Made by a program: the position numbers and the translations under genes. The notes below the pieces were generated by a model. It searched no databases, was not told where the DNA came from, and was given only the letters and a program-made list of their open reading frames with translations. Below are positions 1-64,000 of a stretch of 64,000 nucleotides of DNA, in pieces; positions within the stretch are counted from its first letter, which is position 1; each line of letters opens with the position of its first letter. Origin of the DNA: Aphanomyces cochlioides (taxonomy: Eukaryota; Oomycota; Saprolegniomycetes; Saprolegniales; Verrucalvaceae); assembly GCA_019828595.1 (NCBI GenBank), contig JAHQRK010000009.1, positions 2,666,001-2,730,000 of the forward strand, given 5' to 3'.

Positions 1-2
1 CC

Positions 3-1175
3 GCGCAGACGTCGAGACCCATAACTACACGAGGTGTGGGGAGCTCGATGTCTCCAGGGATTACTCTTGAGGGAGTGGATGGAGTTGAGATTTCTGTACC
101 TATGACGCAATCATCCGACACTCGTCCTTCAAGTCCAGTTACAACTGAAGAACACCAATTTACTCCTGATATGTCCATTTTGAACTCGAGCACCCGCGAA
201 TTTGACCCCTTGGGCAATGACAATGGATCTCCGCTACCATCCCTCATGGATCTATTGGACGATGTTTCTGTTCCAGCCAGGCCACAAACGAATGCGACAA
301 CGGCTGATGCCCCAACCAACCGCCCACGCACTCTGCGAATTCCAACCGACGATGATGACATCGATGAAGTGTTGTTTATCGATGACCACCGCGAAGTGGC
401 ATCAATGCGAAATCGAATTTCAACTATTCAATACCAAGTCAACTGGAAGTTTCAACGCCCGGATGGACTCGACAAAGACTGGTTCGACGAAAAAGACCTC
501 AGCGGGTGTCAAGAAGCCGTGGCGATGTACCAACGATGGCGACAAGCTGGAGCCCACTTCCTCACGAACACTGGTCTCGCCCCAACGCTTGCTGAATTTC
601 GAGCGATGGATCCTCTGTGGCTAGAAATTGGCAACAACAGTGACAAATCTTGTCTTGCGGCTGCAATCCGAATCGTTGCTACCAATTTGAATGTCTCCAA
701 TTTTGAGCTCAGCGAAGAAGTCATTTCGGGTTTCAAAGAGGCCCATGGAGTTCCTCAAGACGCGGGCATTCCCCCTTCCAAGATGCATGATTTTCTCAAG
801 CTGGCATACACACATGGATTCCACTACAACGACGCCATATTCTCCCGTCAACTGCTCAAGCAATCGGTGGGTGATCCAATTCGTGATATCTGTAGAGCGA
901 TATTGGATGAGCCTGACGGAGAATTCTTGGTTGTTTCTGTCACTGATTCAACATCCCATTGCTGGGTCCTCGCCAAGCGATACAAGCGCTGCATAGACCG
1001 AAGTCTATGTATGATCCAAGACAATGAAAATGTATACCCCCTGGGTCAGATGCCAAGAGTCAGTTTTATCCGACATATTCGCCGTGTTAGCTTACAAACA
1101 CCGAAGAAATCGAAGTCCCAACGTCGAAGCGAATCAAGAAAACGAAAAGCCAAATTGATTTCCAATTCAGCCTAG
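3..1175 (+). CDS. Family C protein, N-terminus missing (chromodomain plus putative papain-fold cysteine protease)
   Basis: The frame is open from the window edge to the TAG at 1173-1175 and lacks about the first 14 residues seen in the complete copy at 12543-13757. Relative to that 404-aa protein it has the acidic linker, the chromodomain-like stretch (residues about 136-194), the putative protease domain with Cys231, His333 and Asp354, and the basic C-terminus. No disabling change is visible in the part present. Function is inferred; see the complete copy for the domain evidence. Confidence 0.7.
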   Translation, partial: AQTSRPITTRGVGSSMSPGITLEGVDGVEISVPMTQSSDTRPSSPVTTEEHQFTPDMSILNSSTREFDPLGNDNGSPLPSLMDLLDDVSVPARPQTNATTADAPTNRPRTLRIPTDDDDIDEVLFIDDHREVASMRNRISTIQYQVNWKFQRPDGLDKDWFDEKDLSGCQEAVAMYQRWRQAGAHFLTNTGLAPTLAEFRAMDPLWLEIGNNSDKSCLAAAIRIVATNLNVSNFELSEEVISGFKEAHGVPQDAGIPPSKMHDFLKLAYTHGFHYNDAIFSRQLLKQSVGDPIRDICRAILDEPDGEFLVVSVTDSTSHCWVLAKRYKRCIDRSLCMIQDNENVYPLGQMPRVSFIRHIRRVSLQTPKKSKSQRRSESRKRKAKLISNSA

Positions 1176-1211
1176 CAGTTGGAAATGGGATGAGCCTTCG
1201 GGCAATATTAG

Positions 1212-1235
1212 TTTGTAGTTTACATTAACTACAAA
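1212..1235 (+). other. 3' UTR hairpin of family C
   Basis: TTTGTAGTT and AACTACAAA form a perfect 9-bp stem with a 6-nt loop, 18 nt before the insertion point. The same hairpin is at 2868-2891, 13794-13817 and 37175-37198. Family A has a hairpin at the same place. It is a candidate recognition structure for the reverse transcriptase. Confidence 0.65.
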
Positions 1236-1253
1236 TAGACTCCCCATTGACAT

Positions 1254-1267
1254 TGAGCTATACGACC
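1254..1267 (+). repeat. 14-bp tRNA-derived target-site duplication (first of 20 solo copies)
   Basis: TGAGCTATACGACC is the reverse complement of tRNA-Ile positions 1-14. It follows the 3' end of every complete element end in the window. Solo copies start at 1254, 1466, 2910, 4615, 13836, 14270, 15975, 22244, 23943, 25451, 27149, 33633, 35332, 37217, 42629, 44328, 50814, 52519, 59005 and 60710. Eight more copies are the right ends of the intact tRNA genes. The base before it differs by family (g after A, t after B and C, c in the tRNA), so 14 bp is the best estimate of the duplication. Confidence 0.93.
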
Positions 1268-1465
1268 ACCCGACTTTGCTCGCGCTCCAACCTTCAGCCC
1301 CAAATTAACAAGCCCCAAGTATTTATTCAACAAGTCAAAAATCGCTGTACTCCAAAGCCCAAAGTAGAAAATCTGCTGAAGCATTTGGAAGTGGGATGAG
1401 CCGTTAGTAGGCAATATTAGTATTAGTAGATATTGAAAGTCTATTAATATACCTCCCCATTGCAG
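1268..1465 (+). mobile_element. Family A 3' tail, severely 5'-truncated
   Basis: These 198 bp match the last codons of the family A ORF2 and its 3' UTR (33435-33632). The tail sits between two 14-mers, at 1254 and 1466, as expected of a dead-on-arrival 5'-truncated insertion. Its truncation point differs from those at 13851 and 25031, so it is a separate insertion event. Confidence 0.88.
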
Positions 1466-1480
1466 TGAGCTATACGACCT

Positions 1481-2909
1481 ACTCACGATCCGCACAAAAC
1501 ATTTCACTGCCCAATCAAATCGTGCCTGACTCAAGTGTCGCAACTGAGAATAAGTTCAGTGAGAATCTCAAAACAATTCTCCAAGACTCACTTTTGATTT
1601 TACCCAAGACAACAACAATGGAAGCTTCAACGATTTTCACTGCCGATAGCGTACTCCCCGCGCAGACGTCGAGACCCATAACTACACGAGGTGTGGGGAG
1701 CTCGATGTCTCCAGGGATTACTCTTGAGGGAGTGGATGGAGTTGAGATTTCTGTACCTATGACGCAATCATCCGACACTCGTCCTTCAAGTCCAGTTACA
1801 ACTGAAGAACACCAATTTACTCCTGATATGTCCATTTTGAACTCGAGCACCCGCGAATTTGACCCCTTGGGCAATGACAATGGATCTCCGCTACCATCCC
1901 TCATGGATCTATTGGACGATGTTTCTGTTCCAGCCAGGCCACAAACGAATGCGACAACGGCTGATGCCCCAACCAACCGCCCACGCACTCTGCGAATTCC
2001 AACCGACGATGATGACATCGATGAAGTGTTGTTTATCGATGACCACCGCGAAGTGGCATCAATGCGAAATCGAATTTCAACTATTCAATACCAAGTCAAC
2101 TGGAAGTTTCAACGCCCGGATGGACTCGACAAAGACTGGTTCGACGAAAAAGACCTCAGCGGGTGTCAAGAAGCCGTGGCGATGTACCAACGATGGCGAC
2201 AAGCTGGAGCCCACTTCCTCACGAACACTGGTCTCGCCCCAACGCTTGCTGAATTTCGAGCGATGGATCCTCTGTGGCTAGAAATTGGCAACAACAGTGA
2301 CAAATCTTGTCTTGCGGCTGCAATCCGAATCGTTGCTACCAATTTGAATGTCTCCAATTTTGAGCTCAGCGAAGAAGTCATTTCGGGTTTCAAAGAGGCC
2401 CATGGAGTTCCTCAAGACGCGGGCATTCCCCCTTCCAAGATGCATGATTTTCTCAAGCTGGCATACACACATGGATTCCACTACAACGACGCCATATTCT
2501 CCCGTAAACTGCTCAAGCAATCGGTGGGTGATCCAATTCGTGATATCTGTAGAGCGATATTGGATGAGCCTGACGGAGAATTCTTGGTTGTTTCTGTCAC
2601 TGATTCAACATCCCATTGCTGGGCCTCGCCAAGCGATACAAGCGCTGCATAGACCGAAGTCTATGTATGATCCAAGACAATGAAAATGTATACCCCCTGG
2701 GTCAGATGCCAAGAGTCAGTTTTATCCGACATATTCGCCGTGTTAGCTTACAAACACCGAAGAAATCGAAGTCCCAACGTCGAAGCGAATCAAGAAAACG
2801 AAAAGCCAAATTGATTTCCAATTCAGCCTAGCAGTTGGAAATGGGATGAGCCTTCGGGCAATATTAGTTTGTAGTTTACATTAACTACAAATAGACTCCC
2901 CATTGACAT
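1481..2909 (+). mobile_element. Family C element, copy 2, full length
   Basis: The element begins at the same base as the copy at 12406 (ACTCACGATCC), so this is probably the natural 5' end of family C. It has a 5' UTR of about 137 nt, one ORF and a hairpin-bearing 3' UTR, and is flanked by 14-mers at 1466 and 2910. Confidence 0.87.
1618..2831 (+). pseudogene. Family C protein, frameshifted copy
   Basis: The ATG at 1618 is the same start as in the intact copy. The frame is lost near 2624, where one T is missing (GCTGGGCCTC against GCTGGGTCCTC elsewhere), just after the putative catalytic His of the protease domain. Translation would end at 2652 with a short wrong tail; the rest of the original frame resumes at 2624-2831. 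A second difference is a Gln-to-Lys change before LLKQS. The shift removes the Asp/Asn part of the putative active site and the basic tail, so this copy is probably inactive, unless the missing base is a sequencing error. Confidence 0.8.
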
Positions 2910-2925
2910 TGAGCTATACGACCTC

Positions 2926-4458
2926 CCTGAAAACTCGGTCGCCAAGTGGCAGTCCATGGTGTACAAGTTCATCTTGACAAGAAAGCGACACAAGGAAGAC
3001 AAGCACATGTCCTTGATCAACTCTGGCGTGGCGTATCATCCCAGCCTGGGTCTCAGGATTCCGCATATTGCGTCAAGAATTCGTGCTCAACGTGTTCAGC
3101 GACTTCAATTCCTTGTTCAGACCGACAACGAAGAACCATCGTTATGGTCTGTTCTCCCGAAGCAGCTCTTTCGAAGGTGCATGGAGCCGTTCGCAAGATA
3201 CTCGTCGTGGGACTGCCTCATGTATCATCCCAACCACAACACAAATCACATGCGACTTGAAGTACTCCCTTTGTTGTGGCGGAAAATCTGGGCCAACTGG
3301 CATCGTATCCCCCTTACGCGCAAATGTCCTGAAACGCCGACACAATCTCAGCTCCCTACCATGTCTGTTTGGCTGCAAATTCATCCGCTGTTTTTGGTTC
3401 CTGGTTCCAATGGACCAACCTCGCTTGCTGTCGCCCTCAAACATCATCGTCCCTTCTACAAGTTCCTCGCCCAAGAAGGCTTGCATTGCTTGGACGATTT
3501 CGTCACCACACAACGCGTGTGGCCCTCCTATGAAGAATTCAAGTTGCAAATGGAGCCTTACGTTTGGCGGTTCCCTGGCGATGATTTTCCACGCGTGTTT
3601 CGCCATTTGTACTCCCTGCTTTCACTCATTGCGACCACTGTATGGCAAGTACTGGGTATCCCTCTCGTGGAAGCTGTGCCTCCCAATCATGAAGTTCAAA
3701 TCCCCGTCGGACAAGTTTGGAAGAATGTCTTTGTTCCTTTTCAACAATGGCCGCGCAAGTACATCCGATCGATTTGCTTTTGCGCGCCACTACTCACCAA
3801 ACAGCACCCCTTGTCGAGCGATTCAAGAAACAATGATTTGGCGATCAAGAAATACATGAACAAGACTGTGAAACCTTTGATGCGATATCCAACTCCTGTT
3901 CAAGCCGATGTGTGGTGGCGAATCTTGTTTCGGATGCTACCCGTCAACTCTCGCTTCTTTTTCCTTCAAGACACCAACCCTAGCATTATCGAATGCTCCT
4001 TTCCTGGTTGCTCAGCCGTCGAAACGATACAACACATCCTGTTCGACTGCAAGTTTGTCAAGCCTGTGTGGAATTGGCATCAAGCAGCGTGGCGGCCGTT
4101 TGGTATTCCATTTACATGGAATACGATTATCAACCTCGACGAATTCGCGGTTTCTGAAGAATGGGTGTCTCATTTTTCAGTGATTCGTCGTTTGTGGGTC
4201 CTTCTCGTTTCATCTTTGCTACGGGACTTTTGGATTCATCGCAATCGAACCAAGTTTGAAGGCAAAACAGTGCCATACATCCAGGCGGTCAAGGAAGTAT
4301 CTCTTGTTTCGTGGACCGCAAATATCAGACGAATGCTCCGTGATCCTACAATGGACAGTGATGAAGCAATGCAAGTCTCCGAGATAGTCGAAAAACTCAA
4401 GTCTCATACCAACTACACTTGGTTTTGGGAGAAGAACTTGCGAGCGACACTTGTGTAA
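2926..4458 (+). CDS. Family B ORF2 C-terminal fragment (post-RT region and zinc-binding domain)
   Basis: The frame is open from the truncation point and the first ATG is at 2956 (500 aa). The sequence lines up with family A ORF2 from about residue 859 to the end: an opening VAKWQSMVYKFILTRK against VAVWQRMVNKYILGRK, then LGLRIPHIASR, and near the end MLPVNSRFFFLQ followed by a C-x4-C-x7-H-x4-C cluster. That cluster is the zf-RVT type found at the C-terminus of many non-LTR RT proteins. Endonuclease and RT catalytic parts are absent, so no autonomous activity is expected. The frame has no internal stops, which suggests youth or selection-free recent amplification rather than function. Confidence 0.8.
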   Translation, partial: PENSVAKWQSMVYKFILTRKRHKEDKHMSLINSGVAYHPSLGLRIPHIASRIRAQRVQRLQFLVQTDNEEPSLWSVLPKQLFRRCMEPFARYSSWDCLMYHPNHNTNHMRLEVLPLLWRKIWANWHRIPLTRKCPETPTQSQLPTMSVWLQIHPLFLVPGSNGPTSLAVALKHHRPFYKFLAQEGLHCLDDFVTTQRVWPSYEEFKLQMEPYVWRFPGDDFPRVFRHLYSLLSLIATTVWQVLGIPLVEAVPPNHEVQIPVGQVWKNVFVPFQQWPRKYIRSICFCAPLLTKQHPLSSDSRNNDLAIKKYMNKTVKPLMRYPTPVQADVWWRILFRMLPVNSRFFFLQDTNPSIIECSFPGCSAVETIQHILFDCKFVKPVWNWHQAAWRPFGIPFTWNTIINLDEFAVSEEWVSHFSVIRRLWVLLVSSLLRDFWIHRNRTKFEGKTVPYIQAVKEVSLVSWTANIRRMLRDPTMDSDEAMQVSEIVEKLKSHTNYTWFWEKNLRATLV

Positions 4459-4558
4459 AGAAGTCTCAAGATTTCAAGACAATGCAAGAGCTCAATCGAA
4501 CTCACGCAACGATTCAAGTGGCTTTCGAGTAGAACTTAGTAGTCCTTGTTCCCCATTG

Positions 4559-4570
4559 GGTCGTCTAGGC
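4559..4570 (+). other. tRNA-5'-end-like sequence in the B 3' UTR
   Basis: GGTCGTCTAGGC matches the sense strand of the tRNA-Ile 5' end (GGTCGTATAG) in 9 of the first 10 bases. It directly follows CCCCATTG, the string found at the extreme 3' end of families A and C. It is present in all B copies. A role in target pairing is only a possibility. Confidence 0.35.
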
Positions 4571-4628
4571 AAACATTTATAGGGGTTAAAGGTCAAATAT
4601 ACCCCGATTGTCATTGAGCTATACGACC

Positions 4629-5629
4629 TATTATACTTATTCCCATACACACCACATCACACAACACACGTTCTCAAACACATTGACACACACACTTTTT
4701 TTCCACACACAAAAGAAACCTACAACATATCCCACACACCATCCACTCTCCCAACAAAACAAAACCTACGCAATTCAATTTGGCATCCGCTCGTCGTCAG
4801 CCCTCGACAGTCCCAAGCTTCATTCCTCGTGTCCTCTGTCCATATCCTTTTACACGCATACTATTTAATTATAAACGTTATTATTAGCAGAGAGTTTTGA
4901 CCTACATTTTCGTCTTTAAAGTCATGTTTCTCAAACGCTATAATGTTTTCCAAGTTATTTCTTATTGCATGCAAATCCTCATGAAATTCATATTCGGCGG
5001 GTCAAATTTCTTATCAAAACTCAAATACTTTGCTTCAGTATGGAGAAAAGTTCATCGTCGTTGTCGACCACTGTCAAGTGGCTCATTCATATAACGCCAA
5101 CAAGCCAGGACAGAGCTTTGTGTAGGCAAAGCTACACGATCTTGAAAAGATTGTCGATCCCATTCGAGATGCTTCGTTTTGTTTATCCGTGTAGATTCCT
5201 ATTTACATGTATTTTGGATGCATGCCTTGGCTGCCACGTTGAGGTGATTCAAATGAAATTCACAGACTCAGAGATCATTGCAAACGATTGCATGACTACA
5301 TCAAGACATGTCGGCGTATCTCGATGTGTCAACCATCGTAAACACACGAGCGTTTGGAGCAAGCCTCGCGAAGAGACTCAACAGAACAAAAACAAGACTG
5401 CATTTGTCTTGTCAAGAGTATAGATGGACACTTCAGATGGACCACAGTCCGTGAAAGAGAGATTCAAGGAATGTCTTATCCATATGTGCGTAGAGGTGAG
5501 CACCTCTTTTCGTGCTGGACGTGGCATGAGGTGACTAGTAAGAGCTGAGAAGAATACAGGAGGAATCCTAAGGAAAGGCGAGAATGTTGGGAGGAGAGGA
5601 CGAAATCGGAGAAAAGGGGAAAAAAACGT
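4629..5629 (+). repeat. F block copy 1: spacer of the tRNA-Ile array
   Basis: About 1.0 kb of non-element DNA that precedes every tRNA in the window. It starts with an AC-rich, T/C-rich low-complexity stretch (4640-4760), becomes AT-rich (about 4860-5040), then mixed. No convincing host gene is seen. Short ORFs here are inconsistent between copies; one reading frame (5039-5194) vaguely resembles an elongation-factor-P-like KOW domain but is stopped in this copy by TAG at 5126-5128. F is either the old spacer of a tRNA tandem array or the join made when the first unit was duplicated. Confidence 0.8.
5620..5626 (-). terminator. Pol III terminator, T7
   Basis: Seven A residues on the plus strand lie 3 nt beyond the 3' end of the tRNA and read as T7 in the tRNA direction, the standard RNA polymerase III stop signal. 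Confidence 0.85.
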
Positions 5630-5702
5630 TGGTCATACTGGGGCTCGAACCCAGGACCCTGGCGTTATTAGCACCATGCTCTACCGACTGAGCTATACGA
5701 CC
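5630..5702 (-). tRNA. tRNA-Ile(AAU), copy 1
   Basis: The minus strand folds into a 73-nt tRNA without intron. The acceptor stem is GGTCGTA/TATGACC with one G-T pair, and the discriminator is A. The D arm is GCTC..GAGC, the anticodon stem TGGTG/CGCCA around the loop CTAATAA (anticodon AAT, isoleucine codon AUU), and the T arm CTGGG/CCCAG around TTCGAGC. Internal A and B boxes are intact. Family E abuts its first base, and the element's target duplication re-creates its first 14 nt, so the gene should still be transcribable. Confidence 0.96.
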
Positions 5703-5755
5703 CCAGTTTCCAATTTGCCAGCTACCCCGCAGTACCACTGTCCAAAACTGACAAC

Positions 5756-8221
5756 ATGGCGACTACCCGCTCTTCCAGCCGTGCTCATGCACACAAGCCC
5801 TCAGCTTTTTCTGTCTCTCCCTTTCGCAATACCTCGGACGCTTCTAGTATCATGGAGGTGATTGTTGACGATGATGATGACGATGAACCTGACTCAATCA
5901 TCGACAAAACTCCGCCTGCTGCTCAACCGCCCATACGTCTTGCTACACTCGGTGGTCGCGTGCCATTACCAAGCGCTCGTACCAGCGACAAAACTGTCAA
6001 CAAGGATAATGTTTCTCCGATGCCTGATGAAGACATAGAGGATATCTCCAACAACAACCAACCACATACCCCACCGATTACTCAAGCCACTGAGCTGGAG
6101 CCGCGCTCTGAAGACCAATCGATTCGCGACACCAATGTTGATGTGGAAATGGAGCCTGAAGCTCAAATCGATGCCTCGCCTCCTGCTACAACACGCTCCG
6201 TGCCAATACCACCCGAGTCGAACACCTCGACCAAAAAGCCAAACGAATGCGTGTGGGAATTCCAAGCCAAGCAGAGAGCTAAATCTGCCAAGGCTCAGCG
6301 GAACAGTGACGTCGGCCATTATCGACCAACTATGGCCGAGCTGGCGTCCTTGTTGCAAAAACGCGCGACAGGATCTCTCACGTTTGACGACACTTTGCCC
6401 ATCCAAAAACATTCCCCCAGAGATGTTGTTGGCTGGCTACAAATGTCCACTGGCCAATACACCAAATACATCGACATCTCCAAGGCAATGACATCTCTAT
6501 TGTTTGACAACCAAGCGCTTGATTTGGACGATGCATTTGTCGATGTCATCAAGTGCGAGAAAGATGTCTCCAATCGTCTTCTCAAGTGGGGCATAGCCTC
6601 TGAAGATGCTCTTAAAAAGCTGCGTGGAGTCTCTCTCAAGATCCAAGTGGCAAAGGATGGCAGCTCTCAGAGATTTGTCATGACTGAGCCCCATATACTT
6701 GATGGATATTTCATCGATATCCCATCTGGTCTCCAAGGACAGGATGAAGAACGTCTCATGTTCAGCATCATGTCAAAGCTTGAGCCGCGCTTTTTGTGGG
6801 GCTCATACTCCACAGTTTCCTCGACGACTGGCTTGGCTAGCTCTCGTTATCGCTTGTATTTTGAAGGGACAGCTATACCCGAATCTATGCACAATGACGG
6901 TCGATCAATTGAAGAATTCATTTTCAAGGGTCGGTGCCTCCGCGTGTTTGGTCAAGGATGGTTTTACCGTGACAAGAAGCTCGCGCGCCTTGACCTCGAT
7001 GTAATCGCCACCCAACATGGACTTCACGCAACCCCTCACCGCCCACGGGGAGACGCCGCTGTCTCGACATCCACTGCCAAACGGCAGAAAACGACCCGAG
7101 ACAGCAACAAGGAATGGACTGAAGTTCAAACTACAGGCAAAAGAAAGAAAACCCCAATCTCCGCTGGCTCAATCCCAGCTCCTGATCGTCCTTGGATCTC
7201 CCCGAACATGTTTGCGGCTCTGGACGAACGCGCTAATGTTGAGCCCGAGGAACACGAAACGACAGTTGGCAACACCACTGTCAAAGTAATTGTTCCAAAG
7301 CTGACACTCAAATCTGGTGACAAGGTGCACGTTTCCGCTGAAGAGTTCATTAGCGGGATCAAACCCCACGAGGGCTCAATCCAAAGGTTTGAGAAGTCTC
7401 TCGATGCCATACTTGCCGAGCTCAACGACCTTGACACCAAGGCTCAAAACGCACCACAACATATCCCGGCCCAAGTTAAGGAAGCGTTAGCGCACGATTC
7501 CTTCAACTTATTGAAATTGATTACGGACGGGCGTGTTGACACGATCTGCATCCATCTAGAACGTGCGCCAATCGAATTTGGACTGCAACTGCACCAAATT
7601 TTTGTCTCCAATCGTGACAGCTTCGAATACTTTGTTCGTCTTCGACTGCTTAATCGTTGGCTAAGAGCGTCTGGTGGTGGCACAAAATCTTTTGGTCAGC
7701 TCTACGAGGCAACATTCGGCACTCCAATCACTCACGACCACGTGATCTCGGTGTTCAGTGACCAGAAGATGGTCAACAACCTCCCACTCATCGAGGCAAT
7801 CATCACCGATGATGACATCGTCCTCAACAGAGTTGAAGTCGAAGAAGTGCTGGCCATTGCAGAAGTATTGATGGCAGTTCATGCTCCACTATATTTCAAT
7901 AGCGATGCGGCAATTTTGGCCTCAACAAAAAGTCCAGTGACAGCGTTACCCTCTCGCCTTGGTAAACGCAGTCTATCCTCCGAAACGCTCATGTCACTCC
8001 TGATGTACACCGACCTTGGCCTCCACATATGGAACAGAATGGAATTCATGTACACTGGCGACGGAGAATCGATGTGTCACATCATGACAAAAATCCTTCA
8101 ACTACACGAAAGCAACGATTTGGATATCACTCTCCACAATCAAGTCATGTTTCACCCAAGCGAACCTACTTTAATTCACGGCGACCTAGCGGATCTCACA
8201 ACGATCGCTTCCCGTGGCTAA
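5756..8221 (+). CDS. Family E ORF1 protein (RNA-binding / RNP protein)
   Basis: 821 aa from the first ATG after the 53-nt leader. Residues 1-160 are disordered and acidic with a run of aspartates (38-43). Residues about 318-405 (YFIDIP ... SSRYRLYFEG ... KGRCLRVFGQGWFYR) have the beta-alpha-beta spacing of an RRM-like domain, as in many non-LTR ORF1 proteins; this is by inspection only. Basic clusters AKRQK (441) and GKRKK (461) could serve nuclear entry or RNA binding. From 480 (WISPNMFAALDE) to the end is a helix-rich domain also present in families A and D. No CCHC zinc knuckle is visible. The stop overlaps the start of ORF2. Expected role: coat the element RNA and help target-primed reverse transcription. 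Confidence 0.8.
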   Translation: MATTRSSSRAHAHKPSAFSVSPFRNTSDASSIMEVIVDDDDDDEPDSIIDKTPPAAQPPIRLATLGGRVPLPSARTSDKTVNKDNVSPMPDEDIEDISNNNQPHTPPITQATELEPRSEDQSIRDTNVDVEMEPEAQIDASPPATTRSVPIPPESNTSTKKPNECVWEFQAKQRAKSAKAQRNSDVGHYRPTMAELASLLQKRATGSLTFDDTLPIQKHSPRDVVGWLQMSTGQYTKYIDISKAMTSLLFDNQALDLDDAFVDVIKCEKDVSNRLLKWGIASEDALKKLRGVSLKIQVAKDGSSQRFVMTEPHILDGYFIDIPSGLQGQDEERLMFSIMSKLEPRFLWGSYSTVSSTTGLASSRYRLYFEGTAIPESMHNDGRSIEEFIFKGRCLRVFGQGWFYRDKKLARLDLDVIATQHGLHATPHRPRGDAAVSTSTAKRQKTTRDSNKEWTEVQTTGKRKKTPISAGSIPAPDRPWISPNMFAALDERANVEPEEHETTVGNTTVKVIVPKLTLKSGDKVHVSAEEFISGIKPHEGSIQRFEKSLDAILAELNDLDTKAQNAPQHIPAQVKEALAHDSFNLLKLITDGRVDTICIHLERAPIEFGLQLHQIFVSNRDSFEYFVRLRLLNRWLRASGGGTKSFGQLYEATFGTPITHDHVISVFSDQKMVNNLPLIEAIITDDDIVLNRVEVEEVLAIAEVLMAVHAPLYFNSDAAILASTKSPVTALPSRLGKRSLSSETLMSLLMYTDLGLHIWNRMEFMYTGDGESMCHIMTKILQLHESNDLDITLHNQVMFHPSEPTLIHGDLADLTTIASRG

Positions 8222-11200
8222 AGTGGTCGCGGCTGGTCATTTTGTCAAGCTCCCCATACTTGAAGTGACGACGAGCAACCTCAATGGGCTGAAAGAAAAC
8301 GGACATCTTGTTGCACGGCGTCTTCGGAAACCGACACAAGCTGTTCTCTTTCAAGAAACGAAACTCAACAACGCAAAACATCTTGACACTTTCCACACTC
8401 ACCTCGACAACGAAGTGGGTGTTAGCAAGTACAAACTTTTTACCAACGACTTACGAACAACCCGCACGGACAATTTGAACAACCGTCGATGTGGCGTTGC
8501 ATCATACTTTCACGAATCGATGCCTGGATTCTCAAGCCTGGTGCACTTATCACAACACGATATCCCTGGCCGTTATATTGTGATCAAAACGTACTGGGAT
8601 GAAACCCCAGTCTACATCCACAACATTTACGCGCCAGTTACCCCTCAACATCGGGCTAGTTTCTTTGACAGTCTCCCTCGCGCTTTTGAAGCTAACAGTG
8701 TACACCTGGTTGGGGGAGATTTTAACCTTCCTGTCAACGAACACCTCGATGCTTCCAAACCACGGCAAGATCACACCTTTGGAAAAGTCGAATGTCTTGC
8801 CTGGCTGTCACAACTAGGAGTCATCGACGCGTGGCGCCTACACCACCCTCACGAAAGACTGGCAAGCGGTCCAGGACGAAGCAATCGTCTGGACTACTGG
8901 TTCATTGACCAAGATTTAGTTGCCCAATCCTACCAAAGCTCAAAATATGCCACTAACAGCTTTGCCGGAGATCACTTGGAGCACACTGTCGTTCTCTCTA
9001 CAAGTCATACACCCACGACCCGTGGCTACTGGAGGCTGCCGAGAGAGCTACTCAAAGACCCGCTCGTCATCAAAGCCATACGAGAAGAGGCATCACACCT
9101 CCTCTCTGAGATGCGTGCGGACGAATCGACAAACATGGGAGCCGTCTGGTATGGGTGGCTTAAGCGAATCAAACGACGTTTACAACAATGTCATCGCCAC
9201 CACCTCCAATCCATGCAACACGAGCTCAAAAGCCTAAAACTGAGACATATATCTGCACAACGATCATACGAAGCTGGCTTGCTCGACGAGGCTGCCGTTG
9301 ATGCTACTCGGTTGGCGCTGGAAAACGCAAGAATCGAATATCGCCAATACCGCATGGATCAGCAATTCGATTTTCATGCAAATATCAACGAACGCGGTAC
9401 GAGCCACTTCTTTCGAAGGCCACAAGGACTCAAGGTTCCTATCACGACGGTCAACGTCGATGGCATTCCCGTGTCTGATCCTACCACTATCAAAGAGAGA
9501 TTCACTGCCCATTGGAAGGCAATAATGACTACCACTCGTGGCGAACAACCTCGGCTAAACCGGGCGAGGCGGAGGGCTGTCATACGGTTTATCTCCCGCA
9601 AACTCAATGATGAGCAACGCGAGGAGCTAGACAGACCTATCACAGCAGCCGAGCTGTGTAGTGCTCTCAAGACAATGAGTCCAAACAAGTCTCCTGGTCC
9701 TGATGGATGGCCAGCGGCCTTCTTCCAAGTAGCACCCGAGGCTTTCTCCGAAATCCTGGTCAGGGTCTTCAACTACCAACTTCACCACCACGGTAAACTA
9801 CTCCTTCAACAAAGGCGTAGTGCTGTGGCTCTGCTCTTCAAAGCTGGTGATCGAGGCGATCCTGGAAACTACCGACCTATTGCACTCATGTCAGTGGAGG
9901 TGAAGATACTATCCCGTGCCCTCGCTTATCGCCTGGCTACAGTAGCTCCTCATCTCATTCACCCAAGTCAAGCTGGCTTTGTCCCAGGACGACGGCTGCA
10001 TGACCACGTCCTGCTTGTGCAAACTTTGCAAACGTTTTGCACCAACGAAGATCACGACTACTATGCAACATTCCTTGACTTTTCGAAAGCGTACGACATG
10101 GTGGATCGAGAATTTATGCTTGATGTGCTGAGAGAAGTCAACACTGGTGATGGTTTCATTGCGTGGGTAGCTCTTTTGTACGACTCACCTTTGGTCCAGA
10201 TCATCTTCAATGGCGAGCTTGGCCCTAAGATCCGACCTACCCGAGGCGTCAAACAAGGCTGTCCTTTATCATGCCTACTGTTCGTCCTATACCTAGAACC
10301 TCTTGGTGAGATGCTCCGAGCGTCCCCACATCTTGGAATCGCTCTCCCCCACGACTCAGTTATTACGAGTATATTCTTTGCCGACGACTCGACGTTGTTA
10401 TCAAACTCGCTGCAATCTGCTGTGGAGCAAATGGCAATTGTGGAAGAGTTTTGCACGGCTTCAGGGGCCCGTCTGAATCGTTCCAAGTGCATGACCTTGG
10501 TTCTCAACGACCATCTCGATCAAGAAGACATCGAAGCAGATGGTTTGCTCAATATCGTACCAACTGGTCAGTGTACGAAATATCTTGGTATTCTCTTTGG
10601 CCATCGACTTTCGGCTGACTCCCAACTTCAAAAACTCAACGACAAATTCATCTCGTCCTTTCAACTATGGGGTAAACGAGCAAGGACATTGCAGGGCCGA
10701 AAGCTTATTGCCTCCACGATGTTGCTATCTATGTTGTGGCATGTAACAGCCGTTGTACCTGTGCCTCCTGCTATGGTCGTTACGTGGCAACAAATGTTAA
10801 ACAAGTTCATACTTTGCCGCAAGACCCAGCTCGATGAGAGTTACCGTCCCTCAATCCATAGAAGGTGGCAGTACGACAAGCCTTTAGGCTTGGGAATCCC
10901 CCACATTGCATCGAGGCTGCGAACACAACGCCTTCTTCGTTTACAGCTCTTTATGTCTGCCGATTCTCCTGGTGAAATCCTGGTGTGGAAGAAACTTGTA
11001 CAGCGACAATTTAGCCGCACAATACATCAGTTATTCCGAGACAGTCACCCATTCGATTTTCTTTCATACTACCCAAATGCAAGCTCCAAGTGGCTTTTGC
11101 TTCGCGAGCTCCATCCACTGTGGCTTGATACTTGGAAACATTGGTCAGCCACAGACATGAGTAAGCGAATCGGCGTGCCTCCAAATCTCGACACGGTACT

Positions 11201-12329
11201 GAACCTCCCGGTATGGCTCACAGCCTACGACGCAATGCACTTCGGCTCTGCTAAGATGTTAGCAAATGTCGTGAAAGATGAAGACATGCGTCTCTGGTGC
11301 CGCCACGGGGCCAAAAATGGTCTCAGATGCCTGAAGGATTTCCTGACCCCACATGGTGCTTGGCCAACAGAGACCATGTTCGTGAACCGAATGTCGTCGA
11401 ACAATCCAGCTGCCCAAGTTTGTCTAAACCAGGACGGAGTCATGGACTTTGCCACATTGCCCCGCACAACCGACATTTACAATCAACTCACACGAATCTT
11501 CGACAAAGTTGTTCGATCGTTTGACATTCGGCAAGGGTCGCCACTGCCTAATGTCCCGACTTGTCAACATCCGTTTACAGCCAGAATCAAGGATGCTGAT
11601 TTACCTTTCGAGTCGTGGCCCAAGAAAAACGTGGTGCATTTAGCTTACCACGCCCCCCAGACTGAAGCTATACATCCTATGAAGACTACGACAAGAACTG
11701 ACAAAGACATAGCAAAGTATATCCGTCTCATTCGTACTGTGTGTAATCTACCTCCACCTGTTCAAGGCGATGTATGGTTTCGATTGCACATGAAGATGTT
11801 ACCCGTCAACTCGAGGTTTTCCTATATGCAGATCCAAAACCCTGACGCTATTTGTTGTGTCTACGAAGATTGCTCGGATGTTGAGACTTTTCATCATGCC
11901 TTCCATACATGTCATCATGTACATCAAGTTTGGATGTTCCAAGAGCGAGCATGGAGTGCTTATGGTGTTAAGTTTGATTGGGCAACCACCACGAATATCA
12001 GTCGCTTCAAGACCAATACGCGAGGAAAACACCTGCATGACGCATTATTCAAATTATGGTCCCTCCTTTGTGCTTCCATCACGTACTCCTTATGGACTCA
12101 AAGAAATGCAACCAAGTTCGATGGCAAAAAGCCTCTACCGATTTTACTATGGAACGAGATTATATTTGTCAGTTGGACAGCTTCCATCAGGCGAACAATT
12201 CGTTTGCTCTCGCCTGACGACTTCGACTATCGAAACATCATCGAAGCGGTCTCAGTCCTTTTCTCTCAAGCTGGATACAACGAGCTATTCGACAAATATC
12301 CCATGTCTTTTCGAGTTGAACACCAGTAA
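8190..12329 (+). CDS. Family E ORF2: APE endonuclease, reverse transcriptase, zinc-binding C-terminus
   Basis: The frame opens after a TAG at 8187 and overlaps ORF1 in the +1 frame. No ATG lies near the start (the first is residue 103 counted from GTG 8214), so start by frameshift or reinitiation is likely. From GTG 8214 it is 1371 aa. Endonuclease motifs: SNLNG (21-25), FQETK (46-50), HNIYAP, GDFN (168-171), RLDYWF and GDH (252-254). RT: motif A FLDFSKAYD (about 622), motif B RGVKQGCPLS, motif C FFADD (about 723), KYLGILFGH. The C-terminal C-x4-C-x7-H-x4-C cluster (about 1214) is of zf-RVT type. No RNase H is seen. All catalytic residues are present, so this copy may encode an active enzyme. 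APE-type, perhaps L1/Tx1 group. Confidence 0.9.
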   Translation, partial: RISQRSLPVAKVVAAGHFVKLPILEVTTSNLNGLKENGHLVARRLRKPTQAVLFQETKLNNAKHLDTFHTHLDNEVGVSKYKLFTNDLRTTRTDNLNNRRCGVASYFHESMPGFSSLVHLSQHDIPGRYIVIKTYWDETPVYIHNIYAPVTPQHRASFFDSLPRAFEANSVHLVGGDFNLPVNEHLDASKPRQDHTFGKVECLAWLSQLGVIDAWRLHHPHERLASGPGRSNRLDYWFIDQDLVAQSYQSSKYATNSFAGDHLEHTVVLSTSHTPTTRGYWRLPRELLKDPLVIKAIREEASHLLSEMRADESTNMGAVWYGWLKRIKRRLQQCHRHHLQSMQHELKSLKLRHISAQRSYEAGLLDEAAVDATRLALENARIEYRQYRMDQQFDFHANINERGTSHFFRRPQGLKVPITTVNVDGIPVSDPTTIKERFTAHWKAIMTTTRGEQPRLNRARRRAVIRFISRKLNDEQREELDRPITAAELCSALKTMSPNKSPGPDGWPAAFFQVAPEAFSEILVRVFNYQLHHHGKLLLQQRRSAVALLFKAGDRGDPGNYRPIALMSVEVKILSRALAYRLATVAPHLIHPSQAGFVPGRRLHDHVLLVQTLQTFCTNEDHDYYATFLDFSKAYDMVDREFMLDVLREVNTGDGFIAWVALLYDSPLVQIIFNGELGPKIRPTRGVKQGCPLSCLLFVLYLEPLGEMLRASPHLGIALPHDSVITSIFFADDSTLLSNSLQSAVEQMAIVEEFCTASGARLNRSKCMTLVLNDHLDQEDIEADGLLNIVPTGQCTKYLGILFGHRLSADSQLQKLNDKFISSFQLWGKRARTLQGRKLIASTMLLSMLWHVTAVVPVPPAMVVTWQQMLNKFILCRKTQLDESYRPSIHRRWQYDKPLGLGIPHIASRLRTQRLLRLQLFMSADSPGEILVWKKLVQRQFSRTIHQLFRDSHPFDFLSYYPNASSKWLLLRELHPLWLDTWKHWSATDMSKRIGVPPNLDTVLNLPVWLTAYDAMHFGSAKMLANVVKDEDMRLWCRHGAKNGLRCLKDFLTPHGAWPTETMFVNRMSSNNPAAQVCLNQDGVMDFATLPRTTDIYNQLTRIFDKVVRSFDIRQGSPLPNVPTCQHPFTARIKDADLPFESWPKKNVVHLAYHAPQTEAIHPMKTTTRTDKDIAKYIRLIRTVCNLPPPVQGDVWFRLHMKMLPVNSRFSYMQIQNPDAICCVYEDCSDVETFHHAFHTCHHVHQVWMFQERAWSAYGVKFDWATTTNISRFKTNTRGKHLHDALFKLWSLLCASITYSLWTQRNATKFDGKKPLPILLWNEIIFVSWTASIRRTIRLLSPDDFDYRNIIEAVSVLFSQAGYNELFDKYPMSFRVEHQ

Positions 12330-12405
12330 TTTGATTACAAGCCCCAGCTGTATTCTTGACTTGGTATCCCAGCTGAATTTTTGATTGGGAATCCTGGCGA
12401 CCATC

Positions 12406-13835
12406 ACTCACGATCCGCGCAAAACATTTCACTGCCCAATCAAATCGTGCCTGACTCAAGTGTCGCAACTGAGAATAAGTTCAGTGAGAATCTCAAAACA
12501 ATTCTCCAAGACTCACTTTTGATTTTACCCAAGACAACAACAATGGAAGCTTCAACGATTTTCACTGCCGATAGCGTACTCCCCGCGCAGACGTCGAGAC
12601 CCATAACTACACGAGGTGTGGGGAGCTCGATGTCTCCAGGGATTACTCTTGAGGGAGTGGATGGAGTTGAGATTTCTGTACCTATGACGCAATCATCCGA
12701 CACTCGTCCTTCAAGTCCAGTTACAACTGAAGAACACCAATTTACTCCTGATATGTCCATTTTGAACTCGAGCACCCGCGAATTTGACCCCTTGGGCAAT
12801 GACAATGGATCTCCGCTACCATCCCTCATGGATCTATTGGACGATGTTTCTGTTCCAGCCAGGCCACAAACGAATGCGACAACGGCTGATGCCCCAACCA
12901 ACCGCCCACGCACTCTGCGAATTCCAACCGACGATGATGACATCGATGAAGTGTTGTTTATCGATGACCACCGCGAAGTGGCATCAATGCGAAATCGAAT
13001 TTCAACTATTCAATACCAAGTCAACTGGAAGTTTCAACGCCCGGATGGACTCGACAAAGACTGGTTCGACGAAAAAGACCTCAGCGGGTGTCAAGAAGCC
13101 GTGGCGATGTACCAACGATGGCGACAAGCTGGAGCCCACTTCCTCACGAACACTGGTCTCGCCCCAACGCTTGCTGAATTTCGAGCGATGGATCCTCTGT
13201 GGCTAGAAATTGGCAACAACAGTGACAAATCTTGTCTTGCGGCTGCAATCCGAATCGTTGCTACCAATTTGAATGTCTCCAATTTTGAGCTCAGCGAAGA
13301 AGTCATTTCGGGTTTCAAAGAGGCCCATGGAGTTCCTCAAGACGCGGGCATTCCCCCTTCCAAGATGCATGATTTTCTCAAGCTGGCATACACACATGGA
13401 TTCCACTACAACGACGCCATATTCTCCCGTCAACTGCTCAAGCAATCGGTGGGTGATCCAATTCGTGATATCTGTAGAGCGATATTGGATGAGCCTGACG
13501 GAGAATTCTTGGTTGTTTCTGTCACTGATTCAACATCCCATTGCTGGGTCCTCGCCAAGCGATACAAGCGCTGCATAGACCGAAGTCTATGTATGATCCA
13601 AGACAATGAAAATGTATACCCCCTGGGTCAGATGCCAAGAGTCAGTTTTATCCGACATATTCGCCGTGTTAGCTTACAAACACCGAAGAAATCGAAGTCC
13701 CAACGTCGAAGCGAATCAAGAAAACGAAAAGCCAAATTGATTTCCAATTCAGCCTAGCAGTTGGAAATGGGATGAGCCTTCGGGCAATATTAGTTTGTAG
13801 TTTACATTAACTACAAATAGACTCCCCATTGACAT
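12406..13835 (+). mobile_element. Family C element, copy 3, downstream half of an E-C chimera
   Basis: Full-length C starting at the same base as copy 2, but preceded by family E 3' UTR (GGCGACCATC) instead of a tRNA stub. It ends normally at the 14-mer 13836-13849. The reference copy for this family because its ORF is intact. Confidence 0.87.
12543..13757 (+). CDS. Family C protein, intact: probable chromodomain and possible papain-fold cysteine protease
   Basis: 404 aa from an ATG in an A-rich context (ACAACAACAATGG); the frame is open further left but only this ATG is shared by both full-length copies. Residues 1-130 are Ser/Thr/Pro-rich and end in DDDDID. Residues about 136-194 look like a chromodomain: YQVNWKF resembles the YLVKWKG core, WF..KDL resembles WEP..NL, then a helix EAVAMYQRW. 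Residues about 215-375 resemble a papain-like protease: SDKSCLAAA puts Cys231 at a helix start, SHCWVL gives His333 after a strand, and MIQDNEN gives Asp354 or Asn355. OTU or C39-like families are the nearest thought, without certainty. The tail 382-398 is strongly basic (possible NLS). There is no endonuclease or RT. A chromatin-reading, protein-processing accessory role is inference. Confidence 0.6.
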   Translation: MEASTIFTADSVLPAQTSRPITTRGVGSSMSPGITLEGVDGVEISVPMTQSSDTRPSSPVTTEEHQFTPDMSILNSSTREFDPLGNDNGSPLPSLMDLLDDVSVPARPQTNATTADAPTNRPRTLRIPTDDDDIDEVLFIDDHREVASMRNRISTIQYQVNWKFQRPDGLDKDWFDEKDLSGCQEAVAMYQRWRQAGAHFLTNTGLAPTLAEFRAMDPLWLEIGNNSDKSCLAAAIRIVATNLNVSNFELSEEVISGFKEAHGVPQDAGIPPSKMHDFLKLAYTHGFHYNDAIFSRQLLKQSVGDPIRDICRAILDEPDGEFLVVSVTDSTSHCWVLAKRYKRCIDRSLCMIQDNENVYPLGQMPRVSFIRHIRRVSLQTPKKSKSQRRSESRKRKAKLISNSA

Positions 13836-13850
13836 TGAGCTATACGACCT

Positions 13851-14269
13851 CAACCTTCACTATATTTGGACAACGCACAACGCCGCCAAGTTCGAATCGA
13901 AGGAGCCGCCTCCGCCAGAAATTTGGCAAGAAGTCAGCTTCATCCGATGGCATGCATCGATCCGCAGATGGCTTCGCCTCCAAGAAGTTGACAGCCCTCA
14001 ACGAGTGGAAGCAATTTCAGCAATCAATACTTTGCATAGACAACCTGTCTATCGCCCACTGGTAGCCAAGTACCCGACTTTGCTCGCGCTCCAACCTTCA
14101 GCCCCAAATTAACAAGCCCCAAGTATTTATTCAACAAGTCAAAAATCGCTGTACTCCAAAGCCCAAAGTAGAAAATCTGCTGAAGCATTTGGAAGTGGGA
14201 TGAGCCGTTAGTAGGCAATATTAGTATTAGTAGATATTGAAAGTCTATTAATATACCTCCCCATTGCAG
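13851..14269 (+). mobile_element. Family A 3' tail (419 bp), 5'-truncated
   Basis: It matches 33214-33632: the last 86 codons or so of A ORF2 (from NLHYIW, stop at 14110-14112) and the full 3' UTR. The same truncation point recurs at 25031/25032, so the two copies descend from one insertion by unit duplication. Flanked by 14-mers at 13836 and 14270. Confidence 0.9.
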
Positions 14270-14283
14270 TGAGCTATACGACC

Positions 14284-15974
14284 TCCCTGAAAACTCGGTC
14301 GCCAAGTGGCAGTCCATGGTGTACAAGTTCATCTTGACAAGAAAGCGACACAAGGAAGACAAGCACATGTCCTTGATCAACTCTGGCGTGGCGTATCATC
14401 CCAGCCTGGGTCTCAGGATTCCGCATATTGCGTCAAGAATTCGTGCTCAACGTGTTCAGCGACTTCAATTCCTTGTTCAGACCGACAACGAAGAACCATC
14501 GTTATGGTCTGTTCTCCCGAAGCAGCTCTTTCGAAGGTGCATGGAGCCGTTCGCAAGATACTCGTCGTGGGACTGCCTCATGTATCATCCCAACCACAAC
14601 ACAAATCACATGCGACTTGAAGTACTCCCTTTGTTGTGGCGGAAAATCTGGGCCAACTGGCATCGTATCCCCCTTACGCGCAAATGTCCTGAAACGCCGA
14701 CACAATCTCAGCTCCCTACCATGTCTGTTTGGCTGCAAATTCATCCGCTGTTTTTGGTTCCTGGTTCCAATGGACCAACCTCGCTTGCTGTCGCCCTCAA
14801 ACATCATCGTCCCTTCTACAAGTTCCTCGCCCAAGAAGGCTTGCATTGCTTGGACGATTTCGTCACCACACAACGCGTGTGGCCCTCCTATGAAGAATTC
14901 AAGTTGCAAATGGAGCCTTACGTTTGGCGGTTCCCTGGCGATGATTTTCCACGCGTGTTTCGCCATTTGTACTCCCTGCTTTCACTCATTGCGACCACTG
15001 TATGGCAAGTACTGGGTATCCCTCTCGTGGAAGCTGTGCCTCCCAATCATGAAGTTCAAATCCCCGTCGGACAAGTTTGGAAGAATGTCTTTGTTCCTTT
15101 TCAACAATGGCCGCGCAAGTACATCCGATCGATTTGCTTTTGCGCGCCACTACTCACCAAACAGCACCCCTTGTCGAGCGATTCAAGAAACAATGATTTG
15201 GCGATCAAGAAATACATGAACAAGACTGTGAAACCTTTGATGCGATATCCAACTCCTGTTCAAGCCGATGTGTGGTGGCGAATCTTGTTTCGGATGCTAC
15301 CCGTCAACTCTCGCTTCTTTTTCCTTCAAGACACCAACCCTAGCATTATCGAATGCTCCTTTCCTGGTTGCTCAGCCGTCGAAACGATACAACACATCCT
15401 GTTCGACTGCAAGTTTGTCAAGCCTGTGTGGAATTGGCATCAAGCAGCGTGGCGGCCGTTTGGTATTCCATTTACATGGAATACGATTATCAACCTCGAC
15501 GAATTCGCGGTTTCTGAAGAATGGGTGTCTCATTTTTCAGTGATTCGTCGTTTGTGGGTCCTTCTCGTTTCATCTTTGCTACGGGACTTTTGGATTCATC
15601 GCAATCGAACCAAGTTTGAAGGCAAAACAGTGCCATACATCCAGGCGGTCAAGGAAGTATCTCTTGTTTCGTGGGCCGCAAATATCAGACGAATGCTCCG
15701 TGATCCTACAATGGACAGTGATGAAGCAATGCAAGTCTCCGAGATAGTCGAAAAACTCAAGTCTCATACCAACTACACTTGGTTTTGGGAGAAGAACTTG
15801 CGAGCGACACTTGTGTAAAGAAGTCTCAAGATTTCAAGACAATGCAAGAGCTCAATCGAACTCACGCAACGATTCAAGTGGCTTTCGAGTAGAACTTAGT
15901 AGTCCTTGTTCCCCATTGGGTCGTCTAGGCAAACATTTATAGGGGTTAAAGGTCAAATATACCCCGATTGTCAT
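14284..15974 (+). mobile_element. Family B element, copy 2
   Basis: Same truncation point and ends as copy 1; flanked by 14-mers at 14270 and 15975. It has AAACATTTAT before the 3' end, like copies 1 and 3. Confidence 0.88.
14286..15818 (+). CDS. Family B ORF2 C-terminal fragment, copy 2
   Basis: Open throughout, first ATG 14316 (500 aa). It differs from copy 1 by one visible residue: Thr to Ala in SWAANIRR near the C-terminus. It keeps the two codons (VK) that are missing from copies 3-6. It contains only the region after the RT and the zinc cluster. Confidence 0.8.
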   Translation, partial: PENSVAKWQSMVYKFILTRKRHKEDKHMSLINSGVAYHPSLGLRIPHIASRIRAQRVQRLQFLVQTDNEEPSLWSVLPKQLFRRCMEPFARYSSWDCLMYHPNHNTNHMRLEVLPLLWRKIWANWHRIPLTRKCPETPTQSQLPTMSVWLQIHPLFLVPGSNGPTSLAVALKHHRPFYKFLAQEGLHCLDDFVTTQRVWPSYEEFKLQMEPYVWRFPGDDFPRVFRHLYSLLSLIATTVWQVLGIPLVEAVPPNHEVQIPVGQVWKNVFVPFQQWPRKYIRSICFCAPLLTKQHPLSSDSRNNDLAIKKYMNKTVKPLMRYPTPVQADVWWRILFRMLPVNSRFFFLQDTNPSIIECSFPGCSAVETIQHILFDCKFVKPVWNWHQAAWRPFGIPFTWNTIINLDEFAVSEEWVSHFSVIRRLWVLLVSSLLRDFWIHRNRTKFEGKTVPYIQAVKEVSLVSWAANIRRMLRDPTMDSDEAMQVSEIVEKLKSHTNYTWFWEKNLRATLV

Positions 15975-15988
15975 TGAGCTATACGACC

Positions 15989-16989
15989 TATTATACTTAT
16001 TCCCATACACACCACATCACACAACACACGTTCTCAAACACATTGACACACACACTTTTTTTCCACACACAAAAGAAACCTACAACATATCCCACACACC
16101 ATCCACTCTCCCAACAAAACAAAACCTACGCAATTCAATTTGGCATCCGCTCGTCGTCAGCCCTCGACAGTCCCAAGCTTCATTCCTCGTGTCCTCTGTC
16201 CATATCCTTTTACACGCATACTATTTAATTATAAACGTTATTATTAGCAGAGAGTTTTGACCTACATTTTCGTCTTTAAAGTCATGTTTCTCAAACGCTA
16301 TAATGTTTTCCAAGTTATTTCTTATTGCATGCAAATCCTCATGAAATTCATATTCGGCGGGTCAAATTTCTTATCAAAACTCAAATACTTTGCTTCAGTA
16401 TGGAGAAAAGTTCATCGTCGTTGTCGACCACTGTCAAGTGGCTCATTCATATAACGCCAACAAGCCAGGACAGAGCTTTGTGAAGGCAAAGCTACACGAT
16501 CTTGAAAAGATTGTCGATCCCATTCGAGATGCTTCGTTTTGTTTATCCGTGTAGATTCCTATTTACATGTATTTTGGATGCATGCCTTGGCTGCCACGTT
16601 GAGGTGATTCAAATGAAATTCACAGACTCAGAGATCATTGCAAACGATTGCATGACTACATCAAGACATGTCGGCGTATCTCGATGTGTCAACCATCGTA
16701 AACACACGAGCGTTTGGAGCAAGCCTCGCGAAGAGACTCAACAGAACAAAAACAAGACTGCATTTGTCTTGTCAAGAGTATAGATGGACACTTCAGATGG
16801 ACCACAGTCCGTGAAAGAGAGATTCAAGGAATGTCTTATCCATATGTGCGTAGAGGTGAGCACCTCTTTTCGTGCTGGACGTGGCATGAGGTGACTAGTA
16901 AGAGCTGAGAAGAATACAGGAGGAATCCTAAGGAAAGGCGAGAATGTTGGGAGGAGAGGACGAAATCGGAGAAAAGGGGAAAAAAACGT
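15989..16989 (+). repeat. F block copy 2
   Basis: Nearly identical to copy 1, but with GTGAAGG where copy 1 has GTGTAGG, which opens the EF-P-like frame. It shares the older variants CACTTCAG, AGCACCTC and AAGGCGAG with copy 1. Confidence 0.8.
16980..16986 (-). terminator. Pol III terminator, T7
   Basis: T7 in the tRNA direction, 3 nt past the tRNA 3' end. Confidence 0.85.
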
Positions 16990-17062
16990 TGGTCATACTG
17001 GGGCTCGAACCCAGGACCCTGGCGTTATTAGCACCATGCTCTACCGACTGAGCTATACGACC
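16990..17062 (-). tRNA. tRNA-Ile(AAU), copy 2
   Basis: Identical in all 73 nt to copy 1. Family D starts at the base next to its 5' end. Confidence 0.96.
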
Positions 17063-17146
17063 CCACTTTTACTTTTGCCGTCAACCACTCAAGTCAGTAG
17101 TCAGTTCAAGTAAGGTACCCCTCCCGCCTCCCAAGTGAAGTGAAGT

Positions 17147-19839
17147 ATGTCGTCCACCGCCACGTCAGCTACCGCCAATGCTCCCAGCGCTCGCGTCTTT
17201 GAAGATTCTTATGGTCGCATGCCTAATGAAAACAATCACCACGATGAAACCTCGTCCTTTGCACCTCTTGTCGATGCGCCGATGACCGAACCACCGCTCG
17301 TCGCGAGCACCTCTTTGGACTCTCGTGAGGATGCTGATCACTTGTCGCAGCCTCCAAACGACTGTCGTGAATCACTGGAACCTTCCACCGACTCGAACGC
17401 TCGAAACGTTCCAAGTCCCGAGCCAACCGCCGAGTCTCACAACCGAGACGATGCGCCGCTCGCTCGCGCTGCTGAAGCCGCAATGAGCGCTCCTGGCTCA
17501 AATGACTCGCCACCTAATGAAGAAACATCACCACCAACTCCTTCGAACAACGCACCTGGCACTCGACTCCATGTCGACCTCTCGGACCCCGAAGGAACTC
17601 CGCCACGTGTCGTGCAACCAGCACCTCAAAAATTGACCTATGCGGATTTGTTACGCAAAGGGGTAGGGAAACCTACTACGGAGCGGGTGAAGACCGTCTT
17701 GACCCGCCCGACGACCGAGTATCTCGACAAGTTAATGCAACTTGCTCGCAACGAAGAAGCTGACGAGGATGAAGTCCTACAAGTCATTTCAGACGCCACA
17801 CCTTCGAAACCAAAAACAGCTACCGCCACAGTGTGGATCAAAACGGGCGACGCTTTCAAAGACCGCGAGTTCTCCAATGAGAAACTCATTGCCGCAATCT
17901 TCAAGGAGAACGCCCAGGCTTCTTGGGCTCACCTCTTGCTCGAGTTTGTTCAACTCAACAAGGCACGCGATGGTGATATCGTGGTGTCTATCACGTCGCC
18001 ATTCGTTCGCTCTGAATTGGAAGGTCAAGAGATCTCCATCTATGGCAAGTCGTACCCATTCTCGACAGCCACAACCAACAAGACGCCGCGTCACTTCTCG
18101 GGAGGATCAAAAGCGCCAAAGGACCCAATGGATGCACTTTACTTCATGGATATTGTTGGTATCCGTTTCAACTTTGATACGGACAAACTGTTTCGCCTAT
18201 TGAAGCGACTCAAGACAAAACCAGTCTTTCAAGCGTACCGTCAACATTTACCCAATATCACGTGCCAGTCGAATGTGTGGAGGGTTTACTTCTTGGAGTC
18301 AACCGCTCCTAATCAACTCATTGTTAACGGACACGCCACCGATCAATTGCGCATGGACGGCGTAACCTACAATGTCTTCGTCAAAGACTACGAAAAGTCA
18401 AGCCAACGTACGGGCGCGCGTTCTCCTCATTGCTTGGATCTTGACCAACTCGTGGAATCTATGGCTTCACAGCCGTCAAGTCCCCACAAGGAAGAAGAAT
18501 CAGAATCGCAACAACAACCCAAGCGTCCAAAGACCGACGACCAGCCACCCCGCGAAGCAGCTAAGCCTCAGCAGGAGGAACAAGGCGAGGAAATGGAAGT
18601 CGAGGAGTTGCACCAAGGCTCCAACCAAACGGAAGAACCTCAGCAGGAGGAACAAGCCGAGGAAATGGAAGTCGAGGAATCCAATAATGATCCCAATCAA
18701 CAAACGAACGACAGCACCTCCTCCCTTGATGGCCGCAACGCTGATAAGGGAGAAGAGATGGAAGTCGATGCCAAATCTACCAAAGAAACACAAGTCAGAC
18801 CGGCGAAGAAGACGGATTTGAAGCACCACGACGCAAGAAGAGAACGGCAGTTCAGCAGTCATCGCCGACTGTCAAGTCGTGGGCATCCGACAACTTCTTC
18901 GATGTCCTCAATCAAATCGAGGCCAGCACACGCACACTTGAAATACATCAAGATGTTTCAACTCGAGTGTACATACCAAAAGTCAACAAACTCCCCACCG
19001 ACGTAGCGGCCATGAAGTCTGCCTACGTCAAGAAGCAACACGTCGTTAGCAACAAACTCGACTGGCATCCAGACAACCTTACCATGGAAGAGTTCATGAA
19101 TGTCCTGCAACAAAGTGCTGAAGACGGAACCTCCTTCGAGCAACACACTCAAGTCATCGCAACCACAGACTACTCAGGAACAGAACTTGATGTAGTCGAT
19201 TCGATCCGACGGTGCAATGTGGACTCTTTGTGGAAGATAATCCACACGCAACCTCAAAGCATGAACGTCGTGCTCACCAAACTCGCTATCAATTCGTACC
19301 ATGAATACTCCAAAGTCGTCCGAATGCATACCTGGCATCGATGGATTGCCGCGACTCAACTTCCTTTAGTGGATTCATTCACCAACGGGTTCAAATTTAC
19401 GTTCCAGGAACACCCACGGTGGTCACGACTTGAAGAAATCTCAAACTCTCCCGAGTTCTTCAAGGACGCCGCAAACCATCCAGCCTTTTCATCTGAGCAC
19501 GTCGAAGACGCCCTCTCAGCATTCGAGTTATGGCTCTCTGTCCAAGCACCGTTAGTCTTCAAGAATGACATTTGGCTACTTTACCTCACACGCCAACCCG
19601 TTGAGTGGCTCCCAACCAAGCATGTAAGGATGCTTGCATCGAATACGCTCTGGGCGCTGTTGAAATCGTCGTTTGGACAACAATTCGCAGAGGAATTGCA
19701 CCACTTGTGCAAAACGGAAATGACTTCGTGGATCTGGCAACTCAGCCTAGACGCATATCAACCTACAAACAACTCGTCAATGGCATTCGTCGGCCAGGAC
19801 AATACCCGTCTGCAGCGCCGACACATCCTCTTGTACTAA
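17147..19839 (+). pseudogene. Family D ORF1, one frameshift
   Basis: It starts at ATG 17147. The first frame runs to 19006 (619 aa). It has a disordered N-terminus, an RRM-like region from about residue 331 (YFMDIVG ... WRVYFLESTAP ... VTYNVFVKDY), and acidic Gln/Glu repeats with EEMEVE or EEMEVD three times (about 18591-18762). The conserved ORF1 C-terminal domain (SWASDNFFDVLNQIE, matching WISPNMFAALDE of family E) lies in the other frame, which continues to the TAA at 19837-19839. The shift therefore occurs between about 18780 and 18860. The region after the shift in the first frame (TDLKHHDARRE and on) is not homologous to other ORF1s. A defective copy is more likely than programmed frameshifting. 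Confidence 0.75.
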
Positions 19840-20442
19840 AGTCCTCGCGGCTGTTGTGCAAGGTCAACCACAAACACACCCAAACAATCCACCAACAAAC
19901 TCAACGCAACCATCCTTTCCAAACTCTTCGCTATCCAAGTTATCTATCGCCACAGCCAATATCAATGGTGTATCGAGAGATAGTGGAAACTTACTTGTAA
20001 ATTCCATGATCTCGAGGTACAACATTGTCGGCTTACAAGAGACCAAATTTGCTGGTATCGTGCAATTCGACAAGTTCCAATTCCACTTGACGCATGCTCT
20101 TGGCAAAGACCAGTACTTCCTTGCTTCAAACGACCATCGACAAAATTCCGACCAAGTGGAGCAATACCGCTCAGGTGGTGTTGCGATGGTCTTCCAAGCC
20201 ACAGTGCCGGGTTTCGAACATCTTCACCACGAAACCCAATACGACATCGAGGATCGCTACATGGTGGTTAGCTCTATGTGGGGTGATGATCCGATTTATT
20301 ACCACAATATATACGCGCCAGTGCAAGACAATGAACGTGACGCGTTCTTCAATTCCTTGCCGCGAAATTTTCCGCTCAACTCTAGGCATGTCGTCTTGGG
20401 TGACTTCAACCTTCCAATGGACAGAGACCTTGATTCCAGGGG
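19838..20442 (+). pseudogene. Family D ORF2, endonuclease part only
   Basis: It overlaps the end of ORF1 in the +1 frame (KVLAAVV next to the ORF1 stop), matching KVVAAG of A and E. It has no nearby ATG; the open frame is usable from GTG 19856. APE-type endonuclease motifs: IATANINGVS, LQETKF, YYHNIYAP and LGDFNLPMDRDLD. It is cut at the chimera junction before the RLDY and SDH-type motifs, and the frame then runs through family A DNA out of register to 21046. No active endonuclease or RT is expected. Confidence 0.8.
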
Positions 20443-22086
20443 GCAAACTCATCGTATCGACCATGTTGTTGTCGTTGTTATGGCATGTCACGGCTGCAGT
20501 GTATGTGCCTCCAACGATGGTTGCCGTTTGGCAAAGAATGGTCAACAAGTACATCCTTGGTCGGAAGACGCAAATCACCGACCATCATCGCTCAACTATT
20601 TGCCGCAAGTGGCAGTTCGATCAAAAACTCGGCCTCGGTATTCCGCATGTGGCTTCGAAGCTTCGGACTCAGCGACTGCTGCGGCTCCAACTCTTGATGC
20701 AGCCCAATTCACCCAACACATTTGCCCCATGGAAGTTGCTTGTCAAGAGACAATTTTCCCGTGTCATGAACAAGCTGTATCGCGACACCCACCCGTTCGA
20801 CTTTCTCACGTACTTCCCCAACCACAGCTCCAAGTGGTTGTTTTTGTGGGAGCTGCATCCTCTTTGGCACGACATTTGGCATCAATGGGCCGCCACACCT
20901 ATGGCCAAGCGAACCGCTTCGCCACCAAGCCTCGAAGAACTTTTGAACCTCCCCGTGTGGCTGACATCCTACCCCGCTCTGCAAGTTGGTCCTGCGGGTG
21001 CTACATCAAATGTCGTGAAGACTGCTCTGTGTCGTCGATGGTGTAGACATGCGTCTCAAAACGGTTTCCACTGCCTCAAAGACTTCTTGACACGGCAAGG
21101 GACATGGCCTACAAGAGCTGCGTTTATTGATCGACTGTCATCCAACAACCGTGCGGCACAAGTGACGTTACAAGCGAACGGCGCGATGGGATTTGCAGCA
21201 CCCGAACGTGCTGGTCAAGTTTATAGCCACCTCACCAAGATATTCGACCAAGTCCTCCGCACGTCTGGCGTTCGAACTGGAACTGCTTTGACCGATATCG
21301 ATACAACAAGTCACCCTTTCAAGGCACTTTTCAAAGATCAATTGCTATCCTTCGAGCGTTGGCCCAAGCGACTCGTATCACGTTTGGCGCATCACGCCCC
21401 TTCGGATGGAAAACCGCACCCAGTGGCGACATCGTCCCGCGTCGAGCAACAAGATATTGCGACCTACGTGCGACTCATCCGCAAAACATGCCGTTGGCCG
21501 CCTCCCCTCCATGGCGACGTTTGGTTTCGACTGTTGTTCAACATGCTGCCTGTCAACTCGCGCTTGTTCTACTTGCAACCTCAGCAGCCAGACGTAATTT
21601 GCTGTGTCTATACCAATTGCGACGCACCCGGAGAACCAACACCACGCCTTCCACACCTGCTCTCGCGTGTATCCCCTTTGGCGTTTTCACGCGACCGCTT
21701 GGCGATGCTTCGGTGTCAATTTCGATTGGACTGCCATCACCAACATCGACCGCTTTCAAGTCAACGAACGCGGTAGCCAGCTTCAAGACATACTGTTTGT
21801 GCTCTGGGCTCTTCTGTGTGCTTCCAACCTTCACTATATTTGGACAACGCACAACGCCGCCAAGTTCGAATCGAAGGAGCCGCCTCCGCCAGAAATTTGG
21901 CAAGAAGTCAGCTTCATCCGATGGCATGCATCGATCCGCAGATGGCTTCGCCTCCAAGAAGTTGACAGCCCTCAACGAGTGGAAGCAATTTCAGCAATCA
22001 ATACTTTGCATAGACAACCTGTCTATCGCCCACTGGTAGCCAAGTACCCGACTTTGCTCGCGCTCCAACCTTCAGCCCCAAATTAA
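20443..22086 (+). pseudogene. Family A ORF2 C-terminal part, frameshifted
   Basis: It starts inside the region after the RT motifs (KLIVSTMLLSLLWH) and follows intact copies until near 21628, where an extra C (GACGCACCCGG against GACGCACCGG) breaks the zinc-binding domain. The frame resumes downstream to the stop at 22084-22086. It has no start of its own and is out of frame with the D endonuclease upstream. Confidence 0.82.
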
Positions 22087-22243
22087 CAAGCCCCAAGTAT
22101 TTATTCAACAAGTCAAAAATCGCTGTACTCCAAAGCCCAAAGTAGAAAATCTGCTGAAGCATTTGGAAGTGGGATGAGCCGTTAGTAGGCAATATTAGTA
22201 TTAGTAGATATTGAAAGTCTATTAATATACCTCCCCATTGCAG
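20443..22243 (+). mobile_element. Family A 3' part, downstream half of the D-A chimera
   Basis: It matches A from ORF2 codon 838 (A position 31833) to the 3' end, with the A hairpin, and ends at the 14-mer 22244-22257. The breakpoint differs from all the other A truncation points in the window. Confidence 0.88.
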
Positions 22244-22257
22244 TGAGCTATACGACC

Positions 22258-23942
22258 TCCCTGAAGACTCGGTCGCCAAGTGGCAGTCCATGGTGTACAA
22301 GTTCATCTTGACAAGAAAGCGACACAAGGAAGACAAGCACATGTCCTTGATCAACTCTGGCGTGGCGTATCATCCCAGCCTGGGTCTCAGGATTCCGCAT
22401 ATTGCGTCAAGAATTCGTGCTCAACGTGTTCAGCGACTTCAATTCCTTGTTCAGACCGACAACGAAGAACCATCGTTATGGTCTGTTCTCCCGAAGCAGC
22501 TCTTTCGAAGGTGCATGGAGCCGTTCGCAAGATACTCGTCGTGGGACTGCCTCATGTATCATCCCAACCACAACACAAATCACATGCGACTTGAAGTACT
22601 CCCTTTGTTGTGGCGGAAAATCTGGGCCAACTGGCATCGTATCCCCCTTACGCGCAAATGTCCTGAAACGCCGACACAATCTCAGCTCCCTACCATGTCT
22701 GTTTGGCTGCAAATTCATCCGCTGTTTTTGGTTCCTGGTTCCAATGGACCAACCTCGCTTGCTGTCGCCCTCAAACATCATCGTCCCTTCTACAAGTTCC
22801 TCGCCCAAGAAGGCTTGCATTGCTTGGACGATTTCGTCACCACACAACGCGTGTGGCCCTCCTATGAAGAATTCAAGTTGCAAATGGAGCCTTACGTTTG
22901 GCGGTTCCCTGGCGATGATTTTCCACGCGTGTTTCGCCATTTGTACTCCCTGCTTTCACTCATTGCGACCACTGTATGGCAAGTACTGGGTATCCCTCTC
23001 GTGGAAGCTGTGCCTCCCAATCATGAAGTTCAAATCCCCGTCGGACAAGTTTGGAAGAATGTCTTTGTTCCTTTTCAACAATGGCCGCGCAAGTACATCC
23101 GATCGATTTGCTTTTGCGCGCCACTACTCACCAAACAGCACCCCTTGTCGAGCGATTCAAGAAACAATGATTTGGCGATCAAGAAATACATGAACAAGAC
23201 TGTGAAACCTTTGATGCGATATCCAACTCCTGTTCAAGCCGATGTGTGGTGGCGAATCTTGTTTCGGATGCTACCCGTCAACTCTCGCTTCTTTTTCCTT
23301 CAAGACACCAACCCTAGCATTATCGAATGCTCCTTTCCTGGTTGCTCAGCCGTCGAAACGATACAACACATCCTGTTCGACTGCAAGTTTGTCAAGCCTG
23401 TGTGGAATTGGCATCAAGCAGCGTGGCGGCCGTTTGGTATTCCATTTACATGGAATACGATTATCAACCTCGACGAATTCGCGGTTTCTGAAGAATGGGT
23501 GTCTCATTTTTCAGTGATTCGTCGTTTGTGGGTCCTTCTCGTTTCATCTTTGCTACGGGACTTTTGGATTCATCGCAATCGAACCAAGTTTGAAGGCAAA
23601 ACAGTGCCATACATCCAGGCGGAAGTATCTCTTGTTTCGTGGACCGCAAATATCAGACGAATGCTCCGTGATCCTACAATGGACAGTGATGAAGCAATGC
23701 AAGTCTCCGAGATAGTCGAAAAACTCAAGTCTCATACCAACTACACTTGGTTTTGGGAGAAGAACTTGCGAGCGACACTTGTGTAAAGAAGTCTCAAGAT
23801 TTCAAGACAATGCAAGAGCTCAATCGAACTCACGCAACGATTCAAGTGGCTTTCGAGTAGAACTTAGTAGTCCTTGTTCCCCATTGGGTCGTCTAGGCAA
23901 ACATTTATAGGGGTTAAAGGTCAAATATACCCCGATTGTCAT
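22258..23942 (+). mobile_element. Family B element, copy 3
   Basis: 1685 bp, 6 bp shorter than copies 1 and 2 (GCGGAAG in place of GCGGTCAAGGAAG near 23620). It begins CCCTGAAGACTCGG. Flanked by 14-mers at 22244 and 23943. Confidence 0.88.
22260..23786 (+). CDS. Family B ORF2 C-terminal fragment, copy 3
   Basis: Open throughout, first ATG 22290 (498 aa). It lacks the two residues VK after YIQA because of the in-frame 6-bp deletion. Otherwise identical to copy 1 after the first ATG. The zinc cluster is intact. Confidence 0.8.
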   Translation, partial: PEDSVAKWQSMVYKFILTRKRHKEDKHMSLINSGVAYHPSLGLRIPHIASRIRAQRVQRLQFLVQTDNEEPSLWSVLPKQLFRRCMEPFARYSSWDCLMYHPNHNTNHMRLEVLPLLWRKIWANWHRIPLTRKCPETPTQSQLPTMSVWLQIHPLFLVPGSNGPTSLAVALKHHRPFYKFLAQEGLHCLDDFVTTQRVWPSYEEFKLQMEPYVWRFPGDDFPRVFRHLYSLLSLIATTVWQVLGIPLVEAVPPNHEVQIPVGQVWKNVFVPFQQWPRKYIRSICFCAPLLTKQHPLSSDSRNNDLAIKKYMNKTVKPLMRYPTPVQADVWWRILFRMLPVNSRFFFLQDTNPSIIECSFPGCSAVETIQHILFDCKFVKPVWNWHQAAWRPFGIPFTWNTIINLDEFAVSEEWVSHFSVIRRLWVLLVSSLLRDFWIHRNRTKFEGKTVPYIQAEVSLVSWTANIRRMLRDPTMDSDEAMQVSEIVEKLKSHTNYTWFWEKNLRATLV

Positions 23943-23956
23943 TGAGCTATACGACC

Positions 23957-24957
23957 TATTATACTTATTCCCATACACACCACATCACACAACACACGTT
24001 CTCAAACACATTGACACACACACTTTTTTTCCACACACAAAAGAAACCTACAACATATCCCACACACCATCCACTCTCCCAACAAAACAAAACCTACGCA
24101 ATTCAATTTGGCATCCGCTCGTCGTCAGCCCTCGACAGTCCCAAGCTTCATTCCTCGTGTCCTCTGTCCATATCCTTTTACACGCATACTATTTAATTAT
24201 AAACGTTATTATTAGCAGAGAGTTTTGACCTACATTTTCGTCTTTAAAGTCATGTTTCTCAAACGCTATAATGTTTTCCAAGTTATTTCTTATTGCATGC
24301 AAATCCTCATGAAATTCATATTCGGCGGGTCAAATTTCTTATCAAAACTCAAATACTTTGCTTCAGTATGGAGAAAAGTTCATCGTCGTTGTCGACCACT
24401 GTCAAGTGGCTCATTCATATAACGCCAACAAGCCAGGACAGAGCTTTGTGAAGGCAAAGCTACACGATCTTGAAAAGATTGTCGATCCCATTCGAGATGC
24501 TTCGTTTTGTTTATCCGTGTAGATTCCTATTTACATGTATTTTGGATGCATGCCTTGGCTGCCACGTTGAGGTGATTCAAATGAAATTCACAGACTCAGA
24601 GATCATTGCAAACGATTGCATGACTACATCAAGACATGTCGGCGTATCTCGATGTGTCAACCATCGTAAACACACGAGCGTTTGGAGCAAGCCTCGCGAA
24701 GAGACTCAACAGAACAAAAACAAGACTGCATTTGTCTTGTCAAGAGTATAGATGGACACTGCAGATGGACCACAGTCCGTGAAAGAGAGATTCAAGGAAT
24801 GTCTTATCCATATGTGCGTAGAGGTGAGCACCTCTTTTCGTGCTGGACGTGGCATGAGGTGACTAGTAAGAGCTGAGAAGAATACAGGAGGAATCCTAAG
24901 GAAAGGCGAGAATGTTGGGAGGAGAGGACGAAATCGGAGAAAAGGGGAAAAAAACGT
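23957..24957 (+). repeat. F block copy 3
   Basis: Transitional variant: it has GACACTGCAG like copies 4-8, but still AGCACCTC and AAGGCGAG like copies 1-2. Confidence 0.8.
24948..24954 (-). terminator. Pol III terminator, T7
   Basis: T7 in the tRNA direction, 3 nt past the tRNA 3' end. Confidence 0.85.
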
Positions 24958-25030
24958 TGGTCATACTGGGGCTCGAACCCAGGACCCTGGCGTTATTAGC
25001 ACCATGCTCTACCGACTGAGCTATACGACC
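24958..25030 (-). tRNA. tRNA-Ile(AAU), copy 3
   Basis: Identical to the other copies. Its 5' end abuts a 419-bp family A tail, making this the shortest tRNA-to-tRNA unit (3,204 bp). Confidence 0.96.
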
Positions 25031-25450
25031 TCAACCTTCACTATATTTGGACAACGCACAACGCCGCCAAGTTCGAATCGAAGGAGCCGCCTCCGCCAGA
25101 AATTTGGCAAGAAGTCAGCTTCATCCGATGGCATGCATCGATCCGCAGATGGCTTCGCCTCCAAGAAGTTGACAGCCCTCAACGAGTGGAAGCAATTTCA
25201 GCAATCAATACTTTGCATAGACAACCTGTCTATCGCCCACTGGTAGCCAAGTACCCGACTTTGCTCGCGCTCCAACCTTCAGCCCCAAATTAACAAGCCC
25301 CAAGTATTTATTCAACAAGTCAAAAATCGCTGTACTCCAAAGCCCAAAGTAGAAAATCTGCTGAAGCATTTGGAAGTGGGATGAGCCGTTAGTAGGCAAT
25401 ATTAGTATTAGTAGATATTGAAAGTCTATTAATATACCTCCCCATTGCAG
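25031..25450 (+). mobile_element. Family A 3' tail, same truncation as at 13851
   Basis: It has the same start (TCAACCTTC) and end as the tail at 13851-14269. There it sits behind a C element; here it touches the tRNA directly. The C or E-C insertion therefore came later in the other unit, or was lost here. Confidence 0.9.
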
Positions 25451-25464
25451 TGAGCTATACGACC

Positions 25465-27148
25465 TCCCTGAAAACTCGGTCGCCAAGTGGCAGTCCATGG
25501 TGTACAAGTTCATCTTGACAAGAAAGCGACACAAGGAAGACAAGCACATGTCCTTGATCAACTCTGGCGTGGCGTATCATCCCAGCCTGGGTCTCAGGAT
25601 TCCGCATATTGCGTCAAGAATTCGTGCTCAACGTGTTCAGCGACTTCAATTCCTTGTTCAGACCGACAACGAAGAACCATCGTTATGGTCTGTTCTCCCG
25701 AAGCAGCTCTTTCGAAGGTGCATGGAGCCGTTCGCAAGATACTCGTCGTGGGACTGCCTCATGTATCATCCCAACCACAACACAAATCACATGCGACTTG
25801 AAGTACTCCCTTTGTTGTGGCGGAAAATCTGGGCCAACTGGCATCGTATCCCCTTACGCGCAAATGTCCTGAAACGCCGACACAATCTCAGCTCCCTACC
25901 ATGTCTGTTTGGCTGCAAATTCATCCGCTGTTTTTGGTTCCTGGTTCCAATGGACCAACCTCGCTTGCTGTCGCCCTCAAACATCATCGTCCCTTCTACA
26001 AGTTCCTCGCCCAAGAAGGCTTGCATTGCTTGGACGATTTCGTCACCACACAACGCGTGTGGCCCTCCTATGAAGAATTCAAGTTGCAAATGGAGCCTTA
26101 CGTTTGGCGGTTCCCTGGCGATGATTTTCCACGCGTGTTTCGCCATTTGTACTCCCTGCTTTCACTCATTGCGACCACTGTATGGCAAGTACTGGGTATC
26201 CCTCTCGTGGAAGCTGTGCCTCCCAATCATGAAGTTCAAATCCCCGTCGGACAAGTTTGGAAGAATGTCTTTGTTCCTTTTCAACAATGGCCGCGCAAGT
26301 ACATCCGATCGATTTGCTTTTGCGCGCCACTACTCACCAAACAGCACCCCTTGTCGAGCGATTCAAGAAACAATGATTTGGCGATCAAGAAATACATGAA
26401 CAAGACTGTGAAACCTTTGATGCGATATCCAACTCCTGTTCAAGCCGATGTGTGGTGGCGAATCTTGTTTCGGATGCTACCCGTCAACTCTCGCTTCTTT
26501 TTCCTTCAAGACACCAACCCTAGCATTATCGAATGCTCCTTTCCTGGTTGCTCAGCCGTCGAAACGATACAACACATCCTGTTCGACTGCAAGTTTGTCA
26601 AGCCTGTGTGGAATTGGCATCAAGCAGCGTGGCGGCCGTTTGGTATTCCATTTACATGGAATACGATTATCAACCTCGACGAATTCGCGGTTTCTGAAGA
26701 ATGGGTGTCTCATTTTTCAGTGATTCGTCGTTTGTGGGTCCTTCTCGTTTCATCTTTGCTACGGGACTTTTGGATTCATCGCAATCGAACCAAGTTTGAA
26801 GGCAAAACAGTGCCATACATCCAGGCGGAAGTATCTCTTGTTTCGTGGACCGCAAATATCAGACGAATGCTCCGTGATCCTACAATGGACAGTGATGAAG
26901 CAATGCAAGTCTCCGAGATAGTCGAAAAACTCAAGTCTCATACCAACTACACTTGGTTTTGGGAGAAGAACTTGCGAGCGACACTTGTGTAAAGAAGTCT
27001 CAAGATTTCAAGACAATGCAAGAGCTCAATCGAACTCACGCAACGATTCAAGTGGCTTTCGAGTAGAACTTAGTAGTCCTTGTTCCCCATTGGGTCGTCT
27101 AGGCAAATATTTATAGGGGTTAAAGGTCAAATATACCCCGATTGTCAT
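25465..27148 (+). mobile_element. Family B element, copy 4
   Basis: It has the 6-bp deletion like copy 3 but starts CCCTGAAAACTCGG like copies 1-2, and has AAATATTTAT like copies 5-8. It is a mosaic of variants. Flanked by 14-mers at 25451 and 27149. Confidence 0.88.
25467..26992 (+). pseudogene. Family B ORF2 fragment, frameshifted
   Basis: A run of five C is reduced to four at 25850-25853 (TATCCCCTTACG). The frame from 25497 is lost there and ends at 26399; the original frame resumes (25817-26992) through the zinc-binding region. A homopolymer slip, either a mutation or a sequencing error. Confidence 0.82.
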
Positions 27149-27162
27149 TGAGCTATACGACC

Positions 27163-28161
27163 TATTATACTTATTCCCATACACACCACATCACACAACA
27201 CACGTTCTCAAACACATTGACACACACACTTTTTTTCCACACACAAAAGAAACCTACAACATATCCCACACACCATCCACTCTCCCAACAAAACAAAACC
27301 TACGCAATTCAATTTGGCATCCGCTCGTCGTCAGCCCTCGACAGTCCCAAGCTTCATTCCTCGTGTCCTCTGTCCATATCCTTTTACACGCATACTATTT
27401 AATTATAAACGTTATTATTAGCAGAGAGTTTTGACCTACATTTTCGTCTTTAAAGTCATGTTTCTCAAACGCTATAATGTTTTCCAAGTTATTTCTTATT
27501 GCATGCAAATCCTCATGAAATTCATATTCGGCGGGTCAAATTTCTTATCAAAACTCAAATACTTTGCTTCAGTATGGAGAAAAGTTCATCGTCGTTGTCG
27601 ACCACTGTCAAGTGGCTCATTCATATAACGCCAACAAGCCAGGACAGAGCTTTGTGAAGGCAAAGCTACACGATCTTGAAAAGATTGTCGATCCCATTCG
27701 AGATGCTTCGTTTTGTTTATCCGTGTAGATTCCTATTTACATGTATTTTGGATGCATGCCTTGGCTGCCACGTTGAGGTGATTCAAATGAAATTCACAGA
27801 CTCAGAGATCATTGCAAACGATTGCATGACTACATCAAGACATGTCGGCGTATCTCGATGTGTCAACCATCGTAAACACACGAGCGTTTGGAGCAAGCCT
27901 CGCGAAGAGACTCAACAGAACAAAAACAAGACTGCATTTGTCTTGTCAAGAGTATAGATGGACACTGCAGATGGACCACAGTCCGTGAAAGAGAGATTCA
28001 AGGAATGTCTTATCCATATGTGCGTAGAGGTGAGCACATCTTTTCGTGCTGGACGTGGCATGAGGTGACTAGTAAGAGCTGAGAAGAATACAGGAGGAAT
28101 CCTAAGGAAAGGCAAGAATGTTGGGAGGAGAGGACGAAATCGGAGAAAAGGGGAAAAACGT
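27163..28161 (+). repeat. F block copy 4
   Basis: First copy with the right-hand variants AGCACATC, AAGGCAAG and a 2-bp shorter A run next to the tRNA. The frame 27573-27728 is open here and resembles the KOW-like part of elongation factor P only faintly. Confidence 0.8.
28154..28158 (-). terminator. Pol III terminator, T5
   Basis: Shortened to T5 from the T7 of copies 1-3; still long enough to stop Pol III. Confidence 0.8.
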
Positions 28162-28234
28162 TGGTCATACTGGGGCTCGAACCCAGGACCCTGGCGTTAT
28201 TAGCACCATGCTCTACCGACTGAGCTATACGACC
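28162..28234 (-). tRNA. tRNA-Ile(AAU), copy 4
   Basis: Identical to the other copies. A 5'-truncated family A element follows its 5' end. Confidence 0.96.
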
Positions 28235-28236
28235 TA

Positions 28237-29358
28237 GCCAACCCTCCGCAGTGGACTGGCGTCAAGGCGTCGAGAGGCAAGCGCAAGAAGACGCAACAGC
28301 AAGTGGATTCCCCCGAGCATGGCCGCTCTTGGATTTCGCCCAACATGTTTGAAGCCCTCGACGAACGTGTGTGTGTCAACCCCGAGGAACACGTTGCTCA
28401 GTTTGGCGATTACAAGATCTCAACGATTGTACCCAAGCTGGACGTCTCGGATGACCCTCCCCACCTCCCTACGTCCGGTCAATTTGTCGGCGGCACCAAG
28501 ATCCAAGATGGCGTTCCCAAGCGCATAGAAATGTCTCTTGACGAAATTCTCGCCGAACTACAAGACCTCGACACCAAGACAGCCAAAGTTCCATTGCATC
28601 TCTCAACCCAAGTCGAAGATGCAGTGACCAACAGCTCGTTCAACCTTGCCCAACTCATCAACGACGGCCGCGTCGACATGCTGTGTAGCCATCTCGAGCG
28701 TTCCCCGATTGAATTTGGCTTGCAACTGCACCGACTTTTTGATGAAGACCGTGCATGCTTTGAGTACTTTGTGAGACAACGCCTCCTCCATCGGTGGCTT
28801 CGAGCGACTTGGGGTGGAGACAAACCGTTCTCCCAGCTGTACTCATTGACGTGGGGTGTGCGTATGACCCGCGAGCACGTTCAAGCCATCTTCAGCAACA
28901 TCGAGCTATTCAAGAACATCGACTTCATCGATACTACCATTGACGGCGACGAGATTTCCCTCCACCGCGGCGACCTGGAAGAAGTGTTGGCTGTGGCAGA
29001 AGTTCTCTTGGCCATTCATGCTCCAACGTACTACAACAGTGATGCTGCGATCGTGGCCTCTACCAAGTACCCGGTCACTGCACTGGCTTCTCATTTGGGC
29101 TCCCGCTGTTTGTCGGGCGTATCGCTATCTGCCATATTGCTTGACACGAGCTTCGGCCTCTTGATTTGGAATATCATGGAAACGTTGTATGCCGGCGAAG
29201 ACGAGAAGTCGCGATACGTCTTGACCACGATCCTGGAATTCCATGAGGCTGGCTCCCTGGACCCCACCTTCGACAACCAAGTGATGTTCCAACCCGACAC
29301 TCAGACACTCATGCTGGGAGATGTTGCGAACGCAACGTCTGTCGCGTTCCGTGGCTAA
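28237..29358 (+). CDS. Family A ORF1, N-terminally truncated
   Basis: The frame is open from the truncation point; about 373 codons remain, ending at TAA 29356-29358. It begins QWTGVKASRGKRKK, aligned with EWTEVQTTGKRKK of family E (about residue 453), followed by SWISPNMFEALDE and the conserved helix-rich C-terminal domain. The RRM-like part and the disordered N-terminus are gone. The first ATG-coded Met in frame is in NMFEAL; GTG 28303 is not a plausible eukaryotic start. A functional ORF1 protein is unlikely from this copy. Confidence 0.75.
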   Translation, partial: ANPPQWTGVKASRGKRKKTQQQVDSPEHGRSWISPNMFEALDERVCVNPEEHVAQFGDYKISTIVPKLDVSDDPPHLPTSGQFVGGTKIQDGVPKRIEMSLDEILAELQDLDTKTAKVPLHLSTQVEDAVTNSSFNLAQLINDGRVDMLCSHLERSPIEFGLQLHRLFDEDRACFEYFVRQRLLHRWLRATWGGDKPFSQLYSLTWGVRMTREHVQAIFSNIELFKNIDFIDTTIDGDEISLHRGDLEEVLAVAEVLLAIHAPTYYNSDAAIVASTKYPVTALASHLGSRCLSGVSLSAILLDTSFGLLIWNIMETLYAGEDEKSRYVLTTILEFHEAGSLDPTFDNQVMFQPDTQTLMLGDVANATSVAFRG

Positions 29359-32300
29359 GGTGGTCGCGGCCGGTCTCTTCACCAAGTTCCCCATACTCGA
29401 ACTGACCACTGCCAACCTCAATGGGCTGAAAGACAACGGACATCTTGTGGCGCGGCGACTCCAAATTCCGACCCAAGCCGTTTTCTTTCAAGAAACCAAA
29501 ATCAATAACATCAAACATCTCGAAACCTTCCAACTCCACCTCAACAACGAAGTAGGCGTTGGCAAATACAAGCTCTTCACCAACGATCTCCGCACTGATC
29601 GCGTCGACTCACTCAACAATCGGCGCTGCGGTGTGGCATCGTATTTCCATGGATCCATGCCTGGATTCCTCGACCTGCAACACTTGACCACCCATGACCG
29701 ACCTGGAAGATACATGGTTGTTCGAACTCAGTGGGACGGCGTTCCTGTGTACTTTCACAACGTCTATGCCCCGGTTATCGCTCACTCTCGAGCACCGTTT
29801 TTCGACGATCTGCCTCGCGACTTTGAAGACGACAGCATTCACTTTGTCGGAGGCGATTTCAACTTACCCCTGGAGGAGCATCTGGACGCGACTCGACCTC
29901 GCCAAGACCACAACGCTGGTAAGGCGGAATGCATTGCCTGGCTTTCAGCACTTGGTGTTATCGATGCGTGGAGGATGCACCACCCCAACGAGCGCGTTTA
30001 CAGCGGCCCTGGTCGAAGCAACCGCCTCGACTACCTGTTTGTGGACCAAGATATCGTCGCTCAAACGTACGCACGTTCAAGCTATTCCCCAAGCAGCTTT
30101 GCAGGCGACCACATGGAACACAAAGTGGTCCTCTCCTGCGAGCAGCGAGCTCCCGACCGAAGTTACTGGCGCCTCCCCCGTGAGCTCTTAAAGAACCCTC
30201 AAGTAGTCGCAGCGATCAAGGCCGAAGCCAATCAACTTTTGGACGAGATGCGCGCAGACGACACTCAAAACTTTGGCGCAAAGTGGTACGGCTGGTTGAA
30301 GAGAATGAAGAAGCGTCTCCAAGTCAGTCATCGCCAGTACATTGACTCGATGAAGTACACACTCAACAGCCTCAAGATGAAGTGGCTTACTTCCCGCCGA
30401 GCATTCGACATGGGACTCGTTGAGACATCCATTGTTAATACCGCCCGTCAAGCCCTTGACACTGCCCGCAGCGAGTACCGACAGTTCAACCTGGATCAGC
30501 AATTCGACTTTCACGCCAACGTCAACGAGCGAGGTACCAGTCACTTTTTTCGTCGACCCAAGGGGATCAAAGTGCCGCTCTCGTCCGTGACAATCAACGG
30601 TGCAACGTCGACTGACCCGTCTGAAGTCAAGGCTGGTTTTACGTCTCATTGGAAAAACATCATGGTCACTCCAAGAGACCAACCACCGTTGAATCGGGCC
30701 CGTCGCCGAGCTATCATTCGAGCCATTACTCGACGTCTCACTCAAGAACAGCGCGACGCTCTGGAAAGTCCTCTCACGGCGGAAGACCTGTGCGGCGCGC
30801 TCAAGTCTATGAACCCGAACAAGTCTCCTGGTTCAGACGGCTGGCCTGCAGCTTTCTTTCAAGTCTCCCCGGACGTATTCGCCCAAATCCTGCTCAAGGT
30901 GTTCAACTACCAACTCACCCATCACGGTCACCTCCTGCTCCAACAACGCCGAAGTGCAGTGGCGCTCTTGTTCAAGGCTGGAGACAGAGGCGACCCTGGC
31001 AACTATCGGCCGATTACTCTCATGTCGGTTGAAGTCAAGATTCTATCGCGGGCGCTGGCCTACCGTCTTGCACAAGTTGCCCCATACCTCGCTCACCCAA
31101 GCCAAGCTGGTTTTGTCCCTGGCCGTCGCTTGCACGACCACGTGATGCTGGTACAAGCATTGCAGACTTTCTGTACCAATGAAGACCACGACTACTACGC
31201 GACGTTTCTCGACTTTTCCAAGGCATACGATATGGTTGACCAAGGCTTTCTCTTCGACGTACTCAAGGAGATGAACATCGGTCCCACATTTGTGTCTTGG
31301 GTTCAGTTGCTTTACAATACGCCTCTGGTCCAGATCATTTTCAACGACGGTCTTGGCCCTACCATACGGCCTACCCGCGGAGTCAAGCAAGGTTGCCCCC
31401 TATCGTGCATGCTCTTCGTACTTTACCTCGAGCCACTCGGCGAAATGCTACGCGGATCTCCTGATTTTGGTATTCCCCTTCCAAATGGAGACTCACTGAC
31501 GAGCATCTACTTTGCCGACGACACGACTCTACTCTCGTCATCCCTCCAAGCGGCGGTCGAGCAAATGGCAATTGTCGAAGACTTTTGCTCTGTGTCTGGA
31601 GCTCGTCTCAACGTTGCCAAGTGCATGACTTTGGCGCTCAACAACAATCTCGATATCGAAGACATCGACGATGGTGGCCTCTTGAACGTCTTGCCGAGCG
31701 AGAAGCCAGTGAAATACCTTGGTATTCTCTTTGGCCACCGACTGCCGCGCGATTTTCAAGTCCAGCAACTGAACGACAAGTTTCTGGCTGCGTTTCAAAC
31801 GTGGGGAAGTCGTGCGCGAACCATCCAAGGCCGCAAACTCATCGTATCGACCATGTTGTTGTCGTTGTTATGGCATGTCACGGCTGCAGTGTATGTGCCT
31901 CCAACGATGGTTGCCGTTTGGCAAAGAATGGTCAACAAGTACATCCTTGGTCGGAAGACGCAAATCACCGACCATCATCGCTCAACTATTTGCCGCAAGT
32001 GGCAGTTCGATCAAAAACTCGGCCTCGGTATTCCGCATGTGGCTTCGAAGCTTCGGACTCAGCGACTGCTGCGGCTCCAACTCTTGATGCAGCCCAATTC
32101 ACCCAACACATTTGCCCCATGGAAGTTGCTTGTCAAGAGACAATTTTCCCGTGTCATGAACAAGCTGTATCGCGACACCCACCCGTTCGACTTTCTCACG
32201 TACTTCCCCAACCACAGCTCCAAGTGGTTGTTTTTGTGGGAGCTGCATCCTCTTTGGCACGACATTTGGCATCAATGGGCCGCCACACCTATGGCCAAGC

Positions 32301-33475
32301 GAACCGCTTCGCCACCAAGCCTCGAAGAACTTTTGAACCTCCCCGTGTGGCTGACATCCTACCCCGCTCTGCAAGTTGGTCCTGCGGGTGCTACATCAAA
32401 TGTCGTGAAGACTGCTCTGTGTCGTCGATGGTGTAGACATGCGTCTCAAAACGGTTTCCACTGCCTCAAAGACTTCTTGACACGGCAAGGGACATGGCCT
32501 ACAAGAGCTGCGTTTATTGATCGACTGTCATCCAACAACCGTGCGGCACAAGTGACGTTACAAGCGAACGGCGCGATGGGATTTGCAGCACCCGAACGTG
32601 CTGGTCAAGTTTATAGCCACCTCACCAAGATATTCGACCAAGTCCTCCGCACGTCTGGCGTTCGAACTGGAACTGCTTTGACCGATATCGATACAACAAG
32701 TCACCCTTTCAAGGCACTTTTCAAAGATCAATTGCTATCCTTCGAGCGTTGGCCCAAGCGACTCGTATCACGTTTGGCGCATCACGCCCCTTCGGATGGA
32801 AAACCGCACCCAGTGGCGACATCGTCCCGCGTCGAGCAACAAGATATTGCGACCTACGTGCGACTCATCCGCAAAACATGCCGTTGGCCGCCTCCCCTCC
32901 ATGGCGACGTTTGGTTTCGACTGTTGTTCAACATGCTGCCTGTCAACTCGCGCTTGTTCTACTTGCAACCTCAGCAGCCAGACGTAATTTGCTGTGTCTA
33001 TACCAATTGCGACGCACCGGAGAACCAACACCACGCCTTCCACACCTGCTCTCGCGTGTATCCCCTTTGGCGTTTTCACGCGACCGCTTGGCGATGCTTC
33101 GGTGTCAATTTCGATTGGACTGCCATCACCAACATCGACCGCTTTCAAGTCAACGAACGCGGTAGCCAGCTTCAAGACATACTGTTTGTGCTCTGGGCTC
33201 TTCTGTGTGCTTCCAACCTTCACTATATTTGGACAACGCACAACGCCGCCAAGTTCGAATCGAAGGAGCCGCCTCCGCCAGAAATTTGGCAAGAAGTCAG
33301 CTTCATCCGATGGCATGCATCGATCCGCAGATGGCTTCGCCTCCAAGAAGTTGACAGCCCTCAACGAGTGGAAGCAATTTCAGCAATCAATACTTTGCAT
33401 AGACAACCTGTCTATCGCCCACTGGTAGCCAAGTACCCGACTTTGCTCGCGCTCCAACCTTCAGCCCCAAATTAA
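29321..33475 (+). CDS. Family A ORF2: APE endonuclease, reverse transcriptase, zinc-binding C-terminus (1384 aa)
   Basis: ATG 29321 overlaps the last 38 nt of ORF1 in the +1 frame. Endonuclease, residues 25-270: TANLNG (30-35), FQETK (56-60), HNVYAP (146-151), GDFN (178-181), RLDYLFV (235-241) and GDH (262-264). RT, about 455-810: NKSPGSDGWPAAFF, RPITLMSVEVKILSRAL, motif A LDFSKAYD with Asp631, motif B RGVKQGCPLS (686-695), motif C YFADD with Asp733/734, and KYLGILFGH (798-806). A long helical region follows, then C1225-x4-C1230-x7-H1238-x4-C1243 of zf-RVT type. No RNase H domain. It would nick the tRNA-Ile target and prime cDNA synthesis from it. All catalytic residues are intact. Four full-length copies in the window appear identical in protein sequence. 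Confidence 0.93.
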   Translation: MLRTQRLSRSVAKVVAAGLFTKFPILELTTANLNGLKDNGHLVARRLQIPTQAVFFQETKINNIKHLETFQLHLNNEVGVGKYKLFTNDLRTDRVDSLNNRRCGVASYFHGSMPGFLDLQHLTTHDRPGRYMVVRTQWDGVPVYFHNVYAPVIAHSRAPFFDDLPRDFEDDSIHFVGGDFNLPLEEHLDATRPRQDHNAGKAECIAWLSALGVIDAWRMHHPNERVYSGPGRSNRLDYLFVDQDIVAQTYARSSYSPSSFAGDHMEHKVVLSCEQRAPDRSYWRLPRELLKNPQVVAAIKAEANQLLDEMRADDTQNFGAKWYGWLKRMKKRLQVSHRQYIDSMKYTLNSLKMKWLTSRRAFDMGLVETSIVNTARQALDTARSEYRQFNLDQQFDFHANVNERGTSHFFRRPKGIKVPLSSVTINGATSTDPSEVKAGFTSHWKNIMVTPRDQPPLNRARRRAIIRAITRRLTQEQRDALESPLTAEDLCGALKSMNPNKSPGSDGWPAAFFQVSPDVFAQILLKVFNYQLTHHGHLLLQQRRSAVALLFKAGDRGDPGNYRPITLMSVEVKILSRALAYRLAQVAPYLAHPSQAGFVPGRRLHDHVMLVQALQTFCTNEDHDYYATFLDFSKAYDMVDQGFLFDVLKEMNIGPTFVSWVQLLYNTPLVQIIFNDGLGPTIRPTRGVKQGCPLSCMLFVLYLEPLGEMLRGSPDFGIPLPNGDSLTSIYFADDTTLLSSSLQAAVEQMAIVEDFCSVSGARLNVAKCMTLALNNNLDIEDIDDGGLLNVLPSEKPVKYLGILFGHRLPRDFQVQQLNDKFLAAFQTWGSRARTIQGRKLIVSTMLLSLLWHVTAAVYVPPTMVAVWQRMVNKYILGRKTQITDHHRSTICRKWQFDQKLGLGIPHVASKLRTQRLLRLQLLMQPNSPNTFAPWKLLVKRQFSRVMNKLYRDTHPFDFLTYFPNHSSKWLFLWELHPLWHDIWHQWAATPMAKRTASPPSLEELLNLPVWLTSYPALQVGPAGATSNVVKTALCRRWCRHASQNGFHCLKDFLTRQGTWPTRAAFIDRLSSNNRAAQVTLQANGAMGFAAPERAGQVYSHLTKIFDQVLRTSGVRTGTALTDIDTTSHPFKALFKDQLLSFERWPKRLVSRLAHHAPSDGKPHPVATSSRVEQQDIATYVRLIRKTCRWPPPLHGDVWFRLLFNMLPVNSRLFYLQPQQPDVICCVYTNCDAPENQHHAFHTCSRVYPLWRFHATAWRCFGVNFDWTAITNIDRFQVNERGSQLQDILFVLWALLCASNLHYIWTTHNAAKFESKEPPPPEIWQEVSFIRWHASIRRWLRLQEVDSPQRVEAISAINTLHRQPVYRPLVAKYPTLLALQPSAPN

Positions 33476-33586
33476 CAAGCCCCAAGTATTTATTCAACAA
33501 GTCAAAAATCGCTGTACTCCAAAGCCCAAAGTAGAAAATCTGCTGAAGCATTTGGAAGTGGGATGAGCCGTTAGTAGGCAATATTA

Positions 33587-33617
33587 GTATTAGTAGATAT
33601 TGAAAGTCTATTAATAT
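33587..33617 (+). other. 3' UTR hairpin of family A
   Basis: GTATTAGTAGA pairs with TCTATTAATAT (11 bp, two G-T pairs, 9-nt loop), 15 nt before the insertion point. It occupies the same place as the hairpin of family C. The flanking words TGGGATGAGCC, GGCAATATTAGT and CTCCCCATTG are shared between A and C. It recurs in every A 3' end in the window. Confidence 0.6.
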
Positions 33618-33646
33618 ACCTCCCCATTGCAGTGAGCTATACGACC

Positions 33647-35331
33647 TCCCTGAAGACTCGGTCGCCAAGTGGCAGTCCATGGTGTACAAGTTCATCTTGA
33701 CAAGAAAGCGACACAAGGAAGACAAGCACATGTCCTTGATCAACTCTGGCGTGGCGTATCATCCCAGCCTGGGTCTCAGGATTCCGCATATTGCGTCAAG
33801 AATTCGTGCTCAACGTGTTCAGCGACTTCAATTCCTTGTTCAGACCGACAACGAAGAACCATCGTTATGGTCTGTTCTCCCGAAGCAGCTCTTTCGAAGG
33901 TGCATGGAGCCGTTCGCAAGATACTCGTCGTGGGACTGCCTCATGTATCATCCCAACCACAACACAAATCACATGCGACTTGAAGTACTCCCTTTGTTGT
34001 GGCGGAAAATCTGGGCCAACTGGCATCGTATCCCCCTTACGCGCAAATGTCCTGAAACGCCGACACAATCTCAGCTCCCTACCATGTCTGTTTGGCTGCA
34101 AATTCATCCGCTGTTTTTGGTTCCTGGTTCCAATGGACCAACCTCGCTTGCTGTCGCCCTCAAACATCATCGTCCCTTCTACAAGTTCCTCGCCCAAGAA
34201 GGCTTGCATTGCTTGGACGATTTCGTCACCACACAACGCGTGTGGCCCTCCTATGAAGAATTCAAGTTGCAAATGGAGCCTTACGTTTGGCGGTTCCCTG
34301 GCGATGATTTTCCACGCGTGTTTCGCCATTTGTACTCCCTGCTTTCACTCATTGCGACCACTGTATGGCAAGTACTGGGTATCCCTCTCGTGGAAGCTGT
34401 GCCTCCCAATCATGAAGTTCAAATCCCCGTCGGACAAGTTTGGAAGAATGTCTTTGTTCCTTTTCAACAATGGCCGCGCAAGTACATCCGATCGATTTGC
34501 TTTTGCGCGCCACTACTCACCAAACAGCACCCCTTGTCGAGCGATTCAAGAAACAATGATTTGGCGATCAAGAAATACATGAACAAGACTGTGAAACCTT
34601 TGATGCGATATCCAACTCCTGTTCAAGCCGATGTGTGGTGGCGAATCTTGTTTCGGATGCTACCCGTCAACTCTCGCTTCTTTTTCCTTCAAGACACCAA
34701 CCCTAGCATTATCGAATGCTCCTTTCCTGGTTGCTCAGCCGTCGAAACGATACAACACATCCTGTTCGACTGCAAGTTTGTCAAGCCTGTGTGGAATTGG
34801 CATCAAGCAGCGTGGCGGCCGTTTGGTATTCCATTTACATGGAATACGATTATCAACCTCGACGAATTCGCGGTTTCTGAAGAATGGGTGTCTCATTTTT
34901 CAGTGATTCGTCGTTTGTGGGTCCTTCTCGTTTCATCTTTGCTACGGGACTTTTGGATTCATCGCAATCGAACCAAGTTTGAAGGCAAAACAGTGCCATA
35001 CATCCAGGCGGAAGTATCTCTTGTTTCGTGGACCGCAAATATCAGACGAATGCTCCGTGATCCTACAATGGACAGTGATGAAGCAATGCAAGTCTCCGAG
35101 ATAGTCGAAAAACTCAAGTCTCATACCAACTACACTTGGTTTTGGGAGAAGAACTTGCGAGCGACACTTGTGTAAAGAAGTCTCAAGATTTCAAGACAAT
35201 GCAAGAGCTCAATCGAACTCACGCAACGATTCAAGTGGCTTTCGAGTAGAACTTAGTAGTCCTTGTTCCCCATTGGGTCGTCTAGGCAAATATTTATAGG
35301 GGTTAAAGGTCAAATATACCCCGATTGTCAT
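33647..35331 (+). mobile_element. Family B element, copy 5
   Basis: Same structure as copy 3, with the 6-bp deletion. Flanked by 14-mers at 33633 and 35332. Confidence 0.88.
33649..35175 (+). CDS. Family B ORF2 C-terminal fragment, copy 5
   Basis: Open throughout, first ATG 33679, 498 aa, identical in protein to copy 3. Contains the post-RT region and zinc cluster only. Confidence 0.8.
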   Translation, partial: PEDSVAKWQSMVYKFILTRKRHKEDKHMSLINSGVAYHPSLGLRIPHIASRIRAQRVQRLQFLVQTDNEEPSLWSVLPKQLFRRCMEPFARYSSWDCLMYHPNHNTNHMRLEVLPLLWRKIWANWHRIPLTRKCPETPTQSQLPTMSVWLQIHPLFLVPGSNGPTSLAVALKHHRPFYKFLAQEGLHCLDDFVTTQRVWPSYEEFKLQMEPYVWRFPGDDFPRVFRHLYSLLSLIATTVWQVLGIPLVEAVPPNHEVQIPVGQVWKNVFVPFQQWPRKYIRSICFCAPLLTKQHPLSSDSRNNDLAIKKYMNKTVKPLMRYPTPVQADVWWRILFRMLPVNSRFFFLQDTNPSIIECSFPGCSAVETIQHILFDCKFVKPVWNWHQAAWRPFGIPFTWNTIINLDEFAVSEEWVSHFSVIRRLWVLLVSSLLRDFWIHRNRTKFEGKTVPYIQAEVSLVSWTANIRRMLRDPTMDSDEAMQVSEIVEKLKSHTNYTWFWEKNLRATLV

Positions 35332-35345
35332 TGAGCTATACGACC

Positions 35346-36344
35346 TATTATACTTATTCCCATACACACCACATCACACAACACACGTTCTCAAACACAT
35401 TGACACACACACTTTTTTTCCACACACAAAAGAAACCTACAACATATCCCACACACCATCCACTCTCCCAACAAAACAAAACCTACGCAATTCAATTTGG
35501 CATCCGCTCGTCGTCAGCCCTCGACAGTCCCAAGCTTCATTCCTCGTGTCCTCTGTCCATATCCTTTTACACGCATACTATTTAATTATAAACGTTATTA
35601 TTAGCAGAGAGTTTTGACCTACATTTTCGTCTTTAAAGTCATGTTTCTCAAACGCTATAATGTTTTCCAAGTTATTTCTTATTGCATGCAAATCCTCATG
35701 AAATTCATATTCGGCGGGTCAAATTTCTTATCAAAACTCAAATACTTTGCTTCAGTATGGAGAAAAGTTCATCGTCGTTGTCGACCACTGTCAAGTGGCT
35801 CATTCATATAACGCCAACAAGCCAGGACAGAGCTTTGTGAAGGCAAAGCTACACGATCTTGAAAAGATTGTCGATCCCATTCGAGATGCTTCGTTTTGTT
35901 TATCCGTGTAGATTCCTATTTACATGTATTTTGGATGCATGCCTTGGCTGCCACGTTGAGGTGATTCAAATGAAATTCACAGACTCAGAGATCATTGCAA
36001 ACGATTGCATGACTACATCAAGACATGTCGGCGTATCTCGATGTGTCAACCATCGTAAACACACGAGCGTTTGGAGCAAGCCTCGCGAAGAGACTCAACA
36101 GAACAAAAACAAGACTGCATTTGTCTTGTCAAGAGTATAGATGGACACTGCAGATGGACCACAGTCCGTGAAAGAGAGATTCAAGGAATGTCTTATCCAT
36201 ATGTGCGTAGAGGTGAGCACATCTTTTCGTGCTGGACGTGGCATGAGGTGACTAGTAAGAGCTGAGAAGAATACAGGAGGAATCCTAAGGAAAGGCAAGA
36301 ATGTTGGGAGGAGAGGACGAAATCGGAGAAAAGGGGAAAAACGT
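35346..36344 (+). repeat. F block copy 5
   Basis: Same variants as copy 4; no additional features seen. Confidence 0.8.
36337..36341 (-). terminator. Pol III terminator, T5
   Basis: T5 in the tRNA direction, 3 nt past the tRNA 3' end. Confidence 0.8.
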
Positions 36345-36417
36345 TGGTCATACTGGGGCTCGAACCCAGGACCCTGGCGTTATTAGCACCATGCTCTACC
36401 GACTGAGCTATACGACC
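36345..36417 (-). tRNA. tRNA-Ile(AAU), copy 5
   Basis: Identical to the other copies. A truncated family C element has inserted between it and the family A element of this unit. Confidence 0.96.
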
Positions 36418-37216
36418 TGGACTCGACAAAGACTGGTTCGACGAAAAAGACCTCAGCGGGTGTCAAGAAGCCGTGGCGATGTACCAACGATGGCGACGAT
36501 GGCGACAAGCTGGAGCCCACTTCCTCACGAACACTGGTCTCGCCCCAACGCTTGCTGAATTTCGAGCGATGGATCCTCTGTGGCTAGAAATTGGCAACAA
36601 CAGTGACAAATCTTGTCTTGCGGCTGCAATCCGAATCGTTGCTACCAATTTGAATGTCTCCAATTTTGAGCTCAGCGAAGAAGTCATTTCGGGTTTCAAA
36701 GAGGCCCATGGAGTTCCTCAAGACGCGGGCATTCCCCCTTCCAAGATGCATGATTTTCTCAAGCTGGCATACACACATGGATTCCACTACAACGACGCCA
36801 TATTCTCCCGTCAACTGCTCAAGCAATCGGTGGGTGATCCAATTCGTGATATCTGTAGAGCGATATTGGATGAGCCTGACGGAGAATTCCTGGTTGTTTC
36901 TGTCACTGATTCAACATCCCATTGCTGGGTCCTCGCCAAGCGATACAAGCGCTGCATAGACCGAAGTCTATGTATGATCCAAGACAATGAAAATGTATAC
37001 CCCCTGGGTCAGATGCCAAGAGTCAGTTTTATCCGACATATTCGCCGTGTTAGCTTACAAACACCGAAGAAATCGAAGTCCCAACGTCGAAGCGAATCAA
37101 GAAAACGAAAAGCCAAATTGATTTCCAATTCAGCCTAGCAGTTGGAAATGGGATGAGCCTTCGGGCAATATTAGTTTGTAGTTTACATTAACTACAAATA
37201 GACTCCCCATTGACAT
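36418..37216 (+). mobile_element. Family C element, copy 4, 5'-truncated
   Basis: It starts inside the chromodomain coding region (GGACTCGACAAAG) and ends at the 14-mer 37217-37230, beyond which the usual family A start follows. It is the only unit of the amplified right half to carry C, so this insertion is younger than the amplification and fell at the tRNA as predicted. Confidence 0.9.
36419..37138 (+). CDS. Family C protein fragment (protease-like domain and basic tail)
   Basis: The frame is open from the truncation point to TAG 37136-37138. The first in-frame ATG is 36479. A 9-bp duplication (GATGGCGAC twice) gives RWRRWRQAG in place of RWRQAG. The N-terminal half and most of the chromodomain are lost; the Cys, His and Asp positions of the putative protease remain. 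A dead-on-arrival fragment. Confidence 0.75.
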   Translation, partial: GLDKDWFDEKDLSGCQEAVAMYQRWRRWRQAGAHFLTNTGLAPTLAEFRAMDPLWLEIGNNSDKSCLAAAIRIVATNLNVSNFELSEEVISGFKEAHGVPQDAGIPPSKMHDFLKLAYTHGFHYNDAIFSRQLLKQSVGDPIRDICRAILDEPDGEFLVVSVTDSTSHCWVLAKRYKRCIDRSLCMIQDNENVYPLGQMPRVSFIRHIRRVSLQTPKKSKSQRRSESRKRKAKLISNSA

Positions 37217-37232
37217 TGAGCTATACGACCTA

Positions 37233-38354
37233 GCCAACCCTCCGCAGTGGACTGGCGTCAAGGCGTCGAGAGGCAAGCGCAAGAAGACGCAACAGCAAGT
37301 GGATTCCCCCGAGCATGGCCGCTCTTGGATTTCGCCCAACATGTTTGAAGCCCTCGACGAACGTGTGTGTGTCAACCCCGAGGAACACGTTGCTCAGTTT
37401 GGCGATTACAAGATCTCAACGATTGTACCCAAGCTGGACGTCTCGGATGACCCTCCCCACCTCCCTACGTCCGGTCAATTTGTCGGCGGCACCAAGATCC
37501 AAGATGGCGTTCCCAAGCGCATAGAAATGTCTCTTGACGAAATTCTCGCCGAACTACAAGACCTCGACACCAAGACAGCCAAAGTTCCATTGCATCTCTC
37601 AACCCAAGTCGAAGATGCAGTGACCAACAGCTCGTTCAACCTTGCCCAACTCATCAACGACGGCCGCGTCGACATGCTGTGTAGCCATCTCGAGCGTTCC
37701 CCGATTGAATTTGGCTTGCAACTGCACCGACTTTTTGATGAAGACCGTGCATGCTTTGAGTACTTTGTGAGACAACGCCTCCTCCATCGGTGGCTTCGAG
37801 CGACTTGGGGTGGAGACAAACCGTTCTCCCAGCTGTACTCATTGACGTGGGGTGTGCGTATGACCCGCGAGCACGTTCAAGCCATCTTCAGCAACATCGA
37901 GCTATTCAAGAACATCGACTTCATCGATACTACCATTGACGGCGACGAGATTTCCCTCCACCGCGGCGACCTGGAAGAAGTGTTGGCTGTGGCAGAAGTT
38001 CTCTTGGCCATTCATGCTCCAACGTACTACAACAGTGATGCTGCGATCGTGGCCTCTACCAAGTACCCGGTCACTGCACTGGCTTCTCATTTGGGCTCCC
38101 GCTGTTTGTCGGGCGTATCGCTATCTGCCATATTGCTTGACACGAGCTTCGGCCTCTTGATTTGGAATATCATGGAAACGTTGTATGCCGGCGAAGACGA
38201 GAAGTCGCGATACGTCTTGACCACGATCCTGGAATTCCATGAGGCTGGCTCCCTGGACCCCACCTTCGACAACCAAGTGATGTTCCAACCCGACACTCAG
38301 ACACTCATGCTGGGAGATGTTGCGAACGCAACGTCTGTCGCGTTCCGTGGCTAA
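37233..38354 (+). CDS. Family A ORF1, N-terminally truncated, copy 2
   Basis: Same reading and truncation as at 28237; no difference noticed in the protein. Confidence 0.75.
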   Translation, partial: ANPPQWTGVKASRGKRKKTQQQVDSPEHGRSWISPNMFEALDERVCVNPEEHVAQFGDYKISTIVPKLDVSDDPPHLPTSGQFVGGTKIQDGVPKRIEMSLDEILAELQDLDTKTAKVPLHLSTQVEDAVTNSSFNLAQLINDGRVDMLCSHLERSPIEFGLQLHRLFDEDRACFEYFVRQRLLHRWLRATWGGDKPFSQLYSLTWGVRMTREHVQAIFSNIELFKNIDFIDTTIDGDEISLHRGDLEEVLAVAEVLLAIHAPTYYNSDAAIVASTKYPVTALASHLGSRCLSGVSLSAILLDTSFGLLIWNIMETLYAGEDEKSRYVLTTILEFHEAGSLDPTFDNQVMFQPDTQTLMLGDVANATSVAFRG

Positions 38355-41300
38355 GGTGGTCGCGGCCGGTCTCTTCACCAAGTTCCCCATACTCGAACTG
38401 ACCACTGCCAACCTCAATGGGCTGAAAGACAACGGACATCTTGTGGCGCGGCGACTCCAAATTCCGACCCAAGCCGTTTTCTTTCAAGAAACCAAAATCA
38501 ATAACATCAAACATCTCGAAACCTTCCAACTCCACCTCAACAACGAAGTAGGCGTTGGCAAATACAAGCTCTTCACCAACGATCTCCGCACTGATCGCGT
38601 CGACTCACTCAACAATCGGCGCTGCGGTGTGGCATCGTATTTCCATGGATCCATGCCTGGATTCCTCGACCTGCAACACTTGACCACCCATGACCGACCT
38701 GGAAGATACATGGTTGTTCGAACTCAGTGGGACGGCGTTCCTGTGTACTTTCACAACGTCTATGCCCCGGTTATCGCTCACTCTCGAGCACCGTTTTTCG
38801 ACGATCTGCCTCGCGACTTTGAAGACGACAGCATTCACTTTGTCGGAGGCGATTTCAACTTACCCCTGGAGGAGCATCTGGACGCGACTCGACCTCGCCA
38901 AGACCACAACGCTGGTAAGGCGGAATGCATTGCCTGGCTTTCAGCACTTGGTGTTATCGATGCGTGGAGGATGCACCACCCCAACGAGCGCGTTTACAGC
39001 GGCCCTGGTCGAAGCAACCGCCTCGACTACCTGTTTGTGGACCAAGATATCGTCGCTCAAACGTACGCACGTTCAAGCTATTCCCCAAGCAGCTTTGCAG
39101 GCGACCACATGGAACACAAAGTGGTCCTCTCCTGCGAGCAGCGAGCTCCCGACCGAAGTTACTGGCGCCTCCCCCGTGAGCTCTTAAAGAACCCTCAAGT
39201 AGTCGCAGCGATCAAGGCCGAAGCCAATCAACTTTTGGACGAGATGCGCGCAGACGACACTCAAAACTTTGGCGCAAAGTGGTACGGCTGGTTGAAGAGA
39301 ATGAAGAAGCGTCTCCAAGTCAGTCATCGCCAGTACATTGACTCGATGAAGTACACACTCAACAGCCTCAAGATGAAGTGGCTTACTTCCCGCCGAGCAT
39401 TCGACATGGGACTCGTTGAGACATCCATTGTTAATACCGCCCGTCAAGCCCTTGACACTGCCCGCAGCGAGTACCGACAGTTCAACCTGGATCAGCAATT
39501 CGACTTTCACGCCAACGTCAACGAGCGAGGTACCAGTCACTTTTTTCGTCGACCCAAGGGGATCAAAGTGCCGCTCTCGTCCGTGACAATCAACGGTGCA
39601 ACGTCGACTGACCCGTCTGAAGTCAAGGCTGGTTTTACGTCTCATTGGAAAAACATCATGGTCACTCCAAGAGACCAACCACCGTTGAATCGGGCCCGTC
39701 GCCGAGCTATCATTCGAGCCATTACTCGACGTCTCACTCAAGAACAGCGCGACGCTCTGGAAAGTCCTCTCACGGCGGAAGACCTGTGCGGCGCGCTCAA
39801 GTCTATGAACCCGAACAAGTCTCCTGGTTCAGACGGCTGGCCTGCAGCTTTCTTTCAAGTCTCCCCGGACGTATTCGCCCAAATCCTGCTCAAGGTGTTC
39901 AACTACCAACTCACCCATCACGGTCACCTCCTGCTCCAACAACGCCGAAGTGCAGTGGCGCTCTTGTTCAAGGCTGGAGACAGAGGCGACCCTGGCAACT
40001 ATCGGCCGATTACTCTCATGTCGGTTGAAGTCAAGATTCTATCGCGGGCGCTGGCCTACCGTCTTGCACAAGTTGCCCCATACCTCGCTCACCCAAGCCA
40101 AGCTGGTTTTGTCCCTGGCCGTCGCTTGCACGACCACGTGATGCTGGTACAAGCATTGCAGACTTTCTGTACCAATGAAGACCACGACTACTACGCGACG
40201 TTTCTCGACTTTTCCAAGGCATACGATATGGTTGACCAAGGCTTTCTCTTCGACGTACTCAAGGAGATGAACATCGGTCCCACATTTGTGTCTTGGGTTC
40301 AGTTGCTTTACAATACGCCTCTGGTCCAGATCATTTTCAACGACGGTCTTGGCCCTACCATACGGCCTACCCGCGGAGTCAAGCAAGGTTGCCCCCTATC
40401 GTGCATGCTCTTCGTACTTTACCTCGAGCCACTCGGCGAAATGCTACGCGGATCTCCTGATTTTGGTATTCCCCTTCCAAATGGAGACTCACTGACGAGC
40501 ATCTACTTTGCCGACGACACGACTCTACTCTCGTCATCCCTCCAAGCGGCGGTCGAGCAAATGGCAATTGTCGAAGACTTTTGCTCTGTGTCTGGAGCTC
40601 GTCTCAACGTTGCCAAGTGCATGACTTTGGCGCTCAACAACAATCTCGATATCGAAGACATCGACGATGGTGGCCTCTTGAACGTCTTGCCGAGCGAGAA
40701 GCCAGTGAAATACCTTGGTATTCTCTTTGGCCACCGACTGCCGCGCGATTTTCAAGTCCAGCAACTGAACGACAAGTTTCTGGCTGCGTTTCAAACGTGG
40801 GGAAGTCGTGCGCGAACCATCCAAGGCCGCAAACTCATCGTATCGACCATGTTGTTGTCGTTGTTATGGCATGTCACGGCTGCAGTGTATGTGCCTCCAA
40901 CGATGGTTGCCGTTTGGCAAAGAATGGTCAACAAGTACATCCTTGGTCGGAAGACGCAAATCACCGACCATCATCGCTCAACTATTTGCCGCAAGTGGCA
41001 GTTCGATCAAAAACTCGGCCTCGGTATTCCGCATGTGGCTTCGAAGCTTCGGACTCAGCGACTGCTGCGGCTCCAACTCTTGATGCAGCCCAATTCACCC
41101 AACACATTTGCCCCATGGAAGTTGCTTGTCAAGAGACAATTTTCCCGTGTCATGAACAAGCTGTATCGCGACACCCACCCGTTCGACTTTCTCACGTACT
41201 TCCCCAACCACAGCTCCAAGTGGTTGTTTTTGTGGGAGCTGCATCCTCTTTGGCACGACATTTGGCATCAATGGGCCGCCACACCTATGGCCAAGCGAAC

Positions 41301-42471
41301 CGCTTCGCCACCAAGCCTCGAAGAACTTTTGAACCTCCCCGTGTGGCTGACATCCTACCCCGCTCTGCAAGTTGGTCCTGCGGGTGCTACATCAAATGTC
41401 GTGAAGACTGCTCTGTGTCGTCGATGGTGTAGACATGCGTCTCAAAACGGTTTCCACTGCCTCAAAGACTTCTTGACACGGCAAGGGACATGGCCTACAA
41501 GAGCTGCGTTTATTGATCGACTGTCATCCAACAACCGTGCGGCACAAGTGACGTTACAAGCGAACGGCGCGATGGGATTTGCAGCACCCGAACGTGCTGG
41601 TCAAGTTTATAGCCACCTCACCAAGATATTCGACCAAGTCCTCCGCACGTCTGGCGTTCGAACTGGAACTGCTTTGACCGATATCGATACAACAAGTCAC
41701 CCTTTCAAGGCACTTTTCAAAGATCAATTGCTATCCTTCGAGCGTTGGCCCAAGCGACTCGTATCACGTTTGGCGCATCACGCCCCTTCGGATGGAAAAC
41801 CGCACCCAGTGGCGACATCGTCCCGCGTCGAGCAACAAGATATTGCGACCTACGTGCGACTCATCCGCAAAACATGCCGTTGGCCGCCTCCCCTCCATGG
41901 CGACGTTTGGTTTCGACTGTTGTTCAACATGCTGCCTGTCAACTCGCGCTTGTTCTACTTGCAACCTCAGCAGCCAGACGTAATTTGCTGTGTCTATACC
42001 AATTGCGACGCACCGGAGAACCAACACCACGCCTTCCACACCTGCTCTCGCGTGTATCCCCTTTGGCGTTTTCACGCGACCGCTTGGCGATGCTTCGGTG
42101 TCAATTTCGATTGGACTGCCATCACCAACATCGACCGCTTTCAAGTCAACGAACGCGGTAGCCAGCTTCAAGACATACTGTTTGTGCTCTGGGCTCTTCT
42201 GTGTGCTTCCAACCTTCACTATATTTGGACAACGCACAACGCCGCCAAGTTCGAATCGAAGGAGCCGCCTCCGCCAGAAATTTGGCAAGAAGTCAGCTTC
42301 ATCCGATGGCATGCATCGATCCGCAGATGGCTTCGCCTCCAAGAAGTTGACAGCCCTCAACGAGTGGAAGCAATTTCAGCAATCAATACTTTGCATAGAC
42401 AACCTGTCTATCGCCCACTGGTAGCCAAGTACCCGACTTTGCTCGCGCTCCAACCTTCAGCCCCAAATTAA
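38317..42471 (+). CDS. Family A ORF2, copy 2, intact (1384 aa)
   Basis: Same ATG, overlap with ORF1, endonuclease and RT motifs and zinc cluster as the copy at 29321; the proteins appear identical. This copy sits behind a C element, so its 5' side is about 0.8 kb from the tRNA rather than adjacent. Confidence 0.93.
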   Translation: MLRTQRLSRSVAKVVAAGLFTKFPILELTTANLNGLKDNGHLVARRLQIPTQAVFFQETKINNIKHLETFQLHLNNEVGVGKYKLFTNDLRTDRVDSLNNRRCGVASYFHGSMPGFLDLQHLTTHDRPGRYMVVRTQWDGVPVYFHNVYAPVIAHSRAPFFDDLPRDFEDDSIHFVGGDFNLPLEEHLDATRPRQDHNAGKAECIAWLSALGVIDAWRMHHPNERVYSGPGRSNRLDYLFVDQDIVAQTYARSSYSPSSFAGDHMEHKVVLSCEQRAPDRSYWRLPRELLKNPQVVAAIKAEANQLLDEMRADDTQNFGAKWYGWLKRMKKRLQVSHRQYIDSMKYTLNSLKMKWLTSRRAFDMGLVETSIVNTARQALDTARSEYRQFNLDQQFDFHANVNERGTSHFFRRPKGIKVPLSSVTINGATSTDPSEVKAGFTSHWKNIMVTPRDQPPLNRARRRAIIRAITRRLTQEQRDALESPLTAEDLCGALKSMNPNKSPGSDGWPAAFFQVSPDVFAQILLKVFNYQLTHHGHLLLQQRRSAVALLFKAGDRGDPGNYRPITLMSVEVKILSRALAYRLAQVAPYLAHPSQAGFVPGRRLHDHVMLVQALQTFCTNEDHDYYATFLDFSKAYDMVDQGFLFDVLKEMNIGPTFVSWVQLLYNTPLVQIIFNDGLGPTIRPTRGVKQGCPLSCMLFVLYLEPLGEMLRGSPDFGIPLPNGDSLTSIYFADDTTLLSSSLQAAVEQMAIVEDFCSVSGARLNVAKCMTLALNNNLDIEDIDDGGLLNVLPSEKPVKYLGILFGHRLPRDFQVQQLNDKFLAAFQTWGSRARTIQGRKLIVSTMLLSLLWHVTAAVYVPPTMVAVWQRMVNKYILGRKTQITDHHRSTICRKWQFDQKLGLGIPHVASKLRTQRLLRLQLLMQPNSPNTFAPWKLLVKRQFSRVMNKLYRDTHPFDFLTYFPNHSSKWLFLWELHPLWHDIWHQWAATPMAKRTASPPSLEELLNLPVWLTSYPALQVGPAGATSNVVKTALCRRWCRHASQNGFHCLKDFLTRQGTWPTRAAFIDRLSSNNRAAQVTLQANGAMGFAAPERAGQVYSHLTKIFDQVLRTSGVRTGTALTDIDTTSHPFKALFKDQLLSFERWPKRLVSRLAHHAPSDGKPHPVATSSRVEQQDIATYVRLIRKTCRWPPPLHGDVWFRLLFNMLPVNSRLFYLQPQQPDVICCVYTNCDAPENQHHAFHTCSRVYPLWRFHATAWRCFGVNFDWTAITNIDRFQVNERGSQLQDILFVLWALLCASNLHYIWTTHNAAKFESKEPPPPEIWQEVSFIRWHASIRRWLRLQEVDSPQRVEAISAINTLHRQPVYRPLVAKYPTLLALQPSAPN

Positions 42472-42642
42472 CAAGCCCCAAGTATTTATTCAACAAGTCA
42501 AAAATCGCTGTACTCCAAAGCCCAAAGTAGAAAATCTGCTGAAGCATTTGGAAGTGGGATGAGCCGTTAGTAGGCAATATTAGTATTAGTAGATATTGAA
42601 AGTCTATTAATATACCTCCCCATTGCAGTGAGCTATACGACC

Positions 42643-44327
42643 TCCCTGAAGACTCGGTCGCCAAGTGGCAGTCCATGGTGTACAAGTTCATCTTGACAAG
42701 AAAGCGACACAAGGAAGACAAGCACATGTCCTTGATCAACTCTGGCGTGGCGTATCATCCCAGCCTGGGTCTCAGGATTCCGCATATTGCGTCAAGAATT
42801 CGTGCTCAACGTGTTCAGCGACTTCAATTCCTTGTTCAGACCGACAACGAAGAACCATCGTTATGGTCTGTTCTCCCGAAGCAGCTCTTTCGAAGGTGCA
42901 TGGAGCCGTTCGCAAGATACTCGTCGTGGGACTGCCTCATGTATCATCCCAACCACAACACAAATCACATGCGACTTGAAGTACTCCCTTTGTTGTGGCG
43001 GAAAATCTGGGCCAACTGGCATCGTATCCCCCTTACGCGCAAATGTCCTGAAACGCCGACACAATCTCAGCTCCCTACCATGTCTGTTTGGCTGCAAATT
43101 CATCCGCTGTTTTTGGTTCCTGGTTCCAATGGACCAACCTCGCTTGCTGTCGCCCTCAAACATCATCGTCCCTTCTACAAGTTCCTCGCCCAAGAAGGCT
43201 TGCATTGCTTGGACGATTTCGTCACCACACAACGCGTGTGGCCCTCCTATGAAGAATTCAAGTTGCAAATGGAGCCTTACGTTTGGCGGTTCCCTGGCGA
43301 TGATTTTCCACGCGTGTTTCGCCATTTGTACTCCCTGCTTTCACTCATTGCGACCACTGTATGGCAAGTACTGGGTATCCCTCTCGTGGAAGCTGTGCCT
43401 CCCAATCATGAAGTTCAAATCCCCGTCGGACAAGTTTGGAAGAATGTCTTTGTTCCTTTTCAACAATGGCCGCGCAAGTACATCCGATCGATTTGCTTTT
43501 GCGCGCCACTACTCACCAAACAGCACCCCTTGTCGAGCGATTCAAGAAACAATGATTTGGCGATCAAGAAATACATGAACAAGACTGTGAAACCTTTGAT
43601 GCGATATCCAACTCCTGTTCAAGCCGATGTGTGGTGGCGAATCTTGTTTCGGATGCTACCCGTCAACTCTCGCTTCTTTTTCCTTCAAGACACCAACCCT
43701 AGCATTATCGAATGCTCCTTTCCTGGTTGCTCAGCCGTCGAAACGATACAACACATCCTGTTCGACTGCAAGTTTGTCAAGCCTGTGTGGAATTGGCATC
43801 AAGCAGCGTGGCGGCCGTTTGGTATTCCATTTACATGGAATACGATTATCAACCTCGACGAATTCGCGGTTTCTGAAGAATGGGTGTCTCATTTTTCAGT
43901 GATTCGTCGTTTGTGGGTCCTTCTCGTTTCATCTTTGCTACGGGACTTTTGGATTCATCGCAATCGAACCAAGTTTGAAGGCAAAACAGTGCCATACATC
44001 CAGGCGGAAGTATCTCTTGTTTCGTGGACCGCAAATATCAGACGAATGCTCCGTGATCCTACAATGGACAGTGATGAAGCAATGCAAGTCTCCGAGATAG
44101 TCGAAAAACTCAAGTCTCATACCAACTACACTTGGTTTTGGGAGAAGAACTTGCGAGCGACACTTGTGTAAAGAAGTCTCAAGATTTCAAGACAATGCAA
44201 GAGCTCAATCGAACTCACGCAACGATTCAAGTGGCTTTCGAGTAGAACTTAGTAGTCCTTGTTCCCCATTGGGTCGTCTAGGCAAATATTTATAGGGGTT
44301 AAAGGTCAAATATACCCCGATTGTCAT
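42643..44327 (+). mobile_element. Family B element, copy 6
   Basis: With the 6-bp deletion; flanked by 14-mers at 42629 and 44328. Confidence 0.88.
42645..44171 (+). CDS. Family B ORF2 C-terminal fragment, copy 6
   Basis: Open, first ATG 42675, 498 aa; same protein as copies 3 and 5. Confidence 0.8.
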   Translation, partial: PEDSVAKWQSMVYKFILTRKRHKEDKHMSLINSGVAYHPSLGLRIPHIASRIRAQRVQRLQFLVQTDNEEPSLWSVLPKQLFRRCMEPFARYSSWDCLMYHPNHNTNHMRLEVLPLLWRKIWANWHRIPLTRKCPETPTQSQLPTMSVWLQIHPLFLVPGSNGPTSLAVALKHHRPFYKFLAQEGLHCLDDFVTTQRVWPSYEEFKLQMEPYVWRFPGDDFPRVFRHLYSLLSLIATTVWQVLGIPLVEAVPPNHEVQIPVGQVWKNVFVPFQQWPRKYIRSICFCAPLLTKQHPLSSDSRNNDLAIKKYMNKTVKPLMRYPTPVQADVWWRILFRMLPVNSRFFFLQDTNPSIIECSFPGCSAVETIQHILFDCKFVKPVWNWHQAAWRPFGIPFTWNTIINLDEFAVSEEWVSHFSVIRRLWVLLVSSLLRDFWIHRNRTKFEGKTVPYIQAEVSLVSWTANIRRMLRDPTMDSDEAMQVSEIVEKLKSHTNYTWFWEKNLRATLV

Positions 44328-44341
44328 TGAGCTATACGACC

Positions 44342-45342
44342 TATTATACTTATTCCCATACACACCACATCACACAACACACGTTCTCAAACACATTGAC
44401 ACACACACTTTTTTTCCACACACAAAAGAAACCTACAACATATCCCACACACCATCCACTCTCCCAACAAAACAAAACCTACGCAATTCAATTTGGCATC
44501 CGCTCGTCGTCAGCCCTCGACAGTCCCAAGCTTCATTCCTCGTGTCCTCTGTCCATATCCTTTTACACGCATACTATTTAATTATAAACGTTATTATTAG
44601 CAGAGAGTTTTGACCTACATTTTCGTCTTTAAAGTCATGTTTCTCAAACGCTATAATGTTTTCCAAGTTATTTCTTATTGCATGCAAATCCTCATGAAAT
44701 TCATATTCGGCGGGTCAAATTTCTTATCAAAACTCAAATACTTTGCTTCAGTATGGAGAAAAGTTCATCGTCGTTGTCGACCACTGTCAAGTGGCTCATT
44801 CATATAACGCCAACAAGCCAGGACAGAGCTTTGTGAAGGCAAAGCTACACGATCTTGAAAAGATTGTCGATCCCATTCGAGATGCTTCGTTTTGTTTATC
44901 CGTGTAGATTCCTATTTACATGTATTTTGGATGCATGCCTTGGCTGCCACGTTGAGGTGATTCAAATGAAATTCACAGACTCAGAGATCATTGCAAACGA
45001 TTGCATGACTACATCAAGACATGTCGGCGTATCTCGATGTGTCAACCATCGTAAACACACGAGCGTTTGGAGCAAGCCTCGCGAAGAGACTCAACAGAAC
45101 AAAAACAAGACTGCATTTGTCTTGTCAAGAGTATAGAGATGGACACTGCAGATGGACCACAGTCCGTGAAAGAGAGATTCAAGGAATGTCTTATCCATAT
45201 GTGCGTAGAGGTGAGCACATCTTTTCGTGCTGGACGTGGCATGAGGTGACTAGTAAGAGCTGAGAAGAATACAGGAGGAATCCTAAGGAAAGGCAAGAAT
45301 GTTGGGAGGAGAGGACGAAATCGGAGAAAAGGGGAAAAACGT
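44342..45342 (+). repeat. F block copy 6
   Basis: Carries a 2-bp insertion (GTATAGAGATGG in place of GTATAGATGG, near 45136) that is absent from the other copies. Confidence 0.8.
45335..45339 (-). terminator. Pol III terminator, T5
   Basis: T5 in the tRNA direction, 3 nt past the tRNA 3' end. Confidence 0.8.
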
Positions 45343-45415
45343 TGGTCATACTGGGGCTCGAACCCAGGACCCTGGCGTTATTAGCACCATGCTCTACCGA
45401 CTGAGCTATACGACC
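45343..45415 (-). tRNA. tRNA-Ile(AAU), copy 6
   Basis: Identical to the other copies; directly followed by a family A element. Confidence 0.96.
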
Positions 45416-45417
45416 TA

Positions 45418-46539
45418 GCCAACCCTCCGCAGTGGACTGGCGTCAAGGCGTCGAGAGGCAAGCGCAAGAAGACGCAACAGCAAGTGGATTCCCCCGAGCA
45501 TGGCCGCTCTTGGATTTCGCCCAACATGTTTGAAGCCCTCGACGAACGTGTGTGTGTCAACCCCGAGGAACACGTTGCTCAGTTTGGCGATTACAAGATC
45601 TCAACGATTGTACCCAAGCTGGACGTCTCGGATGACCCTCCCCACCTCCCTACGTCCGGTCAATTTGTCGGCGGCACCAAGATCCAAGATGGCGTTCCCA
45701 AGCGCATAGAAATGTCTCTTGACGAAATTCTCGCCGAACTACAAGACCTCGACACCAAGACAGCCAAAGTTCCATTGCATCTCTCAACCCAAGTCGAAGA
45801 TGCAGTGACCAACAGCTCGTTCAACCTTGCCCAACTCATCAACGACGGCCGCGTCGACATGCTGTGTAGCCATCTCGAGCGTTCCCCGATTGAATTTGGC
45901 TTGCAACTGCACCGACTTTTTGATGAAGACCGTGCATGCTTTGAGTACTTTGTGAGACAACGCCTCCTCCATCGGTGGCTTCGAGCGACTTGGGGTGGAG
46001 ACAAACCGTTCTCCCAGCTGTACTCATTGACGTGGGGTGTGCGTATGACCCGCGAGCACGTTCAAGCCATCTTCAGCAACATCGAGCTATTCAAGAACAT
46101 CGACTTCATCGATACTACCATTGACGGCGACGAGATTTCCCTCCACCGCGGCGACCTGGAAGAAGTGTTGGCTGTGGCAGAAGTTCTCTTGGCCATTCAT
46201 GCTCCAACGTACTACAACAGTGATGCTGCGATCGTGGCCTCTACCAAGTACCCGGTCACTGCACTGGCTTCTCATTTGGGCTCCCGCTGTTTGTCGGGCG
46301 TATCGCTATCTGCCATATTGCTTGACACGAGCTTCGGCCTCTTGATTTGGAATATCATGGAAACGTTGTATGCCGGCGAAGACGAGAAGTCGCGATACGT
46401 CTTGACCACGATCCTGGAATTCCATGAGGCTGGCTCCCTGGACCCCACCTTCGACAACCAAGTGATGTTCCAACCCGACACTCAGACACTCATGCTGGGA
46501 GATGTTGCGAACGCAACGTCTGTCGCGTTCCGTGGCTAA
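45418..46539 (+). CDS. Family A ORF1, N-terminally truncated, copy 3
   Basis: Same as at 28237; ends in the conserved TAA overlap with ORF2. Confidence 0.75.
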   Translation, partial: ANPPQWTGVKASRGKRKKTQQQVDSPEHGRSWISPNMFEALDERVCVNPEEHVAQFGDYKISTIVPKLDVSDDPPHLPTSGQFVGGTKIQDGVPKRIEMSLDEILAELQDLDTKTAKVPLHLSTQVEDAVTNSSFNLAQLINDGRVDMLCSHLERSPIEFGLQLHRLFDEDRACFEYFVRQRLLHRWLRATWGGDKPFSQLYSLTWGVRMTREHVQAIFSNIELFKNIDFIDTTIDGDEISLHRGDLEEVLAVAEVLLAIHAPTYYNSDAAIVASTKYPVTALASHLGSRCLSGVSLSAILLDTSFGLLIWNIMETLYAGEDEKSRYVLTTILEFHEAGSLDPTFDNQVMFQPDTQTLMLGDVANATSVAFRG

Positions 46540-49500
46540 GGTGGTCGCGGCCGGTCTCTTCACCAAGTTCCCCATACTCGAACTGACCACTGCCAACCTC
46601 AATGGGCTGAAAGACAACGGACATCTTGTGGCGCGGCGACTCCAAATTCCGACCCAAGCCGTTTTCTTTCAAGAAACCAAAATCAATAACATCAAACATC
46701 TCGAAACCTTCCAACTCCACCTCAACAACGAAGTAGGCGTTGGCAAATACAAGCTCTTCACCAACGATCTCCGCACTGATCGCGTCGACTCACTCAACAA
46801 TCGGCGCTGCGGTGTGGCATCGTATTTCCATGGATCCATGCCTGGATTCCTCGACCTGCAACACTTGACCACCCATGACCGACCTGGAAGATACATGGTT
46901 GTTCGAACTCAGTGGGACGGCGTTCCTGTGTACTTTCACAACGTCTATGCCCCGGTTATCGCTCACTCTCGAGCACCGTTTTTCGACGATCTGCCTCGCG
47001 ACTTTGAAGACGACAGCATTCACTTTGTCGGAGGCGATTTCAACTTACCCCTGGAGGAGCATCTGGACGCGACTCGACCTCGCCAAGACCACAACGCTGG
47101 TAAGGCGGAATGCATTGCCTGGCTTTCAGCACTTGGTGTTATCGATGCGTGGAGGATGCACCACCCCAACGAGCGCGTTTACAGCGGCCCTGGTCGAAGC
47201 AACCGCCTCGACTACCTGTTTGTGGACCAAGATATCGTCGCTCAAACGTACGCACGTTCAAGCTATTCCCCAAGCAGCTTTGCAGGCGACCACATGGAAC
47301 ACAAAGTGGTCCTCTCCTGCGAGCAGCGAGCTCCCGACCGAAGTTACTGGCGCCTCCCCCGTGAGCTCTTAAAGAACCCTCAAGTAGTCGCAGCGATCAA
47401 GGCCGAAGCCAATCAACTTTTGGACGAGATGCGCGCAGACGACACTCAAAACTTTGGCGCAAAGTGGTACGGCTGGTTGAAGAGAATGAAGAAGCGTCTC
47501 CAAGTCAGTCATCGCCAGTACATTGACTCGATGAAGTACACACTCAACAGCCTCAAGATGAAGTGGCTTACTTCCCGCCGAGCATTCGACATGGGACTCG
47601 TTGAGACATCCATTGTTAATACCGCCCGTCAAGCCCTTGACACTGCCCGCAGCGAGTACCGACAGTTCAACCTGGATCAGCAATTCGACTTTCACGCCAA
47701 CGTCAACGAGCGAGGTACCAGTCACTTTTTTCGTCGACCCAAGGGGATCAAAGTGCCGCTCTCGTCCGTGACAATCAACGGTGCAACGTCGACTGACCCG
47801 TCTGAAGTCAAGGCTGGTTTTACGTCTCATTGGAAAAACATCATGGTCACTCCAAGAGACCAACCACCGTTGAATCGGGCCCGTCGCCGAGCTATCATTC
47901 GAGCCATTACTCGACGTCTCACTCAAGAACAGCGCGACGCTCTGGAAAGTCCTCTCACGGCGGAAGACCTGTGCGGCGCGCTCAAGTCTATGAACCCGAA
48001 CAAGTCTCCTGGTTCAGACGGCTGGCCTGCAGCTTTCTTTCAAGTCTCCCCGGACGTATTCGCCCAAATCCTGCTCAAGGTGTTCAACTACCAACTCACC
48101 CATCACGGTCACCTCCTGCTCCAACAACGCCGAAGTGCAGTGGCGCTCTTGTTCAAGGCTGGAGACAGAGGCGACCCTGGCAACTATCGGCCGATTACTC
48201 TCATGTCGGTTGAAGTCAAGATTCTATCGCGGGCGCTGGCCTACCGTCTTGCACAAGTTGCCCCATACCTCGCTCACCCAAGCCAAGCTGGTTTTGTCCC
48301 TGGCCGTCGCTTGCACGACCACGTGATGCTGGTACAAGCATTGCAGACTTTCTGTACCAATGAAGACCACGACTACTACGCGACGTTTCTCGACTTTTCC
48401 AAGGCATACGATATGGTTGACCAAGGCTTTCTCTTCGACGTACTCAAGGAGATGAACATCGGTCCCACATTTGTGTCTTGGGTTCAGTTGCTTTACAATA
48501 CGCCTCTGGTCCAGATCATTTTCAACGACGGTCTTGGCCCTACCATACGGCCTACCCGCGGAGTCAAGCAAGGTTGCCCCCTATCGTGCATGCTCTTCGT
48601 ACTTTACCTCGAGCCACTCGGCGAAATGCTACGCGGATCTCCTGATTTTGGTATTCCCCTTCCAAATGGAGACTCACTGACGAGCATCTACTTTGCCGAC
48701 GACACGACTCTACTCTCGTCATCCCTCCAAGCGGCGGTCGAGCAAATGGCAATTGTCGAAGACTTTTGCTCTGTGTCTGGAGCTCGTCTCAACGTTGCCA
48801 AGTGCATGACTTTGGCGCTCAACAACAATCTCGATATCGAAGACATCGACGATGGTGGCCTCTTGAACGTCTTGCCGAGCGAGAAGCCAGTGAAATACCT
48901 TGGTATTCTCTTTGGCCACCGACTGCCGCGCGATTTTCAAGTCCAGCAACTGAACGACAAGTTTCTGGCTGCGTTTCAAACGTGGGGAAGTCGTGCGCGA
49001 ACCATCCAAGGCCGCAAACTCATCGTATCGACCATGTTGTTGTCGTTGTTATGGCATGTCACGGCTGCAGTGTATGTGCCTCCAACGATGGTTGCCGTTT
49101 GGCAAAGAATGGTCAACAAGTACATCCTTGGTCGGAAGACGCAAATCACCGACCATCATCGCTCAACTATTTGCCGCAAGTGGCAGTTCGATCAAAAACT
49201 CGGCCTCGGTATTCCGCATGTGGCTTCGAAGCTTCGGACTCAGCGACTGCTGCGGCTCCAACTCTTGATGCAGCCCAATTCACCCAACACATTTGCCCCA
49301 TGGAAGTTGCTTGTCAAGAGACAATTTTCCCGTGTCATGAACAAGCTGTATCGCGACACCCACCCGTTCGACTTTCTCACGTACTTCCCCAACCACAGCT
49401 CCAAGTGGTTGTTTTTGTGGGAGCTGCATCCTCTTTGGCACGACATTTGGCATCAATGGGCCGCCACACCTATGGCCAAGCGAACCGCTTCGCCACCAAG

Positions 49501-50656
49501 CCTCGAAGAACTTTTGAACCTCCCCGTGTGGCTGACATCCTACCCCGCTCTGCAAGTTGGTCCTGCGGGTGCTACATCAAATGTCGTGAAGACTGCTCTG
49601 TGTCGTCGATGGTGTAGACATGCGTCTCAAAACGGTTTCCACTGCCTCAAAGACTTCTTGACACGGCAAGGGACATGGCCTACAAGAGCTGCGTTTATTG
49701 ATCGACTGTCATCCAACAACCGTGCGGCACAAGTGACGTTACAAGCGAACGGCGCGATGGGATTTGCAGCACCCGAACGTGCTGGTCAAGTTTATAGCCA
49801 CCTCACCAAGATATTCGACCAAGTCCTCCGCACGTCTGGCGTTCGAACTGGAACTGCTTTGACCGATATCGATACAACAAGTCACCCTTTCAAGGCACTT
49901 TTCAAAGATCAATTGCTATCCTTCGAGCGTTGGCCCAAGCGACTCGTATCACGTTTGGCGCATCACGCCCCTTCGGATGGAAAACCGCACCCAGTGGCGA
50001 CATCGTCCCGCGTCGAGCAACAAGATATTGCGACCTACGTGCGACTCATCCGCAAAACATGCCGTTGGCCGCCTCCCCTCCATGGCGACGTTTGGTTTCG
50101 ACTGTTGTTCAACATGCTGCCTGTCAACTCGCGCTTGTTCTACTTGCAACCTCAGCAGCCAGACGTAATTTGCTGTGTCTATACCAATTGCGACGCACCG
50201 GAGAACCAACACCACGCCTTCCACACCTGCTCTCGCGTGTATCCCCTTTGGCGTTTTCACGCGACCGCTTGGCGATGCTTCGGTGTCAATTTCGATTGGA
50301 CTGCCATCACCAACATCGACCGCTTTCAAGTCAACGAACGCGGTAGCCAGCTTCAAGACATACTGTTTGTGCTCTGGGCTCTTCTGTGTGCTTCCAACCT
50401 TCACTATATTTGGACAACGCACAACGCCGCCAAGTTCGAATCGAAGGAGCCGCCTCCGCCAGAAATTTGGCAAGAAGTCAGCTTCATCCGATGGCATGCA
50501 TCGATCCGCAGATGGCTTCGCCTCCAAGAAGTTGACAGCCCTCAACGAGTGGAAGCAATTTCAGCAATCAATACTTTGCATAGACAACCTGTCTATCGCC
50601 CACTGGTAGCCAAGTACCCGACTTTGCTCGCGCTCCAACCTTCAGCCCCAAATTAA
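46502..50656 (+). CDS. Family A ORF2, copy 3, intact (1384 aa)
   Basis: Full endonuclease-RT-zinc protein with all motifs listed for the copy at 29321; no change noticed. Confidence 0.93.
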   Translation: MLRTQRLSRSVAKVVAAGLFTKFPILELTTANLNGLKDNGHLVARRLQIPTQAVFFQETKINNIKHLETFQLHLNNEVGVGKYKLFTNDLRTDRVDSLNNRRCGVASYFHGSMPGFLDLQHLTTHDRPGRYMVVRTQWDGVPVYFHNVYAPVIAHSRAPFFDDLPRDFEDDSIHFVGGDFNLPLEEHLDATRPRQDHNAGKAECIAWLSALGVIDAWRMHHPNERVYSGPGRSNRLDYLFVDQDIVAQTYARSSYSPSSFAGDHMEHKVVLSCEQRAPDRSYWRLPRELLKNPQVVAAIKAEANQLLDEMRADDTQNFGAKWYGWLKRMKKRLQVSHRQYIDSMKYTLNSLKMKWLTSRRAFDMGLVETSIVNTARQALDTARSEYRQFNLDQQFDFHANVNERGTSHFFRRPKGIKVPLSSVTINGATSTDPSEVKAGFTSHWKNIMVTPRDQPPLNRARRRAIIRAITRRLTQEQRDALESPLTAEDLCGALKSMNPNKSPGSDGWPAAFFQVSPDVFAQILLKVFNYQLTHHGHLLLQQRRSAVALLFKAGDRGDPGNYRPITLMSVEVKILSRALAYRLAQVAPYLAHPSQAGFVPGRRLHDHVMLVQALQTFCTNEDHDYYATFLDFSKAYDMVDQGFLFDVLKEMNIGPTFVSWVQLLYNTPLVQIIFNDGLGPTIRPTRGVKQGCPLSCMLFVLYLEPLGEMLRGSPDFGIPLPNGDSLTSIYFADDTTLLSSSLQAAVEQMAIVEDFCSVSGARLNVAKCMTLALNNNLDIEDIDDGGLLNVLPSEKPVKYLGILFGHRLPRDFQVQQLNDKFLAAFQTWGSRARTIQGRKLIVSTMLLSLLWHVTAAVYVPPTMVAVWQRMVNKYILGRKTQITDHHRSTICRKWQFDQKLGLGIPHVASKLRTQRLLRLQLLMQPNSPNTFAPWKLLVKRQFSRVMNKLYRDTHPFDFLTYFPNHSSKWLFLWELHPLWHDIWHQWAATPMAKRTASPPSLEELLNLPVWLTSYPALQVGPAGATSNVVKTALCRRWCRHASQNGFHCLKDFLTRQGTWPTRAAFIDRLSSNNRAAQVTLQANGAMGFAAPERAGQVYSHLTKIFDQVLRTSGVRTGTALTDIDTTSHPFKALFKDQLLSFERWPKRLVSRLAHHAPSDGKPHPVATSSRVEQQDIATYVRLIRKTCRWPPPLHGDVWFRLLFNMLPVNSRLFYLQPQQPDVICCVYTNCDAPENQHHAFHTCSRVYPLWRFHATAWRCFGVNFDWTAITNIDRFQVNERGSQLQDILFVLWALLCASNLHYIWTTHNAAKFESKEPPPPEIWQEVSFIRWHASIRRWLRLQEVDSPQRVEAISAINTLHRQPVYRPLVAKYPTLLALQPSAPN

Positions 50657-50827
50657 CAAGCCCCAAGTATTTATTCAACAAGTCAAAAATCGCTGTACTC
50701 CAAAGCCCAAAGTAGAAAATCTGCTGAAGCATTTGGAAGTGGGATGAGCCGTTAGTAGGCAATATTAGTATTAGTAGATATTGAAAGTCTATTAATATAC
50801 CTCCCCATTGCAGTGAGCTATACGACC

Positions 50828-52518
50828 TCCCTGAAGACTCGGTCGCCAAGTGGCAGTCCATGGTGTACAAGTTCATCTTGACAAGAAAGCGACACAAGGA
50901 AGACAAGCACATGTCCTTGATCAACTCTGGCGTGGCGTATCATCCCAGCCTGGGTCTCAGGATTCCGCATATTGCGTCAAGAATTCGTGCTCAACGTGTT
51001 CAGCGACTTCAATTCCTTGTTCAGACCGACAACGAAGAACCATCGTTATGGTCTGTTCTCCCGAAGCAGCTCTTTCGAAGGTGCATGGAGCCGTTCGCAA
51101 GATACTCGTCGTGGGACTGCCTCATGTATCATCCCAACCACAACACAAATCACATGCGACTTGAAGTACTCCCTTTGTTGTGGCGGAAAATCTGGGCCAA
51201 CTGGCATCGTATCCCCCTTACGCGCAAATGTCCTGAAACGCCGACACAATCTCAGCTCCCTACCATGTCTGTTTGGCTGCAAATTCATCCGCTGTTTTTG
51301 GTTCCTGGTTCCAATGGACCAACCTCGCTTGCTGTCGCCCTCAAACATCATCGTCCCTTCTACAAGTTCCTCGCCCAAGAAGGCTTGCATTGCTTGGACG
51401 ATTTCGTCACCACACAACGCGTGTGGCCCTCCTATGAAGAATTCAAGTTGCAAATGGAGCCTTACGTTTGGCGGTTCCCTGGCGATGATTTTCCACGCGT
51501 GTTTCGCCATTTGTACTCCCTGCTTTCACTCATTGCGACCACTGTATGGCAAGTACTGGGTATCCCTCTCGTGGAAGCTGTGCCTCCCAATCATGAAGTT
51601 CAAATCCCCGTCGGACAAGTTTGGAAGAATGTCTTTGTTCCTTTTCAACAATGGCCGCGCAAGTACATCCGATCGATTTGCTTTTGCGCGCCACTACTCA
51701 CCAAACAGCACCCCTTGTCGAGCGATTCAAGAAACAATGATTTGGCGATCAAGAAATACATGAACAAGACTGTGAAACCTTTGATGCGATATCCAACTCC
51801 TGTTCAAGCCGATGTGTGGTGGCGAATCTTGTTTCGGATGCTACCCGTCAACTCTCGCTTCTTTTTCCTTCAAGACACCAACCCTAGCATTATCGAATGC
51901 TCCTTTCCTGGTTGCTCAGCCGTCGAAACGATACAACACATCCTGTTCGACTGCAAGTTTGTCAAGCCTGTGTGGAATTGGCATCAAGCAGCGTGGCGGC
52001 CGTTTGGTATTCCATTTACATGGAATACGATTATCAACCTCGACGAATTCGCGGTTTCTGAAGAATGGGTGTCTCATTTTTCAGTGATTCGTCGTTTGTG
52101 GGTCCTTCTCGTTTCATCTTTGCTACGGGACTTTTGGATTCATCGCAATCGAACCAAGTTTGAAGGCAAAACAGTGCCATACATCCATGCGGTCAAGGAA
52201 GTATCTCTTGTTTCGTGGACCGCAAATATCAGACGAATGCTCCGTGATCCTACAATGGACAGTGATGAAGCAATGCAAGTCTCCGAGATAGTCGAAAAAC
52301 TCAAGTCTCATACCAACTACACTTGGTTTTGGGAGAAGAACTTGCGAGCGACACTTGTGTAAAGAAGTCTCAAGATTTCAAGACAATGCAAGAGCTCAAT
52401 CGAACTCACGCAACGATTCAAGTGGCTTTCGAGTAGAACTTAGTAGTCCTTGTTCCCCATTGGGTCGTCTAGGCAAATATTTATAGGGGTTAAAGGTCAA
52501 ATATACCCCGATTGTCAT
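50828..52518 (+). mobile_element. Family B element, copy 7
   Basis: The 6 bp missing from copies 3-6 are present, together with a G-to-T change (CATCCATGCGG) shared only with copy 8. Flanked by 14-mers at 50814 and 52519. Confidence 0.88.
50830..52362 (+). CDS. Family B ORF2 C-terminal fragment, copy 7
   Basis: Open, first ATG 50860, 500 aa; reads YIHAVKE where copies 1-2 have YIQAVKE and copies 3-6 have YIQAE. Confidence 0.8.
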   Translation, partial: PEDSVAKWQSMVYKFILTRKRHKEDKHMSLINSGVAYHPSLGLRIPHIASRIRAQRVQRLQFLVQTDNEEPSLWSVLPKQLFRRCMEPFARYSSWDCLMYHPNHNTNHMRLEVLPLLWRKIWANWHRIPLTRKCPETPTQSQLPTMSVWLQIHPLFLVPGSNGPTSLAVALKHHRPFYKFLAQEGLHCLDDFVTTQRVWPSYEEFKLQMEPYVWRFPGDDFPRVFRHLYSLLSLIATTVWQVLGIPLVEAVPPNHEVQIPVGQVWKNVFVPFQQWPRKYIRSICFCAPLLTKQHPLSSDSRNNDLAIKKYMNKTVKPLMRYPTPVQADVWWRILFRMLPVNSRFFFLQDTNPSIIECSFPGCSAVETIQHILFDCKFVKPVWNWHQAAWRPFGIPFTWNTIINLDEFAVSEEWVSHFSVIRRLWVLLVSSLLRDFWIHRNRTKFEGKTVPYIHAVKEVSLVSWTANIRRMLRDPTMDSDEAMQVSEIVEKLKSHTNYTWFWEKNLRATLV

Positions 52519-52532
52519 TGAGCTATACGACC

Positions 52533-53531
52533 TATTATACTTATTCCCATACACACCACATCACACAACACACGTTCTCAAACACATTGACACACACACT
52601 TTTTTTCCACACACAAAAGAAACCTACAACATATCCCACACACCATCCACTCTCCCAACAAAACAAAACCTACGCAATTCAATTTGGCATCCGCTCGTCG
52701 TCAGCCCTCGACAGTCCCAAGCTTCATTCCTCGTGTCCTCTGTCCATATCCTTTTACACGCATACTATTTAATTATAAACGTTATTATTAGCAGAGAGTT
52801 TTGACCTACATTTTCGTCTTTAAAGTCATGTTTCTCAAACGCTATAATGTTTTCCAAGTTATTTCTTATTGCATGCAAATCCTCATGAAATTCATATTCG
52901 GCGGGTCAAATTTCTTATCAAAACTCAAATACTTTGCTTCAGTATGGAGAAAAGTTCATCGTCGTTGTCGACCACTGTCAAGTGGCTCATTCATATAACG
53001 CCAACAAGCCAGGACAGAGCTTTGTGAAGGCAAAGCTACACGATCTTGAAAAGATTGTCGATCCCATTCGAGATGCTTCGTTTTGTTTATCCGTGTAGAT
53101 TCCTATTTACATGTATTTTGGATGCATGCCTTGGCTGCCACGTTGAGGTGATTCAAATGAAATTCACAGACTCAGAGATCATTGCAAACGATTGCATGAC
53201 TACATCAAGACATGTCGGCGTATCTCGATGTGTCAACCATCGTAAACACACGAGCGTTTGGAGCAAGCCTCGCGAAGAGACTCAACAGAACAAAAACAAG
53301 ACTGCATTTGTCTTGTCAAGAGTATAGATGGACACTGCAGATGGACCACAGTCCGTGAAAGAGAGATTCAAGGAATGTCTTATCCATATGTGCGTAGAGG
53401 TGAGCACATCTTTTCGTGCTGGACGTGGCATGAGGTGACTAGTAAGAGCTGAGAAGAATACAGGAGGAATCCTAAGGAAAGGCAAGAATGTTGGGAGGAG
53501 AGGACGAAATCGGAGAAAAGGGGAAAAACGT
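52533..53531 (+). repeat. F block copy 7
   Basis: Same variants as copies 4 and 5. Confidence 0.8.
53524..53528 (-). terminator. Pol III terminator, T5
   Basis: T5 in the tRNA direction, 3 nt past the tRNA 3' end. Confidence 0.8.
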
Positions 53532-53604
53532 TGGTCATACTGGGGCTCGAACCCAGGACCCTGGCGTTATTAGCACCATGCTCTACCGACTGAGCTATAC
53601 GACC
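53532..53604 (-). tRNA. tRNA-Ile(AAU), copy 7
   Basis: Identical to the other copies; directly followed by a family A element. Confidence 0.96.
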
Positions 53605-54730
53605 TAGCCAACCCTCCGCAGTGGACTGGCGTCAAGGCGTCGAGAGAGGCAAGCGCAAGAAGACGCAACAGCAAGTGGATTCCCCCGAGCATGGCCGCTC
53701 TTGGATTTCGCCCAACATGTTTGAAGCCCTCGACGAACGTGTGTGTGTCAACCCCGAGGAACACGTTGCTCAGTTTGGCGATTACAAGATCTCAACGATT
53801 GTACCCAAGCTGGACGTCTCGGATGACCCTCCCCACCTCCCTACGTCCGGTCAATTTGTCGGCGGCACCAAGATCCAAGATGGCGTTCCCAAGCGCATAG
53901 AAATGTCTCTTGACGAAATTCTCGCCGAACTACAAGACCTCGACACCAAGACAGCCAAAGTTCCATTGCATCTCTCAACCCAAGTCGAAGATGCAGTGAC
54001 CAACAGCTCGTTCAACCTTGCCCAACTCATCAACGACGGCCGCGTCGACATGCTGTGTAGCCATCTCGAGCGTTCCCCGATTGAATTTGGCTTGCAACTG
54101 CACCGACTTTTTGATGAAGACCGTGCATGCTTTGAGTACTTTGTGAGACAACGCCTCCTCCATCGGTGGCTTCGAGCGACTTGGGGTGGAGACAAACCGT
54201 TCTCCCAGCTGTACTCATTGACGTGGGGTGTGCGTATGACCCGCGAGCACGTTCAAGCCATCTTCAGCAACATCGAGCTATTCAAGAACATCGACTTCAT
54301 CGATACTACCATTGACGGCGACGAGATTTCCCTCCACCGCGGCGACCTGGAAGAAGTGTTGGCTGTGGCAGAAGTTCTCTTGGCCATTCATGCTCCAACG
54401 TACTACAACAGTGATGCTGCGATCGTGGCCTCTACCAAGTACCCGGTCACTGCACTGGCTTCTCATTTGGGCTCCCGCTGTTTGTCGGGCGTATCGCTAT
54501 CTGCCATATTGCTTGACACGAGCTTCGGCCTCTTGATTTGGAATATCATGGAAACGTTGTATGCCGGCGAAGACGAGAAGTCGCGATACGTCTTGACCAC
54601 GATCCTGGAATTCCATGAGGCTGGCTCCCTGGACCCCACCTTCGACAACCAAGTGATGTTCCAACCCGACACTCAGACACTCATGCTGGGAGATGTTGCG
54701 AACGCAACGTCTGTCGCGTTCCGTGGCTAA
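53605..54730 (+). pseudogene. Family A ORF1 fragment with a 2-bp insertion, copy 4
   Basis: CGAGAGAGGCAAG replaces CGAGAGGCAAG near 53643, shifting the frame at the very start of the fragment. From GKRKK onward the reading is normal to TAA 54728-54730. Because the fragment already lacks its N-terminus, the practical effect is small. Confidence 0.75.
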
Positions 54731-57700
54731 GGTGGTCGCGGCCGGTCTCTTCACCAAGTTCCCCATACTCGAACTGACCACTGCCAACCTCAATGGGCTG
54801 AAAGACAACGGACATCTTGTGGCGCGGCGACTCCAAATTCCGACCCAAGCCGTTTTCTTTCAAGAAACCAAAATCAATAACATCAAACATCTCGAAACCT
54901 TCCAACTCCACCTCAACAACGAAGTAGGCGTTGGCAAATACAAGCTCTTCACCAACGATCTCCGCACTGATCGCGTCGACTCACTCAACAATCGGCGCTG
55001 CGGTGTGGCATCGTATTTCCATGGATCCATGCCTGGATTCCTCGACCTGCAACACTTGACCACCCATGACCGACCTGGAAGATACATGGTTGTTCGAACT
55101 CAGTGGGACGGCGTTCCTGTGTACTTTCACAACGTCTATGCCCCGGTTATCGCTCACTCTCGAGCACCGTTTTTCGACGATCTGCCTCGCGACTTTGAAG
55201 ACGACAGCATTCACTTTGTCGGAGGCGATTTCAACTTACCCCTGGAGGAGCATCTGGACGCGACTCGACCTCGCCAAGACCACAACGCTGGTAAGGCGGA
55301 ATGCATTGCCTGGCTTTCAGCACTTGGTGTTATCGATGCGTGGAGGATGCACCACCCCAACGAGCGCGTTTACAGCGGCCCTGGTCGAAGCAACCGCCTC
55401 GACTACCTGTTTGTGGACCAAGATATCGTCGCTCAAACGTACGCACGTTCAAGCTATTCCCCAAGCAGCTTTGCAGGCGACCACATGGAACACAAAGTGG
55501 TCCTCTCCTGCGAGCAGCGAGCTCCCGACCGAAGTTACTGGCGCCTCCCCCGTGAGCTCTTAAAGAACCCTCAAGTAGTCGCAGCGATCAAGGCCGAAGC
55601 CAATCAACTTTTGGACGAGATGCGCGCAGACGACACTCAAAACTTTGGCGCAAAGTGGTACGGCTGGTTGAAGAGAATGAAGAAGCGTCTCCAAGTCAGT
55701 CATCGCCAGTACATTGACTCGATGAAGTACACACTCAACAGCCTCAAGATGAAGTGGCTTACTTCCCGCCGAGCATTCGACATGGGACTCGTTGAGACAT
55801 CCATTGTTAATACCGCCCGTCAAGCCCTTGACACTGCCCGCAGCGAGTACCGACAGTTCAACCTGGATCAGCAATTCGACTTTCACGCCAACGTCAACGA
55901 GCGAGGTACCAGTCACTTTTTTCGTCGACCCAAGGGGATCAAAGTGCCGCTCTCGTCCGTGACAATCAACGGTGCAACGTCGACTGACCCGTCTGAAGTC
56001 AAGGCTGGTTTTACGTCTCATTGGAAAAACATCATGGTCACTCCAAGAGACCAACCACCGTTGAATCGGGCCCGTCGCCGAGCTATCATTCGAGCCATTA
56101 CTCGACGTCTCACTCAAGAACAGCGCGACGCTCTGGAAAGTCCTCTCACGGCGGAAGACCTGTGCGGCGCGCTCAAGTCTATGAACCCGAACAAGTCTCC
56201 TGGTTCAGACGGCTGGCCTGCAGCTTTCTTTCAAGTCTCCCCGGACGTATTCGCCCAAATCCTGCTCAAGGTGTTCAACTACCAACTCACCCATCACGGT
56301 CACCTCCTGCTCCAACAACGCCGAAGTGCAGTGGCGCTCTTGTTCAAGGCTGGAGACAGAGGCGACCCTGGCAACTATCGGCCGATTACTCTCATGTCGG
56401 TTGAAGTCAAGATTCTATCGCGGGCGCTGGCCTACCGTCTTGCACAAGTTGCCCCATACCTCGCTCACCCAAGCCAAGCTGGTTTTGTCCCTGGCCGTCG
56501 CTTGCACGACCACGTGATGCTGGTACAAGCATTGCAGACTTTCTGTACCAATGAAGACCACGACTACTACGCGACGTTTCTCGACTTTTCCAAGGCATAC
56601 GATATGGTTGACCAAGGCTTTCTCTTCGACGTACTCAAGGAGATGAACATCGGTCCCACATTTGTGTCTTGGGTTCAGTTGCTTTACAATACGCCTCTGG
56701 TCCAGATCATTTTCAACGACGGTCTTGGCCCTACCATACGGCCTACCCGCGGAGTCAAGCAAGGTTGCCCCCTATCGTGCATGCTCTTCGTACTTTACCT
56801 CGAGCCACTCGGCGAAATGCTACGCGGATCTCCTGATTTTGGTATTCCCCTTCCAAATGGAGACTCACTGACGAGCATCTACTTTGCCGACGACACGACT
56901 CTACTCTCGTCATCCCTCCAAGCGGCGGTCGAGCAAATGGCAATTGTCGAAGACTTTTGCTCTGTGTCTGGAGCTCGTCTCAACGTTGCCAAGTGCATGA
57001 CTTTGGCGCTCAACAACAATCTCGATATCGAAGACATCGACGATGGTGGCCTCTTGAACGTCTTGCCGAGCGAGAAGCCAGTGAAATACCTTGGTATTCT
57101 CTTTGGCCACCGACTGCCGCGCGATTTTCAAGTCCAGCAACTGAACGACAAGTTTCTGGCTGCGTTTCAAACGTGGGGAAGTCGTGCGCGAACCATCCAA
57201 GGCCGCAAACTCATCGTATCGACCATGTTGTTGTCGTTGTTATGGCATGTCACGGCTGCAGTGTATGTGCCTCCAACGATGGTTGCCGTTTGGCAAAGAA
57301 TGGTCAACAAGTACATCCTTGGTCGGAAGACGCAAATCACCGACCATCATCGCTCAACTATTTGCCGCAAGTGGCAGTTCGATCAAAAACTCGGCCTCGG
57401 TATTCCGCATGTGGCTTCGAAGCTTCGGACTCAGCGACTGCTGCGGCTCCAACTCTTGATGCAGCCCAATTCACCCAACACATTTGCCCCATGGAAGTTG
57501 CTTGTCAAGAGACAATTTTCCCGTGTCATGAACAAGCTGTATCGCGACACCCACCCGTTCGACTTTCTCACGTACTTCCCCAACCACAGCTCCAAGTGGT
57601 TGTTTTTGTGGGAGCTGCATCCTCTTTGGCACGACATTTGGCATCAATGGGCCGCCACACCTATGGCCAAGCGAACCGCTTCGCCACCAAGCCTCGAAGA

Positions 57701-58847
57701 ACTTTTGAACCTCCCCGTGTGGCTGACATCCTACCCCGCTCTGCAAGTTGGTCCTGCGGGTGCTACATCAAATGTCGTGAAGACTGCTCTGTGTCGTCGA
57801 TGGTGTAGACATGCGTCTCAAAACGGTTTCCACTGCCTCAAAGACTTCTTGACACGGCAAGGGACATGGCCTACAAGAGCTGCGTTTATTGATCGACTGT
57901 CATCCAACAACCGTGCGGCACAAGTGACGTTACAAGCGAACGGCGCGATGGGATTTGCAGCACCCGAACGTGCTGGTCAAGTTTATAGCCACCTCACCAA
58001 GATATTCGACCAAGTCCTCCGCACGTCTGGCGTTCGAACTGGAACTGCTTTGACCGATATCGATACAACAAGTCACCCTTTCAAGGCACTTTTCAAAGAT
58101 CAATTGCTATCCTTCGAGCGTTGGCCCAAGCGACTCGTATCACGTTTGGCGCATCACGCCCCTTCGGATGGAAAACCGCACCCAGTGGCGACATCGTCCC
58201 GCGTCGAGCAACAAGATATTGCGACCTACGTGCGACTCATCCGCAAAACATGCCGTTGGCCGCCTCCCCTCCATGGCGACGTTTGGTTTCGACTGTTGTT
58301 CAACATGCTGCCTGTCAACTCGCGCTTGTTCTACTTGCAACCTCAGCAGCCAGACGTAATTTGCTGTGTCTATACCAATTGCGACGCACCGGAGAACCAA
58401 CACCACGCCTTCCACACCTGCTCTCGCGTGTATCCCCTTTGGCGTTTTCACGCGACCGCTTGGCGATGCTTCGGTGTCAATTTCGATTGGACTGCCATCA
58501 CCAACATCGACCGCTTTCAAGTCAACGAACGCGGTAGCCAGCTTCAAGACATACTGTTTGTGCTCTGGGCTCTTCTGTGTGCTTCCAACCTTCACTATAT
58601 TTGGACAACGCACAACGCCGCCAAGTTCGAATCGAAGGAGCCGCCTCCGCCAGAAATTTGGCAAGAAGTCAGCTTCATCCGATGGCATGCATCGATCCGC
58701 AGATGGCTTCGCCTCCAAGAAGTTGACAGCCCTCAACGAGTGGAAGCAATTTCAGCAATCAATACTTTGCATAGACAACCTGTCTATCGCCCACTGGTAG
58801 CCAAGTACCCGACTTTGCTCGCGCTCCAACCTTCAGCCCCAAATTAA
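54693..58847 (+). CDS. Family A ORF2, copy 4, intact (1384 aa)
   Basis: Full endonuclease-RT-zinc protein, same motifs as at 29321; no change noticed. Confidence 0.93.
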   Translation: MLRTQRLSRSVAKVVAAGLFTKFPILELTTANLNGLKDNGHLVARRLQIPTQAVFFQETKINNIKHLETFQLHLNNEVGVGKYKLFTNDLRTDRVDSLNNRRCGVASYFHGSMPGFLDLQHLTTHDRPGRYMVVRTQWDGVPVYFHNVYAPVIAHSRAPFFDDLPRDFEDDSIHFVGGDFNLPLEEHLDATRPRQDHNAGKAECIAWLSALGVIDAWRMHHPNERVYSGPGRSNRLDYLFVDQDIVAQTYARSSYSPSSFAGDHMEHKVVLSCEQRAPDRSYWRLPRELLKNPQVVAAIKAEANQLLDEMRADDTQNFGAKWYGWLKRMKKRLQVSHRQYIDSMKYTLNSLKMKWLTSRRAFDMGLVETSIVNTARQALDTARSEYRQFNLDQQFDFHANVNERGTSHFFRRPKGIKVPLSSVTINGATSTDPSEVKAGFTSHWKNIMVTPRDQPPLNRARRRAIIRAITRRLTQEQRDALESPLTAEDLCGALKSMNPNKSPGSDGWPAAFFQVSPDVFAQILLKVFNYQLTHHGHLLLQQRRSAVALLFKAGDRGDPGNYRPITLMSVEVKILSRALAYRLAQVAPYLAHPSQAGFVPGRRLHDHVMLVQALQTFCTNEDHDYYATFLDFSKAYDMVDQGFLFDVLKEMNIGPTFVSWVQLLYNTPLVQIIFNDGLGPTIRPTRGVKQGCPLSCMLFVLYLEPLGEMLRGSPDFGIPLPNGDSLTSIYFADDTTLLSSSLQAAVEQMAIVEDFCSVSGARLNVAKCMTLALNNNLDIEDIDDGGLLNVLPSEKPVKYLGILFGHRLPRDFQVQQLNDKFLAAFQTWGSRARTIQGRKLIVSTMLLSLLWHVTAAVYVPPTMVAVWQRMVNKYILGRKTQITDHHRSTICRKWQFDQKLGLGIPHVASKLRTQRLLRLQLLMQPNSPNTFAPWKLLVKRQFSRVMNKLYRDTHPFDFLTYFPNHSSKWLFLWELHPLWHDIWHQWAATPMAKRTASPPSLEELLNLPVWLTSYPALQVGPAGATSNVVKTALCRRWCRHASQNGFHCLKDFLTRQGTWPTRAAFIDRLSSNNRAAQVTLQANGAMGFAAPERAGQVYSHLTKIFDQVLRTSGVRTGTALTDIDTTSHPFKALFKDQLLSFERWPKRLVSRLAHHAPSDGKPHPVATSSRVEQQDIATYVRLIRKTCRWPPPLHGDVWFRLLFNMLPVNSRLFYLQPQQPDVICCVYTNCDAPENQHHAFHTCSRVYPLWRFHATAWRCFGVNFDWTAITNIDRFQVNERGSQLQDILFVLWALLCASNLHYIWTTHNAAKFESKEPPPPEIWQEVSFIRWHASIRRWLRLQEVDSPQRVEAISAINTLHRQPVYRPLVAKYPTLLALQPSAPN

Positions 58848-59018
58848 CAAGCCCCAAGTATTTATTCAACAAGTCAAAAATCGCTGTACTCCAAAGCCCA
58901 AAGTAGAAAATCTGCTGAAGCATTTGGAAGTGGGATGAGCCGTTAGTAGGCAATATTAGTATTAGTAGATATTGAAAGTCTATTAATATACCTCCCCATT
59001 GCAGTGAGCTATACGACC

Positions 59019-60709
59019 TCCCTGAAGACTCGGTCGCCAAGTGGCAGTCCATGGTGTACAAGTTCATCTTGACAAGAAAGCGACACAAGGAAGACAAGCA
59101 CATGTCCTTGATCAACTCTGGCGTGGCGTATCATCCCAGCCTGGGTCTCAGGATTCCGCATATTGCGTCAAGAATTCGTGCTCAACGTGTTCAGCGACTT
59201 CAATTCCTTGTTCAGACCGACAACGAAGAACCATCGTTATGGTCTGTTCTCCCGAAGCAGCTCTTTCGAAGGTGCATGGAGCCGTTCGCAAGATACTCGT
59301 CGTGGGACTGCCTCATGTATCATCCCAACCACAACACAAATCACATGCGACTTGAAGTACTCCCTTTGTTGTGGCGGAAAATCTGGGCCAACTGGCATCG
59401 TATCCCCCTTACGCGCAAATGTCCTGAAACGCCGACACAATCTCAGCTCCCTACCATGTCTGTTTGGCTGCAAATTCATCCGCTGTTTTTGGTTCCTGGT
59501 TCCAATGGACCAACCTCGCTTGCTGTCGCCCTCAAACATCATCGTCCCTTCTACAAGTTCCTCGCCCAAGAAGGCTTGCATTGCTTGGACGATTTCGTCA
59601 CCACACAACGCGTGTGGCCCTCCTATGAAGAATTCAAGTTGCAAATGGAGCCTTACGTTTGGCGGTTCCCTGGCGATGATTTTCCACGCGTGTTTCGCCA
59701 TTTGTACTCCCTGCTTTCACTCATTGCGACCACTGTATGGCAAGTACTGGGTATCCCTCTCGTGGAAGCTGTGCCTCCCAATCATGAAGTTCAAATCCCC
59801 GTCGGACAAGTTTGGAAGAATGTCTTTGTTCCTTTTCAACAATGGCCGCGCAAGTACATCCGATCGATTTGCTTTTGCGCGCCACTACTCACCAAACAGC
59901 ACCCCTTGTCGAGCGATTCAAGAAACAATGATTTGGCGATCAAGAAATACATGAACAAGACTGTGAAACCTTTGATGCGATATCCAACTCCTGTTCAAGC
60001 CGATGTGTGGTGGCGAATCTTGTTTCGGATGCTACCCGTCAACTCTCGCTTCTTTTTCCTTCAAGACACCAACCCTAGCATTATCGAATGCTCCTTTCCT
60101 GGTTGCTCAGCCGTCGAAACGATACAACACATCCTGTTCGACTGCAAGTTTGTCAAGCCTGTGTGGAATTGGCATCAAGCAGCGTGGCGGCCGTTTGGTA
60201 TTCCATTTACATGGAATACGATTATCAACCTCGACGAATTCGCGGTTTCTGAAGAATGGGTGTCTCATTTTTCAGTGATTCGTCGTTTGTGGGTCCTTCT
60301 CGTTTCATCTTTGCTACGGGACTTTTGGATTCATCGCAATCGAACCAAGTTTGAAGGCAAAACAGTGCCATACATCCATGCGGTCAAGGAAGTATCTCTT
60401 GTTTCGTGGACCGCAAATATCAGACGAATGCTCCGTGATCCTACAATGGACAGTGATGAAGCAATGCAAGTCTCCGAGATAGTCGAAAAACTCAAGTCTC
60501 ATACCAACTACACTTGGTTTTGGGAGAAGAACTTGCGAGCGACACTTGTGTAAAGAAGTCTCAAGATTTCAAGACAATGCAAGAGCTCAATCGAACTCAC
60601 GCAACGATTCAAGTGGCTTTCGAGTAGAACTTAGTAGTCCTTGTTCCCCATTGGGTCGTCTAGGCAAATATTTATAGGGGTTAAAGGTCAAATATACCCC
60701 GATTGTCAT
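59019..60709 (+). mobile_element. Family B element, copy 8
   Basis: Same variants as copy 7; flanked by 14-mers at 59005 and 60710. Confidence 0.88.
59021..60553 (+). CDS. Family B ORF2 C-terminal fragment, copy 8
   Basis: Open, first ATG 59051, 500 aa; identical in protein to copy 7. Confidence 0.8.
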   Translation, partial: PEDSVAKWQSMVYKFILTRKRHKEDKHMSLINSGVAYHPSLGLRIPHIASRIRAQRVQRLQFLVQTDNEEPSLWSVLPKQLFRRCMEPFARYSSWDCLMYHPNHNTNHMRLEVLPLLWRKIWANWHRIPLTRKCPETPTQSQLPTMSVWLQIHPLFLVPGSNGPTSLAVALKHHRPFYKFLAQEGLHCLDDFVTTQRVWPSYEEFKLQMEPYVWRFPGDDFPRVFRHLYSLLSLIATTVWQVLGIPLVEAVPPNHEVQIPVGQVWKNVFVPFQQWPRKYIRSICFCAPLLTKQHPLSSDSRNNDLAIKKYMNKTVKPLMRYPTPVQADVWWRILFRMLPVNSRFFFLQDTNPSIIECSFPGCSAVETIQHILFDCKFVKPVWNWHQAAWRPFGIPFTWNTIINLDEFAVSEEWVSHFSVIRRLWVLLVSSLLRDFWIHRNRTKFEGKTVPYIHAVKEVSLVSWTANIRRMLRDPTMDSDEAMQVSEIVEKLKSHTNYTWFWEKNLRATLV

Positions 60710-60723
60710 TGAGCTATACGACC

Positions 60724-61721
60724 TATTATACTTATTCCCATACACACCACATCACACAACACACGTTCTCAAACACATTGACACACACACTTTTTTTCCA
60801 CACACAAAAGAAACCTACAACATATCCCACACACCATCCACTCTCCCAACAAAACAAAACCTACGCAATTCAATTTGGCATCCGCTCGTCGTCAGCCCTC
60901 GACAGTCCCAAGCTTCATTCCTCGTGTCCTCTGTCCATATCCTTTTACACGCATACTATTTAATTATAAACGTTATTATTAGCAGAGAGTTTTGACCTAC
61001 ATTTTCGTCTTTAAAGTCATGTTTCTCAAACGCTATAATGTTTTCCAAGTTATTTCTTATTGCATGCAAATCCTCATGAAATTCATATTCGGCGGGTCAA
61101 ATTTCTTATCAAAACTCAAATACTTTGCTTCAGTATGGAGAAAAGTTCATCGTCGTTGTCGACCACTGTCAAGTGGCTCATTCATATAACGCCAACAAGC
61201 CAGGACAGAGCTTTGTGAAGGCAAAGCTACACGATCTTGAAAAGATTGTCGATCCCATTCGAGATGCTTCGTTTTGTTTATCCGTGTAGATTCCTATTTA
61301 CATGTATTTTGGATGCATGCCTTGGCTGCCACGTTGAGGTGATTCAAATGAAATTCACAGACTCAGAGATCATTGCAAACGATTGCATGACTACATCAAG
61401 ACATGTCGGCGTATCTCGATGTGTCAACCATCGTAAACACACGAGCGTTTGGAGCAAGCCTCGCGAAGAGACTCAACAGAACAAAAACAAGACTGCATTT
61501 GTCTTGTCAAGAGTATAGATGGACACTGCAGATGGACCACAGTCCGTGAAAGAGAGATTCAAGGAATGTCTTATCCATATGTGCGTAGAGGTGAGCACAT
61601 CTTTTCGTGCTGGACGTGGCATGAGGTGACTAGTAAGAGCTGAGAAGAATACAGGAGGAATCCTAAGGAAAGGCAAGAATGTTGGGAGGAGAGGACGAAA
61701 TCGGAGAAAAGGGAAAAACGT
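60724..61721 (+). repeat. F block copy 8
   Basis: Like copies 4, 5 and 7 but one G shorter in the G run before the terminator (AAAAGGGAAAAACG). Confidence 0.8.
61714..61718 (-). terminator. Pol III terminator, T5
   Basis: T5 in the tRNA direction, 3 nt past the tRNA 3' end. Confidence 0.8.
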
Positions 61722-61794
61722 TGGTCATACTGGGGCTCGAACCCAGGACCCTGGCGTTATTAGCACCATGCTCTACCGACTGAGCTATACGACC
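61722..61794 (-). tRNA. tRNA-Ile(AAU), copy 8
   Basis: Identical to the other copies; directly followed by the last family A element. Confidence 0.96.
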
Positions 61795-61796
61795 TA

Positions 61797-62918
61797 GCCA
61801 ACCCTCCGCAGTGGACTGGCGTCAAGGCGTCGAGAGGCAAGCGCAAGAAGACGCAACAGCAAGTGGATTCCCCCGAGCATGGCCGCTCTTGGATTTCGCC
61901 CAACATGTTTGAAGCCCTCGACGAACGTGTGTGTGTCAACCCCGAGGAACACGTTGCTCAGTTTGGCGATTACAAGATCTCAACGATTGTACCCAAGCTG
62001 GACGTCTCGGATGACCCTCCCCACCTCCCTACGTCCGGTCAATTTGTCGGCGGCACCAAGATCCAAGATGGCGTTCCCAAGCGCATAGAAATGTCTCTTG
62101 ACGAAATTCTCGCCGAACTACAAGACCTCGACACCAAGACAGCCAAAGTTCCATTGCATCTCTCAACCCAAGTCGAAGATGCAGTGACCAACAGCTCGTT
62201 CAACCTTGCCCAACTCATCAACGACGGCCGCGTCGACATGCTGTGTAGCCATCTCGAGCGTTCCCCGATTGAATTTGGCTTGCAACTGCACCGACTTTTT
62301 GATGAAGACCGTGCATGCTTTGAGTACTTTGTGAGACAACGCCTCCTCCATCGGTGGCTTCGAGCGACTTGGGGTGGAGACAAACCGTTCTCCCAGCTGT
62401 ACTCATTGACGTGGGGTGTGCGTATGACCCGCGAGCACGTTCAAGCCATCTTCAGCAACATCGAGCTATTCAAGAACATCGACTTCATCGATACTACCAT
62501 TGACGGCGACGAGATTTCCCTCCACCGCGGCGACCTGGAAGAAGTGTTGGCTGTGGCAGAAGTTCTCTTGGCCATTCATGCTCCAACGTACTACAACAGT
62601 GATGCTGCGATCGTGGCCTCTACCAAGTACCCGGTCACTGCACTGGCTTCTCATTTGGGCTCCCGCTGTTTGTCGGGCGTATCGCTATCTGCCATATTGC
62701 TTGACACGAGCTTCGGCCTCTTGATTTGGAATATCATGGAAACGTTGTATGCCGGCGAAGACGAGAAGTCGCGATACGTCTTGACCACGATCCTGGAATT
62801 CCATGAGGCTGGCTCCCTGGACCCCACCTTCGACAACCAAGTGATGTTCCAACCCGACACTCAGACACTCATGCTGGGAGATGTTGCGAACGCAACGTCT
62901 GTCGCGTTCCGTGGCTAA
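61797..62918 (+). CDS. Family A ORF1, N-terminally truncated, copy 5
   Basis: Same as at 28237; no change noticed. Confidence 0.75.
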   Translation, partial: ANPPQWTGVKASRGKRKKTQQQVDSPEHGRSWISPNMFEALDERVCVNPEEHVAQFGDYKISTIVPKLDVSDDPPHLPTSGQFVGGTKIQDGVPKRIEMSLDEILAELQDLDTKTAKVPLHLSTQVEDAVTNSSFNLAQLINDGRVDMLCSHLERSPIEFGLQLHRLFDEDRACFEYFVRQRLLHRWLRATWGGDKPFSQLYSLTWGVRMTREHVQAIFSNIELFKNIDFIDTTIDGDEISLHRGDLEEVLAVAEVLLAIHAPTYYNSDAAIVASTKYPVTALASHLGSRCLSGVSLSAILLDTSFGLLIWNIMETLYAGEDEKSRYVLTTILEFHEAGSLDPTFDNQVMFQPDTQTLMLGDVANATSVAFRG

Positions 62919-64000
62919 GGTGGTCGCGGCCGGTCTCTTCACCAAGTTCCCCATACTCGAACTGACCACTGCCAACCTCAATGGGCTGAAAGACAACGGA
63001 CATCTTGTGGCGCGGCGACTCCAAATTCCGACCCAAGCCGTTTTCTTTCAAGAAACCAAAATCAATAACATCAAACATCTCGAAACCTTCCAACTCCACC
63101 TCAACAACGAAGTAGGCGTTGGCAAATACAAGCTCTTCACCAACGATCTCCGCACTGATCGCGTCGACTCACTCAACAATCGGCGCTGCGGTGTGGCATC
63201 GTATTTCCATGGATCCATGCCTGGATTCCTCGACCTGCAACACTTGACCACCCATGACCGACCTGGAAGATACATGGTTGTTCGAACTCAGTGGGACGGC
63301 GTTCCTGTGTACTTTCACAACGTCTATGCCCCGGTTATCGCTCACTCTCGAGCACCGTTTTTCGACGATCTGCCTCGCGACTTTGAAGACGACAGCATTC
63401 ACTTTGTCGGAGGCGATTTCAACTTACCCCTGGAGGAGCATCTGGACGCGACTCGACCTCGCCAAGACCACAACGCTGGTAAGGCGGAATGCATTGCCTG
63501 GCTTTCAGCACTTGGTGTTATCGATGCGTGGAGGATGCACCACCCCAACGAGCGCGTTTACAGCGGCCCTGGTCGAAGCAACCGCCTCGACTACCTGTTT
63601 GTGGACCAAGATATCGTCGCTCAAACGTACGCACGTTCAACTATTCCCCAAGCAGCTTTGCAGGCGACCACATGGAACACAAAGTGGTCCTCTCCTGCGA
63701 GCAGCGAGCTCCCGACCGAAGTTACTGGCGCCTCCCCCGTGAGCTCTTAAAGAACCCTCAAGTAGTCGCAGCGATCAAGGCCGAAGCCAATCAACTTTTG
63801 GACGAGATGCGCGCAGACGACACTCAAAACTTTGGCGCAAAGTGGTACGGCTGGTTGAAGAGAATGAAGAAGCGTCTCCAAGTCAGTCATCGCCAGTACA
63901 TTGACTCGATGAAGTACACACTCAACAGCCTCAAGATGAAGTGGCTTACTTCCCGCCGAGCATTCGACATGGGACTCGTTGAGACATCCATTGTTAATAC
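62881..64000 (+). pseudogene. Family A ORF2, frameshifted in the endonuclease, runs off the window
   Basis: One G is missing after 63640 (GTTCAACTATT against GTTCAAGCTATT), at about codon 254, before the GDH motif of the endonuclease. The shifted frame ends at 63750 after 36 wrong residues, giving a 289-aa product without RT. The original frame is open again from 63641 to the window end. Either an inactive copy or a single-base sequence error. Confidence 0.85.

Follow-up and report, generated by a model that had tools for sequence, protein, structure and literature searches.

Four families of non-LTR retrotransposons in Aphanomyces cochlioides very probably integrate within the A box of tRNA genes and, by way of a 14-bp duplication of the target, rebuild the gene that they enter. 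The elements occupy one site, lie in one orientation relative to the tRNA, are bounded by the duplication and are stacked upon one another, and at least three types of tRNA gene are used. The window, by which is meant the whole 64,000-nt stretch of DNA that was analyzed, corresponds to C89:2666001-2730000, and genome-wide counts refer to the 76.2-Mb genome of this organism in 94 contigs.

The 14-mer TGAGCTATACGACC is present in 28 exact copies in the window, 28/28 on the plus strand, compared to none in 100 shuffles. Eight copies are the ends of intact tRNA-Ile(AAU) genes on the minus strand (5630..5702, 16990..17062, 24958..25030, 28162..28234, 36345..36417, 45343..45415, 53532..53604 and 61722..61794); in the first of these genes, the reverse complement of nt 1-14 occupies 5689-5702. 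The other 20 copies directly follow the 3' ends of elements from families A (4), B (8) and C (8). All 28 copies are thereby placed just as an earlier, sequence-only reading had described them, namely as 20 solo 14-mers and 8 intact tRNAs. The half of the 14-mer that abuts the element reads TGAGCTA, which is the tRNA A box TAGCTCA in reverse complement, and the A-box consensus is TRGCNNAGYNGG.

The full-length A element of the window (5703..13835, plus strand, 8133 bp) starts at a tRNA 5' end and is followed by TGAGCTATACGACC at 13836. Its three ORFs, all on the plus strand, are open. The ORF1 frame (5672..8221; 849 codons from stop to stop) opens inside the tRNA, with its first ATG within the element, and gave no Pfam match; ORF2 (8190..12329) encodes an APE-type endonuclease and a reverse transcriptase, and ORF3 (12360..13757) has 465 codons. 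This element, apparently the 'E' of the sequence-only reading, had been taken as a separate family, a label that must be dropped: the A segment at the window start (1..1253, the 3' part of a 4648-bp segment that starts before the window) is 100% identical to the end of 5703-13835, which is thus the full-length form of A. Likewise, the element apparently labeled 'D' (17063..22243, plus strand) is a chimera, in which the first 3383 nt are D and the last 1801 nt are B, each 99.9% identical to its parent; a template switch or a deletion within a stack is proposed as its origin. The description of both elements as beginning at the tRNA 5' end was correct. Family D itself is a fourth family of about 9.24 kb, and its true 3' ends are found only outside the window.

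The remaining elements of the window are likewise on the plus strand, and those that are complete within it are 5'-truncated. Beyond the A segment at the window start lie members of families B (1268..1465, 198 bp), A (1480..2909, 1430 bp) and C (2924..4614, 1691 bp). The full-length A element is followed by B (13850..14269, 420 bp) and C (14284..15974) copies, and the chimera by a C copy (22258..23942). The next two stacks each consist of a B and a C copy, at 25031..25450 (420 bp) and 25465..27148 in one case and at 28235..33632 (5398 bp, with ORF2 at 29285-33475) and 33647..35331 in the other. An A copy (36418..37216, 799 bp) then precedes B (37231..42628) and C (42643..44327), followed by two more stacks of B and C (45416..50813 and 50828..52518; 53605..59004 and 59019..60709) and by the 5' part of a B element that continues beyond the window end (61795..64000). 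Eight array spacers separate the stacks from the tRNA genes; the first occupies 4629..5629 and begins with the native flank TATTATACTT, and the others start at 15989, 23957, 27163, 35346, 44342, 52533 and 60724.

The array as a whole is a tandem repeat of tRNA-Ile and a spacer of about 1 kb, with a native spacer start of either TATTATACTT or TATTACACTT and with zero to four elements between the tRNA and the spacer. A 233-kb stretch around the window (C89:2535001-2768000) contains 82 copies of the 14-mer, accounted for by 26 tRNA-Ile genes and 56 element 3' ends (A 11, B 20, C 22 and D 3), every one of which abuts the 14-mer. All elements on this stretch have the same orientation, head-to-head with the tRNA. 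Among its 25 units, one has no element, five have one, twelve have two, three have three and four have four, with a 21-kb composite segment scored as one element. That segment (C89:2576112-2597461) lies between two 14-mers and has a B start, a D end and about 12.5 kb of other sequence between them. Solo 14-mers behind elements are missing everything from nt 15 on and are seemingly not reused: every stack begins with a whole tRNA. In the entire genome the Ile 14-mer occurs 156 times, tRNA genes included, with 82 copies on the C89 stretch and the others listed on C47, C54, C7 (one copy) and C94 (at least one). The single copy on C7 was rejected as a chance match, since ARAGORN found no tRNA in the surrounding 10 kb. 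The host's supply of tRNA-Ile(AAU) may lie wholly within element-filled arrays.

The association of element 3' ends with the A box extends throughout the genome. The 3' ends of the four families, which terminate in CCCCATTGACAT (A), CCCCATTGCAG (B), CCCCGATTGTCAT (C) and CGCGATTGTACAC (D), were counted next to TGAGCTA with up to one mismatch for A, B and C, and with up to one or up to three for D. At this tolerance of one mismatch the motif abuts 203 of 203 A ends, 221 of 224 B ends and 50 of 50 C ends (49 of the latter exactly); the A ends divide into 53 and 150 by strand, counts that did not change once TGAGCTA was added to the query. Among 78 D ends, TGAGCTA is exact in 60, within one mismatch in 68 and within three in 75, and family D is looser in its site use than the other families. 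Three of the 224 B ends and three of the 78 D ends fall outside these limits, and the motif is exact in every row among the matches listed for A and for B (at least 100 each). The proposal that several families share one site is thus borne out for A, B, C and D, all with TGAGCTA or a near variant, and the genome-wide count did not find what would have spoken against it, namely 3' ends lying mostly beside unrelated sequence. Among the matches listed, A, B and D ends also occur in clusters that span up to about 250 kb, with several close to contig ends; clusters of 3' ends were seen on C2, C13, C15, C22, C23, C24, C30, C34 (in two places), C36 and C89. On C23 and C36, amid such clusters, are 51 of 63 scored tRNA matches, of which the one that was read is a tRNA-Asn.

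Evidence that other tRNA genes are used came from 20 A ends, picked from several contigs among the matches listed (100 of 203) and all outside the Ile arrays. Nineteen carry TGAGCTA and one carries TGAGCCA, in each case followed by seven variable bases, and together they provide nine 14-mers besides that of tRNA-Ile, or ten in all. ARAGORN confirmed a tRNA for three of the ten, Ile(AAU), Lys(UUU) and Asn(GUU), and the other seven resemble tRNA 5' ends as judged by the 14-mer alone. The outer seven bases differ from one tRNA to another, so the elements target the A box in several kinds of tRNA gene; the earlier identification of the A box as target therefore stands, and its restriction to tRNA-Ile does not, since Lys and Asn sites are also used. 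The inner half has variants as well: TGAGCCA at seven D sites and one A site, TGCGCTA at one D site, and TAAGCTA at one C and one D site. These inner bases vary as A boxes do, which argues that they are target DNA rather than element DNA and, with the variable outer half, agrees with the earlier view that the 14-mer is not an internal part of the elements.

The duplication itself is evident from a comparison of filled and empty sites. In an uninserted unit at C89:2608197, the tRNA-Ile gene leads directly into native flank (CTCTACCGAC-TGAGCTATACGACC-TATTACACTT), while filled array units have the 14-mer on both sides of the insert; the uninserted unit could itself be a clean loss through recombination between 14-mers. 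At a tRNA-Lys(UUU) gene on C12, where the two ends of the insertion were read, an A 5' end lies against the tRNA, an A 3' end lies 8128 bp further on, and the same TGAGCTAAACGGGA is found at both ends. Full-length A copies on C89 measure 8129 and 8133 bp, which matches this spacing; because a CAGT occurs in both the element and the native flank, the 5' junction can be placed only to within a few bases. On C36, nine bases were read beside a tRNA-Asn(GUU) gene. They match A at a point about 436 bp short of the element's end, consistent with how far away the A 3' end lies, and the junction carries one extra base. All three loci appear to fit a duplication of tRNA nt 1-14, and the uninserted unit and the two ends at tRNA-Lys lend support to the 14-bp stagger that had been suggested for the window. 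As also anticipated, whole tRNA-Ile genes are left beside the elements. The distance between the mature tRNA 5' end and the element start ranges from 0 to a few bp. Full-length copies vary by 0-3 C residues at the 5' junction (TAT in one case), which means that the second cut is not fixed to a base in every copy. A 651-nt stretch on C1 from a tRNA-Lys to a B 3' end may not be a single truncated B, because the bases on the tRNA side are absent from the B copy checked; it was not counted as a junction, and its 3' end is included in the B count.

A target-primed model would account for this arrangement. The endonuclease most likely nicks the sense strand of the tRNA gene between nt 14 and 15 (TAGCTCA^G), and the freed 3' OH would then prime reverse transcription, which would begin at the 3' end of the element RNA. 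A cut in the opposite strand at position 1 of the mature tRNA, offset by 14 nt, would leave the new element head-to-head with a whole tRNA gene and a reverse-complement copy of nt 1-14 behind the element 3' end. The rebuilt tRNA could be hit again, and elements would stack with the newest beside the tRNA. The nick is placed after A14 because the fixed base at the 3' junction would be the primer end of target-primed reverse transcription, and this junction supports the nick position suggested by the sequence-only reading. Since nt 1-14 are equally long in these tRNAs, a 14-bp duplication would rebuild whichever one is hit. From this arrangement we infer the order of the two nicks, the order of stacking in time and the continued function of the rebuilt tRNAs. 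The endonuclease would read the A box directly; it is probable that this L1-like lineage recognizes the box as a DNA sequence, with a cut spacing equal to the distance from the box to the mature 5' end, and that tRNA genes with TAGCTCA serve as reusable, regenerated sites.

The proteins of these elements are consistent with an L1-like origin. ORF2 of A matches human L1 ORF2p across the endonuclease and reverse transcriptase (1.1e-56), and its reverse transcriptase matches Pfam RVT_1 (1.4e-32). The endonuclease aligns to the L1 protein from residue 122, NIYAP and GDFN included, and residues Y147, D177, N179, D261 and H262, which we take to be the catalytic endonuclease residues, are invariant in an alignment of 13 sequences. 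Pfam gave no endonuclease match on A ORF2 itself at 1e-3, and PF03372 is annotated on the ORF2 relatives P0007 and P0008. The families combine variable 5' truncation with a fixed 3' end, as is characteristic of L1-like non-LTR elements, and the APE domain precedes the reverse transcriptase, which sets them apart from RLE-type elements. Judged by sequence, A to D are four families of one L1-like, APE-type non-LTR lineage. ORF2 identity is 64% between A and B, 38% between A and D, and 62% between C and D (the last over part of the reverse transcriptase). In a midpoint-rooted reverse transcriptase tree of 39 rows, which include a few named oomycete and plant proteins and no named Tx1 reference, C joins D, and A and B join A. 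astaci and other proteins. Because the same site is used despite an A-D identity of only 38%, the specificity is likely old in the lineage, and the simplest reading is that it would predate the split of A/B from C/D. The first 37 bases of A and B are identical despite the distance between the families; they occupy the position expected for the upstream region of a rebuilt tRNA gene, and a promoter role is possible.

ORF3 of A had no Pfam or PDB match, a protein search yielded three relatives (two of them from A. cochlioides), and no ORF3-like frame follows ORF2 in the B copy examined. One ORF3 relative, P0068, has a weak chromodomain match (E 0.015) that falls short of the cut-off, and the conserved Cys/His residues of ORF3 (SCLAAA, SHCW) might, as a guess, belong to a peptidase-like part. 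An Rfam search for a 5' ribozyme at E up to 10 (window positions 5600-7000) gave no HDV-like match, with only the tRNA passing the gathering score. For one copy per family at three lengths, RNA structure z-scores at the 3' end were -3.26 to -2.33 for A, -2.90 to -2.68 for B, -2.44 to -0.95 for D and -0.57 to 0.29 for C. No relatives of the elements were confirmed in viral and genome contig collections. When use of the target in other species was sought as antisense-tRNA translation in 69 proteins, the sole clear case was P0067 (AC1031_016288) of A. cochlioides itself, an annotated hypothetical protein that seems to run from antisense tRNA (...ALPTELSR...) into a truncated A element and is probably an annotation artefact.

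Could the pattern have arisen without repeated targeting, by unequal crossing-over that amplified a single composite repeat? Array units are indeed near-identical, with a mean identity of 99.84% among 21 C copies and 99.48% among 24 spacers; 24 of the 26 tRNA-Ile genes on the C89 stretch are identical in sequence, and one C start is seen 21 times and one B start 6 times. The units are therefore recent copies of each other, and many junctions were copied rather than made anew. Because the window lies within one tandem tRNA array that was amplified along with its insertions, its 20 junctions are not 20 events. Against amplification as the sole cause, which is excluded, stand the 28 combinations of family and 14-base 5' start on the C89 stretch. 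Nine are full-length-type starts, in 10 copies, and the remaining 46 copies have 18 different truncated starts (two C starts one base apart being merged), which represent three families and meet at one base. Some of the 18 may have come from deletion instead of insertion. The same type of junction is also found elsewhere, at tRNA-Lys and tRNA-Asn. Amplification and targeting both occurred, and a composite repeat that spread without targeting is exceedingly improbable. Just as hard to credit is a specificity for tRNA-Ile alone with other sites being minor, even though all 28 window sites and all 56 element 3' ends on the C89 stretch are tRNA-Ile sites. The 156 Ile 14-mers of the genome, tRNA genes included, are too few for 203 A and 224 B ends, all 20 A sites sampled outside Ile arrays carry other 14-mers, nine in total, and the proven insertions at tRNA-Lys and tRNA-Asn refute it.

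The near-constancy of TGAGCTA across all four families would also be expected if it were the element's own 3' end, with a true duplication of only the outer seven bases. This explanation is very improbable, as the variants TGAGCCA, TGCGCTA and TAAGCTA, judged from the site sequence alone, depart from TGAGCTA as tRNA A boxes do, and the whole 14-mer flanks elements on either side and is also present once in the uninserted unit. A more serious alternative, though still a doubtful one, is that the integration complex is tethered through Pol III factors (TFIIIC at the A box, TFIIIB), in the manner of TRE5-A, and that the endonuclease has little sequence preference of its own. The insertion sites are tRNA genes, and family D uses variant A boxes; in the available part of the TRE5-A literature, targeting is lost with box B mutations and the ORF1 protein interacts with TFIIIB proteins (PMC5911963). 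Tethering alone, however, should also admit tRNA genes whose A boxes differ and should scatter the insertion positions, whereas the cut falls on the same base in nearly every copy and the site is narrow, with exact TGAGCTA at 49/50 C ends, 60/78 D ends and all A and B rows among the matches listed (100 each). It is possible that tethering is combined with direct reading by the endonuclease. A tRNA-derived SINE or composite tRNA element was also considered and rejected, because the tRNA is antisense to the element and of several types, and stands beside native flank in the uninserted unit.

Direct reading of the A box, with regeneration of the gene, would have several implications. Descriptions of site-specific LINEs usually link each to a single gene, and the most familiar examples disrupt whichever copy they enter. 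A single cut geometry that suits several tRNA genes and restores each one would account for the accumulation of elements in essential genes, and, if true, these families occupy tRNA arrays in stacks, much as R elements inhabit rDNA. Insertion of R1 or R2 disrupts the rRNA unit that is hit, whereas A to D would rebuild their gene. The endonucleases of the four families, which use the same site at ORF2 identities down to 38%, offer a comparative set for how an APE-type enzyme reads a site of 7-8 bp, and with them the question of whether tRNA-gene targeting depends on DNA sequence or on a Pol III factor would become directly testable. Landing in a sequence common to several tRNA genes without breaking them would also be a model of harmless-site integration, which is of practical interest.

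Among the matches listed in the literature, where subscription journals are thinly covered and a Repbase entry may exist, no A-box-specific non-LTR elements were found, and none such in Aphanomyces. Several known systems share features with A to D, as far as the available parts of the sources describe them. NeSL-1_TV (tRNA-Pro), LIN15_SM (tRNA-Arg) and LIN25_SM (tRNA-Glu) are likewise non-LTR elements specific for tRNA genes, but they are discussed among NeSL-related groups with restriction-like endonucleases and use one tRNA type each (PMC4640811), whereas A to D have an APE/L1-like endonuclease and use several tRNA types through the A box. The dictyostelid TRE5, TRE3, NLTR-A and NLTR-B are L1-type elements that insert beside many tRNA genes (PMC5006619). 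TRE5 lies upstream of the tRNA in the opposite orientation and NLTR-A lies 2-6 bp upstream of the mature tRNA, both of which resemble A to D (PMC5006619; PMC5911963). The dictyostelid sites, in the same sources, are windows outside the gene, with Pol III dependence for TRE5-A, in contrast to the single base inside the gene at which A to D would cut; A to D also start 0 to a few bp from the tRNA, unlike the insertion about 50 bp upstream that is typical of TRE5-like elements. Dada DNA transposons are found inside tRNA genes, many of them at the A box, and three Perkinsus families duplicate TAGCTC (nt 8-13), much like the A to D site (PMC3706591, PMC8869645). Dada elements differ from A to D in having a DDE transposase, a 6-7 bp duplication and a separate tRNA for each family (PMC3706591, PMC8869645). 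R1 and R2 in rRNA genes and Keno and Utopia in U2 genes are, like A to D, site-specific non-LTR elements of multicopy RNA genes, and Utopia-1_NVit is sometimes found in tandem (PMC4640811, PMC3706591). Large tRNA arrays are known in an oomycete (PMC9584435). The parts of the system described here are thus known separately, as tRNA-specific LINEs, L1-type LINEs near tRNA genes, A-box DNA transposons and oomycete tRNA arrays.
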